Of a stretch of 51,286 nt of DNA, positions 1 to 51,286 are shown one piece after another. The stretch's first letter is position 1, and each line of letters starts with the position of its first letter. This stretch comes from Gemmatimonadota bacterium (GTDB lineage: Bacteria > Gemmatimonadota > Gemmatimonadetes > Longimicrobiales > Gaopeijiaceae). The notes beneath the pieces are model-generated. The model had not been told where the DNA came from, did not search any database, and saw only the letters and a program-made list of their open reading frames with translations. The stretch covers positions 1 through 51,286 of the forward strand of contig SLFU01000151.1 of assembly GCA_007124095.1 (NCBI GenBank), written 5' to 3'. Made by a program: the position numbers and the translations under genes.

Positions 1-1438
<1,438 letters not shown>

Positions 1439-1524
1439 CTTTCGTTCGTCCTCCCCCTAAATCGATTTCGGTCTCATCTCCAGAGCCGCTGTGGTTTGAT
1501 TCCGCCCACTTCAGCGTCCCGCCC

Positions 1525-3090
1525 TTACTCCGACGCCTCCTGTTCGAGCTTGGCCAGGAACCGGTTGTTGAACTCTTCCAGAGCTTCCTTGAGACGGGCC
1601 TCGAGCTCTTCGCTCAACGCCTTTTCCGTGCGCACTGCCTCGAGGAGATCGGACTTCTGGGATCCGAAGAACTCGAGCAGCTCGCGCTCCCACAGACCCA
1701 CCCGCTCCACCGGAATCTTGTCTACGTAGCCGTTCGTCACCGCATAGATGACTACGACCTGGCGCTCGACCGGCATCGGATCGTACTGGGGCTGCTTTAG
1801 CAGCTCCACGGTCCGCGCCCCGCGGGCGAGCTGCCGTTGGGTCGCGGGATCCAGGTCGGAGCCGAACTGCGCGAAAGCCTCGAGCTCCCGGTACTGCGCG
1901 AGGTCGAGCCGGAGCCGGCCGGCCACCTTCTTCATCGCCTTGATCTGGGCGGCGCCCCCGACGCGGGACACCGAGATCCCGACGTTCACCGCGGGGCGGA
2001 CCCCGGCATAGAACAGATCGGGTTCGAGGAAGATCTGGCCATCCGTGATCGAGATTACGTTGGTCGGGATGTACGCCGACACGTCACCAGCCTGCGTCTC
2101 GATGATCGGGAGCGCGGTCATCGATCCACCCCCCTGCTCCTCGGAGAGCCGCGCCGCACGCTCCAGAAGTCTCGAGTGCAGATAGAAGACGTCACCAGGA
2201 TAGGCTTCTCGTCCCGGAGGCCTGCGCAGGACGAGGGAGAGTTGGCGGTACGCCTGCGCCTGCTTGGTCAGGTCGTCGTAGACTACCAGGGTGTGCTTCC
2301 CCTCCCACATGAAGTGCTCGGCCAGCGCCGTCGCGGTATAGGGGGCGATGTACTGCATCGGAGCCGGATCGGAGGCGTTCGCGGCGACGACGATGGTGTA
2401 GTCCATCGCCCCCGCCTCCCTCAGCGTCTCCACCACCGAGGCCACCTTTCCCGCCCGCTGTCCCACCGCGCAGTAGACGCAGATCACGTCGGTGTCGCGC
2501 TGATTGATGATCGTGTCGACTGTGATCGCAGACTTCCCCGTCGATCGGTCTCCGATGATCAACTCCCGCTGGCCCCTCCCGATCGGGATCATCGCGTCGA
2601 TCGCCTTGATACCGGTCTGGAGCGGCTCATCCACGGGCTGACGGAGTACGATTCCCGGAGCCACAATGTCGATCTGCCGGGCTCCCTCGATCGGATCGAT
2701 CGCGCCCTTCCCGTCCAGTGGATCCCCGAGAGCATCGACGACTCGGCCCAGGTACCCTGCTCCGGTCGGCACCTCCAGCACGCGGCCCGTCCGGCGAACC
2801 TCGTTCCCCTCGTAGAGCCCCGTCCAATCGCCCAGGACCACGGCACCGATGTTGTCCTCTTCGAGGTTCAGCGCGAGCGCCGTCACCGGGTCGGCTCCAT
2901 CGGGCGGGGTGATCTCGAGCATCTCACTCGCCATCGCATTGGTGAGGCCGTAGATCCGGGCAATCCCGTCCTTCACCTCGAGCACCTCTCCCACTTCTTC
3001 GGCGTGCAGGTCCTCCTCGTAGTTCTCGATTGCGTTGAGGAGAACGCCTTTGATTTCACTGGCGCGGAGCTGGGAATCCGAGTTGGACAT
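1525..3090 (-). CDS. atpA: F1Fo ATP synthase subunit alpha
   Basis: Non-catalytic nucleotide-binding subunit of the F1 hexamer. 521 residues, a little longer than the usual 500-515. The P-loop is GDRSTGKS at about 180-187, where many homologues have Q in place of the first S. The alpha signature region ([21 protein letters not shown]) is present, as is the N-terminal beta-barrel ([13 protein letters not shown]). ATG start at 3090, 27 bases after atpH. It sits in the classical H-A-G-D order. Confidence 0.98.
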
Positions 3091-3117
3091 AGCTTTAAGT
3101 CCTTGCGTGACCTGTAT

Positions 3118-3672
3118 TTAGTCCGTAGAAACGTCGGCAGCGAGAAGCTGCCGCTTCATGCGTTGCAGCCGGCGGCGTACCGAGCCGTCGAAGATCACGT
3201 CCCCACTGCGGAAGACGATGCCACCCACCAGCTCCGGCTTCACCCGAAGGTACGGAACCACATCTCGATCCAGGATCTCGGACAGGCGCGCTCTCACGGC
3301 GGCCAGAGTCTCGTCGTCGAGGGGGCGAGCCACGGAGACCTCCACGTGGGCCCGTCCGAGATGCGCATCCAGGAGAAGCTGGTACTCCCGGTTCATCTCT
3401 CTCAAGAGACGCTGTCGGCGCTTGTCGAGGACGAGCAGGACCAGGTTCAGGACGGGGCCCGGAACCCTTCCGCCGAAGGCCTCTCTCAAGACCTTCCGTT
3501 TCTCCGACAGCTCGACCCGCGGGGTCTCCAGAAAGAGCCGGAAGTCCGGGAGCTCGTCCACAAGCTGCGCCACCTCGGCGAAACCCTCTCCGAAGGCCTC
3601 CAACTCACCCTTCCGCTCGGCCAGCTCGAAGAGAGCCTCGGCGTATCTCCTGGCCACCGTTTCTCCGCGCAC
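3118..3672 (-). CDS. atpH: F1Fo ATP synthase subunit delta (OSCP)
   Basis: Peripheral stalk protein joining subunit b to the top of F1. 184 residues, normal length. The N-terminal helical domain (VARRYAEALFELAERKG) and the C-terminal family signature (KPELVGGIVFRSGDVIFDGSV) are both readable. The start is GTG at 3672, two bases after the atpF stop, so translation is probably coupled. Position between atpF and atpA supports the assignment. Confidence 0.95.
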   Translation of the reverse strand: MRGETVARRYAEALFELAERKGELEAFGEGFAEVAQLVDELPDFRLFLETPRVELSEKRKVLREAFGGRVPGPVLNLVLLVLDKRRQRLLREMNREYQLLLDAHLGRAHVEVSVARPLDDETLAAVRARLSEILDRDVVPYLRVKPELVGGIVFRSGDVIFDGSVRRRLQRMKRQLLAADVSTD

Positions 3673-3674
3673 CG

Positions 3675-4250
3675 TCAGGCCTCCACGCGCGATTGATCGA
3701 GCTCGTCGAGGTAATCTTCGATGAACTTCCGATCCAGCTCGCCGTCGAGCTTCCTGTCGAGCAGTCGGGCGGCTGCGGCCAGCGCCAGCTCCACGGATTG
3801 ACGGCGAAGCGCTTCGAGCGCCTGGTCACGTTCCCGCTGGATCTCCCGTCGAGCTCGCTCCAGGATCCGCTCGGACTCTTCCCGTGCCTTGCCCTCGATG
3901 TCGCGACGTAGGGCCTCTCCGGCCTCGCGGGCCTCCCCGACGATCTCCTGCGCCTGGCGCCTGGCATCTCCAAGCTGTTTCCGGTGCTCCTCCAGCGCCG
4001 CGGCCGCTTCCTCCCTCATTTGCTTCGCTTCGTCGATCGACTCCCGGATTCCGGCTTCCCGGGCGTCCAACGCATCCAGCATGGGCCGCCAGGCGAACTT
4101 CCCGAGGATGAAGAGGACAAGCAGGAACATGACGATGGTCCAGATCGAAAGACCCGGATCCACCGCGAAAAGCCCCCCACCTCCCTCCTGGGCGGAAAGG
4201 GGGGTAGGAGCGAGAAGGACCAGGGACCAAACCCAACGCGACACGTTCAT
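3675..4250 (-). CDS. atpF: F1Fo ATP synthase subunit b with signal-peptide-like N-terminus
   Basis: Peripheral stalk subunit b, anchored in the membrane and dimerising through a long coiled coil to reach delta. I place the start at ATG 4250 because GAGGAG lies just upstream; an in-frame start at 4289 would add 13 residues. The 191-residue product begins with a hydrophobic stretch (VWSLVLLAPTPLSAQ) that resembles a cleavable signal peptide. A second, ordinary membrane helix follows (about 30-50, LSIWTIVMFLLVLFILGKFA), then a charged helix rich in E, R and A. Two hydrophobic segments are unusual for b, which normally has one. Confidence 0.93.
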   Translation of the reverse strand: MNVSRWVWSLVLLAPTPLSAQEGGGGLFAVDPGLSIWTIVMFLLVLFILGKFAWRPMLDALDAREAGIRESIDEAKQMREEAAAALEEHRKQLGDARRQAQEIVGEAREAGEALRRDIEGKAREESERILERARREIQRERDQALEALRRQSVELALAAAARLLDRKLDGELDRKFIEDYLDELDQSRVEA

Positions 4251-4302
4251 CTTGGCTCCTCGAACATTCTCACCTGAAAGGGGAATCATCGGACCGCCCC
4301 CG

Positions 4303-4584
4303 TCAAATCAGCTTGTAGAGCAGGGCAATGACCAATGCGAAGAGCGCCGCACCCTCGATAAGCGCGGCGAGAATGATCGAAGAGGTCTGGATGTTCGCGG
4401 CTGCCTCGGGCTGACGGGCGATCCCCTGCGCCGCCGAGGAGCCGATCATTCCGATTCCGATCCCCGCTCCAAGGATGGTGAGGCCGAACCCGATCCCCGA
4501 GCCCAGCAGGCTGAGATAATTTTGGGCAGCTTCGGGTCCTATGGCGCCGAGTTCCTGGATAGCAAGCATGGTGGAAGTCAACAT
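4303..4584 (-). CDS. atpE: F1Fo ATP synthase subunit c
   Basis: Proteolipid of the rotor ring that carries the ions. 93 residues and two membrane helices. The first helix has the glycine motif GAGIGIG (about 39-45) and the polar loop is ARQPE (about 56-60). The ion-binding carboxylate is Glu77 in ALIEGAALFAL. The residues after Glu77 are Gly-Ala-Ala rather than the Ser/Thr seen in sodium-binding rings, so a proton ring is the likelier reading. ATG at 4584 has GGAG about seven bases upstream. The 144-base gap before it (4585-4728) shows no gene. Confidence 0.97.
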   Translation of the reverse strand: MLTSTMLAIQELGAIGPEAAQNYLSLLGSGIGFGLTILGAGIGIGMIGSSAAQGIARQPEAAANIQTSSIILAALIEGAALFALVIALLYKLI

Positions 4585-4728
4585 CGTGTCTCCGTCTCGT
4601 CTCTGAGTAATGTTTGAGTCTGGGGGCTACGAACAACAACGGTACCACGTTTCAGGCCGATGTGCGGGCCCGAGTGCGACGCGCGCGAGCGTGCCGGATC
4701 AGATAAGACACCATCATTCGGGGCCGCC

Positions 4729-5637
4729 TCAATGGGCATGACGGATCAGTCCGATGAATACGGCGGTGAGCATGGCGAAGATGTATGCCTGTAGGAAAGA
4801 GATGAACACCTTCAGGAGGGTGATCGCTCCGGCCATCGCGATCGCTCCCCCGGCGACTCCCCAGCGACCGGCGGTCGCCTCCGCAAACACGAAGATCAGC
4901 CCGAGCAGAGCCAGGATGAGGATCTTTCCCGCCGTCATGTTGGCAAACAGACGAATGGCGAGCGCAAAGGGCTTGGTGAGCTTACCCATCGCCTCGACCG
5001 GCGTCATGATGAGGAGCATCGCGGCTCGTCCGACCGGATGCAGCCCCTTGGGAGCATAGAAGATGGTCTGCGCGTAGCCGGCGGGACCCAGCTCACGGAA
5101 ACCGGTCACTTCAATCCAGATCAGGGCCAGGAGGGCCAGCGCCCCCGTAACCGAGATGCTCGCCGTCGCCGATACTCCGAAGGGGACGAGCCCCAGGAGA
5201 TTCATGTAGAGAATGAAGAAGAAGAGGGTCAGGATGAACGGTGCGAACCGATCGCCATCTGCCCCGATGTTCGCCCGGACCACCTGATCCCGGAAGTAGA
5301 CCACCATCGCCTCGATCGCATTCGCAAACCCCGAAGGGGTCTCTTCGCTCTGCATGCGGCGGAAGGTTCGCCCGATCAGTACGAAGGTCAGGACACAGAG
5401 AACGGCAGCCAGCAACATGAAGACGACGTTCTTGGAGGGCGACAGATCGATGGCGAAGGCGCCGATCTGTATGGGATCCCACTGCGGAAGGGGAATCTGG
5501 AGGCCACCCAGCTCGATATAGGGCGCGTCGGAGACTTTCCCCATGAGCATGGAGCCGAGGTCGAAGGGTTGATCGACCGGCTCGGCTTGAGACGCCGCCG
5601 CGCTTGTGTCCACGTTCATACCCGCATCGTCATCCAT
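4729..5637 (-). CDS. atpB: F1Fo ATP synthase subunit a
   Basis: Stator membrane subunit that provides the proton half-channels against the c ring. From the ATG at 5637 it is 302 residues, with about five to six membrane helices. The essential arginine lies in LAIRLFANMTAGKIL (about residue 229). The C-terminal helix segment FISFLQAYIFAMLTAVFIG is typical. The start is uncertain: GTG 5670 and ATG 5619 are also in frame. I prefer 5637 because it overlaps the stop of the upstream gene by eight bases (ATGGATGA), an arrangement typical of coupled translation. The first 60 residues form a hydrophilic extension. Confidence 0.96.
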   Translation of the reverse strand: MDDDAGMNVDTSAAASQAEPVDQPFDLGSMLMGKVSDAPYIELGGLQIPLPQWDPIQIGAFAIDLSPSKNVVFMLLAAVLCVLTFVLIGRTFRRMQSEETPSGFANAIEAMVVYFRDQVVRANIGADGDRFAPFILTLFFFILYMNLLGLVPFGVSATASISVTGALALLALIWIEVTGFRELGPAGYAQTIFYAPKGLHPVGRAAMLLIMTPVEAMGKLTKPFALAIRLFANMTAGKILILALLGLIFVFAEATAGRWGVAGGAIAMAGAITLLKVFISFLQAYIFAMLTAVFIGLIRHAH

Positions 5638-6025
5638 TCGTGAGATCACTGTCCGGATCTTCCCGCTCACGCAGAGCCCAGGGCTCCATTAGAAGCAGGA
5701 CGAAAAACAGTCCAGCCAGGGCGAGGAGCGCCACGACGAGATCGACCTCCTCCATCCCAAGCAGCCAGAAGGCGCATCCACCCACTACCGCAAAGCGGAC
5801 CAGGGTGCTTCCGGCCCAGGCCGCCATGAACCCCGAGCTCGCCTGAGGGAGCGCGGCCAACACTCCGAACGAGAGGAGCTGCACGCCCAGCGCAACACCC
5901 CCGGCCAAGAGCAGCCCGCGGCGCCCCGCACTCCCGAGGACCGGCCAACCGATCAAGAGCACACTCCCGACCACCGCAAGCGCGGCGAGGGTGTAGAGTC
6001 GGACCTTCGCGCCCCACCCCTTCAA
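5630..6025 (-). CDS. Small membrane protein in the AtpI position
   Basis: 131 residues with four predicted membrane helices (about 9-28, 36-58, 65-90 and 93-113) and a short acidic tail. No family motif is recognisable by eye. By its place between the AtpZ-like gene and atpB, and its helix count, it is probably the AtpI-type assembly or stabilising factor for the c ring; this is inferred from context. The start is TTG at 6025 with a strong GGGGGGAGGGGAC just upstream. Its last bases overlap the atpB start. GC content and codon use match the neighbours. Confidence 0.72.
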   Translation of the reverse strand: MKGWGAKVRLYTLAALAVVGSVLLIGWPVLGSAGRRGLLLAGGVALGVQLLSFGVLAALPQASSGFMAAWAGSTLVRFAVVGGCAFWLLGMEEVDLVVALLALAGLFFVLLLMEPWALREREDPDSDLTNG

Positions 6026-6055
6026 GTCCCCTCCCCCCTTCTTCGGGAGTGCACG

Positions 6056-6364
6056 TCACCTCCCGCTTCGACCGGGAGGGGGATCCCTCTCGTCTCCTTC
6101 CTCCTGCCCCCTGCGCTCCTCCTCTCGAGCCCTGGGGCGCAACACGATGTGCTGAAGCATGTGGTAGAACCCAGCTCCCGCACCGACCAGTGCGCCCAGA
6201 ACCGTAAGGAGGGGGGTGGTGCCCAACCTCCCGTCGGCGATCCAACCCAAAAAGAGGAAGAAACCCATGGCCAGGGCGAGGGTAAGACCGTGCCCCGAGT
6301 AGCGGGCCACAGACACGAGCGTCGTTTCGTCGCTTCCGCGTTGCCCTTCGCCGTGACCTCTCAA
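6056..6364 (-). CDS. AtpZ/AtpI-like small membrane protein
   Basis: 102 residues from a TTG at 6364, chosen because AGGAG lies about eight bases upstream; in-frame codons continue further upstream to a TTG at 6439. Two membrane helices are visible: GLTLALAMGFFLFLGWIAD, then TVLGALVGAGAGFYHML, followed by a basic and acidic hydrophilic tail. The pattern of helix, G-W-x-x-D turn and glycine-rich second helix is typical of the AtpZ/AtpI family (formerly 'ATPase gene 1 protein'). It is the first gene of the ATP synthase operon. Probable role in Fo assembly or magnesium handling; the start is the main doubt. Confidence 0.7.
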   Translation of the reverse strand: MRGHGEGQRGSDETTLVSVARYSGHGLTLALAMGFFLFLGWIADGRLGTTPLLTVLGALVGAGAGFYHMLQHIVLRPRAREEERRGQEEGDERDPPPGRSGR

Positions 6365-6674
6365 TGAAGTGGCTCCTGAGCCCCCAAGCCTCCTACAGCC
6401 TGCTAAGGTAGGCCCTTGTGAAAAAATTCGCAAGCGCAATCGGGGGACGCTCTCCCGTGTCCTGGCCAGGCCCCGGATCGGACGGTATCCTTGAGCACCC
6501 GGGCGGGCTTCGCGCCGCGGGGGACGGGGTTCGTGGTCGGTCGGACCCTCCCCGCCCGATAACGGGTAGGCACCTGCTGAAGCACATGGCAGCTATCCAC
6601 GCTACAGGCACGTACACGCCACACGCCCACGCCGCCCGCGCGCCGAGCGGCGATCACCAACCGGAGGAACGACG
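6365..6674. other. Divergent intergenic region, ATP synthase operon / MoxR gene
   Basis: This 310-base stretch must hold the promoter of the ATP synthase operon (leftward) and of the MoxR-CNNM-carbonic anhydrase group (rightward). I could not identify a convincing -35/-10 pair on either strand. Two structural elements are visible. A hairpin at 6415-6434 has arms CTTGTGAA and TTCGCAAG with an AAAA loop (one G-T pair). A perfect 10-base palindrome, CCTGGCCAGG, is at 6461-6470. No coding region is supported here. Confidence 0.5.
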
Positions 6675-7688
6675 TTGCCCGACGGAATCGCGGTCAGGGA
6701 CCGAGATCTGGAACTCCTGGAAGAAACCGCGAAGGTCGCGGAGCGGATTCGACGAGAGGTGGGCAAGAGAGTCGTCGGACAACGGGAGGTGGTCGACGGA
6801 CTTCTCCTTACACTCCTCGCCAATGGCCATGTGCTCCTGGTCGGAGTGCCCGGTCTCGCCAAGACCCTCCTGGTCTCGAGTCTGGCCGAGGCTCTCGACC
6901 TGAAGTTTCGAAGGATCCAGTTCACCCCCGATCTCATGCCTACGGACATCACGGGCACCGAAATGATCGAGGAAGATCGGACGACGGGCCGCCGCGCATT
7001 CCGGTTCGTCCACGGCCCGATCTTCGCGAACGTGGTGCTGGCGGATGAGATCAATCGCACGCCTCCAAAGACACAGGCGGCCCTCCTTCAGGCCATGCAG
7101 GAACGGGCCGTGACCGTCGCGGGCGAAACCTACCCGCTCAGCCCGCCGTTTTTCGTGCTCGCAACCCAGAACCCAATCGAGCAGGAGGGCACGTATCCCC
7201 TTCCCGAGGCGCAGCTCGACCGGTTCATGTTCGAGCTGAAGATCTCCTATCCCTCGCAACAGGAAGAGGAGGACGTGGCGCTGCGGACCACTGCTGAAGA
7301 TCTTCCGGAGATTCGGCCGGTGGTCAGCTCCGACAGGCTGCTCGAGCTGCAGCACCTCGTCCGCCGGGTCCCCACTGCCCCCTCCGTCGTATCCTACGCC
7401 GTTCGGCTCGCGCGAGCCACCCGCCCCGGAGAGGACGGCGCCCCCGAAGTCACTCAGAGGTACATAGCCTGGGGTGCCGGCCCCCGAGCCTCCCAGTACC
7501 TGGTGCTGGGTGCGAAGGCAGCGGCTGCCCTTCGCGGCGAGCCGGTTCCGACCCTCGAAGACGTGCGCTCCGTAGCCCATTTCGTCCTGGCCCATCGGAT
7601 CGTCCCCAATTTCGAGGCGGAGGCCGACGGGATGTCGGCCAGGGGGATCATCGATGAGCTCCTGAAGGAGAGTCGCCGATGGCGCTGA
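6675..7688 (+). CDS. MoxR-family AAA+ ATPase
   Basis: MoxR-type AAA+ chaperone-like ATPase. 337 residues from TTG 6675, which has GGAGG about seven bases upstream. Walker A is GVPGLAKT (about 57-64), Walker B VVLADEINR (about 119-127), and sensor 1 is in LATQNPIEQEGTYPLPEAQLD. The C-terminal lid domain follows. Such ATPases usually neighbour DUF58 and VWA-domain genes and help mature or assemble other proteins. Here the next gene is a CNNM/CBS membrane protein 49 bases downstream, so the partner is not evident from context. Confidence 0.93.
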   Translation: MPDGIAVRDRDLELLEETAKVAERIRREVGKRVVGQREVVDGLLLTLLANGHVLLVGVPGLAKTLLVSSLAEALDLKFRRIQFTPDLMPTDITGTEMIEEDRTTGRRAFRFVHGPIFANVVLADEINRTPPKTQAALLQAMQERAVTVAGETYPLSPPFFVLATQNPIEQEGTYPLPEAQLDRFMFELKISYPSQQEEEDVALRTTAEDLPEIRPVVSSDRLLELQHLVRRVPTAPSVVSYAVRLARATRPGEDGAPEVTQRYIAWGAGPRASQYLVLGAKAAAALRGEPVPTLEDVRSVAHFVLAHRIVPNFEAEADGMSARGIIDELLKESRRWR

Positions 7689-7737
7689 GCGCGCATGGCT
7701 CGACGGAGGAGGACCAACCTCCGAGTAGGAGAGAGGG

Positions 7738-9003
7738 GTGATCGAGCTTCTCTTCGTTGGAGTCGGCCTCCTCCTCGTCCTCTCCGCCGCGCTGTCGGCC
7801 GCCGAGTCAGCGATCTTCACCGTGGGATCCTCCCGGTTGCGAACCCTTCTCGAAGAAGGGTTCCGTGGAGCGGAGCGGCTGGAGCGGGCACGGAATCAAG
7901 CCCCCACTCTGCGCGCCACCACCTTCCTCGTGAACAGCGTTCTGAACCTCACGGCTGTTGGAATCGTGACCGGGGCGGCGGCGCTACGGTGGGGCCTCTG
8001 GGGAATCCTGGGGGCAGTTCCCCTCGGGACGATCGGGATCCTCTTGGTCTCAGAGGGAATCCCGAGGACGGTGGCTTCCCGGCCCTCGATCCGCCTGGCC
8101 CTCATTTCCGCCCCCTTCCTCCTCCTTCTCGAACGCTGGGTCGCTCCCCTGCTCACTCCGTTCCTTCGGCTGGAGGGATTTCTTCACAGGCGGAACGGGG
8201 AAGCGGTGAATTCGCTTGACGAACGTGAGCTCCGGGAGCTTACGGAATTAGGACGACGAGAAGGCGTGGTGGAGGAGGAGGAGCACCAGCTCGTCGAGAG
8301 GGCCTTCCGGATGGACGAACTCTCCGCGTGGGACATCATGACGCCGCGGGTGGACATATTCGCCTGGAGCGAGACCCTCAGCCTCGAAGAGATCCTCCCT
8401 CAGCTCCGCAACGTACCCTTTTCCCGCGTCCCGGTTTACCGCGAGACGGTCGACGATATCTCCGGCATCCTTTACGTACGCGAGGCCTATGAGGCCTACG
8501 TGGGAGGACGGCGTGACATCACTCTGGCCCAGCTTTCGAGGGAGCCGTTTTTCGTGCCGGGGTCCCTCCCATTGCCCCACCTTCTCCGAAGCTTCCAGAC
8601 GAAGCGGATCCATATGAGCATCGTGGCCGACGAGTTCGGCGGCACCGATGGCCTCGTTACGCTCGAAGACGTCGTGGAGGAGTTGGTTGGGGAGATCGAG
8701 GACGAGACGGACATCTCGGAGGAATCCATCGTCCGGATCTCCCGGAACGAGTTGGAGGTGGAGGGGGGAGTCGAGCTGAGGGAAGTGAACTACGCCTTCA
8801 ACGTCTCGCTTCCCCACCTCGAGCACCGGTCCCTGAACGGGTTCATTCTGGAGGAATTTGGACGGGTGCCGGAGGCGGGTGATCGAATGGAGGTGCCGGG
8901 GCTCGAGATCGAGATCCTGGACGCAACCGAGACTCAGGTGGTTCGGGTGCGATTGAGGAAAACCCACGCAGCCGCTGCCGAAGATCTGGACGGAGGCGGG
9001 TGA
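7738..9003 (+). CDS. CNNM/CorC-type membrane protein with CBS pair
   Basis: 421 residues from GTG 7738. Residues about 1-150 form an N-terminal membrane domain (DUF21/CNNM) with hydrophobic segments at about 3-20, 60-80, 85-105 and 115-135. Two CBS motifs follow (about 200-320; DIMTPRVDIFAW and VADEFGGTDGLVTLEDVVEELVGEI are characteristic). A C-terminal CorC/HlyC transporter-associated domain begins near residue 335. The family is linked to magnesium or cobalt efflux and to haemolysin-type annotations. The substrate cannot be told from the sequence. It lies between moxR and the carbonic anhydrase-like gene, probably in one transcript. Confidence 0.93.
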   Translation: MIELLFVGVGLLLVLSAALSAAESAIFTVGSSRLRTLLEEGFRGAERLERARNQAPTLRATTFLVNSVLNLTAVGIVTGAAALRWGLWGILGAVPLGTIGILLVSEGIPRTVASRPSIRLALISAPFLLLLERWVAPLLTPFLRLEGFLHRRNGEAVNSLDERELRELTELGRREGVVEEEEHQLVERAFRMDELSAWDIMTPRVDIFAWSETLSLEEILPQLRNVPFSRVPVYRETVDDISGILYVREAYEAYVGGRRDITLAQLSREPFFVPGSLPLPHLLRSFQTKRIHMSIVADEFGGTDGLVTLEDVVEELVGEIEDETDISEESIVRISRNELEVEGGVELREVNYAFNVSLPHLEHRSLNGFILEEFGRVPEAGDRMEVPGLEIEILDATETQVVRVRLRKTHAAAAEDLDGGG

Positions 9004-9007
9004 CCTG

Positions 9008-9538
9008 ATGCCTCTGGTCCTTCCCTTTCGGGGAAAGTCCCCGCAGATCGCGGACGACGCCTTCATCGCCCCGGGCGCGGTGCTGATCGGGGACGTGAGG
9101 GTGGGAGCGCGAGCAAGCATCTGGTTCGGCGCCGTGCTCCGGGGAGACGACCCCCAGCACCCCATCGTGATCGGGGAGGAAACGAACATCCAGGACGGAG
9201 CCGTCGTTCACGTGGGGGACTGGGGCCCGACGATCGTGGGGCCCCGGGTTACGGTCGGCCACGGCGCGGTCTTCGAGTCATGTGAGATCGGTGAAGGCTC
9301 CCTGGTGGGAATGAAAGCGGTGATCCTGCAGGAGGCCACGGTCGGGCGCGAATGCCTTCTGGCCGCCGGCTCCGTCGTGCTGGAAGGGGCACGCATCCCG
9401 GACAGGAGCCTCGTGGCCGGGGTTCCAGGAAAGGTCAGGAAGACGCTGGACGGATCCGCGGCTCGGTGGATCGCGCGGAGCTGGGAGCACTACATGGACC
9501 TCTCGAGGGCTTACCTCGCGGAAGGCGTGGGTCGGTGA
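9008..9538 (+). CDS. Gamma-class carbonic anhydrase-like protein with altered metal site
   Basis: 176 residues forming a left-handed beta-helix of hexapeptide repeats, of the YrdA/PaaY/gamma-carbonic anhydrase family. The family's three metal ligands lie in a V-H-V motif and a G-H-x4-H motif. Here the first two are present (His68 in AVVHVGD, His85 in VGHGAV), but the position of the third His holds Glu90 (HGAVFES). Arg45 in the RGD motif is kept. Catalysis as a normal zinc carbonic anhydrase is therefore uncertain. ATG 9008 is four bases after the CNNM gene, and the stop overlaps the next gene start (GTGA). Confidence 0.92.
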   Translation: MPLVLPFRGKSPQIADDAFIAPGAVLIGDVRVGARASIWFGAVLRGDDPQHPIVIGEETNIQDGAVVHVGDWGPTIVGPRVTVGHGAVFESCEIGEGSLVGMKAVILQEATVGRECLLAAGSVVLEGARIPDRSLVAGVPGKVRKTLDGSAARWIARSWEHYMDLSRAYLAEGVGR

Positions 9539-9720
9539 AGCAGGAGCGCACGGAAAGTGGCGGCCCGCCGGCTACCGGGGAGGGGAATGCAGGAGCCGGT
9601 TCAGCCCCCCCGACGCACGATGGTCCGCCCTGCGACCTCTGCGGCGCTCTGATGCTCGATCGTCACTGCAAGCTGCTCTGTCTCGCTTGCGGCTTCACTC
9701 GGGACTGCTCGGACCCCTGA
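9535..9720 (+). CDS. Small six-cysteine protein, putative zinc ribbon
   Basis: 61 residues from GTG 9535, whose bases overlap the stop of the carbonic anhydrase-like gene. The first 30 residues are low-complexity and hydrophilic. The C-terminal half is compact, with Cys33, Cys36, Cys45, Cys49, Cys52 and Cys58 plus His44. The ending (CKLLCLACGFTRDCSDP) looks like a conserved metal-binding knuckle. I recall similar C-terminal 'DCSD' endings in small uncharacterised bacterial proteins but cannot name a family. The overlap with the upstream gene suggests co-translation; function unknown. Confidence 0.75.
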   Translation: MKQERTESGGPPATGEGNAGAGSAPPTHDGPPCDLCGALMLDRHCKLLCLACGFTRDCSDP

Positions 9721-9773
9721 AGAAACCTGCTTCGGGCGATTCGCCGCCGTAGGGCCGGCTGTGTGCAGGGGTC
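9712..9773. terminator. Inverted repeat between convergent genes
   Basis: GACCCCTG at 9712-9719 is matched by CAGGGGTC at 9766-9773, with a smaller hairpin inside (GGCGA/TCGCC at 9735-9745). It lies between the end of the six-cysteine gene and the end of pilD, which converge. It could act as a terminator for both strands. There is no T-tract and the loop is long, so this is tentative. Confidence 0.35.
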
Positions 9774-9782
9774 TCGCGGGGC

Positions 9783-10559
9783 TCACACACCGAAGGCCCA
9801 CGCCATGTACCACTCGACCATCCACTCCCCCCAGCCGTAGGTGAGGGCCGCCCCGGCGGCGAGGAAGATCCCGAATGGAACCAGCTTCCCGGTTCGGATC
9901 GAGATCGGTCCGAAGATCACGGCGCCGAGAAATGCCGCAAGGAAGAGGGCGAGGAACACCCCCTGCACCCCCAGAAACGCTCCAATCAGGGCCATCATCT
10001 TGATATCCCCTCCGCCCATTGCCTCCTTCTTGAAGACCTTCTTCCCCGCCCATGCGGTGAACCAGAGCAGGCCGAACCCGACCACCATCCCGACGAGGGC
10101 CTCCAGGGGACCCAGAGCGGGAGAGAAGAAGGCCAGAAGGAGTCCGAGCGCCGCGCCACCGATGGTGAACTGGTCCGGGATGATATAGAACCGGGCATCG
10201 CTCACCGCGATTCCAAGGAGGATCGTGAGGAGGATCGCCCCGCGAAGGGCCTCCACCTCGAAGCCCTGAACGACAACCATTCCTCCCCAGATGAGCCCGG
10301 TGGCCAGCTCGACCAGCGGATACTGCGGAGAGATCCCCGTCCCACAGGACCGGCATCGGCCGCGCAGCAGCACCCAGCTCAGCACCGGGAGATTGTCGTA
10401 CCAGCGGACGTTCTCCCGACACCCGGGGCAACGCGACGGTGGACGGATGACCGACTCGTCCTGCGGCCAACGAAGCGCGCAGACGTTCAGGAACGAGCCG
10501 AGGGCCAGGCCGAGGACTCCAGCCATCACTGGGAGAACCCAAGGGTCAATCACGGGCAC
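9783..10559 (-). CDS. pilD: Type IV prepilin peptidase (A24 family)
   Basis: Inner-membrane aspartic protease that cleaves the leader of type IV prepilins and N-methylates the new N-terminus. 258 residues. The cytosolic cysteine motif has Cys44, Cys47, Cys69 and Cys72 (CPGC and CRSC). The two catalytic aspartates are Asp121 (VSDARFYIIPD) and Asp185 in the GxGD-type motif GGGD. About seven or eight membrane helices are seen. GTG start at 10559. It lies 30 kb from the pilus locus of this window, whose prepilins are its likely substrates. Next to it is a TrmH-family gene on the same strand. Confidence 0.95.
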   Translation of the reverse strand: MPVIDPWVLPVMAGVLGLALGSFLNVCALRWPQDESVIRPPSRCPGCRENVRWYDNLPVLSWVLLRGRCRSCGTGISPQYPLVELATGLIWGGMVVVQGFEVEALRGAILLTILLGIAVSDARFYIIPDQFTIGGAALGLLLAFFSPALGPLEALVGMVVGFGLLWFTAWAGKKVFKKEAMGGGDIKMMALIGAFLGVQGVFLALFLAAFLGAVIFGPISIRTGKLVPFGIFLAAGAALTYGWGEWMVEWYMAWAFGV

Positions 10560-10631
10560 ACCTCGAAAGGGAGGGAGTGGACGGGAGGGGAAGCGTGCGG
10601 TCAGACCCGGGGCACTGTGAGCACATCAGGG

Positions 10632-11456
10632 TCACCGTCCCGGTCCCAGGGCCCAGAGAAGGATGGCCCCCGCCGTAGCCACGTTCAGCGAATCCACCCC
10701 AGGAGGAAGGGGAACGGCGAGCTCGGCATGCGCCTCGCGCCGGGCCTCGGGACGGGGTCCCGCTCCCTCGTTCCCCAAAAGGAGGGCCCATCCCCTGTCG
10801 ACACCGGACGCGCCTCGCTCACGGCTCAGCCAAGCGCGAACATCCGATCCAGCCGGGTGCGCCACCAAGAGGGGGAGGCCGGCCCGCTCGAGCCAGCCCC
10901 GGGCACGATCCCAGGGAAGTCGGACGGGGGGGAGACGGAAGACCAGTCCGGCCGAGGCCCGCACCGCCTTGGGGTTCCAGGGGTCGACGGTTCCGTCGAG
11001 GACCACCACTCCATCGGCTCCGAGAGCTGCGGCCACGCGAATGAGGGCGCCGGCATTTCCGGGATCCTGAATCCGGTCCAGAATGAGGATGCGCGCCTCA
11101 GCGGCCGGGGCGTCAGGTCGCTGCGGATCGGCTTCGGGCCCAAAGGGCAGATGGGCCTCGGGCTCGAGCGCGAGACCGAGGATCCCCTGTGGGGTGTCCG
11201 TGTCCCCCAGCTCTGCGAAGGTGCCTGGATCGACGGTCAGGAGTTCCACTCCCGCCGCTTCCAGCCGAGCCTCGATCCCCCCCTGCCCGCTTGGATTCAG
11301 CCCCGCCGTTCGGAGGGCGAAGGAGAGGTGGGCCCCATGGTCCAGGGCGGCCCCGAGCGCTCTCGGTCCTTCCACCAGAACCGCCCCCTCTCCCTCCCTT
11401 CCCTTCCGGGTCGAGATCCGGCGGAGGAGCCGCTCCCTCGATCGGCTCAGCCTCAA
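10632..11456 (-). CDS. TrmH/SpoU-family RNA 2'-O-methyltransferase
   Basis: 274 residues from TTG 11456. An N-terminal substrate-binding domain (about 1-110) precedes the SPOUT methyltransferase domain. Motif 1 is ILILDRIQDPGNAGALIRVA, motif 2 is LLLGNEGAG, and motif 3 is VPLPPGVDSLNVATAGAILLW. These form the knotted S-adenosylmethionine site. The family methylates 2'-OH of rRNA or tRNA. RlmB-like 23S rRNA activity is possible, but the exact target cannot be told. It is divergent from thiD and upstream of pilD. Confidence 0.92.
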   Translation of the reverse strand: MRLSRSRERLLRRISTRKGREGEGAVLVEGPRALGAALDHGAHLSFALRTAGLNPSGQGGIEARLEAAGVELLTVDPGTFAELGDTDTPQGILGLALEPEAHLPFGPEADPQRPDAPAAEARILILDRIQDPGNAGALIRVAAALGADGVVVLDGTVDPWNPKAVRASAGLVFRLPPVRLPWDRARGWLERAGLPLLVAHPAGSDVRAWLSRERGASGVDRGWALLLGNEGAGPRPEARREAHAELAVPLPPGVDSLNVATAGAILLWALGPGR

Positions 11457-11527
11457 GACCGGCTCAGCGTCGACCCCGGTCCCCCGAGGGGACGCGGTCG
11501 TGTATCTTGTTCGTTCCGGAATCTACG

Positions 11528-12373
11528 ATGTCCTCGAACAGGGTCACCACGCCTCCGACCATGAGCCTCCCCTCCCTTCCCATCGCCTTGACGATCGCCG
11601 GTAGCGACAGCGGTGGCGGCGCCGGTATCCAGGCCGACCTCAAGACCTTCCACGCATTCGGCGCGTTCGGGACGAGCGTCGTCACTGCAGTCACCGCCCA
11701 AAATACCATGGGTGTGAGAGCCGTGCACCCGATCCCCCTGGAGATCGTCCGTGCCCAGATCGAGGCGGTGATGGAGGACCTCCCTCCCGTCGCGGTGAAG
11801 AGCGGGATGCTCGCCACCCAGGCTCTGGTCGAAACCGTGGCACAAGCCATCCTGGAATGGGAGATCGGGGACTACGTCCTGGATCCGGTCATGGTGGCCG
11901 GAAGCGGAGACCGACTCCTGGATCGCGACGCCGAAGCCTCGGTCGCCCGGAAGCTCGTGCCCTTGGCCTCCCTTGTCACCCCGAACCTGCACGAAGCGGA
12001 GATCCTGGTGGGTCGGCCGGTGCGCACGGAGAAGCAGATGCGGGAGGCGGCTCGGTTCCTCGTGCAGATGGGTGCCGGCGCGGCTCTCGTCAAGGGAGGC
12101 CACGGCGAGGAGGAGGAGGTCGTGGATCTCCTGTGGGACGGGACGGAGGAACGGGTCTGGAAGCGGCGTCGGATTCGCAGCCGAAATACCCACGGAACCG
12201 GATGCACCCTCTCCGCCGCCGTGGCGGCCGGGATCAGCTCCGGGATGGACCTCCCGGACGCAGTGGATCGGGCGCTGGGCTTCGTCGCAGAAGCAATCCT
12301 CTCGGCACCCGGGCTCGGACAGGGCCAGGGGCCGCTGAACCACTTCGCGCAGGTCGCTTCGGCAAGAGGTTGA
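11528..12373 (+). CDS. thiD: Hydroxymethylpyrimidine/phosphomethylpyrimidine kinase
   Basis: Phosphorylates HMP and HMP-phosphate for thiamine synthesis or salvage. 281 residues from ATG 11528; ATG 11561 (270 residues) is equally possible. Ribokinase-fold features: the substrate-binding N-terminus [19 protein letters not shown], the [11 protein letters not shown] segment, and the anion-hole motif [11 protein letters not shown]. No other thi gene and no TPP riboswitch is visible; the upstream gap to the divergent methyltransferase is only about 70 bases. It converges on the purine nucleoside phosphorylase gene. Confidence 0.95.
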
Positions 12374-12410
12374 CCCCTCCGCCCCTCCCTCCCGATGGTC
12401 ACACCGTTGG

Positions 12411-13232
12411 TCACGATCGCTCTGGGATCCTGGCCATCCGATTCAGGACTCCCTCGATCAGGGTGACCATCCCCCCGGATCCCCTCCGCCCGGCCTCCAG
12501 GACCTCCTCGTGGGAGAGGGGCTCATCGCTCAACCCCGCCGCTCGGTTCGTGATGAGGGAGAAGGCAAGCACCTGGAGGCCTCGAGCTCGAGCAGCCAGG
12601 ACCTCTGGCACGGTGGACATCCCGACGGCGTCGCCCCCAACCGCCGCGAGCGCACGAATCTCGGCCGGCGTCTCATAGCTCGGCCCCAGCACCCCGGCAT
12701 AGGTGCCCTGAAAGAGCTCCATCTTGAGGGACGCCGCCGCCTCCCGGGCGATAGCCTGGAGCCCCGGGTCGTATGGCGCGCTCATGTCCTGGAAGCGAGC
12801 GTCCTGATCCCCCATCGGACCCGCGAGCGGGCTCCTCCACTGCAGATTCAGGTGATCGGTCACGAGCATGACCGCTCCGGGACGGAGACGTCGGTGAATT
12901 CCCCCCGCGGCATTGGTGAGGATCACGGTCCCGACCCCGAGGGCGGCCGCTACCTGAACCGGCGCGGCCACCACTGTGGGCGGGTGGCCTTCGTAGTAGT
13001 GATAACGCCCGGCCTGGATAAGAACGGTGCGTCCGCGGAGGCGGCCGGAAACGAAGCGGCCCCGGTGTCCGGCGACGCTCGCCGGAGGAAAGCCGGGGAT
13101 CGTCTCAAAAGGGACCTCCACACCACCGTCGACCCGCTCGGTCAGCCGCCCGAGCCCCGACCCCAGAACCAGCAACACCTCCGGACGGGCGTCCAGTCGA
13201 GTACGCAGAAAGTCCGCTGCATCGGAGATCAT
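12411..13232 (-). CDS. Purine nucleoside phosphorylase, trimeric type
   Basis: Splits purine nucleosides to base and ribose-1-phosphate. 273 residues, matching the trimeric PNP (PunA/DeoD-like, mammalian-type) family. The phosphate loop is VLGSGLG (about 22-28). His84-type residues lie in GRYHYYEGH, and the purine-site motif GPSYETPAEIR is present. The FSLITNRAAG motif places Asn in the base site, which in the family favours 6-oxopurines (guanosine, inosine). ATG start at 13232. It is divergent from dnaK across a 327-base gap. Confidence 0.94.
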   Translation of the reverse strand: MISDAADFLRTRLDARPEVLLVLGSGLGRLTERVDGGVEVPFETIPGFPPASVAGHRGRFVSGRLRGRTVLIQAGRYHYYEGHPPTVVAAPVQVAAALGVGTVILTNAAGGIHRRLRPGAVMLVTDHLNLQWRSPLAGPMGDQDARFQDMSAPYDPGLQAIAREAAASLKMELFQGTYAGVLGPSYETPAEIRALAAVGGDAVGMSTVPEVLAARARGLQVLAFSLITNRAAGLSDEPLSHEEVLEAGRRGSGGMVTLIEGVLNRMARIPERS

Positions 13233-13270
13233 TCAACTCCCTCTGCCGAATCGAAAGTCGCGCGAGTCCG

Positions 13271-13331
13271 GACACCATGCACCCAGACACCATGCGCGCC
13301 AGACGCCATGCACCCAGGCATCATGCACCCA
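13271..13331 (+). repeat. Four imperfect 15-base direct repeats
   Basis: Four head-to-tail units: GACACCATGCACCCA (13271-13285), GACACCATGCGCGCCA (13286-13301), GACGCCATGCACCCA (13302-13316) and GGCATCATGCACCCA (13317-13331). The shared core is CATGCACCCA, with unit 2 the most diverged. No spacers are present, so it is not CRISPR-like. It may be an operator array or slippage-derived; it lies 230 bases before dnaK and 39 bases before the PNP gene start. Confidence 0.8.
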
Positions 13332-13444
13332 AAGGGCGCTGCCTGCCAACCTGGCCGAGACCGGAGCCTCAACCGCCGATATGACGGAGTTCGGTAGCCC
13401 ACGAGCGGCATGGAGATTGCGGTACCCGTGTTGACGAAGACCAC

Positions 13445-13464
13445 GCGGGCCCGCACCACGCGGG
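13445..13464. promoter_or_regulatory. Overlapping GC-rich inverted repeats upstream of dnaK
   Basis: A perfect 10-base palindrome GCGGGCCCGC (13445-13454) overlaps a second inverted repeat, CCCGC-ACCAC-GCGGG (13450-13464). The decamer ACCACGCGGG is also directly repeated (13440-13449 and 13455-13464). It could be a regulator binding site for dnaK. GC-rich DNA makes chance palindromes likelier, so confidence is low. Confidence 0.35.
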
Positions 13465-13559
13465 AGGTTTAGCGGGTGTTTGCGGGATAGTGAGGACTCG
13501 ACCGCCTGGGCGACCGAACTTCGCGATTGATCTGGGACATAACCCGTAAAGGAGCACAA

Positions 13560-15491
13560 ATGGGCAAGGTGATCGGCATCGACCTCGGAACGACCAATTC
13601 GGTGGTTTCCGTAATGGAAGGAGGAGAACCCGTCGTCATTCCGAACTCCGAAGGGGGCCGCACAACCCCTTCGGTAGTGGGGTTCACCAAGGACGGTGAG
13701 CGACTGGTGGGCCAGGTGGCACGGAGGCAGGCGATCACGAACCCGGAGAACACGGTCTTTTCGGTGAAGCGATTCATGGGCCGAGCCTTCTCGGAGGTGG
13801 AGGAGGAGAAGAAGCTGGTTCCCTATGGAGTCGTCTCCGGCGAGGAGGGTCGGGTCCAGATCAAGGTGCCGAACGCCGACAAGCCGTTCAACCCGCCCGA
13901 GATCTCGGCGATGATCCTCCAGAAGATGAAGCAGACCGCGGAGGACTACCTCGGCCAGGGGGTCGAACAGGCGGTCATCACGGTGCCCGCCTACTTCAAC
14001 GACAACCAACGCCAGGCCACGAAGGACGCCGGACGAATAGCCGGACTGGACGTACTCCGGATCATCAACGAACCGACCGCGGCGGCCCTCGCATACGGGT
14101 TGGACAAGAAGAAGGACGAAAAGATCGCAGTCTTCGATCTGGGTGGGGGGACCTACGACATCTCGGTCCTCGAGCTCGGTGACGGCGTCTTCGAGGTCAA
14201 GGCCACCAACGGGGACACCCACCTGGGCGGAGACGACTTCGATCAGCGGATCATCGACTGGCTCGTCGAGGAGTTCAAGAAGGACCAGGGAATCGATCTC
14301 TCGAAGGACGCGATGGCCCTCCAGCGGCTGAAGGAAGCCGCCGAGAAGGCCAAGATGGAGCTGTCCTCCACGATGCAGACGGACATCAATCTCCCTTTCA
14401 TCACCGCGACCCAGGAGGGACCGAAGCATCTCAACATCACCCTCTCGCGAGCCCGGTTCGAGCAACTCGTGGAGGACCTCATCCAGCGTACCCTTCCCCC
14501 GATGAAGACTGCGTTGCAGGATGCGGGACTCGACCCATCGGAGGTAGACGAGGTGATCCTTGTGGGTGGCTCCACCCGGATCCCCAAGATCCAGGAGGTC
14601 GTCAAGGATTTCTTCGGAAAGGACCCACATAAGGGCGTCAACCCGGATGAGGTCGTGGCGATCGGCGCCGCGATCCAGGGCGGAGTCCTCGCGGGTGACG
14701 TGAAGGACGTCCTCCTCCTCGACGTGATCCCCCTCTCCCTAGGAATCGAAACCCTGGGTGGGGTCATGACGAAGCTCATGGAGAGGAACACCACGATTCC
14801 GACCAAGAAAACCGAGGTCTTCTCAACGGCGGAGGACAATCAGACCACGGTGGAGATCCACGTTCTCCAGGGAGAGCGGGAGATGGCCGTGCACAACAAG
14901 ACCATCGGCAAGTTCCAGCTCACCGGAATCCCGCCCGCTCCGAGGGGCATGCCCCAGGTGGAGGTGACCTTCGACATCGATGCGAACGGAATCCTGCACG
15001 TCTCGGCGAAGGACCGAGCCACCGGAAAGGAGCAAAAGATCCGGATCGAAGCCTCGTCCGGTCTGACCGAGGAGGAAATCGACCGGATGGTGTCCGACGC
15101 GGAAGCGCATGCCTCCGAGGATCAGGAAAGGCGAAAGAAGGTCGAAGCAAGGAACACCCTCGACTCCCTCATCTACCAGGTCGAGAAGGACTCCGAGGAG
15201 TGGGGTGAGCAGGTGGAGTCGGCGGAGAAGGAAAGACTCGACCAGGCTCTCGCGGCGGGAAAGGAGGCCCTCAAGTCGGACGACTCGGCCAAGATGAACG
15301 AGGCCCGCGACGAGCTGATGCAGGCCTTCAGCGCCGCCGGCCAACAGGTCTATCAGGCGCAGGCCGAAGCCGCAGGCGCGGAACCGGGCGCGGAACACGC
15401 GGAAGGTCCGGTGGACGGGGAGGCCGGCGGGAGCGACGAGGAGGATGTGGTCGAGGCGGACTACGAGATCGTCGACGACGAGAAGAACTGA
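13560..15491 (+). CDS. dnaK: Molecular chaperone DnaK (Hsp70)
   Basis: ATP-dependent chaperone that binds exposed hydrophobic segments. 643 residues from ATG 13560, chosen over an upstream in-frame TTG because GGAG lies six bases before it and [16 protein letters not shown] is the standard N-terminus. ATPase motifs include [18 protein letters not shown] and [14 protein letters not shown]. The linker is [16 protein letters not shown]. The substrate domain and a lid ending in an acidic tail ([15 protein letters not shown]) follow. grpE and dnaJ are not adjacent; htrA is the next gene. Confidence 0.99.
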
Positions 15492-15545
15492 GCGTTGTCC
15501 GGGGCGTGGGCCCGGGGGACCCCGGAGATTCGGAGCGTGTACAAA

Positions 15546-15583
15546 GGCCCGGTGGTGAGCTCGCTCTGGCCCGCCACCGGGCC
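15546..15583 (+). terminator. Hairpin after dnaK
   Basis: Perfect 10-base inverted repeat GGCCCGGTGG (15546-15555) / CCACCGGGCC (15574-15583), 55 bases after the dnaK stop and 82 before the htrA start. No T-tract follows, so it may be a partial terminator or an mRNA-stabilising stem rather than a classical terminator. Confidence 0.5.
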
Positions 15584-15664
15584 GCTGGGCGCTCCATGGC
15601 CCTCGAGGCGTGACCGCGCGACCTCTCGCACTTCGCATTCCGCGTTGACCAGGAACCGACAGAC

Positions 15665-17230
15665 ATGTTCGATCCCCTCAAAGCCAAGACCCGAATTCTC
15701 GTCTACACCCTCGGCGCCTTTGCGATCGGGGCGACGGGAGCCTCCGCGCTGGGGTGGACCTCGCCACCCGGGCTTCCCACCTTCACCGAGGCCCCCCAGG
15801 TCGCGGAGGACCTCGTCCGGCCGGCGGTCGAGCTGAGTGCCGCCTTCACCGCGATCTCCGAGGCGGTCACCCCGGCCGTGGTCCGAATCGAAACCGAGCG
15901 GCCGAGGAGCGTGGCCGGGGGAGGCCAGGATCCCTTCCCGATACCCGAGGAATTCCGGCGCTTCTTCGATATGCCCGACCCGGGCGATCGAGGCGGTCAG
16001 GAGCCGCCCCCGCAGACCGCGGGAGGGAGCGGGTTCATCGTCAGCTCCGACGGATATATCCTCACCAACGACCATGTGGTGAGCGAAGCGACCCGGATCC
16101 GGGTCTTTCTTCCCGACCGTCGCGAGTACACCGCGGAGCTGGTTGGCACCGACCCGACCACGGATCTCGCGGTCATCAAGATCTCTGAGAACGGCCTGCC
16201 CACCTTGAGCCTGGGTTCGTCCGCAGACATCCGCGTCGGAGAGTGGGTTCTCGCGGTGGGCAACCCGGGGCTCGGAGGTGGAAGCTCGTCGCTGGATTAC
16301 ACCGTGACCGCGGGGATCATCAGCGCGATCGGGAGGCCCCTTCAGCTGATCCAGGGCGAGCTCCTCCGCCAGGAGGCTTGGCAGGAGGTCGCAGGCTTCG
16401 CGATCGAGGACTTCATCCAGACCGATGCGGTGATCAACCCCGGAAACTCGGGCGGTCCCCTCGTGAACGTCTACGGGCAGGTCGTAGGGATCAACTCGGC
16501 GATCGCCTCACGGACCGGATTCTTTCAGGGCTACGGGTTCGCGATCCCGGTGGATCTCGCGAAGCGGATCATGGAAGATCTGGTGGAATTCGGCGAGGTG
16601 CGTCGAGCTTACCTCGGAATCGAGATGCAGGGCGTCGAGCCCGTGGACGCTGAGTATTACGGGCTTCCCCGGACGATGGGCGTCCTCGTTCAGAACGCCC
16701 CGGCGGACGGTCCCGCGGCGAGGGCCGGAATTCAACAGGAGGATGTGATCGTCGCAATCGACGATCAGGATGTGGAACGCCCCGGCCAACTGCAGCTCCT
16801 CATCGCGCAGAAACGACCGGGAGACCAGGTCCGGGTTCGCCTCTACCGGGACGGGGAGCCCCGAGAGATCGACGTCCGGCTCGGCGAAGCGGACCTCGGC
16901 CCGAGAGTATCCCAGGCGACGGCCCCTCGAAGTTCAATCGAGGATAGAATCGGAATTGACGTCGCGCCGTTGGACGATTCCGCGGCGGAACAGTTCGGAT
17001 ACGACTCCGCCGGGGGGGTGGTCATCCAGGGGGTCAGTCCGGCCGGGCCCGCGGGTCGGAGAGGTGTGCAGCCGGGTGAGCGCCTCCACTCCATCAACCA
17101 GGAGGACATCTCTTCGGTGGAGGATGTCGAGCGGATTCTGGCGAGTACGGAAGCGGGTGACGTCGTCTCGCTGAGGCTCGGCCGTCCGGACGGTTCGTCC
17201 CGCGTGGTGAACATCCGGGTCCCCGGATGA
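15665..17230 (+). CDS. HtrA/DegP-family periplasmic serine protease
   Basis: Protease/chaperone of the cell envelope. 521 residues from ATG 15665. An N-terminal hydrophobic segment (about 10-30) acts as anchor or signal. The trypsin-like domain has the triad His137 (TNDHVV), Asp167 (TTDLAVIK) and Ser262 (GNSGGPL). Two PDZ domains follow (about 310-400 and 425-515). A loop of about 20 residues (about 225-247) between GIISAIGR and FIQTDA is longer than in typical DegP. It follows dnaK and is closed by a strong terminator. Confidence 0.95.
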   Translation: MFDPLKAKTRILVYTLGAFAIGATGASALGWTSPPGLPTFTEAPQVAEDLVRPAVELSAAFTAISEAVTPAVVRIETERPRSVAGGGQDPFPIPEEFRRFFDMPDPGDRGGQEPPPQTAGGSGFIVSSDGYILTNDHVVSEATRIRVFLPDRREYTAELVGTDPTTDLAVIKISENGLPTLSLGSSADIRVGEWVLAVGNPGLGGGSSSLDYTVTAGIISAIGRPLQLIQGELLRQEAWQEVAGFAIEDFIQTDAVINPGNSGGPLVNVYGQVVGINSAIASRTGFFQGYGFAIPVDLAKRIMEDLVEFGEVRRAYLGIEMQGVEPVDAEYYGLPRTMGVLVQNAPADGPAARAGIQQEDVIVAIDDQDVERPGQLQLLIAQKRPGDQVRVRLYRDGEPREIDVRLGEADLGPRVSQATAPRSSIEDRIGIDVAPLDDSAAEQFGYDSAGGVVIQGVSPAGPAGRRGVQPGERLHSINQEDISSVEDVERILASTEAGDVVSLRLGRPDGSSRVVNIRVPG

Positions 17231-17266
17231 GCTGAGGCGACGGGAACCCGCCTTGGAGCGAGGTAA

Positions 17267-17305
17267 CGGGTCCGGACGCAGGGGTGCCCCCCGCGTCCGG
17301 ACCCG
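17267..17305 (+). terminator. Intrinsic terminator of htrA
   Basis: A perfect 13-base inverted repeat, CGGGTCCGGACGC (17267-17279) and GCGTCCGGACCCG (17293-17305). The 13-base loop contains GGGG/CCCC and can pair further. The T-rich TCTTCGTT follows at once. It begins 37 bases after the htrA stop and separates htrA from the tRNA-tig unit. Confidence 0.85.
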
Positions 17306-17311
17306 TCTTCG

Positions 17312-17340
17312 TTGATGCCTCCTCCGGCCACGGTTATCTT
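17312..17340 (+). promoter_or_regulatory. Sigma-70-type promoter of tRNA-Leu and tig
   Basis: -35 box TTGATG (17312-17317), 17-base spacer, -10 box TATCTT (17335-17340), each matching four of six consensus bases. Transcription would start near 17347, about 27 bases before the tRNA. It lies directly after the htrA terminator, the position where a new promoter is needed. Confidence 0.6.
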
Positions 17341-17373
17341 TTGCCGTTGGAACGAGCCCGGTTGGGCCGAGGC

Positions 17374-17456
17374 GCGAAAGTGGCGGAACTGGTAGACGCG
17401 CGAGACTTAGGATCTCGTGGCCCTTGGCCGTGGGGGTTCGAGTCCCCCCTTTCGCA
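17374..17456 (+). tRNA. tRNA-Leu (anticodon UAG)
   Basis: 83 bases. The acceptor stem GCGAAAG pairs with CTTTCGC (17449-17455), with discriminator A at 17456. The anticodon stem is CGAGA/TCTCG with loop CTTAGGA, so the anticodon is TAG at 17408-17410. A long variable arm is present, as in class II tRNAs, and the T stem is GGGGG/CCCCC with TTCGAGT. CCA is not encoded (CTCC follows). It is 36 bases upstream of tig on the same strand with no terminator between them. Confidence 0.97.
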
Positions 17457-17492
17457 CTCCTTCCTGTCCCTTCCTTCGACAATTGGCAACGC

Positions 17493-18758
17493 ATGTCCAT
17501 TGATGCAGCGAATCTGGAAGTGTCCCTCGAGGAGGGGGAGCGGTGGCGCCGCACCCTCAGGATCACCGTGCCCTCCGATCTGGTCGAGGCCGAGCGGCAG
17601 ATCGCCCTGAAGAAACTCTCTTCTCGACTGAAGCTCCCCGGCTTTCGAGCCGGAAAGGTGCCGAGATCGGTCGTCGAGAAGCGCTTCGGGCCGGCCCTCG
17701 AACAGGAGCTTCTGGACCGGGTGGTCGGAGAGGCTTACCGGGAAGTCCTCCGGGAGCGAGCGCTCCGGCCGATCAGCGAGGGGGAGGTCCACGGGGTGGA
17801 CTACGAACCCCAGGCCGACCTCTCCTTCCAGGTCTCCTTCGATGTCGCGCCCCAGGTGGAGCTGGCCAGGGTCGGAGGGTTCAAGGTGCAGCGACCCACG
17901 AGCGCGGTCGGTGAGGAGGAGGTGGAGAAGGTGCTCGAGCGGGTGAGAGAGCAGGAGGGGACCTGGGTGCCCACCGAGGAGGGCCACCCGGAGGAGGGCG
18001 ACATGGTGAGCGTCCGGATCCAACAGGTCGAGGAGGAAGGGGCAGAGCCTCGCCCCTACGAGTTCACCCTGGGGAAGGGCGAGGCGATCCCGGATGTGGA
18101 GAATGCGATCCGCACCCTTGAGGTGGGTGCCTCTGAAGAGTTCGCAGTGTCCTTCCCGGACGACGCCTCCGAGGAGGGAGCCGGAGAAGGACCGGAGCAG
18201 AGGCTGCGGATCTTTCTCGACGCCCGGAAGCAGCTCGAGCTGCCGGAGCTCGACGACACTTTCGCGCGCTCCGCGGGAGATTTCGAGAGCCTGGACGAGC
18301 TTCGGGCCCGGATCCGGGAAGATCTGAAAGCGGAGGCCGAGCGGGAAAGTGAGGCCAAGCTCCGAGGGGCACTCCTGGAACAGGTGCTCGCGGCAAACCC
18401 CTTCGAGATTCCGGAGTCGATGATCGACCAGTATGTCCGGTCCACCCTGGGGAACCCCGAGGATCTCTCGGAGGAGCGCCTGCAAGAAGCCAAGGAGCAG
18501 CTCCGTCCCCGTGCCGTCCAGGGAGTCAAGCGTTTCCTGGTGGTGGATCGTCTTGCCGAACTGCACGACCTCAAGGCTACGGAGGACGAGGTGGACGAAC
18601 GGGTGGAAGAAATCGCCGGTCGGAGCGACTCCAGCCCCTCCGACGTCTACGGTCGACTGCAGCGCTCCGGCCAACTCGACCACCTCGAGCGAGAGATCAC
18701 CGAACGGAAGGTTTTCGAGTTTCTGAAGGAACAGTCCACGATCGACGACCCGGAGTGA
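17493..18758 (+). CDS. tig: Trigger factor
   Basis: Ribosome-bound chaperone and peptidyl-prolyl isomerase. 421 residues from ATG 17493. The N-terminal ribosome-docking domain has the signature GFRAGKVP (about 50-57). The FKBP-type isomerase domain covers roughly 155-240 (GDMVSVRIQ to FAVSFPDD), and the helical C-terminal domain follows. No Shine-Dalgarno sequence is seen in the 36 bases after the tRNA. Its stop overlaps a possible GTG start of clpP. First gene of tig-clpP-clpX-lon-engB. Confidence 0.97.
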
Positions 18759-18808
18759 TCCGGCACGTCGACCCCCTCTCGAATCGCGCCAACACCGGAC
18801 CATCATCT

Positions 18809-19444
18809 ATGCCGATTTACCCTCCCTACGTGATCGAACGCACCAGTCGGGGCGAGCGGAGCTACGATATCTTCTCTCGCCTGCTCATGGATCGCATCGT
18901 CTTCCTTGGAAGCGCGGTCGACGACATGGTGGCGAACACGATCGTCGCCCAGCTCCTCTTCCTGGACGCGGACGATCCGGAGCGGGATATTTATCTGTAC
19001 ATCAACTCGCCTGGGGGAAGTGTCTACGCCGGCCTGGCGATCTACGACACGATGCAGCACCTCCGGGCCCCGGTCGCCACGTTCTGCGTCGGAATGGCGG
19101 CGTCGATGGGAGCCGTCCTCCTGGCGGGAGGGGCCGCGGGAAAGCGGAGCGCGCTTCCAAACTCGCGTATCCTGATCCATCAACCTTCCTCCGGATACCA
19201 GGGAACGGCCGCCGACATCGAGATCGCCGCGAAGGAGGTGCTCGGGATCCGGGAGCGGCTCAACGCCATCCTGGCGCACCACACCGGGCAAGACGCCGAG
19301 AAGATCGCGGACGATGTGGATCGGGACTACTTCATGAGCCCCGAAGAGGCGCGGGACTACGGCCTCATCGACCGGGTGCTTTCGAGTCGGGATCAGGTCG
19401 ACAAACCTCGATCCTCCGAAGAGGAAACCAGCGAAGAACCGTGA
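18809..19444 (+). CDS. clpP: ATP-dependent Clp protease proteolytic subunit
   Basis: Serine protease ring that degrades substrates unfolded by ClpX or ClpA. 211 residues from ATG 18809, which gives the usual start [20 protein letters not shown]; a GTG at 18755 would add 18 residues and overlap tig. The catalytic triad is Ser99 (GMAASMGA), His124 (RILIHQP) and Asp173 (DRDYF). The hydrophobic-pocket and handle regions are intact. clpX follows after 45 bases. Confidence 0.98.
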
Positions 19445-19489
19445 GCGAGCACGATGGCCAACGTTCGGTGAGAGACGGGGAGGCGGCCC

Positions 19490-20737
19490 ATGTCGGCTGA
19501 CAAGCATCTGCGCTGCAGCTTCTGCGGCAAATCGAAGGACTCGGTCCGAAAGTTCATCTCGGGCCCCAGCGTCTACATCTGCAACGAGTGTGTGACCCTC
19601 TGTAACGAAATTCTCGCGGAGGAAGAGGAACAGACGGGACCGGAGCGGGAGGTTCCCACTCCGGCACCCCGAGACATGAAGGACACTCTCGACCAGTACG
19701 TGATCGGACAGGAAGACGCCAAGAAGGCACTCGCAGTCGCGGTATACAACCACTACCAGCGGGTGAATCACCAGGGCGTGCTGGACGATGTCGAGGTGGA
19801 GAAGGCGAACATCCTCCTCCTGGGTTCCACCGGGGTGGGTAAGACCCTCCTCGCTCAGACGCTCGCCCGCATCCTGGATGTGCCCTTCACGATCGCGGAC
19901 GCGACCACGCTGACGGAGGCCGGCTACGTCGGGGAAGATGTCGAGAACATCCTCGTGCGCCTCCTCCAGGCCGCGGACTACAACGTCACCGACTGCGAGC
20001 GGGGGATCATCTACATCGATGAGCTCGACAAGGTTTCGCGCAAGTCTGAGAACCCGTCGATCACGAGGGACGTCTCGGGTGAGGGCGTCCAGCAGGCACT
20101 CCTCAAGATTCTGGAGGGAACCGTCGCCTCCGTTCCACCTCAGGGTGGGCGGAAGCACCCCCAGCAGGAGTACATCCAGATCAACACGCGGAACATCCTC
20201 TTTATCTGCGGAGGTGCATTCGACGGGCTCGACAAGATCGTGGAGGCCCGTATAGGGAAGCGCCGTATCGGTTTCGAGGGAAAGGGTGCGGGTGGAGAGG
20301 ACGGGGACGAGCTCGACCGTCTCCTGCATCGTGCCGAACCGGAGGACCTTCAGCGTTTCGGTCTCATCCCCGAACTCGTGGGGCGCCTGCCGGTACTGGT
20401 CGCTCTGGAGGACCTGGACGAGGAAGCTCTCGTCCGAATCCTCCAGGAGCCCAAGAATGCACTGGTCAAGCAGTACCGGAAGATGTTCGAGCTGGAGGAG
20501 ATCGGACTCACCTTCGACCCGGACGCGATCCGCGCGATCGCTCGCAAAGCGATCAAACGGGGCACCGGAGCCCGCGGACTCCGGGCCGTGATCGAAGAGG
20601 TCATGCGGGATGTCATGTTCGACCTGCCCTCGCGCGACGACATACGCGAGGTGGTCGTCACGACCGAGTCGGTGGAGCAGGGGGTGAGCCCCCTCCTCGT
20701 GCACCACCCGGAGCAGCCGCAGAAGAAAGAGGCGTGA
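19490..20737 (+). CDS. clpX: Clp protease ATPase subunit ClpX
   Basis: AAA+ unfoldase of the ClpXP protease. 415 residues from ATG 19490, with GGGGAGG upstream. The N-terminal zinc domain has Cys9, Cys12, Cys31 and Cys34. Walker A is GSTGVGKT (112-119), and Walker B lies in [14 protein letters not shown]. The IGF-type loop that docks on ClpP reads [27 protein letters not shown] is the usual pore-loop-2 region. The last bases overlap the GTG start of lon (GTGA). Confidence 0.98.
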
Positions 20738-23163
20738 TCGCTTCTCGGCTCCCTGATCGCCTTCCGACTCTGGCGCTTCGGGACCTCGTTTTCTTTCCCG
20801 CCATGGTCCTGCCCCTGTTGGTCGGCCGTCCTCGCTCGGTGGCGGCGCTGGAAGAGGCGGAGGAGTCGTCCGCAGGGGAACCGCTCCTCCTCCTCCTCTC
20901 GCAGAAAGAGCCCGATGTGGAGGAGCCCACTGCCAAGGAGCTCCACCGGGTGGGCACCGTGGTTCGGGTGATCCAATCCGCTTCCCTCGACGACGGAACG
21001 CTGAAGGTCGTCTTCGAGGGAGTCGAGCGGGCACGAGTCGACCGATTTCTTCCGGGTCCCGGACCCTTCCGTTCCACGGTCGCCGCCTTCCCCTATCTGC
21101 GCGCCGAGGAGTCTGACGCATCCTCTTCCGAGTTTCGGGCCCTCGTTCGCCGAACCCTGAGGGCGTTCCGGGAGTACGTGCACCTCCACCCCGACCTCCC
21201 GTCGGATCTCGCCGGTAACCTTTCCGAGATCGACGCTCCGGAGCGGTTGGCGCATCTGATCTCTGGGCATCTTCTCGTCGGATCCGGCGAGAAGCAGGAG
21301 CTTCTGGAATCCGAAAGCCTCGAACACCTTTTCTCCCGACTCCAAGGCCTTCTCGAGCGGGAGCAGGAAGTGCTCCAGATCGAGGACCAGCTCGATCGGG
21401 AGATGCACCGCAAGATCGACGACGAGCGAAAGCAGCACTACCTCCAGGAACAACTCCGGGTCATCCAGGAGGAGCTGGGGTCGGGCGACTCCGAGTGGGG
21501 AGACCTGGAGGCCCGGCTCCACAGCGCATCCCTCCCCGTCCCCGCTCGTGAGCGGGCCGAACGGGAATTCGAACGGTTGAAGCGAATGAGCCCGGTGGCA
21601 CCGGAGGCGGCCGTCATACGGGGGTATCTGGAATGGATCCTCGCCCTCCCGTGGAACGCGCGGACTCAGGACAATCCCGATGTCGCCCGTGCCAGACACC
21701 TACTCGGGGAGGCGCACTTCGGACTCGAGGAGGTCAAGGATCGCGTACTCGACCACATCGCAGTCCTCTCTCTCGTGGGTGAGTTCCAGGGTCCGATCCT
21801 CTGCCTGGTCGGCCCCCCCGGAGTCGGCAAGACCTCGCTCGGTCGGAGTATCGCCCGGGCTTTGGAGCGCCGGTTCGTTCGTGTCTCGCTCGGAGGAGTC
21901 CGCGACGAGGCCGAGATCCGCGGACACCGCAGGACGTACGTGGGCAGCTTGCCGGGCCGGATCCTCCAGGGGGTCCGCAGAGCAGAGAGCCGCAACCCCG
22001 TATTTCTCCTCGACGAAGTGGACAAGTTGGCCAAGGATGGCCAGGGGGACCCGTCCGCGGCCCTCCTCGAGGTCCTGGATCCCGAGCAGAACCGGACATT
22101 CCAGGATCACTACCTCGAGCTCGAGTTCGACCTCTCGGAGGTCCTTTTCGTAGCCACCGCGAACACCCTCGCGGAGATTCCGGATCCCCTCCGGGACCGC
22201 ATGGAGATCATCCGGATACCTGGGTACCTGGACAGCGAGAAGAGGAAAATCGCGAAGGGTTTCCTGATTCCCGAGCAGCTCCGGCGGCACGGCCTCGCCC
22301 CCGACCGGGTGCATATCCCTTCGAAGGTCATCGACCGGATCGTGGAGGACTACACCAGGGAAGCTGGAGTCCGCGAGCTCGACCGGATGCTCGCTCGAGT
22401 GGCCCGCAAGGTGGCTCGCCGTGTGGCGGAAGGCGACGGCCCGGCAGCGGGAGAAACCCGACTCGGCGTCGAAGACCTGCGCCCGTTGCTCGGGCCGGCT
22501 CGGCACACGAGGGTCAGACGAGACGGGGCGGCCGACCGCGTCGGGATCGCGACCGGCCTGGCCTGGACCGCCGCTGGTGGAGAGGTGCTGGAGGTGGAGG
22601 TCGCCGTCATACCGGGGAACGGGGCGATCCAACTCACGGGCACACTCGGAAACATCATGAAGGAGTCCGCGGTGGCGGCCGTGACCTTTTCTCGTGCCCG
22701 GGCGAGGGAGCTGGGGCTCCAGCATCGGTTCCACCAGGAGGTGGACGTCCATATCCATATTCCGGAGGGGGCGACTCCAAAGGACGGCCCGTCGGCCGGG
22801 ATCACCATCGCCTCCGCACTCGTCTCGGCCCTCACGGGAACCGCGACCCGGAGGGAGGTGGCGATGACGGGTGAGATCACCCTGCGCGGCCGAGTCCTAC
22901 CCGTGGGGGGAATCAAGGAGAAGGCCGTGGCCGCGCTTCGAAACGGGATCGACACCGTGATACTTCCGGCCGGGAATGCCTCGGAGTTGGACCTCCTGCC
23001 CGGGGAGGTGCGCGACAGGGTCACATTCCGGACCGTAGAACAGATGGACGAAGTGCTGGACTTGGTGCTGCTGTCTCCCCCGGGACTGGCCCCATCGCGC
23101 AGTAGCGTGATGGGCGAGATCCTCGAACCGTCCCCGGACCCGGGCAGCCGGCTCTCACAATAG
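20734..23163 (+). CDS. lon: ATP-dependent protease Lon
   Basis: AAA+ serine protease for misfolded and regulatory proteins. 809 residues from GTG 20734, which overlaps the clpX stop. The N-terminal substrate domain ([19 protein letters not shown] onward) covers about 1-210, with a coiled linker to 300. Walker A is GPPGVGKT (360-367). The protease domain carries the Ser-Lys dyad, Ser687 (DGPSAGI) and Lys730 (GGIKEKAV), 43 residues apart as in E. coli Lon. engB follows after ten bases. Confidence 0.98.
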
Positions 23164-23173
23164 GTCCAACCAG

Positions 23174-23773
23174 ATGAAGATCCGAAGCGTCGAATTCGTC
23201 GGTACCGTGATGGACCCGCAGGCGTCCCTTCCGGAGCCCGGCCTTCCCCAGGTCGCCTTCGCGGGGCGCTCGAACGTAGGAAAGTCGTCCCTGATCAACA
23301 CCCTTCTCGGCCGGACGAGAAAAGGGGTCGCTCGTGTCTCGGGGACACCGGGGAAGACTCAGGGCCTTAACTTCTACCGGGTCAACGACCGACTCATCCT
23401 CGTGGACCTACCCGGATTCGGGTTCGCCCGGGTCCCGGACTCGGTGCGTCGCGGGTGGAAGGAGCTGGTCGAGGGCTACCTCGCCCGCGTCGACGGCCCT
23501 CGGGCCGTCGTCCACCTCGTGGATGTCCGTCGGGATCCGACGAAGGAGGACCTCCAACTGCTGGAGCACCTCGCCGGTCTGAAGATTCCGGTGCTCGTCG
23601 CCTTCACCAAGGTGGACAAGCTCTCCCGCTCCGAGCGGAGCCGCATCATCCCCGCGCTGACCCGAGGCCTCTCCCTCGACGACGAACAGGTCGTTCCCTT
23701 CTCTTCGAAGACGGGGGAGGGACGGGAGATGCTTCAGGAAGCGCTGATGGCGCTCGTCGAGGGGGTGGAGTAG
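23174..23773 (+). CDS. engB: Ribosome biogenesis GTPase EngB (YihA/YsxC)
   Basis: Essential-type GTPase acting in large ribosomal subunit assembly. 199 residues. G1 is GRSNVGKS (31-38), the G2 region has GTPGKTQ, G3 is DLPG (78-81), and G4 is TKVD (145-148). FSSKTGEG near residue 180 serves as G5. It is the last gene of the tig-clpPX-lon run, and its stop is four bases from the convergent end of the sigma-54 activator gene. Confidence 0.96.
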   Translation: MKIRSVEFVGTVMDPQASLPEPGLPQVAFAGRSNVGKSSLINTLLGRTRKGVARVSGTPGKTQGLNFYRVNDRLILVDLPGFGFARVPDSVRRGWKELVEGYLARVDGPRAVVHLVDVRRDPTKEDLQLLEHLAGLKIPVLVAFTKVDKLSRSERSRIIPALTRGLSLDDEQVVPFSSKTGEGREMLQEALMALVEGVE

Positions 23774-23777
23774 AGCC

Positions 23778-25427
23778 TCACGCCTCGATCCCGTACTTGC
23801 GAATCTTCCGGTAGAGCGTCCGCTCCCCGATCCCGAGGCTTTCCGCCGCCTTTCGCCGGTTTCCGGCCGTCTGTCCGAGAACCACTCGGATCGCCTCCTC
23901 CTCCAGCTCTTCCATCGTCATGCCGGGCTCGAAGACCACGGCCTCCTCCGCTCCCGCATCCTTCTCCCCCTCGAGATCGTGCTCGGGATCCATTTCGCGC
24001 GACTCACCCGACTCCGGAACATCGCCGTCGGCCCATCGCTCCGAACTCTCGCCGCCCGCAGAAAGGACGAGGGGAAACCCAGACGGGGCCGCCAGCTGAT
24101 CATCCAGCCGATCATCGATCTCCTCCCGGTAGACCTCGAAGTCCTGGCGAAGCTGGTCCATGTCCACCCGGAGCTCGACGAGCGTACGAAATACGAACTC
24201 GAGCTCCGGCCGCAACGACCGCCCCTCCTCCCGGCGGGCTGCCGAGAGATCCCGCTGGGCACCAGCACCGGAAGGTGCGACGGGGACCGGGAGGAGACTG
24301 CGCCCCGCTTCCGGTGAACGGATCTGAGACGGGATGTCCTCTGGGCCGATTTCCCGCCCCGGAGAGAGGACGACCATGCTCTCGATCAGGTTCCGGAGCT
24401 CCCTTACGTTCCCGGGCCACTCGTACTTCATCAGCGTCTCCATCGCCGGCTCCGAGATCCCCGGGAAGGGCCGATCGATCCGCTCGGCCAGCTCTCGGAC
24501 GAAGTGTCGGATGAGAGGAGGCACATCCTCTCGTCGACGCCTCAGCGGGGGCAGCTCGATGTTCAGGATGTTGAGCCGGTAATAGAGGTCGCGGCGGAAC
24601 TGACCGGAGGTAACGAGCTGCCGGAGCTCCTGGTTCGTCGCCGTGATGATGCGAACATCCACCCGGATCGACTTCTGCCCTCCGACCCGGAGAAACTCCC
24701 GCTGCTCCAGGACGCGCAGGAGCTTTGTCTGGGTTGAGAGCGGCATCTCGCCGATCTCGTCCAAAAAGAGCGTGCCCCCGTGAGCGAGCTCGAAAAAGCC
24801 CTTTCGCGAGTCGATCGCACCCGTGAAGGCTCCCTTCTCGTGCCCGAAGAGCTCGGACTCGAGCAGGGTTTCCGAGAGAGCTGCCACATTCACCGCCAGG
24901 AAGGATCGGCTCCTTCGCGAGGAGAGGGCGTGGATCCCCCTGGCGACCAACTCCTTCCCTGTTCCCGATTCCCCCGTGATCAGGACCGTGGATTCCACGG
25001 GGGCGATCTGGACAACCCGCTCCAGCACCTCCCGCATGGCCTCGGACTCACCAACGATCCCGGTAAGGCGCTGGAGCCTGCGGCGCTCCACCGACCGATG
25101 GCCCAGGAGAGCTACCTCTCCCAGATCCGCATCCAAGTCGAAGACCTCCGACGCGCCCGCCTCCCGTGCCCGGAGACGCGCCTCCTTCCCGGAGAGGAAG
25201 GCGAGCACGGGAATCCCGGAGGCCCTCTCTGCCGAGGCGATCCATTCCGCCAACTCCCCCTCGCCCCGCTCCCCGGTCAGAATCAGGAGGCGCGGCTCCT
25301 CGACCGCATCCACTCCATCGGGCTGCGGAACGAGATCCACCGAGTATCGCTCCGCCTCGAAAGTGTCACGGAGGCGGCCCGCCAACGCCAACCGGTGCGT
25401 GCTGATGAGGACCGTGCCTCGGCTCAT
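23778..25427 (-). CDS. Sigma-54 activator with degenerate receiver domain
   Basis: Transcription activator that would remodel sigma-54 polymerase. 549 residues from ATG 25427 (GGGAG upstream). Residues 1-115 have a receiver-like size and pattern, but where a phospho-acceptor D would stand the strand reads LLILTGERG, so phosphorylation is unlikely. The AAA+ domain (about 122-350) has Walker A GESGTGKE (152-159), the sigma-54 loop GAFTGA (199-204) and Walker B FLDEIGE. A charged insert of about 130 residues (370-500) contains a likely coiled coil (405-445). A Fis-type helix-turn-helix ends the protein (about 520-545). Targets unknown; it follows gcvT by 14 bases. Confidence 0.92.
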   Translation of the reverse strand: MSRGTVLISTHRLALAGRLRDTFEAERYSVDLVPQPDGVDAVEEPRLLILTGERGEGELAEWIASAERASGIPVLAFLSGKEARLRAREAGASEVFDLDADLGEVALLGHRSVERRRLQRLTGIVGESEAMREVLERVVQIAPVESTVLITGESGTGKELVARGIHALSSRRSRSFLAVNVAALSETLLESELFGHEKGAFTGAIDSRKGFFELAHGGTLFLDEIGEMPLSTQTKLLRVLEQREFLRVGGQKSIRVDVRIITATNQELRQLVTSGQFRRDLYYRLNILNIELPPLRRRREDVPPLIRHFVRELAERIDRPFPGISEPAMETLMKYEWPGNVRELRNLIESMVVLSPGREIGPEDIPSQIRSPEAGRSLLPVPVAPSGAGAQRDLSAARREEGRSLRPELEFVFRTLVELRVDMDQLRQDFEVYREEIDDRLDDQLAAPSGFPLVLSAGGESSERWADGDVPESGESREMDPEHDLEGEKDAGAEEAVVFEPGMTMEELEEEAIRVVLGQTAGNRRKAAESLGIGERTLYRKIRKYGIEA

Positions 25428-25441
25428 CGCGGACTCCCGGG

Positions 25442-26557
25442 TCACCGTTCGAGCGACCCCTCTCGGTAGAAGGGAGGACGCTCAACCACCCCGGCCACGT
25501 CCCGGTCACGTATCCGAATCGAGACCGGGGTCCCGGGCTCAGCGAGCACAGCCGGGAGGTAGGCCAGTGCGATCCCTTCATTGAGCGAAGGGCTGAGCGT
25601 GCCCGACGTCACTCGACCTACCTCCTCTCCTTCCGAGACGACCGGGTAGCCGGGTCGGGGAAAGCCGCGATCGGACAGCCGTACCCCGATCAAGCGGCGA
25701 GACACGCCCTCCTCGGCCTGCTTGGCGAGGGCCGCCCGCCCCACGAACTCCCCCTTGTCGAGCTTCACCGTCCACCCCAGGCCTGCCTCCAGAGGAGTGT
25801 GCTCGGTGTCAAGGTCGTTGCCGTACAGACAGAGCCCCACCTCCAAGCGGAGAGTGTCCCGGGCACCCAGGCCGACCGGCACAAGGCCCAACTCCGCTCC
25901 GCCTTCGAGCAGGGCCCTCCACACTGCCGGGGCCTCCTCCGGGGAGAGGAAAAGCTCGAAGCCCTCCTCTCCGGTATACCCCGTGCGGGCCACGATCCCG
26001 GAAGCCCCCGCTACCTCCGAGCGAACGAATCCGAAGAATCCGATCTCCGCGAGGTCCGACGTCGCAAGGGGCTGGAGTATCGCGGCTGCGGCGGGACCCT
26101 GGACCGCGAGGAGCGCGAACTCCTCCGATCGGTCTTTCACCGACGCGTCGAACCCGTCGGCATGTGATCGGACCCACTCGAAGTCCGTCTCCCGGTTCGC
26201 GGCGTTGACCACCAGAAGGAAGGTGTCCTCGGCGGTACGATAGAGGACCAGGTCGTCGAGCACGCCCCCGTCCTCCTGACAGAGAAGTGTGTACTGGGCC
26301 CGTCCAATCCGGAGCCGGGACGCGTCGTTCACCGTGAGGTGCTGAACAAGCTCGAGGGAGCCGGGGCCCACTACCTCGATCTCGCCCATATGCGAGACAT
26401 CGAAGAGCCCGGCAGCCTCGCGCACCGCTTGGTGTTCGGCCCGAATCCCGGTCGGGTACTGAATCGGCATTTCGAATCCGGCGAAGGGAACCAACTTCCC
26501 CTCGAGCCGGACATGCTCCCTGTGGAGCGGAGTGGTGCGAGTCGGGGAGCCGGTCAT
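25442..26557 (-). CDS. gcvT: Aminomethyltransferase (glycine cleavage T protein)
   Basis: Transfers the methylene group from lipoyl-H protein to tetrahydrofolate in glycine cleavage. 371 residues, normal length. Folate-site and family motifs: FDVSHMGEIEV, DDLVLYR, ARTGYTGEEGFELF, and LGARDTLRLEVGLCLYGNDL with the conserved Asp. No other gcv genes and no glycine riboswitch are nearby: the upstream argF stop is only seven bases away. It appears to be carried within the long aroC-to-activator run. Confidence 0.97.
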   Translation of the reverse strand: MTGSPTRTTPLHREHVRLEGKLVPFAGFEMPIQYPTGIRAEHQAVREAAGLFDVSHMGEIEVVGPGSLELVQHLTVNDASRLRIGRAQYTLLCQEDGGVLDDLVLYRTAEDTFLLVVNAANRETDFEWVRSHADGFDASVKDRSEEFALLAVQGPAAAAILQPLATSDLAEIGFFGFVRSEVAGASGIVARTGYTGEEGFELFLSPEEAPAVWRALLEGGAELGLVPVGLGARDTLRLEVGLCLYGNDLDTEHTPLEAGLGWTVKLDKGEFVGRAALAKQAEEGVSRRLIGVRLSDRGFPRPGYPVVSEGEEVGRVTSGTLSPSLNEGIALAYLPAVLAEPGTPVSIRIRDRDVAGVVERPPFYREGSLER

Positions 26558-26564
26558 CTGAATA

Positions 26565-27476
26565 TCACCCCATCAGTTGGAGGAGGAGTGCCTTCTGCGC
26601 GTGGAGACGATTCTCAGCCTCCCTCAGCACCCGCGACCGGGACCCGTCGATCACCTCAGCGGAGACCTCCTTCCCGCGATACGCGGGGAGGCAATGGAGA
26701 AAGATCGCCTCCGGGCGGGCCGCATCCATGAGCTCCGAGGTCACCTGGAAGGGGGCGAAGGCCGCCGAACGGTCCTCCTCCTCCGCCTCCTGGCCCATCG
26801 AGATCCATGTATCCGTGTTCACCACATGAGCCCCATCCACCGCCTCCCGGGGGTCGCGGCTCACGGACACCGCGCCCTCTCGCACCGCTCGGGCCAGCAC
26901 CTCCGGATCGGGTCCGTAGCCCTCCGGGGTGGCGAGGCGAAGCTCGAATCCGAGGAGTCGCGCGGCGTTCAACCAGGAATTCGCCACGTTGTTCCCGTCG
27001 CCGATCCAGGCCACACGGAGCCCTTCGAACCCGGGGCCGAACTCCTCGCGGACCGTAAGGAGGTCCGCGAGAAGCTGACAGGGATGCAGGGAATCGGTGA
27101 GCCCGTTGATGACGGGAATCGAAGCGTTCCTTGCGAACTCCTCCACTTCCGCCTGTAGAAACGTACGGATCATGAGCGCGTCGAGGTAGGTCGACAGCAC
27201 CCGCGCGGTGTCTGCGAGAGATTCCCCTCGGCCGAGTTGTAGCTCCCGATCCGAAAGAAAGAGACCGTGGCCCCCGAGTTGAAAAATTCCGACCTCAAAG
27301 GAAACTCGGGTTCGGGTAGAGCTCTTCCGGAAAATCATCCCCAGACTCCGGCCGTCGAGAGCCCGCTCCGCTCTCTCCTCTCCCGCCTTCAGCCTAAGAG
27401 CCCTCTCCAGAAGCGCAGAAAGCTCCTCGGGAGAAAGATCGTCGAGCTGTAGAAAGTGTCGAGTCCGATCGTTCAC
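26565..27476 (-). CDS. argF: Ornithine carbamoyltransferase
   Basis: Makes citrulline from ornithine and carbamoyl phosphate in arginine synthesis. 303 residues from GTG 27476; a TTG at 27488 is also in frame. The carbamoyl phosphate motif STRTR is at 53-57, the HPCQ motif is in DSLHPCQLLADL, the ornithine loop region is in TDTWISMGQE, and the HCLP motif is in FLHCLPAYRG. The S-M-G loop favours ornithine over acetylornithine as substrate. It sits downstream of hslU, where codY is found in Bacillus. Confidence 0.93.
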   Translation of the reverse strand: MNDRTRHFLQLDDLSPEELSALLERALRLKAGEERAERALDGRSLGMIFRKSSTRTRVSFEVGIFQLGGHGLFLSDRELQLGRGESLADTARVLSTYLDALMIRTFLQAEVEEFARNASIPVINGLTDSLHPCQLLADLLTVREEFGPGFEGLRVAWIGDGNNVANSWLNAARLLGFELRLATPEGYGPDPEVLARAVREGAVSVSRDPREAVDGAHVVNTDTWISMGQEAEEEDRSAAFAPFQVTSELMDAARPEAIFLHCLPAYRGKEVSAEVIDGSRSRVLREAENRLHAQKALLLQLMG

Positions 27477-27491
27477 CCCGCCCCCCAAGAC

Positions 27492-29027
27492 CTAGAGAAT
27501 GTACCTGCGGAGATCCTCGTCCTCGACGATGGACGAGAGATTCCGATCCACGAAGTCCCGATCCACGACGACCTCCTCCGCCACATCCCCCCCGGGCAGC
27601 TCGAAGAGCTCGTGCTCGAGGAGAGTCGTCATCACCGTTTGAAGCCGTCGAGCCCCGATGTTCTCCATTCGCTCGTTTAGCTGAAAAGCGATCCTCGCGA
27701 TCTCCCGTACCCCATCCTCTTCGAACCGAATCCGGGCCCCCTCGGCCTCCACGAGCGCGCGGTATTGATGCACGAGCGCGTTTTTCGGCTCGGTGAGGAT
27801 GCGCACGAAGTCGGATTCGTCGAGCGCCTTGAGCTCGACCCGGATTGGGAAGCGGCCCTGGAGCTCGGGGATCAGATCCGAGGGCTTCGAGACGTGGAAC
27901 GCGCCCGCCGCGATGAAGAGGATGTGATCGGTGCGAATCAGGCCGTATTTCGTCTGGACGTTCGAGCCCTCCACGATGGGAAGGAGGTCCCTCTGCACAC
28001 CTTCCCGGCTCACATCGGGTCCGGTCGTGCCCCGCTGTCCGGCTACCTTGTCCACCTCGTCGAGAAAGACGATGCCATTCTGTTCGGTCCGCTCCATAGC
28101 CTCATTGACCACCTCATCCATGTCCACCAGCCGATCGAGTTCCTCCTGGATGAGGATCCGACGAGCCTCCGACACCTTCACCGAACGCCTCTTGGTCCTC
28201 TTCGGGAGCATGTCCTGGAGCATTTCGGTGAAGTTGTGGTCCATGCCCTCCATCCCCATGGGCAGCATCATCCCATCGAGGCTCGCGGATTGTTGGACCT
28301 CGACCTCCACCATCCTCTCCTCGAGCTTCCCATCCCTGAGAAGTGTTCTCAGCTTCTCCCGAGTGCGCTCGCGCCGTTCCTCCAATGAAGCCGGACTCGA
28401 GGTCGAGGCCCCCTCGTCCTGACCCACACTTCCCGCCTCCGGTGACATCCTGACACCACTCGGTCCGGCCACGAAGACGGAGGAATCACCTCCGGATTCA
28501 CCGGAGGAGGTGGGGCTGGTGGGGCGACGCGCAGTCCCAACCCGAACCCCACCATCCTCTTTGAGTGGAGGCAGGAGAAGGTCGAGGAGCCGCTCCTCGG
28601 CCGCCTCCTCGGCGGGCGCCTGCACCTCGTCCTCCCGTTCGCCCCTGACCAGGTTGACCGCGATCTCCACGAGGTCCCGGATCATGGATTCCACATCCCG
28701 CCCGACGTAGCCCACCTCCGTGAACTTGGACGCCTCGACCTTTGTGAAGGGAGCCCCAGCCAGGCGGGCCAGGCGACGCGCGATCTCGGTCTTCCCCACC
28801 CCCGTCGGTCCGATCAAGATGAGATTGTTCGGGAGGATCTCGTCCCTCAGCTCCTCGTCCACCTGCTGACGCCTCCACCGGTTTCGCAGGGCGATCGCCA
28901 CCGACTTCTTCGCGTTCTCCTGGCCGATGATGTATCGGTCGAGCTCCTGTACAATCTGGCGGGGAGTCAGCTCGTCAAGCCAATCCTCCAACCCTTCCTC
29001 CCGCACCTCACTCCCATCTCCGGTCAT
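27492..29027 (-). CDS. hslU: HslUV protease ATPase subunit, enlarged I domain
   Basis: AAA+ unfoldase that feeds HslV. 511 residues, about 70 more than the usual 440. Walker A is GPTGVGKT (73-80), and Walker B is in [15 protein letters not shown]. The pore motif region [15 protein letters not shown] is intact, and the C-terminus RRYIL fits the HslV-docking tail. The extra length is a Ser/Gly/Pro-rich stretch at about 156-215 inside the I domain. ATG 29027 overlaps the hslV stop (ATGA), so the two are co-translated. Confidence 0.97.
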
Positions 29028-29620
29028 GCCGGCGTCTCCTCCTTGGCTTCCAGATCGAGGACCGTGATCCGATCGTTGCTATAAATGCATATCTCCGCCG
29101 CGATTCCCAACGCTTCTCGCACGATCCCCGCCGGCGGGAGGTCGGTGTGCGCCCGGAGGGCTCGAGCCGCGGCGAGTGCGTAGGCGCCCCCCGAGCCGAT
29201 CGCGGCCACATCCTCGTCCGGCTCCAGGACGTTGCCGTCTCCGCTGACCAGGAAGAGGTGGTCTGCGTCCGCCACGAGGAGGAGGGCGTCCAGGCGCCTC
29301 AGGTACCGATCCATTCTCCACTCCTTGGCGAGCTCGACGCAGGCGCGCGTGAGGTTCCCGGGGTGTCGCTCCAACTTCTCTTCAAGCTTCTCGAAGAGAG
29401 TGAAGGCGTCGGCCACCCCACCGGCAAAGCCCGCCAGGATCCGCCCCCCCCTCAGGGTCCGAACCTTGGTCGCGGTGCCCTTCACCACTGTATCTCCCAT
29501 CGTAACCTGACCGTCGGCGCCCATCGCCACGGCCGCGTCCCTCCGGACCGCCACCACCGTGGTGGCTCGGACCCGGCCGGTCGCGCCCGGATCGTCATGC
29601 CCGAGGATGTGCATTGCCAT
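29024..29620 (-). CDS. hslV: HslUV protease peptidase subunit with N-terminal leader
   Basis: Threonine protease of the HslVU complex. 198 residues from ATG 29620 (ATG 29614 also possible). The catalytic N-terminal Thr pair (TTVVAVRRD) is at 20-21, behind a leader of 19 (or 17) residues that must be removed to free Thr20. E. coli HslV has only the initiator Met there. Other features are standard: GQVTMGD, the [14 protein letters not shown] segment and [15 protein letters not shown]. The start region overlaps the end of xerC by 26 bases and no later start is available. Confidence 0.95.
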
Positions 29621-30500
29621 AAACCTTCTTGAGACGTTCTCTGGAAGTGTGGGTGTAGATCTGCGTCGTCGAGAGGGAGGCGTGCCCCAGGAGCTCCTTC
29701 ACGGAGGTGAGGTCTGCTCCCGCATCCAGGAGGTGGGTGGCAAAGGAGTGGCGAAGGGAATGCACCGACAATCCCTCCTCCTCTCCCGCGACCTCGATGA
29801 GGCTGCGGATGGAACGCTGGATCGTTCGAGTGGAAATCCGCTCCCCCCTCCGGTTCACGAGGAGTGCGCCGCGGCTGAGCGGCGCTCCCGTCTCACTCCG
29901 CCTGGGCTCGTAGCGGCGAAGGGCCCCAACGGCGGAGGAAGTGAGCGGCACGATTCGCTCCTTCCTCCCCTTTCCTCGAACCTTCACTTGCTCGCTCACC
30001 AGATCCAAGGCCTCGAGGTCCAGTCCATGAGCCTCCGAGAGTCGGAGGCCGCTTCCGTACAGGAGCTCCAGAATCGCGAGTGTGCGCGTCCCGGCCAGGG
30101 TGTTCTCCCGGGCCAGCTCCTCCGCGATATCGAAGATCAGCTCCACCCCTCGCTGGGGGAGATGTCCTGGAAGGGTTCGCACCCTGCGCGGTGAGCGGAT
30201 GCCGCGGCTCGGATCGCCGGGAACCCGGCCCTCTCGGCTGAGGAAGCGAAAGAAGCTCCGGACGGCTGAGAGCTTACGGCCCACCGTGCGAGCGGCGAGA
30301 TTTCGACGCCTGCACCAGCCGAGAAAGCTTCGTAGAGTGATTCTGTCCACCTCGGCCCACTCCCACTCCGGAGTCCCGAGGAAGCTGACGAGGAACTCCT
30401 CCAGGTCGGAGAGGTCCCGTCGATACGCTGCGACCGTGTTCGGGGAGAGCTGCTTCTCAGCCTCGAGATGTCGGAGGAAGTGGGCGATCTCGGCGTTCAT
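29595..30500 (-). CDS. xerC: Tyrosine recombinase XerC
   Basis: Site-specific recombinase that resolves chromosome dimers at dif. 301 residues from ATG 30500. The N-terminal SAM-like core-binding domain covers 1-90. The catalytic set is complete: Arg153 (GLRLSE), Lys177, His247 and Arg250 ([12 protein letters not shown]), His273 ([10 protein letters not shown]) and Tyr282 (IYTHTS). It overlaps trmFO (ATGA) and hslV. The order topA-trmFO-xerC-hslV-hslU, known from Bacillus (topA-trmFO-codV-clpQ-clpY), supports housekeeping XerC rather than a phage integrase. Confidence 0.95.
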
Positions 30501-31831
30501 GAGCTCACCTCGGAGGGGCATGCCACATCGATCTCCTCGAGCCAGGCCAAAAAGTGTTTCTGGGCTCGGACGGCGAGCATCTCCCGTTTCCGCCGCTTGT
30601 CCCGAACCCGCTCCTCGAGCGGATCCACGAGCCCCCAGTTCGAGTTCATCGGCTGGAAGTGTTTCGGCTCGCTCTCGCCGAGATACCGATAGAGCCCCCC
30701 GAGCATCGTGACGGGAGGCGGAAGGACAGGATCCAGACCCCGAACGATGCGATCCAGGTTCACCGCCGCGAGAATCCCGGAGGCCGCGGACTCGGTGTAG
30801 CCCTCGACCCCCGTGAGCTGACCCGCGAAGATCACCTCCGCCCGGCCGGGGAGGGAGCCGTGGGGGCTCAGCCGGCCCGGGAAGTTCAGGTAGGAATTCC
30901 GATGAATCGCCCCGAACCGGAGGAACTCCGCCTCGTTCAGCCCTGGCACCATCGAGATCACGCGCTTCTGGGCTCCGATCTTCATCCGCGTCTGGAAGCC
31001 GACCAGGTTCCACATCTGTCCCGCCCGATCCTCCCTCCGCAGCTGAGCGACGGCGTAGGGCCGTCGGCCCGTCCTCGGATCGGTGAGGCCAATCGGCTTC
31101 ATAGGCCCGAACCGAAGAGTCTCCCGTCCCCGGCTGACCATCTCCTCAATGGGAAGGCATCCCTCGAAGTAGGGCACGCGGTCCCAATCCGGCCCGTCAT
31201 GGACCTCGGCGTCCGCGATCGCATCCACGAAGGCCTCGTACTCCTCCTGCGTGAAGGGACAATTCAGGTAGTCGGGGTCCTGGTCCCACCGGCCCTGAGC
31301 GAAAACGATGTCCCGGTCCAGAGAGTCTCCATCCACGATCGGGGCGATCGCGTCGTAAAAGGCCAGCGCCTCTTCTCCCACTTCCTCCCGGATGGCACGG
31401 GAAAGCCTATCCGAAGTGAGCGGTCCTGTCGCGATGATGACCGGGCCCTCCGGGATCGCCGCCGCTTCCCTGCGCACCAGCTCGACCCGTGGCTCGGACT
31501 CGACGGCATGGGTCATGGCGGCCGAGAAGAGGTTCCGGTCGACGGCGAGTGCGCCACCCGCCGGCACACGGGTCTTCCCGGCCGCCGCGAGAAGGATCGA
31601 CCCCATCGCCTCCATCTCCCGCTTCAGCTGGCCGTGCGCGTTCGAGGGGTCCTCGCTCTTGAAGGAGTTGGTGCAGACCAGTTCCCCGAGATCTCCTGTC
31701 TGGTGTGCCGGAGTCTCCCTCACCGGACGCATTTCGACAAGGCGCACGCTCCATCCCTTTCGCGCAAGGTGGAGGGCTGCCTCGCAGCCCGCGAGCCCTC
31801 CGCCGATCACCGTCGCGTCGGGTTCAGCCAC
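30497..31831 (-). CDS. trmFO: tRNA m5U54 methyltransferase TrmFO (folate-dependent)
   Basis: Flavoenzyme that methylates U54 in the T loop of tRNA using methylenetetrahydrofolate. 444 residues from GTG 31831; a GTG at 31849 is also in frame. FAD-binding GxGxxG-type motif VIGGGLAGCEAAL is near the N-terminus. The family motif CTNSFKSEDPSNAHGQLKREM and the active-site cysteine region YLNCPFTQEEY are present, as is GQLTGVEGYTESAASG. It overlaps topA by eight bases and xerC by four. Confidence 0.96.
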   Translation of the reverse strand: MAEPDATVIGGGLAGCEAALHLARKGWSVRLVEMRPVRETPAHQTGDLGELVCTNSFKSEDPSNAHGQLKREMEAMGSILLAAAGKTRVPAGGALAVDRNLFSAAMTHAVESEPRVELVRREAAAIPEGPVIIATGPLTSDRLSRAIREEVGEEALAFYDAIAPIVDGDSLDRDIVFAQGRWDQDPDYLNCPFTQEEYEAFVDAIADAEVHDGPDWDRVPYFEGCLPIEEMVSRGRETLRFGPMKPIGLTDPRTGRRPYAVAQLRREDRAGQMWNLVGFQTRMKIGAQKRVISMVPGLNEAEFLRFGAIHRNSYLNFPGRLSPHGSLPGRAEVIFAGQLTGVEGYTESAASGILAAVNLDRIVRGLDPVLPPPVTMLGGLYRYLGESEPKHFQPMNSNWGLVDPLEERVRDKRRKREMLAVRAQKHFLAWLEEIDVACPSEVSS

Positions 31832-34337
31832 CCTTCTTCTTCCGTCCACGCGCCCGGCCCTTGCCCTTGCGTCCCTTCCCCTTTGCGGCGGACCGAGCGA
31901 GGAGGTCGACTCCCTCCTCGAGCGTGATCGTCTCCGGGTCGGCGCCCTTCGGGAGACTCGCGTTCACCTGGCCGTCCGTAACGTAAGGACCATATCGCCC
32001 ATCCAGGACCTGGAGGGGAATCCCCGACTTCGGATGCTCGCCCAGCTCTTTGAGGACTGCGGGGCCCTGCTTCTTGGCGAGGAGATCCAGGGCATCCTCC
32101 AGGGTGACCGTGAAGATCTCCTCCTCGTTGCCCAGATTCCGGTAGGACCCACCGCGATGGACATAGGGCCCGTAGCGCCCGAGTCCGGCTGTCACCTCTT
32201 TGCCCGACTTAGGATCCTTCCCCAAGGTCCGGGGCAGGGAGAGGAGCCGCAGGGCGTAATCCAGGTCGACCGAACTCGGCTCCCGTCCGCTCGGGAGGCT
32301 TGCCCTCCGGGGCTTCGGGCCGCCCTCCACCTTTTCCCCGACCTGAACATAGGGGCCGTAGGGACCGTCCTTGAGAAAGATCGGCTCTCCGGACTCGGGA
32401 TCCTTGCCCAGCTCGGCGTCCTCGGAGAGCTCGCCGGGACCATCAATCGAACGAGTGCTCCGGCACTCCGGGTAGGCAGAGCACCCCAGGAAGCGGCCGT
32501 ACCGGTTCCACTTGACCAGCATCGGGCTCCCGCACTTCTCGCAGGTCTCTCCTTCGGCGGCAAGGATCTCCTTGACGATCTCCTCGGAGGCCGCCTCCCC
32601 CACCTCCAGCCTCTTCTGGAAGGACGGGTAAAACTCCTCGAGGACCTGACGCCAATCCACCTCGCCTACCTCCACCCGATCGAGCTCCCCCTCCATCCTG
32701 GAGGTGAAATCCGGGTCGAATAGGTTCGGAAAAACCCGAACGAGCAACTTCACCACGGTGTCTCCGAGCGGGGTCGGGACGAACCGACGGTCCTCCAGCT
32801 CGACGTAGCCTCTGTCCCGGATCGTCGTGAGGATCTGGGCATAGGTGGAAGGCCGTCCGATTCCCTGCTGCTCGAGTTCCTTGACGAGGCTCGCTTCCGA
32901 GAATCGGGGGGGGGGCTGGGTGAAATGCTGCTTCGGCTCCAGCTCCCTCAGCCCGGTCACGTCCCCCTTGGACAGCTCCGGCAGGGGGTCCAGGTCACCC
33001 AGGCGGCGCGGATCTCCGGCTTCGGTCGCCTCCTGATAGAGGCGGGCGAACCCGTCGAACTTCATTACCGAGCCAGTGGCCCGGAAGAGGTACTCCCGGC
33101 CCCCGGATCCCTCGAGCGAGAAATCGGCGGTGGTGGTGTCGTAGACTGTCGGGGGCATCTGTCCGGCTACGAATCGAAGCCAGATGAGCTCGTAGAGTCG
33201 TGCCTCGGAATCGTCCAGATACTTTCGAGCTTCATCGGGATGCAGGGAGGGGTCAGCGGGTCGGATCGCTTCGTGGGCCTCCTGCGCCCCTCTCTGCTGA
33301 CTACCACCCCAGAGCCTCGGGGACGACGGGAGGTACTTCTCCCCGAACTCCCCCTCCACCCAGCGCCGGGCCACCTGAACGGCCTCGGGAGAGACACGGG
33401 TGGAGTCCGTCCGCATGTAGGTGATCAGCCCGACCAGGCCCCGCCCCCCAACCTCCACGCCCTCATAGAGCCGCTGGGCGGACCCCATGGTGCGCCGTGC
33501 CGAAAAGCGAAGCCGTTTAGCGGCCTCCTGCTGAAGGGTGGAGGTCGTGAAGGGTGCAGGAGGGTTCTTCCTCCGCTCTCTTCGCTTGACCTCGGTGGCC
33601 TGGAAGGGCAGTCCCTCCACATCCTCGAGCACACGGGCCGCTTCCGACTCGTTCCCGAGAGTGAAGGACTCCCCGTCGATCTTCCGGAGCTTGGCCTCGA
33701 AGGGCTGTGCGTCCTTTTCCAGGTGTGCCGTGATGGACCAGTACTCCTCGGCGACGAAACGCGTAATCTCGTCCTCGCGCTCGCAGATCAGGCGGAGGGC
33801 GACCGTCTGCACCCTTCCCGCCGAAAGCCCCGGACGAATCGGTTTCCAGAGGAAAGGGGAGGCCTGGTAGCCCACCAGCCGGTCGAGGATCCTGCGGGCC
33901 TGCTGCGCCTCGACCTTCTTCATGTCCAGGGACCCATGCGACTCGAGGGCTCGCTCGACTGCCGTCTTGGTGATTTCACGAAACTCCACACGGCGGAATC
34001 GCTCGGGAGCCTCCTTCAATCCGAGGTACTCGGCTACGTGGAAGGCGATCGCCTCACCCTCCCGGTCGGGGTCGGTGGCGAGAATGACGCGACCCACCTT
34101 GCCGGCCTTCTTCTTGAGATCAGTGAGGACCTTCCCCTTCCCGCGGATTGTGACGTACCTCGGCTCGAAGCCCTTCTCGACATCGACGCCGAGCTCCTTC
34201 TTGGGAAGGTCACGCACGTGCCCGACCGAAGCGGCCACATCGTAGTCGCGGCCCAGGTACCGGCTGATGGTCCGGGCCTTCGCGGGAGATTCCACGATCA
34301 CGAGTTGTCGACGGTTCTTTCCGTTCGCCTTCGCCAT
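31824..34337 (-). CDS. topA: DNA topoisomerase I
   Basis: Relaxes negative supercoils. 837 residues. The TOPRIM domain has Glu16 (IVESPAK) and Asp89/Asp91 (DPDREGE). The active-site tyrosine is Tyr307 in GLITYMRTDSTRVS. One four-cysteine zinc ribbon lies near 595-625 (CEKCGSP ... CSAYPECRS). Three TopA C-terminal repeats with G-x-YGPYV motifs follow, then a lysine/arginine-rich tail (GKGRKGKGRARGRKKKGG) likely to bind DNA. ATG start at 34337. Confidence 0.97.
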   Translation of the reverse strand: MAKANGKNRRQLVIVESPAKARTISRYLGRDYDVAASVGHVRDLPKKELGVDVEKGFEPRYVTIRGKGKVLTDLKKKAGKVGRVILATDPDREGEAIAFHVAEYLGLKEAPERFRRVEFREITKTAVERALESHGSLDMKKVEAQQARRILDRLVGYQASPFLWKPIRPGLSAGRVQTVALRLICEREDEITRFVAEEYWSITAHLEKDAQPFEAKLRKIDGESFTLGNESEAARVLEDVEGLPFQATEVKRRERRKNPPAPFTTSTLQQEAAKRLRFSARRTMGSAQRLYEGVEVGGRGLVGLITYMRTDSTRVSPEAVQVARRWVEGEFGEKYLPSSPRLWGGSQQRGAQEAHEAIRPADPSLHPDEARKYLDDSEARLYELIWLRFVAGQMPPTVYDTTTADFSLEGSGGREYLFRATGSVMKFDGFARLYQEATEAGDPRRLGDLDPLPELSKGDVTGLRELEPKQHFTQPPPRFSEASLVKELEQQGIGRPSTYAQILTTIRDRGYVELEDRRFVPTPLGDTVVKLLVRVFPNLFDPDFTSRMEGELDRVEVGEVDWRQVLEEFYPSFQKRLEVGEAASEEIVKEILAAEGETCEKCGSPMLVKWNRYGRFLGCSAYPECRSTRSIDGPGELSEDAELGKDPESGEPIFLKDGPYGPYVQVGEKVEGGPKPRRASLPSGREPSSVDLDYALRLLSLPRTLGKDPKSGKEVTAGLGRYGPYVHRGGSYRNLGNEEEIFTVTLEDALDLLAKKQGPAVLKELGEHPKSGIPLQVLDGRYGPYVTDGQVNASLPKGADPETITLEEGVDLLARSAAKGKGRKGKGRARGRKKKGG

Positions 34338-34373
34338 ACTTATCCGATATGAAATGAGAAGCAGCCTCGGCCC

Positions 34374-34961
34374 TCAGGCTCGAAGAGGCCGCTCAGGCTC
34401 CGTCCGGAGGTGATCGACGACCCGACCGACCACCTCCGGCGGAGTGCGCCTCTCCGTGTCCACCCACCAATGGGCGGCCCGGTAATACGGCTCCCGCCGG
34501 ACGAGAAGTTCCCTCGTGCGACGAAGCGGGTCCGGAACATCGAGGAGGGGACGCTCGGTCCCCTGTCCCCGGGCTCGCTCCAGTGCGAGTTCCGGGGGGA
34601 CCGCGAGCCAGATCGAGAGAGTATTCTCCGGAAGAGCCTCCATCCGGCCGGGGCGGCACGGCCAACCCCCTCCCGAAGCCAGGACGATCAAGTCCTCTCC
34701 CAGGAGTCGCCGAGCCATCCGATCCTCCACGGCTCGGAAGGCCTCCTCCCCCTCTTCGCGGAAGATATGGGAAATGGTCCGCCCGGCCTCCCTCTCCACC
34801 GCCGTGTCCAGGTCGACGAACCTCCAACCAAGTTCCCTCGCCAGGAGCGGTCCCACCGTGCTCTTTCCACTCCCCATGAACCCCACCAGCAAGATGCGTC
34901 GGAAGGACGCGGGGCTCGGAGATCCCTGGAGGCGATCGGACGGGGGAGCAGAGGGCTCCAT
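34374..34961 (-). CDS. aroK: Shikimate kinase
   Basis: Phosphorylates shikimate in chorismate synthesis. 195 residues from ATG 34961, eight bases after aroC. The P-loop is GFMGSGKS (27-34). The shikimate-binding Asp lies in FVDLDTAVE, and the glycine motif is VLASGGGW. The lid region is R-rich (RPLLDVPDPLRRT). It is paired with aroC, the pathway's last enzyme. In many proteobacteria aroK follows pilMNOPQ, and the two sit in the same broad neighbourhood here. Confidence 0.96.
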   Translation of the reverse strand: MEPSAPPSDRLQGSPSPASFRRILLVGFMGSGKSTVGPLLARELGWRFVDLDTAVEREAGRTISHIFREEGEEAFRAVEDRMARRLLGEDLIVLASGGGWPCRPGRMEALPENTLSIWLAVPPELALERARGQGTERPLLDVPDPLRRTRELLVRREPYYRAAHWWVDTERRTPPEVVGRVVDHLRTEPERPLRA

Positions 34962-34969
34962 CGATGCGG

Positions 34970-36190
34970 TCAGCGTCCCCCCCAGCCGCGCTCGGAGAGG
35001 TACGCGAGGTATCCCTCGAAGTTCCGGTGCAGCTCGGTCATCGAGTCGCCTCCGAACTTCTCCAGGAGCACGTCGGCGAGCACCAGGGCCACCATCGCCT
35101 CCCCCACGACCGCGGCCGCAGGAACTGCGCACACGTCACTCCGCTCCGTGGCCGCCTCGTGGACGCTCCCGTCCCGGAGGTCCACCGAAGGGAGGCGACG
35201 CTTGAGGAGGGTCGAGATCGGCTTCATCGCTCCACGCACCACCAGCGGCTCCCCGGTCGTCACTCCACCTTCCAACCCTCCGGCCCCGTTCGAGGAACGA
35301 GCGAAGCCACCGGCTCGGTCGGCCACGTCGTCCCGCACAATCGGATCGTGGACCCTGGACCCCAAGCGCCGCGCACCCTCGAACCCCAACCCGATCTCGA
35401 CCCCTTTGATGGCCTGAATCGACATCATCGCTCCGGCCAGCCGGCCATCCAGCTTTCGATCCCAGCTCACATGGCTCCCGAGTCCGACGGGGAGACCCGT
35501 CGCGACCACCTCGAAGATCCCCCCCAGAGTGTCCCCTGCCTCCTTGGCTTCGTCAATCGCCGCCATCATCCGTTCGCCCGCTTCGTCGTCCAGTGTGCGG
35601 ACCGGAGAGGCGTACGCGACCTCGTTGAGATCTTCGGGCACCGCCTCCGGTGGGCGGGCCTCCACGTCTCCGATCGAACGAACGTAGCTCCCCACCCGGA
35701 TCCCGAATTCCGAGAGGAGCCGGCGGGCCACCGCCGCACAGGCCACTCGGGCCGCGGTCTCCCTTGCGCTGGCCCGCTCCAGGATGTCCCGGGTATCGCG
35801 GCGATCAAACTTGAGCACGCCGACCAGATCCGCATGGCCAGGGCGGGGAAGGTACATCGGCCGGAGCGCCTTCGGGTTCTCCTCCGGGTCCGGGGGGAGG
35901 GGGCTCATCGCCGTCGTCCAGTTCTCCCAGTCCCGATTCCAGACGAGCATGCTGATCGGGGAACCGAGTGTCTCTCCAAGACGAACACCGGAGAGCAGCT
36001 CCGCCCGGTCCGACTCGATCTGCATACGCCGTCCTCGGCCATACCCGCCCTGGCGCCGTGCCAACTCCGGGTCGACGTCCCGCTCCATCTGGAGGGAAAG
36101 CCCCGCGGGAATGCCCTCGATCAGCGCAGTGAGCGCCTTCCCATGCGATTCGCCGGCGGTCCGGAATGAAAGTGTGCGAAGGAGCGTCAT
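34970..36190 (-). CDS. aroC: Chorismate synthase
   Basis: Converts EPSP to chorismate with reduced FMN. 406 residues, within the long form of the family. N-terminal signature FRTAGESHGKALTALIEGIPAGL contains the first conserved His. RGRRMQIESDRAELLSGVR, RPGHADL and AAMMSIQAIKGVEIGLGFE are family motifs. ATG 36190 starts the long minus-strand run that goes on to aroK and topA. Upstream is a 157-base gap with a hairpin. Confidence 0.97.
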   Translation of the reverse strand: MTLLRTLSFRTAGESHGKALTALIEGIPAGLSLQMERDVDPELARRQGGYGRGRRMQIESDRAELLSGVRLGETLGSPISMLVWNRDWENWTTAMSPLPPDPEENPKALRPMYLPRPGHADLVGVLKFDRRDTRDILERASARETAARVACAAVARRLLSEFGIRVGSYVRSIGDVEARPPEAVPEDLNEVAYASPVRTLDDEAGERMMAAIDEAKEAGDTLGGIFEVVATGLPVGLGSHVSWDRKLDGRLAGAMMSIQAIKGVEIGLGFEGARRLGSRVHDPIVRDDVADRAGGFARSSNGAGGLEGGVTTGEPLVVRGAMKPISTLLKRRLPSVDLRDGSVHEAATERSDVCAVPAAAVVGEAMVALVLADVLLEKFGGDSMTELHRNFEGYLAYLSERGWGGR

Positions 36191-36258
36191 CGGTTTGATG
36201 GGGGGAGAAGGAATTCGACCCCGGATGTCGGGTCACCCTCGAAGCCACGTAAGGTGAT

Positions 36259-36287
36259 GCCCGGTCCGGATCGTGTCCAGACCGGGC
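36259..36287 (-). terminator. Hairpin after the large lipoprotein gene
   Basis: Inverted repeat GCCCGGTC (36259-36266) / GACCGGGC (36280-36287), extendable by three more pairs across one mismatch, with a five-base loop. It lies 60 bases downstream of the lipoprotein gene end and 69 bases before the aroC start, on the strand being transcribed. There is no clear T-tract. Probable terminator or attenuator separating the pilus operon from aroC. Confidence 0.55.
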
Positions 36288-36347
36288 ACTCTTCGCGGGG
36301 CGGCGCGGCGACTCGACCCCGAGCCGCAAACTGTTCGAATCCGGTGG

Positions 36348-39300
36348 CTACTGCTCCCTGAGCACATCGGCCTTCGTGACGTTGACCACGAGAACACCTC
36401 CGGCCTCCGTCGGACCGGAGAGCTTCACGACCACACAGTCGTCCGGAACGCCGGGATCCGTGAAATCGACCGGCGCCACACCACAGGCGGGGGGATTCTC
36501 TCCCGGGAAGGGCAGGGTCGCCCGGATGGGCCCGAGCATCGTGTCGCGGATGTACGCACGACCCAGGAGTTCAAAGTGACGGGTGCCGTGGATTTCGATC
36601 ACTCCGCTCCCTACGGGCACGAAGGCGAGGCTTACTTCCGGGGGAGAATCCAGCGGTCCACCGGAGTGAAGGGGATGGAGGGCCACCCCTCCCCCTCCGG
36701 GCTCGATCAGGATCTCCCCCTCGAGGCCGAGTAGCGGATTGAAGAAGTAGGTGGCGAACAGGCCCCGCCCCACGCTGAGCTGGCCGTCCTCGTTGGATGC
36801 CACTCCGAGCACCCGCTCGCTCACGTTCCCGGTGAGGTCGGCCACGGTGGTGACTCGAGTGAAGGACTTGGCGGCCGCCTGCCAGTAAAAGACTCGGCCG
36901 GTGGGCTCCGTGGACCCTTCCCCGACGACCACGGCGCTGCGATCCCGCGAATGCGCGATGAAGGTCGTATCCGAGAGGCCTACGGCATCCACATCCCACC
37001 CTCCCCTCGAGACTTCGGGCAGGAAGAGGTCGTGAGCCGAGCCCTCGAGTTGAAACTGGCTCCTGAGATCCTCGACAGCCAACCTGGGGGCCTCGAAGGC
37101 ATCGTGAACCCCCGATTGCCACATATCGTTCATGGCTCCCGGGAGATGGGACTCCGCAACGATCCCGGGAACGTTTTCCGTGCGCATGAAGTCGACCTGG
37201 GCAATCGCCCAGCGATCCTCCCCGGGATCCACGTCGAGGAGGAGACTATGGTCCGTAACGAGGCGCACCGCCATGTCCGGGCCGAGGAACTCCCCCAACC
37301 GGATCGTGCCGTCCGGCGCGGCCCCCGTCGGCTTCGTCGAGAAGACGAACCAGCCGTCCGAGTCCTGCGCGAGGAATTGCGGGCGGTCGGAAAAGTCGAA
37401 GAAGGTGCGGTTGAAGGTCAGTCCATCCTGCTCGACCTCCCAGAGAATGGAGTTCGGAGTCGAGATACGATCCACCTCCTGCCCCGCGAGGACATCGACC
37501 TGCGAGATGTTGGTCGCACCCGAGTTCGCGACGTACAAGACGTTCTGGGTGTTGCGATCGAAAGTCAGACCCCACGGCTGGGACCCGACCGAGATCGTGT
37601 TCTCGCGGAAATCCTGGACTTCCGGATCCAGATCGAAGAGCTCGAGCCGGTTGAGACCCATATTCGAAAGGATGAGGAGCCGCTCGTCGTCGTGGACCAC
37701 TGCATCGGCGATCGACCCTCCGTTCGGCAAGAGCACGGTCCGTCCCGATACGACCGCCACGGTCACTCTCTGCCCGTCCTGGCTTTCGGCGATCACGAAG
37801 TCGTCATCCCCCACGGTGATCGTCTCGCAGACGAGCTGTCCGAAGGTGCTCGAGACGGCGGCGGCGCAGTTCGGCGCGGGCAGTCCGTCCTGGTCGACCG
37901 CCGCGTCCTCGGCCCACGCAAAGAAATCCAGATCGAGGGTATCAGGCCGGTTGGCCGGATCGAAGAAAGGCTCTCCGTCGGAATCCACGAAGTCCTGGAG
38001 CATCGTCGGGTCGAAGACGCGGGTCACGGTGCTTCCCACCCCCTCCGTGGTCTCGAACGCGTCGCTGATCCACAAGGTGTCGGCAGGGTTGTCCCTCCGG
38101 ACGGCGCGGACGGTGTACGCCGCCTTCCGGACGCCTGTCCCCCCACTGTTGTCACGCGCGGTCACGCTGACCTGGACGGGGTCGGACGCTTCAATCCGGC
38201 TGGGGTCTCCGGCGGCACCCTGGGGCTCTACGATGATCCGGAGCTCCGGCGGGGTCGTGTCGATCTCGGCCTCGTCGACCACGACCAGCTCGATGAGCGG
38301 CGCGTGACCGTAGATTCCCGTGACATTTCGAGCCCTGGCTCTCAGTTCGAGGGTCCCTGACAGGTCTTCGGGAACGGTGAAGTCGAAGGTCACCTCCAAG
38401 GACGTGGGATCCTGGCCCGGGAAGGCGGTCTCGGCCAAGGTCTCCTCGTGGACACCCGCGAGCTCGACCTCCACCAGCTCGATCCCGGCGGGGTCGGAGG
38501 CGAGCACCCGGATCTGCATCGTCTGCCCTCCAGCGACGGTGTCCCCGGAGTCGAGATCGGGCACCCCGACGCTGGGACCCCCGACGGTGACCGATACGGA
38601 GTCCCTCGACATAAGGCCGAGACCGTCTTCGGCCACGACCCGGATGAAGACTTCCTCGGAGACGGATTCCCCGGTCGGCTGAAGGTACCTCGTCAACGTC
38701 GTGTCTGTCTGCGGGGGGCTGAAGTGCACCGTGCGCGGCAGGAAGCGCTGCACCATTTCGTGGGTCCCGATCCCGCGATCACCCCGGTGGGCGACCCCGT
38801 CGTAGGTGACCCTCACGATGCCTTCCGAATCCTGAAGGTGAGCTCGTACCAGGAGGGAATCCCCCAGCGGGAGCCCACTCCCCGCGGTCGGCTGCTGAAT
38901 CTGGACCGTCGGCGGATCGGAAGTGAGCTGAACCCGAACCGTGTCCGCACCCACGTTCCCCTGCCGGTCGGTGGCCGTCACGATGATCGCGAGCTCCTCC
39001 TCGATCGGGTCCTCGTCCTCGTTCTCCTCGATCGGGATCAGGAAGCGCGTCAACGTCGTATCGGCCGACGGATTCACGAGGTCGAAGTCCCAGGGCTCGT
39101 ATCTCTCGACTACGTGGTCAGTTCCAAGATCGGGATCGCCCCGGAGCGCGACTCCCTCGATCCGGATGTGCTGCACGGCATCGTTGTCCCGCGCCCGGAA
39201 GCGCATTTCGAGCGGGACGCCCACCATCACGTGGGCGTTGGGCGAAGGCTGCAGAATCGAGACTGTGGGGGGGTCTTCGTCGATGAACACAGTCGTGAGC

Positions 39301-40013
39301 GGCTCGTCGGCCTGAACCGAGCTTCGGTTGCCCTCCAGGTCGACCGCAAATCCTTCCACGGCGAATTCCCCCACCTCGAGATCCTCGGGGATCGTGTACG
39401 GGAAGCCCCGCTCGGCAGTTCGACCGGAGACCGTCTCCGATCCCTCGGTGATGGTGTCCCCTTGAGCGGAGACGATCCGGAAGCCGACTGAAGCGAGCCC
39501 GATGTTATCCTCGGCCCGGACCACGACCTCCATCTCGTGGCCGAGCCCGACCACCACCGGAGAGAACGAAACGGAGACGGATGGTGGGGCTCTGTCGAAG
39601 GCGCGAACGTTCCCCTCCACTGTGCGACTGAGATTTCCGTGGATGTCCGCCGCCTGGACCGAGACCGCCACGATCGTGTCCGTGATTACCGCAGGGATGG
39701 AGAAGGTGACCTGCTCACTCACATCCGAGGAGCTGGTGCTCGGGACGGCAACCTCCGTCGCATGGAAATCCCCTACCTGAGCGCTCACCGCGATGGAGTC
39801 GACGGCGGTGAGTCCGGAAACCCGCACGCCGACCCTGAGATCTTCCCCCGAGTCCACTGAGGGAGGAAGCTGTAGCTCCAGGATCTGGGGACCGACTCCC
39901 ACACCTGGCCCGAAGAGGTTGTGGCCGTCGCATCCCCAGGCGAACACACCCACGGAGGCTCCATAGAGCACCCATCTGCGCAGCCTCACCAGTCGATTCG
40001 GTCTTCCGGACAT
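36348..40013 (-). CDS. Very large predicted surface lipoprotein downstream of pilQ
   Basis: 1,221 residues from ATG 40013 (GTG 40025 also possible). A basic N-terminus and hydrophobic run end in AWGC, a loose lipobox, suggesting lipidation at Cys28. Residues about 40-720 look like consecutive Ig-like beta-sandwich units. Two of these (about 250-480) are clear internal repeats, sharing V-A-x-RGD-x3-GT and the DTTLTR motif. Residues about 745-1100 look like a YncE-type beta-propeller (e.g. PWGLTFDRNTQNVLYVANSG). No catalytic motif is seen. It starts 21 bases after pilQ, so it is probably part of the pilMNOPQ operon and acts at the cell surface or with the secretin. Family not recognised. Confidence 0.9.
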   Translation of the reverse strand: MSGRPNRLVRLRRWVLYGASVGVFAWGCDGHNLFGPGVGVGPQILELQLPPSVDSGEDLRVGVRVSGLTAVDSIAVSAQVGDFHATEVAVPSTSSSDVSEQVTFSIPAVITDTIVAVSVQAADIHGNLSRTVEGNVRAFDRAPPSVSVSFSPVVVGLGHEMEVVVRAEDNIGLASVGFRIVSAQGDTITEGSETVSGRTAERGFPYTIPEDLEVGEFAVEGFAVDLEGNRSSVQADEPLTTVFIDEDPPTVSILQPSPNAHVMVGVPLEMRFRARDNDAVQHIRIEGVALRGDPDLGTDHVVERYEPWDFDLVNPSADTTLTRFLIPIEENEDEDPIEEELAIIVTATDRQGNVGADTVRVQLTSDPPTVQIQQPTAGSGLPLGDSLLVRAHLQDSEGIVRVTYDGVAHRGDRGIGTHEMVQRFLPRTVHFSPPQTDTTLTRYLQPTGESVSEEVFIRVVAEDGLGLMSRDSVSVTVGGPSVGVPDLDSGDTVAGGQTMQIRVLASDPAGIELVEVELAGVHEETLAETAFPGQDPTSLEVTFDFTVPEDLSGTLELRARARNVTGIYGHAPLIELVVVDEAEIDTTPPELRIIVEPQGAAGDPSRIEASDPVQVSVTARDNSGGTGVRKAAYTVRAVRRDNPADTLWISDAFETTEGVGSTVTRVFDPTMLQDFVDSDGEPFFDPANRPDTLDLDFFAWAEDAAVDQDGLPAPNCAAAVSSTFGQLVCETITVGDDDFVIAESQDGQRVTVAVVSGRTVLLPNGGSIADAVVHDDERLLILSNMGLNRLELFDLDPEVQDFRENTISVGSQPWGLTFDRNTQNVLYVANSGATNISQVDVLAGQEVDRISTPNSILWEVEQDGLTFNRTFFDFSDRPQFLAQDSDGWFVFSTKPTGAAPDGTIRLGEFLGPDMAVRLVTDHSLLLDVDPGEDRWAIAQVDFMRTENVPGIVAESHLPGAMNDMWQSGVHDAFEAPRLAVEDLRSQFQLEGSAHDLFLPEVSRGGWDVDAVGLSDTTFIAHSRDRSAVVVGEGSTEPTGRVFYWQAAAKSFTRVTTVADLTGNVSERVLGVASNEDGQLSVGRGLFATYFFNPLLGLEGEILIEPGGGGVALHPLHSGGPLDSPPEVSLAFVPVGSGVIEIHGTRHFELLGRAYIRDTMLGPIRATLPFPGENPPACGVAPVDFTDPGVPDDCVVVKLSGPTEAGGVLVVNVTKADVLREQ

Positions 40014-40034
40014 GATTCCGCTCACTCTCCCGCC

Positions 40035-41840
40035 TCAGCGGCGGTTGATCTGGGGAGTTACGAGAATCATGAGATCCCGTTGGTTCGTCTCTTCGCGAGT
40101 GTGTCGGAAAAATCGACCGAGGAGGGGCAGCTCCATCAGCAGGGGTATCCCGATTCTGAACTCATCCCGCTCGGTCACGGTCAACCCCCCGATGACCACG
40201 GTTTCACCGTCCTCCACCAGGACCCGTGTCAACGCCTCTTGCGTGTTGAACACGAACCCGAGGTCAGCTTCCCGGATCTCAATCCCGGACCGCTCCGCAC
40301 GGAGTTCCATGAGAATGAGGTCTCCTGCGGTGACGTGGGGTGTGACCTCGAGCAGGATCCCGGTCTCTTCGATCTGGACCGTTGCCTGCGGGAAGGCTCC
40401 GTCCTGGGCCCCCGGTCCGCCTCCGGCGGCGTCGATCACACGGATCGGTGTGCGCTCGCCCACGAGGATCCTGGCCTGCTGGTTGTCGAGCACTCGGACC
40501 TGGGGGGCGGCCTGCACGTCGCTGAGGCTTCTCGACTCGAGCGCCTCCACGAAGCTGATGAGGGTGTGGCGGCCAATGACGAGTGAGGTCAGGAATTCGA
40601 GAGAGGGATTCACGACCCGGGAGTTGGCATTTCCCAACGCCGCAATCGAGTTTCCGCCGAGGGAGACCACATTCGTCCCGACCGGCACCGTCTCATCGGT
40701 TCCCGCCCCGGCGTCTCCGGTCTGTCCGGGCGTGAGCGTGTTGAGCTGGTTTCCCCTGGAATCCTTGAGGTCGTAAACAACGCCGAAATCCTCGAGGTCC
40801 GTGCGATTCACGAAGATGATCTTGGCTGAGATCGTGATCTCGGGGGTCCGCAGATCGAGCCCCTCGACGAGCTCCTCCACGGCATCGAGAACTCTAGGGA
40901 TGTCGGTTACCACGAGTGAATTGGTCGATCCGCTGATCGAGATCCTCCCTCGGGAGCTGAGGAGGCTCTCCACCGACCCCTGGAGCTCCTGGGCATTCGC
41001 GTAGTTCACGCGGAACGGCCGGGTCGTGAGCTGCTCCACGTCCTCGCGAGCCGTGAGATCCTCGAGTCGATCCACCCGTATGATTCCGGATGCCGCCTCC
41101 TGGGCGGCGAGACCGTGTGACTCGAGGATGGCCTGGAGAGCGATATCCCAGGGCTGATCCCGGATTTCGGCGTTGACCGTACCCGCTACCTGGGCCCCGG
41201 GAACGATGGAGCGACCGGAGAAGTCCGCAAAGGTGAAGAGGACATCTCGCAGGGGGGTGTCGGTGAACGACACCGTGATCCGTTCAGCCAGGTCCGAAAC
41301 GGCGATTCCGGTCCATCGGGCCGGCCGGACTCGAGGAGCCGCGCTGGCCGGTGCCACTCCTTCCAACGGGGTCGAAGCCAGGGGGCCAGCCGAAAGATCG
41401 GATGTGTCGCCTGAGCCGGCTCTCCAGGCCTCCCAGGGTTCGAAGGCCTCGTACGAATTCTCCATGGAGATCCGCACATAGCCATCTCCCGAGAGTAGCG
41501 AGTACCCCATAGGGGCATCCACCTCGACCACGACCCGAACGATCTCCTCGGAGTATTGGCTGGCTCGGATCCGGCGAATTCCGCCGCGCTCGATGTCGCT
41601 GAACACCTCCTTGGAGAGGGCAAAGCGAGCATCCATCAGGTCGAGCACGATCCGATCCGGTCCCTCCATCGTGAAGTCCCGGGTCTCCACGCTCCCCTCC
41701 AGGGAAATCACGATCTCCGTGCGGTCGGCCGAGGGCAGGACCTGGAGACCCGTGACTTCTCCAGCACGTTCACCCGACGTCGGACCACCGGTGAGCAACG
41801 CCAGCGCCACTGCGGTCCAAGTCGTCACCAGGAAGCTCAT
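40035..41840 (-). CDS. pilQ: Type IV pilus secretin PilQ
   Basis: Outer-membrane channel through which the pilus leaves the cell. 601 residues from ATG 41840 (overlap ATGA with pilP). A signal peptide covers about 1-23. One AMIN-type domain (about 27-130) is followed by a linker, an STN domain (about 190-250; VSFTDTPLRDVLFTFADFSG), a secretin N1 domain (about 265-335) and the secretin domain (about 340-600; VQIEETGILLEVTPHVTAGD, VIGGLTVTERDEFRIGIPLL). It is somewhat short for PilQ, with a single AMIN domain visible. Confidence 0.96.
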   Translation of the reverse strand: MSFLVTTWTAVALALLTGGPTSGERAGEVTGLQVLPSADRTEIVISLEGSVETRDFTMEGPDRIVLDLMDARFALSKEVFSDIERGGIRRIRASQYSEEIVRVVVEVDAPMGYSLLSGDGYVRISMENSYEAFEPWEAWRAGSGDTSDLSAGPLASTPLEGVAPASAAPRVRPARWTGIAVSDLAERITVSFTDTPLRDVLFTFADFSGRSIVPGAQVAGTVNAEIRDQPWDIALQAILESHGLAAQEAASGIIRVDRLEDLTAREDVEQLTTRPFRVNYANAQELQGSVESLLSSRGRISISGSTNSLVVTDIPRVLDAVEELVEGLDLRTPEITISAKIIFVNRTDLEDFGVVYDLKDSRGNQLNTLTPGQTGDAGAGTDETVPVGTNVVSLGGNSIAALGNANSRVVNPSLEFLTSLVIGRHTLISFVEALESRSLSDVQAAPQVRVLDNQQARILVGERTPIRVIDAAGGGPGAQDGAFPQATVQIEETGILLEVTPHVTAGDLILMELRAERSGIEIREADLGFVFNTQEALTRVLVEDGETVVIGGLTVTERDEFRIGIPLLMELPLLGRFFRHTREETNQRDLMILVTPQINRR

Positions 41841-42508
41841 GACCAACCTCCGTTCCCGTTCGCTTCGTGATCCGTGAGGGCCTCGCCGGTATTGTCCAGG
41901 AGCCCCTCCCCCTCCTGGTCCTGCCTCTCGACATCCTGCGGGGGCGTTTCCACCTCCGGTCCTTCCCCAGCCGCCCCGGGAGCGGTGTCCCCGGGAGGGA
42001 GCCCGGGACGCGTCTCCGCACGCCGGAGTTGGAGGGTTCGGGTTTCGGTCAGGCCGAACTCCGCGACCGCCACGAGGATCTGCCGGGGACGGATCTCGAT
42101 GACGCGGACGTTCCCCAGCGTCTCGCCCTCCCGCACCCGGTACGTGGCCGAGGCCGCCTGCTGGCTCGGCCCAGCAGATCGGGTACCGAGGAGTGCGACC
42201 GAGCCCCCCCCTCCCGTCGACGAGATCACACCCAGGAGAACCAGGTCCTCGAATCGAGGCCCGACATCGTCTTCTCCCGTCAGGGCGCGAAAGGGGTTCC
42301 TCCGTTCGAAGGTCGGGTAGCTGAACACCTCCCGTTCGAAGACGAGGTCCACCGTATCGCCATCCGAGGGGGCAGGCCGGTCCTGAAGGAGGATCCCGGC
42401 CGGCTCCGGTTGTCCCAACACGGCTCCGACCCGGAAGCCAATCGCACAGAGGAGTCCGACAGCCAGGAGGGCCGAGGCCCCCTTCTGCAACGTACCCGGC
42501 CGCGTCAC
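41837..42508 (-). CDS. pilP: PilP-like type IV pilus alignment protein
   Basis: Links the inner-membrane PilN/PilO complex to PilQ. 223 residues from GTG 42508. An N-terminal membrane segment (about 10-32) is present. Typical PilP places a short motif before a small beta-sandwich; here it reads YPTFERRNPFRAL (about 64-76), followed by the folded part LVLLGVISS to TRTLQLRR. The C-terminal 50 residues are acidic and disordered. No lipobox Cys is found where proteobacterial PilP has one. The assignment rests on the NPF motif and position between pilO and pilQ. Confidence 0.85.
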   Translation of the reverse strand: MTRPGTLQKGASALLAVGLLCAIGFRVGAVLGQPEPAGILLQDRPAPSDGDTVDLVFEREVFSYPTFERRNPFRALTGEDDVGPRFEDLVLLGVISSTGGGGSVALLGTRSAGPSQQAASATYRVREGETLGNVRVIEIRPRQILVAVAEFGLTETRTLQLRRAETRPGLPPGDTAPGAAGEGPEVETPPQDVERQDQEGEGLLDNTGEALTDHEANGNGGWS

Positions 42509-43122
42509 CCCTGCAGCTCCTCGGGGAGCTCGGAGCCCTCGCCCGGAGCCGGGCCTCCTGGAAGGACGTACGTCTCAATCCAAAAGCGCGCGGTGACCGG
42601 TGCCACCAACTCCGCCTGTGGTGCGGGCCCCGTGTACGGTGCGAGGTCCAACCCGATCGGGGTGACAATCCGGGGGAGGGACGCGACCGCGGTCAGAAAC
42701 CTTCCCACATCGTGGAACTCCCCGACTACCGAGACCTCATAGCTCTGCCGTGTGTAGAACTCTCCAGGCATCGAAGGCTCGGGCCGCATGGATGCCAGGT
42801 CGACTCCCGCTCGCTGGGCTTCCATCGCCATCGAGTTGAGCAGCGCAGGGACCTCTTCGCTCTGTGGAATCAACTCCTCCAGTCGCTCCACGTGCCGCTC
42901 GTAGATGATCAGCCTCGCTTCGAGCTCCTCACCCCCTCGAGCCGCCAAGATCTGAGCCTGCCGGTTCTGGTCTTCGAGCTGGGTCAAGTGCGCCTGAAGC
43001 TCCTCCACCTCCACGACCCGGGGCGAGTACCAGTAGTCGTAGAACATCCAGAGCGCTGCGAGGGACGCGATGATCACGATCAACGCGATCTGCTTGGGCC
43101 TCTCCTTGGGGATGAGGGCCAT
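42505..43122 (-). CDS. pilO: Type IV pilus inner-membrane protein PilO
   Basis: Partner of PilN in the alignment complex. 205 residues: a short cytoplasmic N-terminus, one membrane helix (about 12-30, IALIVIIASLAALWMFYDYWY), a coiled coil (about 36-90), then a ferredoxin-like periplasmic domain (about 110-190; YEVSVVGEFHDVGRFLTAVASL is characteristic). Position between pilN and pilP supports it. The stop overlaps the pilP GTG start by four bases. Confidence 0.93.
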   Translation of the reverse strand: MALIPKERPKQIALIVIIASLAALWMFYDYWYSPRVVEVEELQAHLTQLEDQNRQAQILAARGGEELEARLIIYERHVERLEELIPQSEEVPALLNSMAMEAQRAGVDLASMRPEPSMPGEFYTRQSYEVSVVGEFHDVGRFLTAVASLPRIVTPIGLDLAPYTGPAPQAELVAPVTARFWIETYVLPGGPAPGEGSELPEELQG

Positions 43123-43125
43123 GGC

Positions 43126-43818
43126 TCAGCTCTCCTCTTCCCCGGAGGGCGGCACGACCGACGGACCGAAGAGGGGAACGCTCTCGATGACCCCCGCGGG
43201 GGGTTCCTGCGTGGAGGCCTGGAGTATGAACTGATGGACGACCGTTTCCGCACCGTCGGCCCCGGAGATCGAGGTCTGATCCGAGCCGATGAGGCGAACG
43301 CCTCGAATAAAGGGGGACGCCTCCAGGTTTTCCATGAAGGTAGTGAGAGCGAAGTAGGTGCCCGCCGCCCCATCGATCTGAAAGACGAGGTCGCCGCCCC
43401 CTCCCGAGACCTGGCTGAGGCGCATCATCCAGGTGAAATCGGGGAGCGCCCGCGCCACCTCATCCATTACATGGGGCCAGAGGTAGCGATCTCCGTCGAT
43501 CCCCTGAATGATTTCCACCCTCCTCGCGATCGAGTCACGCCTCGCCTGCAGGGTCTGGGAGCGTTCGATCATATCAGCGAGCCGAATGGAGTCGCTCGCC
43601 GCCGCCTCGATCCGGACCTCCAACTCCTCCGCCTGCCCCGCAACCGCGAAGAAGAGCCAGAGGATTCCCAGGAGCGACATCCCGACCGCGAGCCCCGCAT
43701 ACGCCGTCCATCGGTCCACCCGAGGCATCGACCCCGAGAACCGCGGGAGAAAGCGGGTGAGCTTGACCCGTCGACCGGCCCGCCTCCCTCCCCCGGGGAG
43801 GAGATTGACCTCGATCAA
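43126..43818 (-). CDS. pilN: Type IV pilus inner-membrane protein PilN
   Basis: Binds PilM through its cytoplasmic N-terminus and pairs with PilO in the periplasm. 230 residues from TTG 43818. The start is well supported: GGAGG lies six bases upstream, and the product begins M-IEVNLLPG, the conserved PilM-binding peptide. One membrane helix (about 39-58), a coiled coil (about 60-95) and a ferredoxin-like domain follow. A proline-rich tail ends the protein. It starts 19 bases after pilM. Confidence 0.93.
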   Translation of the reverse strand: MIEVNLLPGGGRRAGRRVKLTRFLPRFSGSMPRVDRWTAYAGLAVGMSLLGILWLFFAVAGQAEELEVRIEAAASDSIRLADMIERSQTLQARRDSIARRVEIIQGIDGDRYLWPHVMDEVARALPDFTWMMRLSQVSGGGGDLVFQIDGAAGTYFALTTFMENLEASPFIRGVRLIGSDQTSISGADGAETVVHQFILQASTQEPPAGVIESVPLFGPSVVPPSGEEES

Positions 43819-43837
43819 GGCGCCCTCCTCTCGTGCT

Positions 43838-44875
43838 TCACGGTGTCCTGAGCGCCAATCCCAAGGGGAGGAGGAGCATCGGCCCCGCCTCGTCGAGGAC
43901 CAGGTTGAGAGGCGCATCCGGACGCACCGGCACTCGCTCGAAGGGGTTTACGAGTCGCGTCTCGACTCCCATACGACTTCCCAGCGCCTCGGCCATGCCC
44001 GGGATCCGTCCCCCTCCTCCGCTCAGGTAGAGGCGGCCCAATCCCGCACCAGGGTGCTGGGTCATCAGGAAGGCCGCCCCCCGCTCCACTCCCACGGCGA
44101 CCTCCTCGGCGCTCTCTCGAACGAAGTCGACCGGATCCTCCATCTCCGTTCGACCCTGAACCACCTCCTCCGCGGCCTCAGTGGTCAAACCCCGTTCCCG
44201 CTGGAGGCGCTCCCGGATCTTTCGGGAGCCGAAGGGAACGTCTCTCGTCAGGATCGGAACGCCGTCCTCCATGATGTTCACATTCGTAGTTTCGTGTCCC
44301 ACGTTCACCAGGGCCACGATCCCCTCCAATCCCTCCGGATGGTTGTGCTCGAAGCCGTTGTGGAGGGCAAAAGCGTCCACGTCGATCACAGTGGCCTGCA
44401 AGCCGGCCCCCACGAGAACGGAGAGCTTGTTCTCCACGAGCTCCCGCTTCGCCGCCACCAGCAGGACTTCCATCTGGGGACCGTCGGCCTCGGGATTCAG
44501 GATCTGAAAATCCAACTCCACGCTCTTGATGTCGAAGGGAACGTGCTGCTCCGCCTCCCAGCGGATGACCTCTCGAGCGTCGGCCTCCTCCATTCGGTCC
44601 ATGTCGATCTTCTTGATGATGACATCGTGCCCCCCGATCGCCGTGATCACCTCCTTGTGCTTGAGGCCGGCCTCCTCGACCAGGTCGCGGACCGTGTCGG
44701 CGACCAGCCCCGGGTCCATGATCTCTCCCTCCACGATCGCATCGGGAAGGAGGGCCCGCATGACAACCCGGACGACCTCGGGCTGGTCGCCGGAGTGATC
44801 CACCTCGATGAGCTTGATGAAGCCGCTGCCGATGTCCAGACCGACGGAGGTCTTCTTCTGGCCGAACAGGGCCAT
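43838..44875 (-). CDS. pilM: Type IV pilus assembly ATPase-like protein PilM
   Basis: Cytoplasmic actin-like protein that binds PilN. 345 residues. Actin/FtsA-fold signatures: VGLDIGSGFIKLIEVD (about 11-26), ALVNVGHETTNVNIMEDG and LYLSGGGGRIPGMAEAL. ATG 44875 has GGAG upstream. First gene of pilMNOPQ, with a promoter candidate in the 127-base gap before it. Confidence 0.96.
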   Translation of the reverse strand: MALFGQKKTSVGLDIGSGFIKLIEVDHSGDQPEVVRVVMRALLPDAIVEGEIMDPGLVADTVRDLVEEAGLKHKEVITAIGGHDVIIKKIDMDRMEEADAREVIRWEAEQHVPFDIKSVELDFQILNPEADGPQMEVLLVAAKRELVENKLSVLVGAGLQATVIDVDAFALHNGFEHNHPEGLEGIVALVNVGHETTNVNIMEDGVPILTRDVPFGSRKIRERLQRERGLTTEAAEEVVQGRTEMEDPVDFVRESAEEVAVGVERGAAFLMTQHPGAGLGRLYLSGGGGRIPGMAEALGSRMGVETRLVNPFERVPVRPDAPLNLVLDEAGPMLLLPLGLALRTP

Positions 44876-44924
44876 CTATCCGTCTCCAGGGGAGGGATAC
44901 AAATGTTTCCCGTCTACTTCTGTC

Positions 44925-44954
44925 AGGTTACCATGCACTCTCGAAGCTTGTCAA
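44925..44954 (-). promoter_or_regulatory. Sigma-70-type promoter of pilMNOPQ
   Basis: On the minus strand, -35 TTGACA (44954-44949, perfect), an 18-base spacer, and -10 TAACCT (44930-44925, three of six matches). Transcription would start near 44918, about 43 bases before the pilM ATG. The -35 lies in a small palindrome (GCTTGACAAGC). Confidence 0.55.
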
Positions 44955-45002
44955 GCGAGCCCGCCCCCCCCTTGCGCCGCGCATGAGCCGCACACCCGGC
45001 CT

Positions 45003-46169
45003 TCAGAAGGATGCACCCGTCAGATCCACCCAACTCCTCTCGGCGAGGGGCTCGAGCCGGGACAGGGTCTCGCTCAACTCGAGCGACCGCCTCACCGCGC
45101 AACTCGAATAGTCGATGTTCGGAGTTCCAGAGAGGGTGCTGGCCGACTTCGCCGCGACCGCGCCGGTCACCCGCGGGGTGCCCGCGGCCGCCGAAAACTC
45201 CCCCTGCACCAGAATGATCCCGCTGAAGTGGGCGTTGCCGTGCATCTCCAGATCGCCCTCGACCAGGAGCACCCCCTGGCCGAGCGCGCTCCCTCCGATC
45301 GAGACATTCCCCGTGACGTGGATGACGGGATAGTAGTTCAAGCAATCGTCGTCGGTCGAGGTGGGCTCCGGGGTGCCCCAGTTGTTGGGATCGGAGACGT
45401 CGCAGCCCCCCCCCGAGGTGTAGCTCGGCCCGGGCTCCACCGCGGTCGCTGTCACGACCTTCGTGGCGAGGCCAATGAGCTCGTTCCACATCTCGTCGAC
45501 CGAGGCCATCTGCTGCTGGACCGCCTGCACGTCCTCCTGGATGCAGGGAGTGCCCACGTACTGGTTCGGGCACTCCGCTCCCCCGGGCCATGGGGAGGCG
45601 GTGACCTCCGACGCGTCGTCGGTCATCACACCGGGCTTCGGGGTCAGGGGATTGGGGCACATCTCGCTCGTCCAGAGCGCCGGGACCTGGTCGCTTCCGT
45701 CCACCTTCCTCGGAGCCCCCTGCGCGTGCACCCCACCCTGGATCGTGAGGGCGGCCGGAGGATTCAGATTCGCCGTGGCCAGCCGCGCGAGAAGCCCCAC
45801 GGTACGGGTCGCGGGCGCCTCCCGCGCCTGGACCTCACCCGTCGTGCGGATGAAGTAGAGCCGGTCGTCCACCTGTCGAATCACGGCCTCCCAGTCCCCC
45901 TGACCGGTGCTCCCCGTCAGAGTCACCGGTTCTCCCCAGGCAGTGATCCCGGCCGCCCCCGCGTTCCAGGTGCCGAGGACGGTATTCATCCCACTCTCGG
46001 CCACGTAGAAGGCTCGGGCGGCCTGCCCCGTCGCTTCCCCGATCCGGGACTCCTGCGTGGCGATCTGGATCCCTCCGGTGATGAGCAATCCCACCACCAC
46101 CAGTCCGAGGATGGCCGCCGGAAGGGCGAAGCCGTCGGAGCGCCCCCGGAGGCGAGTCGATTTCTTCAT
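45003..46169 (-). CDS. PilX-like pilus protein, module A
   Basis: 388 residues from ATG 46169. The N-terminus is prepilin-like: a basic leader, then G|FALPAAILGLVVVGLLITG, without the Glu5 of ordinary pilins, as in PilX-type proteins. A helix (QAARAFYVAESGMN) follows. The middle (about 150-270) holds several cysteines. The C-terminal part (about 285-360) is made of short glycine-rich repeats (GNVSIGGSALGQGVLLVEGD, GNAHFSGIILVQGEF), suggesting a beta-helix. It is the last gene of module A, 33 bases after pilW-A. Likely a minor pilin or tip component. Confidence 0.82.
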   Translation of the reverse strand: MKKSTRLRGRSDGFALPAAILGLVVVGLLITGGIQIATQESRIGEATGQAARAFYVAESGMNTVLGTWNAGAAGITAWGEPVTLTGSTGQGDWEAVIRQVDDRLYFIRTTGEVQAREAPATRTVGLLARLATANLNPPAALTIQGGVHAQGAPRKVDGSDQVPALWTSEMCPNPLTPKPGVMTDDASEVTASPWPGGAECPNQYVGTPCIQEDVQAVQQQMASVDEMWNELIGLATKVVTATAVEPGPSYTSGGGCDVSDPNNWGTPEPTSTDDDCLNYYPVIHVTGNVSIGGSALGQGVLLVEGDLEMHGNAHFSGIILVQGEFSAAAGTPRVTGAVAAKSASTLSGTPNIDYSSCAVRRSLELSETLSRLEPLAERSWVDLTGASF

Positions 46170-46202
46170 GATGCTTCTCGTCCCATGAGAGCTTCCCAGA
46201 GG

Positions 46203-47045
46203 TCAGTTTCGAAGAAACACTGCGGTGGTCAGGGTGTCGGCCACCGTGTGCCCCCACTCGTCCCTAGCCGGCGAGGCCGTTCGGAGGGTGATCCGGACCC
46301 GCGCCACATCAGAGGGATCCCCTGCGGTCATACCGTCGACCGCCAGATACTCGAACTCCAATCCCACCCCGGCCTCGAGGGGGCCCACCAGCCGGGCCAC
46401 GCTCCCGTCGAGGGCGCGTGCGAGGTGCCATCCGTCCTCGAACTCTTCAAGCCCATACTCCACCTCCTCCCAGGCCCTGACCGGGGCTCCCCTTCGGACC
46501 CTCGTGAACTGCGAGTCCGAAAGTCCTCCGAGGATGATCTGCTCGGCAGCGATTTCGCCGTCCCCGGACCCACAGAGATGGCCTGTCTGCACACCACTCA
46601 CCGACGAGATCAACCACTCGTCGTCAACGGTGAGCCCAGGATCTCCATCCGCAAAGACATAGAGCGACTCTCCCAGGCGAAACGATCGGCCCAGGTGAGC
46701 GACGGTTACCGCACGGGAGGAGACGCCCCCAACCTCGCAGACCACCCCATAGGCCCGGAACGCCCGGAATCCCACCCTCCCCTCGTCGGTCACCAGGAGA
46801 TCGCCTCCGGAGGCGCTCACCTCCCTGAGCTCCTGGGCAAGCAGGGAGAGTCCGGCCCGGAGCGCCTGCTGACTCTGCACCTGCTCTCGCTGGACCGCGG
46901 AGACTCGTTGGTTGCTCACCAGCACCTGATAGACGGCCCCCATCAGGAGCGCACCGATCACGATCGCAACGAGGAGCTCGACGAGGCTGAAGCCCTCCCT
47001 CGAACCTCCCCTCGGTCCGTTGCGCACCCCACGAACGCGGTTCAT
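46203..47045 (-). CDS. PilW-like minor prepilin, module A
   Basis: 280 residues from ATG 47045, which overlaps the end of the pilV-like gene (ATGA). Classical type IV prepilin N-terminus: a basic leader, the cleavage site G|FSLVELLVAIVIGALLMG, and a long helix (SQQALRAGLSLLAQELREV). The remainder is a beta-rich globular domain with Cys residues near 136 and 170. Its length and position between PilV-like and PilX-like fit PilW. Confidence 0.87.
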   Translation of the reverse strand: MNRVRGVRNGPRGGSREGFSLVELLVAIVIGALLMGAVYQVLVSNQRVSAVQREQVQSQQALRAGLSLLAQELREVSASGGDLLVTDEGRVGFRAFRAYGVVCEVGGVSSRAVTVAHLGRSFRLGESLYVFADGDPGLTVDDEWLISSVSGVQTGHLCGSGDGEIAAEQIILGGLSDSQFTRVRRGAPVRAWEEVEYGLEEFEDGWHLARALDGSVARLVGPLEAGVGLEFEYLAVDGMTAGDPSDVARVRITLRTASPARDEWGHTVADTLTTAVFLRN

Positions 47046-47425
47046 CGGCGGCCGACCAGGTATTCAAAGGTATCCGCCACGACCGGGGAAATACCGGGGG
47101 CGGCGCCTACGCTCCCGGGGGTCCGCCCCGGTCCCACCACGACGACCTGCATCCGCTTCCATCCAGGAGCTTCCTCCTCGATCGACCAGGAAAGCTCGAA
47201 GTGCCCGTGGAGGGCCGCACCGCTGTTCAGCTCTTCGAGTGGGGTCGCCCTCACTTCCTCCATCGCGGCCTGAAACGCGGCGGTCCGGTGAGTTTCGAGA
47301 CGAGCGAGGTCGACCGAGCGGATCACCCATCCCGTTCCGGCAGCGAGCCCCAGGATCCCGACCGCGAGGACGAGCATCGAGACGATGAGCTCGATCAGAG
47401 TGAGTCCGGAGCGATTCAGCTTCAC
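47042..47425 (-). CDS. PilV-like minor prepilin, module A
   Basis: 127 residues from GTG 47425, which shares bases with the stop of the preceding fimT-like gene. A very short leader (VKLNRSG) precedes the cleavage site G|LTLIELIVSMLVLAVGILGLA. The TRTAAFQAAMEEV-type helix and a small beta domain follow. The L-V-L-A-V-G-I-L-G pattern is typical of PilV/GspI-type minor pilins. Position +1 is Leu instead of Phe. Confidence 0.87.
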   Translation of the reverse strand: MKLNRSGLTLIELIVSMLVLAVGILGLAAGTGWVIRSVDLARLETHRTAAFQAAMEEVRATPLEELNSGAALHGHFELSWSIEEEAPGWKRMQVVVVGPGRTPGSVGAAPGISPVVADTFEYLVGRR

Positions 47426-47883
47426 GGCGTCACCGCCTGGCCGAGCGGCAGGAGAACCACGGTCGAAGCCCGGTCTCCGCGAACGAAGTTGACGCGGGCC
47501 TCCTGAGAGAAGGAGTTGGCATTGATATCTGCATAGCCCCTGGGAGTCATGCATACCCAGAGTGGCCCTCCACCGGTTTCGAGCGTCACGGCGTGGACGG
47601 CCGCAAAGCTTCGCGATTCGATCACCACCCCACCGTCCCCGCACCCCTCCTCGATGCTTACCATCCCGCTCGTGGGATCCACCCGCAGACGGATCGCTCG
47701 TCCCCGCTCCACTGCGAGAGCCCGGGTCTGTCCGTGCATCGAAAGAAAGTTGGACTGGGCCGAGCGCACACCAATCCGTGCTTGAACGTCACCGAAGTTC
47801 GCGACGGCAATGCCCGCGACCAGGGCCCCGATGGCCAGGACGATCACCACTTCGAGGATGGTGAACCCCCCTTGAGCCTGCAT
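47422..47883 (-). CDS. FimT/GspH-like minor prepilin, module A
   Basis: 153 residues from ATG 47883, which gives a compact leader MQAQGG before the cleavage site G|FTILEVVIVLAIGALVAGI. An upstream in-frame ATG at 47973 follows a perfect Shine-Dalgarno sequence and would give a 36-residue leader. I prefer 47883 because of leader length, a GAGG upstream and a sigma-54-like element overlapping the other start. The helix SAQSNFLSMHGQTRALAVERG and the short beta domain match FimT/GspH. First gene of module A. Confidence 0.85.
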   Translation of the reverse strand: MQAQGGFTILEVVIVLAIGALVAGIAVANFGDVQARIGVRSAQSNFLSMHGQTRALAVERGRAIRLRVDPTSGMVSIEEGCGDGGVVIESRSFAAVHAVTLETGGGPLWVCMTPRGYADINANSFSQEARVNFVRGDRASTVVLLPLGQAVTP

Positions 47884-47961
47884 GCTGAAGCCTCTGAGCG
47901 TCGGGGATTCGTGCGTTTCCCCTCGGATGACGGAGCGCCGAATGCCTCCTCCACCCGAATA

Positions 47962-47977
47962 AGCCAGTTTCATGCCA
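47962..47977 (-). promoter_or_regulatory. Candidate sigma-54 promoter of minor pilin module A
   Basis: On the minus strand TGGCATG (47977-47971), four bases, then TGGCT (47966-47962). The GG and GC dinucleotides are ten bases apart, as sigma-54 promoters require, and ten of twelve consensus bases match (TGGCACG-N4-TTGCW). Transcription would begin near 47951, about 68 bases before the preferred start at 47883. Two sigma-54 activators are encoded in this window. Confidence 0.4.
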
Positions 47978-48037
47978 TAAGTGTACCTCCTTCCCCACGG
48001 CTACGGAACCAGTCACGAACAGTCGGAATCCGGCAAT

Positions 48038-48059
48038 CTTTTCCGATCGATCGGAAAAG
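48038..48059. promoter_or_regulatory. Perfect 22-base palindrome between pilin modules
   Basis: The half-site CTTTTCCGATC (48038-48048) is followed directly by its exact reverse complement (48049-48059). It lies 18 bases after the end of module B and about 97 bases upstream of the candidate sigma-54 start of module A. It suits an enhancer site for a dimeric regulator, or a terminator stem for module B; no T-tract follows on the transcribed strand. Confidence 0.6.
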
Positions 48060-48077
48060 TCTGCCGCTTGCAAACCC

Positions 48078-49019
48078 TCAAAATCGCCCGAGGCGATCCC
48101 CTGTTGAGATCCGGTGGGTTCGGTTCAGGGCTGGCTGACCCAGGGCGGCGGCCGCCCAACCACGACACCCGAGGATCCGCCCATTCCCTTGGAGGTGGAC
48201 GGTGCCCCCCACCATGACCACGCCCTCCACGACCGCTTCACCCAAGACATGGAGGTCGCCCGCCGACAACACGAGCCCTCGAAGCCGAGAGGCTCCATCG
48301 AGGGTCAGGTCGCCCAGTGAATAGAGGATCCCCGAGGCCGAGCCCCCAGCGATTCGGCCGCCGGGCTCCGCCCGGAAGATCCGGAAGTCCACGTCGCCCA
48401 TCTCGCCGACCGCAGGAAAGGCGCTTCCCCCCGCGATCTCGATCGCCGACAAGTTCTCGAAGTCCTCCAGCCCCAGGATTCCGATGCGGGGAGGGTCGGG
48501 GAGGGGTGGATCCGGAGCAGGCTCCGGGTCCGGCGGCCGCACCCGGATCAGCGGAGCCGCAGCCCCGGGGATCGCTGGACATCCCGCTCCCGCTCGCTCC
48601 ACTCCCGAGTCCGGGGGGTCGAAGCCGACGCCAAGGGCCGCCGGGAGTGCGGCGGCCACCGAGTCCGGATCAAGGCGCCACCGGACACCCATCGCAGCAG
48701 GCCGCCCCGGCTCCACGATCGCCCGCACCTGTTCGACTCCCCCGGGAAGCCCGAAGATGGCTGACGGATCCGCCCCACCGCTCTCACCCGACCAGCCCTC
48801 GGCGTCGAGCGGGGCCCGGCCCTCTTCCCCGATGTCGGGCTCTGAGGCGAGCGATCCTTCTTCCAGGACACGACCCTGCAAGTAAAGGACTCCCCGGCGC
48901 TCGAGTAGAAGCTCTGATCGGATGAGAACGAGGACCGAGGTCGCGAGGGCCGAGAGTGCCAGCACCACGAAGAGGGCCACGGGGAGCAGAATGCCCCGTC
49001 GAGATCCGATCCGGCTCAC
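48078..49019 (-). CDS. PilX-like pilus protein, module B
   Basis: 313 residues from GTG 49019, overlapping the stop of the preceding gene. N-terminal VSRIGSRRG|ILLPVALFVVLALSAL is a prepilin-like leader and helix without Glu5, like PilX. A proline-rich linker (RPPDPEPAPDPPLPDPPR, about 185-205) leads to a C-terminal array of short hydrophobic glycine-rich repeats (GILYSLGDLTLDG, GLVLSAGDLHVLG, GVVMVGGTVHLQG) that suggest a beta-helix. The architecture parallels the module A PilX-like protein. Function inferred as a minor pilin or tip component. Confidence 0.8.
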   Translation of the reverse strand: MSRIGSRRGILLPVALFVVLALSALATSVLVLIRSELLLERRGVLYLQGRVLEEGSLASEPDIGEEGRAPLDAEGWSGESGGADPSAIFGLPGGVEQVRAIVEPGRPAAMGVRWRLDPDSVAAALPAALGVGFDPPDSGVERAGAGCPAIPGAAAPLIRVRPPDPEPAPDPPLPDPPRIGILGLEDFENLSAIEIAGGSAFPAVGEMGDVDFRIFRAEPGGRIAGGSASGILYSLGDLTLDGASRLRGLVLSAGDLHVLGEAVVEGVVMVGGTVHLQGNGRILGCRGWAAAALGQPALNRTHRISTGDRLGRF

Positions 49020-49759
49020 TCCATCCCCCACGACTCCAGCCCCATTCCCGACACAGTCCACTCGAAAGGTTGGACTTGTCCGACCTCGCCCACCGGTAGG
49101 ATCTCGATCGTCACCTCGAGTGCGCGGGCTTCGGCGCCGGCCCATGTGAACCGGCTCTCCGGCCCAACCCTCTCGGGAGTCAAGGGCTGCCGCCCCCCCT
49201 CTCCTCTCCGGTACCGGAAGGCCCCGTCCACCAGGTGGTACTCGCCCCGCTCGAACACCCGCACGAGGGCTGGAGCAGGCGCCTCGGGTTGGGACCAGCT
49301 CCCGGTGAGCACCCTCTCCCCGGGCTCGGACTCGCAATCCCCGGTTCCCACCACCCCCACCAGGTCGAAAGCCCTCCAGCCTCCATCCACCCCGAGTACG
49401 AGTACGGAGTCGCGCGCGGGTTCGGGAAGCCTACGTCCACGGTACGCGACCACCCAGCGATCCTCATGCTCGGCCCCGGAGCAGATCCTACCCACCCCCC
49501 TGAACGCGCGGAGCCTCAGCACTCCCTCGTCATCCACGGTCCAGTCCCTGCCCGCGAGGCCCGGTCGTACCTCTTCGTCGAGGACGACCCAGATCGTGCG
49601 AATGACTTCGAGGGCCTCGGCGCGCAGGATGAGGGACTCGGTCCACTTTAGCGAGCCCCTCAGCACACCGACGAAGGCTCCGAGGACCGCAATGCCGAGG
49701 GTGAGGGCCAGCAGCATCTCCAGAAGCGTGGCACCTGTGGAACTCTGTCGGGTCTTCAC
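49016..49759 (-). CDS. PilW-like minor prepilin, module B
   Basis: 247 residues from GTG 49759, overlapping the preceding stop. Leader VKTRQSSTG, then G|ATLLEMLLALTLGIAVLGAF with Glu5 but Ala at +1 in place of Phe. A long helix follows (SLILRAEALEVIRTIWVVLDEEV), then a beta-rich domain with Cys residues. The size and the place before the PilX-like gene match PilW of module A. The shared gene order is better evidence of equivalence than sequence similarity by eye. Confidence 0.82.
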   Translation of the reverse strand: MKTRQSSTGATLLEMLLALTLGIAVLGAFVGVLRGSLKWTESLILRAEALEVIRTIWVVLDEEVRPGLAGRDWTVDDEGVLRLRAFRGVGRICSGAEHEDRWVVAYRGRRLPEPARDSVLVLGVDGGWRAFDLVGVVGTGDCESEPGERVLTGSWSQPEAPAPALVRVFERGEYHLVDGAFRYRRGEGGRQPLTPERVGPESRFTWAGAEARALEVTIEILPVGEVGQVQPFEWTVSGMGLESWGME

Positions 49760-50196
49760 CTTCCCGCCCCCCGACCCGAGCTGCCTCCCTCGAGCCTCCA
49801 CCTCCGGGGCTCCCGGAACCCGGTCGAGAGCACCTCCTCCCTCGCACTCGCTTGATCGACCCCGTGTGGGGGATCATATCGGACGATCAACTCCCCCTCG
49901 GCGGACGTCTCGGCGGTGAGGGTGCCCGGACCGGCGGAGCGAACCGATCCGTTCCCCTCCCCCCCGCCACCGTCGTGGAGCTCGGAGAGGAAGAGGGAAG
50001 CCCGCACCCCGAGCTCCGCGCCCTCGATCTCCCTACCTGCCTGCCAAAGCACGCGGGCCGTGAGGGTCCCTCCGACCGAGAGGATCAAAAGCGCCACGAG
50101 CAGCTCAGCTAGGGAGGCCCCGACTCGACCATCCCACCGACCCGAACCACCCCTCCGCGAACAGGGTCTCGATCCCGCTTCCAGACGCGCGGTCAT
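49756..50196 (-). CDS. PilV-like minor prepilin, module B
   Basis: 146 residues from ATG 50196, which overlaps the stop of the fimT-like gene (ATGA). A leader of about 26 residues is followed by G|ASLAELLVALLILSVGGTLTA, with Glu5 present and Ala at +1. A short helix and a small beta domain follow. The C-terminus is basic and glycine-rich. Equivalent in position to the PilV-like gene of module A. Confidence 0.8.
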   Translation of the reverse strand: MTARLEAGSRPCSRRGGSGRWDGRVGASLAELLVALLILSVGGTLTARVLWQAGREIEGAELGVRASLFLSELHDGGGGEGNGSVRSAGPGTLTAETSAEGELIVRYDPPHGVDQASAREEVLSTGFREPRRWRLEGGSSGRGAGR

Positions 50197-50684
50197 CGTC
50201 GAACTCGTCCGTAACTGGAGATGACGAGCCGCCTCTCGGCATTCCTGCGAAAGAGCACGAGGGTGGTCGAGGCGAAGGCCGCCACTCCGAGGGGACCGTA
50301 GACCAGCTCCGCCGAAGTCCGATCCCCGACCACCTCCAGTTCGACCCCACGCTCGGCGAGGGACACGCTCAGGAGTCGTTCGAGCTCCGGGTGCTCGGGA
50401 GAGGCCCCGGGCTCAGCTCTACCGCTCGGAACGAGGAGGACGGGATCGGCGTGTTCCTCGACGACCACCCAGGCGGCTCCGTGGACCCGAGCCTCCATCC
50501 GTGCCTGATGGATGAGGGCGATCAGTTCCTCTGTCACGCCCCGAAGAACGAGGGCGTCCGACTGATTTCGGAGAGGTATCGTCAGAAGCTGGGCGGCCAC
50601 ACCCAGAAAGAGGAGCCAGAGAACGAGCTCGGGCAGGGTGACTCCCAGGGGACCAGCGGCCGGAGGTGCTTGGAGCCGATGCAT
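50193..50684 (-). CDS. FimT/GspH-like minor prepilin, module B
   Basis: 163 residues from ATG 50684, with GGAGG about eight bases upstream; a GTG at 50699 is also in frame. Leader of about 14 residues, then G|VTLPELVLWLLFLGVAAQLL: Glu5 is kept, +1 is Val. The helix LRGVTEELIALIHQARMEA and the beta domain that follows match FimT/GspH. First gene of module B, starting 43 bases after the PilR-like regulator gene. Confidence 0.82.
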   Translation of the reverse strand: MHRLQAPPAAGPLGVTLPELVLWLLFLGVAAQLLTIPLRNQSDALVLRGVTEELIALIHQARMEARVHGAAWVVVEEHADPVLLVPSGRAEPGASPEHPELERLLSVSLAERGVELEVVGDRTSAELVYGPLGVAAFASTTLVLFRRNAERRLVISSYGRVRR

Positions 50685-50727
50685 GGCCCAAACCTCCACC
50701 GGCTCGCCGGGCGTTCAAATGGACTGA

Positions 50728-51286
50728 TCAGTCGGCGTCCAGGCCGTACTCCTGGATCTTGTAGCGGAGAGCGCGGTCGCTCAGCTCCAGCAACTGGGCC
50801 GCGTTCCCCCGGTGCCCTCCCGTCCGCCTCAGCGCCGCCCGGATGAGCTCCTTTTCGAGCTCTGCGCCTCGGCGCTTCACCGAAAGTTCGAACTCCGTCG
50901 AATCGTTCGACCCCGCGTCGGAGAGAGTCGGGACGAACTTCACCGAAGGCTCCCGCACTCCTTTGGGGAGGTCCTCGAGCTTCACCTTCGAACCCTCGGC
51001 CAGCACGAGCGCCCGCTCGAGGACGTTCTCCAGCTCACGGACATTTCCTGGCCAGGGGTACGCGATCAGCGCGTCCATCGACTCGGGAGACACCTCCTCG
51101 ACCTGCACACCGAGTCGCTTCCGGTGCAGGGCGAAAAGGTGCCGAATCAGGTGAGGCACGTCCTCCATCCGCTCGCGCAGGGGAGGGAGATCAACCGTCA
51201 TCACGGCAATCCGGTAATACAGGTCCTCGCGGAACCGTCCCTCCTCGACCTCCTGTTCGAGCGAGCGGTTCGTCGCGGCCACGATC
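50728..51286 (-). CDS. PilR-like sigma-54 response regulator, C-terminal part
   Basis: The last 185 codons are visible and the N-terminus lies beyond the window. The AAA+ domain end reads ATNRSLEQEV, then GRFREDLYYRIAV, PPLRERMEDVP and PWPGNVRELENVLERAL. A linker follows, then a Fis-type helix-turn-helix (GGHRGNAAQLLELSDRALRY). This is an NtrC-family activator. Its place directly upstream of a minor pilin operon suggests PilR, the regulator of type IV pilin genes; the receiver domain that would settle it cannot be seen. Confidence 0.88.
   Translation of the reverse strand, partial: IVAATNRSLEQEVEEGRFREDLYYRIAVMTVDLPPLRERMEDVPHLIRHLFALHRKRLGVQVEEVSPESMDALIAYPWPGNVRELENVLERALVLAEGSKVKLEDLPKGVREPSVKFVPTLSDAGSNDSTEFELSVKRRGAELEKELIRAALRRTGGHRGNAAQLLELSDRALRYKIQEYGLDAD

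Follow-up and report, generated by a model that had tools for sequence, protein, structure and literature searches.

The machinery of type IVa pili (T4aP) has been studied chiefly in Proteobacteria and Myxococcota. In the papers searched, Gemmatimonadota pili are only annotated as present (PMC10581226, PMC7844134), and in the open-access literature we found no published description of the gene considered here, which lies directly behind the secretin gene pilQ, in what we term the slot between pilQ and aroC. Among the closest described counterparts are the PilY1/PilC proteins, which, like the predicted product of the slot gene, are large, exported and pil-linked, and combine variable N-terminal domains with a propeller at the C-terminus. 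In contrast to them, the slot protein shows no PF05567 domain, is predicted to be lipid-anchored with an Ig stalk, is encoded after pilQ instead of amid the minor-pilin genes, and is missing in many lineages that have pilQ. Secretin-associated lipoproteins and pilotins (Tgl, PilF/PilW) are tied to PilQ, as the slot gene is by position only; those known from T4aP are TPR proteins, whereas the slot protein combines Ig-like domains with a propeller and is missing in many lineages. The archaeal surface-layer YVTN/PKD protein 1l0q likewise joins a YVTN-type propeller to beta-sandwich domains but has no pil linkage, and the Big_1/Big_7 Ig-array surface proteins share the tandem Ig-like domains, plausibly a stalk, but differ from a lipid-anchored protein whose gene directly follows that of the secretin. 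The domain types are of known kinds, but their combination, the lipid anchor and the place behind pilQ fall outside any family tested, in line with the first-pass annotation, which recognised no named family. We file the protein as a variant of the type IVa pilus machinery that is neither PilY1 nor a pilotin.

The gene run around pilQ

The window, that is, the whole stretch of DNA analysed (51,286 nucleotides), carries the slot gene on its minus strand, a point missing from the first-pass annotation. On this coding strand, the order is GspH-like pilin, pilV, pilW, pilX, pilM, pilN, pilO, pilP, pilQ, slot gene, aroC, aroK, topA, trmFO, xerC, hslV and hslU (Table 1). The pilP gene matches nothing in Pfam and owes its name to position alone; the pilX-, pilW- and pilV-like genes are likewise named by position. 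The slot gene starts with the ATG at 40013, 21 nt from the end of pilQ at 40035, which agrees with the earlier placement of a gene 21 bases past pilQ and before aroC; its stop codon occupies 36348-36350, and GTG 40025 offers an alternative start. Three PilT-family genes score above the cut-off, making retractable pili likely. At 388 aa, the pilX-like protein (45003-46169) is large; it matches PF20597, an ice-binding-like adhesive domain, below threshold (E 0.004). Beside the pil genes, the order aroC-aroK-topA-trmFO-xerC-hslV-hslU (27492-36190) is kept phylum-wide, and its topA-trmFO-xerC-hslVU part recalls the Bacillus order.

Table 1. Features of the slot gene, its predicted product and the flanking genes (window coordinates).
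Feature	Coordinates	Strand	Basis
Whole slot gene, 1,221 aa	36348..40013	-	ORF list; conserved across relatives
Predicted signal peptide, aa 1-27	39933..40013	-	Sequence; like pattern in relatives
Predicted lipidation Cys28 and tether CDGHNLFGPGVGV, aa 28-40	39894..39932	-	Pattern of relatives; low pLDDT
Ig-like domain 1, aa 42-140 (borders approximate)	39594..39890	-	AF2 strands
Ig-like domain 2, aa 143-242 (approximate)	39288..39587	-	AF2 strands; weak match to Ig1
Ig-like domain 3, aa 248-365, repeat of Ig4	38919..39272	-	Sequence identity to Ig4
Ig-like domain 4, aa 366-482, Big_7, core Ig	38568..38918	-	Pfam; minimal-form profile
Ig-like domain 5, aa 484-582 (approximate)	38268..38564	-	AF2 strands
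Ig-like domain 6, aa 588-705 (approximate)	37899..38252	-	AF2
YVTN-type beta-propeller, aa 715-1214	36372..37871	-	AF2; Foldseek; 1l0q profile match
aroC, downstream border of the slot	34970..36190	-	Pfam Chorismate_synt; order conserved
pilQ with AMIN, Secretin_N and Secretin	40035..41789 (start approximate)	-	Pfam
pilM, pilN, pilO and pilP-position gene	41837..44875	-	Pfam PilM_2, PilN, PilO
Minor-pilin genes (pilX-, pilW-, pilV-like)	45003..47973	-	Sub-threshold PilX_N and N_methyl matches

Architecture of the slot protein

The product is a predicted lipoprotein. Across its relatives, a flexible tether leads into Ig-like domains, which vary in number, and usually on to a conserved propeller. 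The lipoprotein call was made by eye, with a simple pattern and from conservation in relatives: a signal peptide precedes a conserved Cys at the cleavage site, and a lipobox is present in nearly every slot gene. The lipobox of this protein (A-W-G-C) is atypical, those of its relatives at the equal position being canonical (L-A-A-C and similar), and a C-x-G-x-N-x-F motif at the lipidation site and tether is conserved within the GTDB family of the source. The earlier lipoprotein claim thus stands on a conserved Cys28 signal, and no cytoplasmic protein without a signal sequence emerged. In the AlphaFold2 model of the mature protein, residues 6-12 have a pLDDT < 50, and the low-confidence, disordered tether reads CDGHNLFGPGVG. 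Residue +2 of the mature lipoprotein is Asp, which in E. coli directs retention in the inner membrane. This calls for caution regarding outer-membrane sorting, though the rule is that of E. coli and may not hold in Gemmatimonadota.

The full-protein structure prediction that the first-pass annotation had called for, run on the mature form, returned an all-beta model (AlphaFold2; pLDDT 84, pTM 0.58), whose low pTM means that it does not fix the domain arrangement. The count of about six Ig-like domains was read from the strand pattern, so that both number and borders are approximate. The proposed pair of clear internal repeats is recovered as Ig3 and Ig4 (37% identity across 114 aa, E 1e-22), and Ig4 matches Big_7 (PF17957) in Pfam at 40.6 bits, against a gathering cut-off of 24.1 (E 4e-10). 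For residues 590-1221, modelled from an alignment of this sequence with 24 relatives, AlphaFold2 gives a confident Ig domain and propeller (pLDDT 89.5, pTM 0.86), in accord with the propeller-like C-terminal region first suspected. In Pfam, this region has only a sub-threshold Lactonase match; Foldseek matches listed for it include WD40 proteins, YncE 3vgz and YVTN 1l0q. The C-terminal profile matches the archaeal S-layer YVTN propeller 1l0q with E 1.4e-21 (best stretch 80 residues), the overall structural match to 1l0q being weak (Foldseek TM 0.26/0.39), and it also matches Lp49, a surface protein of Leptospira. The model, Foldseek and the 1l0q profile thus concur on a beta-propeller of the YVTN/YncE type. 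Most sequences share two pairs of Cys, which may form disulfides.

Searches with the whole protein were less specific: as a query against PDB sequences it found no matches, and Foldseek with the full model returned only generic Ig-array matches at low TM (complement and macroglobulin proteins), which were rejected as an identity. The C-terminal propeller family PF05567 has no match in the slot protein or in 25 relatives, and membership in PilY1 was rejected. Nor does the protein qualify as a TPR-lipoprotein pilotin, as Pfam finds no TPR match and the AlphaFold2 model is all-beta; a search of 29 relatives with the TIGR02521 pilotin model gave sub-cut-off matches only, its controls being equally silent.

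Distribution and forms of the slot

Matches to the slot protein occur in 46 of the 121 genomes of the source's GTDB family. A wide scan of about 85,000 species genomes, run unguided by locus with the C-terminal alignment as query (two peptide patterns, best 80 matches) and thus reaching recognisable relatives only, yielded 78 homologous loci among the matches listed, some from the same genomes as in the family search. The titles of nearly all name Gemmatimonadota; a Gammaproteobacteria title and a Kuenenia title probably reflect misnamed bins. The first-pass annotation had proposed a search of related genomes for linkage to pilQ, and 70 of the 78 listed loci indeed have pilQ upstream or aroC/topA downstream, with no pil gene near the other eight (L114, L117, L120, L121, L126-L129), so that homologues do not lie mostly away from pilus genes. 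The distance from the pilQ stop to the slot-gene start has a median of 21 nt and lies at 0-40 nt in 54 of 65 cases, figures that may shift somewhat because starts were picked heuristically by lipobox. As read from these genomes, then, the slot gene closes the pil block in much of the phylum, following pilQ on the same strand at a distance of about 20 nt, as befits an operon component. This phylum-wide synteny rules out an insertion unique to the present genome and revises the earlier picture of a gene inserted 'here' between pilQ and aroC: the slot is filled in much of the phylum, has repeatedly changed and is empty in some lineages. The pilM-to-trmFO block is, nonetheless, conserved as a whole, non-pilus genes included, and synteny alone therefore overstates the functional link.

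In one genome (G044; L066 and L070, on one contig), the slot gene is seemingly split, as if by rearrangement, with an N-terminal part lying behind pilQ at 2.05 Mb and a C-terminal one before aroC at 3.93 Mb; the fragments contain masked (N) stretches. Propeller paralogues also lie away from pil genes (L049, L054, L058, L060-L062, L114, L117, L120, L121, L126-L129), most with a lipobox and some with C-x-G-D-T-L-Y/F; the genomes of L049 and L054 have a slot copy besides.

The contents of the slot form a series: empty, with a pilQ-aroC gap of up to about 290 bp; a single Ig domain (~145 aa); an Ig array of 370-560 aa that lacks a propeller; Ig domains with a propeller; and extended forms such as the present protein, the largest reaching about 1,350 aa. 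The one-Ig form, a lipoprotein with a C-x-G-x-N-L-F motif, was found at seven loci of the GTDB family, and a locus of another family (L191) has a 160-aa ORF with a lipobox behind pilQ. A profile of the minimal form aligns with the first ~160 aa of ~930-aa forms; within the 1,221-aa protein, its best fit is Ig4 (E 3e-15). In another class, four genomes of GTDB family f11 (L218, L219, L220, L221) have an ORF of 635-956 aa (one running off its contig) about 2 nt behind pilQ, with a lipobox at the start followed by Big_1 Ig repeats and no propeller match in any of the four; in a fifth (L210), the start of a Big_1-type ORF is visible behind pilQ. Hence, an Ig-array lipoprotein behind pilQ extends beyond the sequence family of the slot protein. 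At L218, aroC was not found in ~9 kb after pilQ.

A PilQ tree was built from 112 rows, 68 with a full slot, 33 with an empty one and 11 with an Ig-only one; as empty-slot rows were partly picked for lacking a match, these fractions are not frequencies. On this tree, full versus not-full states require 11 gain/loss changes, eight of them forced by well-supported branches, and the Ig-only state requires three. By this reconstruction, the propeller form comes and goes repeatedly as pilQ persists; with the tree unrooted, losses are the likely direction.

Several PilQs lack a detectable AMIN domain (L080, L082, L083, L085-L087, L090 and L092 in the Pfam scan, L182 with our own profile), and all of these loci have an empty slot. 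AMIN has been linked to the polar placement of pili in M. xanthus (PMC10653833). The domain is kept by each of the 58 testable PilQs whose slot is full and missing in 13 of 33 whose slot is empty. Co-evolution of slot and AMIN was nevertheless rejected: independent pairs give p 0.5, and the PilQ start of the other class shows, by eye, no AMIN-like stretch despite a filled slot.

Of 297 genomes of the phylum, 125 have a strong propeller match (E <= 1e-20), and 123 of these also have a strong PilM match; among the other 172, 138 do. The difference (Fisher p 4e-7) ignores ancestry and rests on lists hand-compiled from printed tables, where some of the strong matches may be to paralogues. The PilY1 family PF05567 scored in one of the same 297 genomes and in none of the 121 of the source's family, the built-in controls being silent. 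Given these silent controls and a mention of Gemmatimonadota homologues (PMC13190605), PilY1 is best described as rarely detected, rather than proven absent, in the phylum.

Candidate roles at the pilus

We propose, at about even confidence, that the slot protein is an accessory lipoprotein of the Gemmatimonadota type IVa pilus machine, expressed with PilQ and built as a stalk with a head. The pil genes and the slot gene would be co-transcribed; the lipid anchor would keep the protein close to PilQ in the outer membrane; the Ig domains would form a stalk of adjustable length; and the propeller would be a head that, exposed at the surface, binds a ligand as an adhesin or receptor and sets the binding specificity of the pilus site or cell surface. 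An outer-membrane, surface-exposed location is probable; contact with PilQ, topology and a ligand are presumed. We count in favour of a pilus role the 70 of 78 syntenic loci of the wide scan, the series of slot forms, the spacing to pilQ with a lipobox in nearly every slot gene, the Ig lipoprotein of the other class, the co-occurrence with PilM, the PilT genes, the likeness of the propeller to the surface proteins 1l0q and Lp49, and the near-lack of PilY1 detections. Against it stand Asp at +2, the non-pilus genes of the conserved block and the paralogues away from pil genes. The roles raised in the first-pass annotation (surface adhesin, secretin-associated ring or pilus-linked sensor) can thus only be ranked: since pilQ is kept without the propeller form in many lineages, an accessory is favoured over a ring component that the pilus could not do without. 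As whole lineages lack the protein, it would modulate pilus function rather than build the pore. A bolder version, which we think rather unlikely, posits a type IV pilus outer-membrane complex of its own kind: a lipid-anchored Ig-stalk/propeller protein, instead of PilY1, would surround or cap the PilQ exit and serve there as an adhesin or a gate, and lineages would have exchanged or lost its head and stalk.

The retention of exactly an anchor and one Ig domain in the reduced forms, together with the lipoprotein gene lying ~20 nt behind that of the secretin and no above-cut-off pilotin-family match in the 29 relatives (controls silent too), would also suit a secretin assembly factor, namely a periplasmic pilotin-like or collar lipoprotein whose anchor-proximal Ig domain binds PilQ and aids its multimerisation or stability. 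The empty slots of many PilQ-bearing lineages, the TPR nature of known T4aP pilotins and a propeller and long Ig array that would be superfluous for such a role make this a rather improbable account. The equal linkage of aroC, aroK, topA and trmFO, which have no pilus role, the paralogues at other loci and the resemblance of the propeller to an archaeal S-layer protein raise a different prospect, that of a pilus-independent, S-layer-like surface lipoprotein riding in a slowly rearranging gene block. We consider this unlikely in view of the short pilQ gap preserved phylum-wide, the different Ig-type lipoprotein behind pilQ in the other class, including L218 with no aroC found nearby, and the co-occurrence with PilM, ancestry ignored. 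That the slot protein substitutes for PilY1 in priming pili or becoming a tip adhesin, as the scarcity of PilY1, the PilY1-like large variable N-terminus and C-terminal propeller, and the minor-pilin genes in the same gene run might suggest, is more improbable still given its conserved lipid anchor, the missing PF05567 match, the empty slots of pilus-bearing lineages and a gene placed behind pilQ rather than behind the minor pilins.

Conserved, unnamed and encoded behind PilQ in a phylum where PilY1 is rarely detected, the slot lipoprotein is a direct lead to pilus adhesion or stabilisation in Gemmatimonadota, and the natural series of slots (empty, one Ig, Ig array and full) offers ready comparisons.

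Follow-up and report, generated by a model that had tools for sequence, protein, structure and literature searches.

Several type IVa pilus (T4aP) systems that employ more than one set of minor pilins have been described. In Myxococcus xanthus, three clusters of paralogous FimU-PilV-PilW-PilX proteins serve one major pilin and one machine, and either cluster_1 or cluster_3 alone is sufficient (PMC7541494). The sets are divergent in sequence and conserved in order, their PilX proteins lack Glu5, and the three clusters lie apart in the genome, each accompanied by a PilY1 of its own (PMC7541494, PMC13190605). Xylella fastidiosa carries duplicated pilE/V/W/X and fimT sets of diverged function, which occupy two regions of the genome together with PilY1 and PilE; one of its three FimT paralogs, the GRxR-bearing FimT3, is the DNA receptor (PMC9956873). 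The GRxR motif of DNA-binding FimT has been defined (PMC8897410), and is found at the C-terminus of the GspH/FimT-family pilin FimT of Legionella pneumophila and its gammaproteobacterial relatives, often encoded by an orphan gene (PMC8897410). In Thermus thermophilus there is one set, pilA1-pilA2-pilA3-comZ, which combines minor pilins with a GspK-like tip pilin bearing an ice-binding-protein-like beta-solenoid (PMC6561018).

Exchange of the tip complex is a leading answer to the open question of how a single pilus machine comes to serve motility, adhesion and DNA uptake. Here we analyze a T4aP locus of an uncultured Gemmatimonadota bacterium, contained in a stretch of 51,286 nucleotides (the window); the literature searched contained no description of Gemmatimonadota minor pilins. 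As in M. xanthus, several paralogous sets, divergent in sequence and with a PilX protein lacking Glu5, share a conserved order and apparently one machine, but here the quartets lie in tandem between pilR and pilM, no PilY1 is recognizable, and the PilX proteins have a predicted beta-solenoid. The locus differs from that of T. thermophilus in having two sets and in the size of the solenoid, which is larger in ComZ (~380 residues). Its FimT-type protein with a GRxR motif opens a complete quartet, in contrast to the often solitary fimT of Legionella, and FimT3 of Xylella is not a member of a second complete ComZ-like set. The statement in an earlier note on this DNA that most loci have one set is fair as a generalization, although the M. 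xanthus (PMC7541494) and X. fastidiosa (PMC9956873) systems show that multi-set machines are known.

Organization of the locus

The gene order is pilA-pilS-pilR-[B]-[A]-pilMNOPQ, in which modules B (50684-48078) and A (47883-45003) are both complete and colinear FimT-PilV-PilW-PilX-type quartets; all of the window features described below are on the minus strand. The earlier note had reported two full quartets in the same order and in tandem, and this is borne out by the eight pilin ORFs, all of them intact and located where it had placed them. The upstream edge of the window is formed by the C-terminal part of a PilR-type sigma-54 response regulator (50728..51285; Pfam Sigma54_activat, AAA_lid_14, HTH_8), truncated by the contig end. 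The remainder of pilR is located behind the PilA and PilS genes on contig C144 of this genome; the terminal sequence of this PilA-PilS-PilR segment repeats ATNRSLEQEVEEGRFREDLYY of the window edge, and a base-level overlap test gave no overlap.

Module B is composed of B1 (FimT/GspH-type, 50193..50684), B2 (PilV/GspI-type, 49756..50196), B3 (PilW/GspJ-type, 49016..49801) and B4 (PilX/GspK-type with a beta-solenoid domain, 48078..49019). The start codon of B4 is uncertain (49019 or 49031). Module A comprises A1 (FimU/FimT/GspH-type, 47422..47883), A2 (PilV-type, 47042..47425), A3 (PilW/GspJ-type, 46203..47045) and A4 (a PilX/GspK-type, ComZ-like tip pilin, 45003..46169). It is followed by pilM (43838..44875; PF11104, 208 bits), pilN (43126..43851; PF05137), pilO (42505..43122; PF04350), a probable pilP (41837..42508; assigned by position, without a Pfam match) and pilQ, which encodes a secretin with an AMIN domain (40035..41840, the start being taken as 41840; PF00263, PF11741). 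Both quartets are thus linked to PilMNOPQ, PilSR and PilA, and this linkage is kept in relatives.

The intergenic region between the modules (47884..48077) is exactly 194 bases long, as had been noted earlier, and the regulatory character then proposed for it is supported by one conserved sigma-54-like promoter element, TGGCATGAAACTGGC (47963..47977), located upstream of A1. This is the sole match in the window, with 0.08 expected. In most tandem loci A1 is preceded by a matching element, and in L011, L012 and L030 such an element stands immediately before pilM. The position of the element, before A or before pilM where A is missing, suggests that the two sets can be expressed separately. Scans for sigma-70 promoters and terminators yielded no convincing candidates. 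A perfect palindrome of 22 bases, CTTTTCCGATCGATCGGAAAAG, lies approximately 18 bases past B4; it was given no role, because it is not present in L007.

In three related loci (L021, L023 and L027) a gene on the opposite strand is placed between B and A. By eye, its product resembles a membrane-bound spermidine-synthase-like protein, and it was rejected as a part of the pilus.

Family assignment of the minor pilins

Both modules display the FimT/U-PilV-PilW-PilX order and type III prepilin signals, and in both sets subunits 1-3 carry E5 while subunit 4 lacks it. A1, A2 and A3 score above the cut-off for N_methyl (Pfam/NCBIfam), with sub-threshold matches of A1 to GspH (TIGR01708, partial) and of A2 to PilV (TIGR02523, partial); A3 matches TIGR01711 in part and is placed by the PilW tree, and A4 gives sub-threshold matches to PilX_N and pAdhesive_15. 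B1 exceeds the GspH cut-off (PF12019, 28.4 bits vs 21). B2 is weakly PilV-like (TIGR02523) and was assigned also by position, while B3 and B4 gave no significant Pfam or NCBIfam match on their own; their identity is nevertheless clear, because comparison of profiles built from relatives pairs each of them with A3 or A4, respectively.

The residues at position +1 are V, A, A and I in module B and F, L, F and F in module A, in agreement with the earlier reading of the translations. The departure in B is real, but it is not a clean diagnostic, since this residue varies among B orthologs (Y/H/F/V/T and others); in A orthologs it is F, or F/L in A2. The difference is thus a relaxation, not a fixed alternative.

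Structures of the fourth subunits were predicted with AF2 as single chains. In the A4 model (pLDDT 87.7) a GspK-type pilin fold bears an ice-binding-protein-like beta-solenoid, as in ComZ. The best Foldseek match among solved structures was ComZ (6qvi, E 9.8e-5), and VIA gave Z 16 with ice-binding proteins, Z 10.2 with ComZ (rmsd 10.2, 247 aligned) and Z 9.7 with PilA of S. sanguinis. The B4 model (pLDDT 76.5) is weak past the helix, with Z 9-10 for ice-binding solenoids, Z 7.0 for ComZ and Foldseek E > 0.1. The predictions therefore point firmly to A4 as a ComZ-like tip pilin, and less firmly to B4.

Paralogy and selection

The eight proteins were compared by hhalign after the first 32 residues (the shared N-terminal helix) had been cut off. 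Like matched like, at 96.6% for A1-B1, 96.7% for A3-B3 and 99.9% for A4-B4; A2-B2 was weak (14.5%, E 0.002), although A2 was the top trimmed match of B2, and no unlike pair exceeded 2.9%. The two modules are therefore paralogous blocks, and the proteins of module B do not belong to unrelated families. In the PilW tree the A and B clades are split at 100/99, B3 grouping with the B3 proteins of other tandem loci, and wherever the modules are in tandem in this lineage, B is without exception the upstream copy and A the downstream one. Branches of the PilX tree are long; most upstream copies are separate from the downstream ones, and L034 and L035 are not cleanly placed. In relatives, the labels given by iterated profiles are mixed between A and B at subunits 2 and 4 as a result of profile drift; the A/B assignment was therefore based on gene position, on the tree of subunit 3 and on hhalign of the trimmed sequences. 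The duplication that produced B and A is ancient and predates the radiation of this lineage.

Between genus-mates, dN/dS is 0.16-0.31 for B and 0.12-0.18 for A, with dS near saturation. B evolves faster (52-66% identity vs 68-81% for A). Both quartets are under purifying selection. With dN/dS well below 1, and stops and frameshifts absent, the two homologous quartets show no decay, and their jobs are likely to be different.

Distribution of the modules

Among 154 genomes of the order, B was found in 93 and A in 46, with both in 41, B alone in 52 and A alone in 5. In 31 of the 41 two-set genomes the modules share a contig (at 2.7-5.4 kb in 28, at ~6.1 kb in three), and the tandem same-strand order B-A is kept across many genera; in the remaining ten they are on separate contigs. 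Three complete genomes (G025, G023 and G005) carry B directly upstream of pilM and lack A, while in G007 A is a full quartet on a different contig, from which it follows that each block is able to stand alone. A third, partial PilV-PilW-PilX set is located elsewhere in a sister genome (L142), and its PilV is encoded at a contig end in the genome of the window. "Two sets" therefore undercounts the minor pilin sets.

B1 and DNA uptake

B1 ends in ...SSYGRVRR and so combines membership of the GspH/FimT family with a C-terminal GRxR, the sequence features of a DNA-receptor FimT. GRxR occurs in 16/17 B1 orthologs and 0/14 A1 orthologs (Fisher P 6e-8, uncorrected for relatedness), A1 of the window also lacking it. 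These orthologs were chosen by position, sequences found by homology being left out because B1 itself had been the query. The net charge of B1 is slightly acidic (-3), and that of its last 30 residues is +6. GRxR may also be a consensus of the whole GspH/FimT family, retained by B1 and dropped by A1, and not a signature of DNA binding.

ComEC is encoded in this genome. In the two B-bearing families it is present in 87/93 genomes with B and 14/40 without, counts uncorrected for phylogeny and incompleteness. ComEC also weakly tracks A, and a third family has ComEC without B; for these reasons, and given the lack of correction, the association was not relied on. The suggestion that one set takes up DNA thus receives indirect support from the GRxR of B1 and the genomic ComEC, and its candidate would be B, for which a role in DNA uptake is suggestive.

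Discussion

We consider it reasonably likely that the two paralogous quartets form separate priming and tip complexes on one T4aP machine, giving alternative pilus tips. Each quartet would be self-contained, with a FimT/U-type adaptor, PilV, PilW and a ComZ-like PilX whose beta-solenoid would sit at the very tip. Both would use one type IVa machine, composed of PilMNOPQ of this locus and PilB/PilT/PilC encoded elsewhere, and would be assembled alternatively rather than in combination; with two tip complexes on a common machine, the cell could make pili with alternative tips. B probably belongs to the pilA-pilS-pilR transcription unit and A to the pilMNOPQ unit, behind its own putatively active sigma-54-like element, so that B and A would be expressible in different proportions. 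The conservation of this element, TGGCAYGRAWCTKGS, speaks in favor of the two-tip explanation. Against it counts the lack of a detected PilY1, whereas each M. xanthus cluster needs its own. Neither quartet has any further gene within it, the scanned locus proteins have no T4P_PilY1 match in Pfam, and the M. xanthus arrangement, with pilY1 in each cluster, is thus not seen at this locus; a PF05567 search of the genome also found none, yet was equally blank in controls and relatives.

The use of a common machine is suggested by the genome assembly (95.8% complete, 242 contigs), in which the AMIN-type PilQ of this locus is the sole secretin and a PilC adjoining PilB/PilT-type ATPases the sole T2SSF protein, although with 242 contigs a second machine could be absent from the data. 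The earlier suggestion that one set could serve secretion, read as type II secretion with a GspHIJK pseudopilus, is extremely improbable. Such a system requires its own GspD and GspF, and the single secretin and T2SSF, both accounted for by the pilus, led us to reject this assignment; A1 and A3 do have their top scores against the GspH and GspJ models, but in the N-terminal part and far under the cut-offs, and the fourth subunits bear a predicted ComZ/ice-binding solenoid, not the helical insert of GspK. It is unlikely, though less so, that the quartets prime two fibers on one machine, each with its own major pilin (the PilA of C144 and a PilA-like protein of C192). The genome does hold two PilA-like genes beside one machine, and T. 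thermophilus makes wide (PilA4) and narrow (PilA5) pili (PMC7203116). Only 13/154 genomes, however, encode the globular part of this second protein, its occurrence across the order tracks neither A, B nor their co-occurrence, and most two-set genomes have no detectable ortholog. The earlier idea that the two sets could prime different pili thus has the second PilA-like gene in its favor, and against it that gene's lack of association with either module.

All eight minor pilins might instead form one longer hetero-oligomeric tip, with A and B subunits as obligate partners, a reading favored by the tandem same-strand arrangement kept across many genera. This is improbable, since 52 genomes have B without A and five have A without B, ten hold the modules on separate contigs, B and A are apparently in separate transcription units, and GspK/ComZ models suggest a single terminal place per filament for the two PilX proteins without E5. 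That one quartet is a redundant remnant drifting to loss is very improbable: B does evolve faster and has relaxed +1 residues, and A is missing from many genomes, but selective constraint is evident in all eight genes, reading frames are undamaged, and the faster-evolving B is also the more widely retained set.

Returning to the two-tip explanation, of the two sets B would more likely supply a DNA-binding tip, and A one used in adhesion or motility. A fuller version, with this division of labor (B capturing DNA, A in adhesion or motility) in place since the origin of the lineage, a PilR/sigma-54 switch between the sets, one machine and no PilY1, is tentative and, taken as a whole, rather doubtful. 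The system suggests that a beta-solenoid PilX may take the tip role held by PilY1 in Proteobacteria and Myxococcota. A natural comparison is offered by approximately 100 related genomes that have either module alone or the two together, on apparently the same machine. This bacterium is probably able to build pili with two different tips, which would extend multi-tip pili to the Gemmatimonadota.

Organization of the pilus locus

The window is contig C183 of a 2.8-Mb genome (242 contigs, 95.8% complete), whose closest relatives with a name belong to the Gemmatimonadota, some of them bearing the title Longimicrobiales. Reading of the ORFs confirmed the two minor pilin quartets described in the earlier note: all eight genes are intact, forming module B (B1–B4, 50684–48078) and module A (A1–A4, 47883–45003), and, with the other pilus genes discussed here, they lie on the minus strand. 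Each protein has a prepilin-like N terminus (a cleavage-site glycine and a hydrophobic helix), and the +1 residues (Val, Ala, Ala and Ile in B; Phe, Leu, Phe and Phe in A) match those listed previously. Glu is present at +5 in subunits 1–3 of both sets (FimT/GspH-, PilV- and PilW-type) and is missing from the PilX-type subunit 4 (Val in B4, Ala in A4); PilX homologues likewise lack Glu5 (PMC7541494).

The junctions within module B overlap (−4, −46 and −4), as do A1–A2 and A2–A3 (both −4), while A3 and A4 are 33 bases apart; the remaining spacings are 43 (pilR–B1), 194 (B4–A1) and 127 bases (A4–pilM). Directly after B4 there is a 22-base perfect palindrome (CTTTTCCGATCGATCGGAAAAG, 48038–48059), which is absent from L007, the locus of a genus-mate. 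Module A is followed by pilM, pilN, pilO, a probable pilP and pilQ. Module B is preceded by the final part of pilR; pilA-pilS-pilR is carried by contig C144 of the same genome. No base-level overlap was found between the ends of these two contigs, and their junction is therefore based on the common PilR protein sequence (PilR of C144 terminates with residues encoded at the window edge) and on the equal gene order in L007 and the sister genome G001, where the major pilin lies upstream of pilSR on one contig. A second PilA-like major-pilin candidate (C192, 18326–18403; L002), found in 13 of 154 genomes of the order, is located away from the pilus locus.

Origin and distribution of the two modules

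BLAST similarity among the window proteins was weak (best pair A3–B3, 30% over 172 residues, E 2e-6), and we therefore compared profiles of orthologues picked by position from 13 loci with both modules in tandem and from a few with one module, having trimmed the first 32 mature residues to keep the universal helix from scoring. The match probabilities were 96.6% for A1–B1, 96.7% for A3–B3 and 99.9% for A4–B4; A2–B2 reached 14.5% (E 0.002), still the best pair for either protein, and all pairs of unlike subunits remained at or below 2.9%. The simplest reading of these like-with-like matches is that a colinear block was duplicated. In a tree of 74 third subunits, B and A copies were separated at 100/99, and without exception B was the upstream and A the downstream copy of this lineage's tandem loci, which indicates that the split is older than the lineage's radiation. 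In other Gemmatimonadota every copy is of the A type, and some of them (L039, L079) have a younger duplication of their own.

When 154 genomes from the order were searched with profiles, using our own cut-offs of approx. 120 bits for B3 and approx. 100 bits for A3, B was detected in 93 and A in 46 (both in 41, B only in 52); B, the odd set by its +1 residues, is thus the more widespread in this order. In 31 of the 41 genomes the modules share a contig, 28 at 2.7–5.4 kb and three at approx. 6.1 kb. In three complete genomes (G025, G023 and G005) and in G012, pilM is immediately preceded by the B quartet, and G007 has a complete A quartet on a contig other than that of the pilM locus, so each quartet appears able to stand alone. 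All eight genes gave dN/dS values of 0.12–0.31 between the window and L007 (pilM/pilN, 0.06–0.13), which are rough because synonymous sites are near saturation.

Further sets were also observed. In locus L018 (6135–9820) the place of module A, between B and pilM, is taken by a different-looking set (a 579-residue PilX-like protein with FimT-, PilV- and PilW-like proteins), as though this were a site of tip-cassette exchange. The sister genome carries a third, partial set (L142, 5192–7739) of PilV, PilW and a 520-residue solenoid PilX-like protein (DUF7305/pAdhesive_15), of which only PilV was seen in the window's genome, at the end of contig C9. G007, with six full or partial matches to A-type PilW on several contigs (C25, C7 and others), may have more than two tip sets.

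Transcription of the modules

Sigma-54 promoters have a −24/−12 consensus with characteristic GG/GC spacing. An element with this spacing, TGGCATGAAACTGGC, precedes A1 (47977–47963, minus strand) and is the sole match within the window (0.08 expected). Excluding loci nearly identical to the window or to L007, twelve additional loci from relatives each contain a single exact copy of TGGCAYGRAWCTKGS. It lies upstream of A1 where the modules are in tandem; in L011 and L012, where module A is absent from this site, and in L030, a short contig, it immediately precedes pilM. The sigma-54-like element thus seems to mark the start of an (A)-pilMNOPQ unit, whereas B trails pilR. Since PilR-type activators act on sigma-54 promoters, control of the putative A1 promoter by PilR is a natural guess. 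An unrelated opposite-strand gene between B and A in L021, L023 and L027 argues for separate transcription of the modules.

Predicted properties of the tip subunits

In the AlphaFold2 model of A4 (pLDDT 87.7, good), a long helix leads into a pilin sheet, after which come a beta-solenoid and a final strand. Among solved structures, the model matched Thermus thermophilus ComZ best (6qvi, E 9.8e-5), with ice-binding proteins next. By VIA, it matched ice-binding proteins at Z 16 (residues approx. 120–345), ComZ at Z 10.2 (247 residues) and a Streptococcus pilin at Z 9.7 (residues 30 to 373); given the rmsd of 10.2 to ComZ, the relative orientation of the two domains probably differs. B4, which matches A4 very strongly by profile, gave a poorer model (pLDDT 76.5) with the same solenoid (Z 9–10; ComZ, Z 7.0). 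ComZ binds DNA, and a tip-only location has been argued for it (PMC6561018).

The GRxR motif is found at the C terminus of DNA-binding FimT proteins, whereas the adaptor FimU has it only in ill-defined form; in Legionella FimT its arginines contribute to DNA binding (PMC8897410), and Xylella FimT3 is the DNA receptor (PMC9956873). Among orthologues chosen by position, GRxR was present in 16 of 17 B1 proteins (…SSYGRVRR in the window) versus none of 14 A1 proteins, a contrast whose formal P value is inflated by relatedness; composition shuffles gave the motif in 2% of sequences. The motif may partly be a family consensus lost by A1. If either set is a DNA tip, this pattern favours B; a role of B in DNA uptake is a testable suggestion that we consider rather improbable. 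A ComEC homologue is encoded on contig C12.

A probable single pilus machine with two candidate tip complexes

The earlier proposal that one set could serve secretion found no support: the only secretin in the genome is PilQ of this locus, and the only T2SSF protein is encoded on contig C8, beside PilB-size and PilT-size ATPases. Other PF00437 ATPases occur in the genome, none of them accompanied by a platform protein. As far as an assembly of 95.8% completeness can tell, the genome is therefore unlikely to encode another pilus machine or a distinct type II secretion system.

In contrast to the minor pilin/PilY1 clusters of Myxococcus xanthus (PMC7541494), the quartets lie in tandem between pilR and pilM, their PilX subunits are predicted to contain beta-solenoids, and no recognisable PilY1 is present at the pilus locus, which places sets B and A outside that cluster family. 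Nine bases after pilQ lies a gene (36348–40025, minus strand) whose 1225-residue product contains bacterial Ig (Big_7) domains; the C-terminal half of the protein, judged by eye, resembles a beta-propeller. Relatives of this protein follow pilM-pilQ in many loci of Gemmatimonadota, including loci with only one pilin set, and it is possibly a surface or tip adhesin standing in for PilY1.

The best supported reading is that a single T4aP machine would be served by B and A as alternative priming/tip complexes, the same arrangement as that shown for M. xanthus, in which a single cluster is enough for piliation (PMC7541494).
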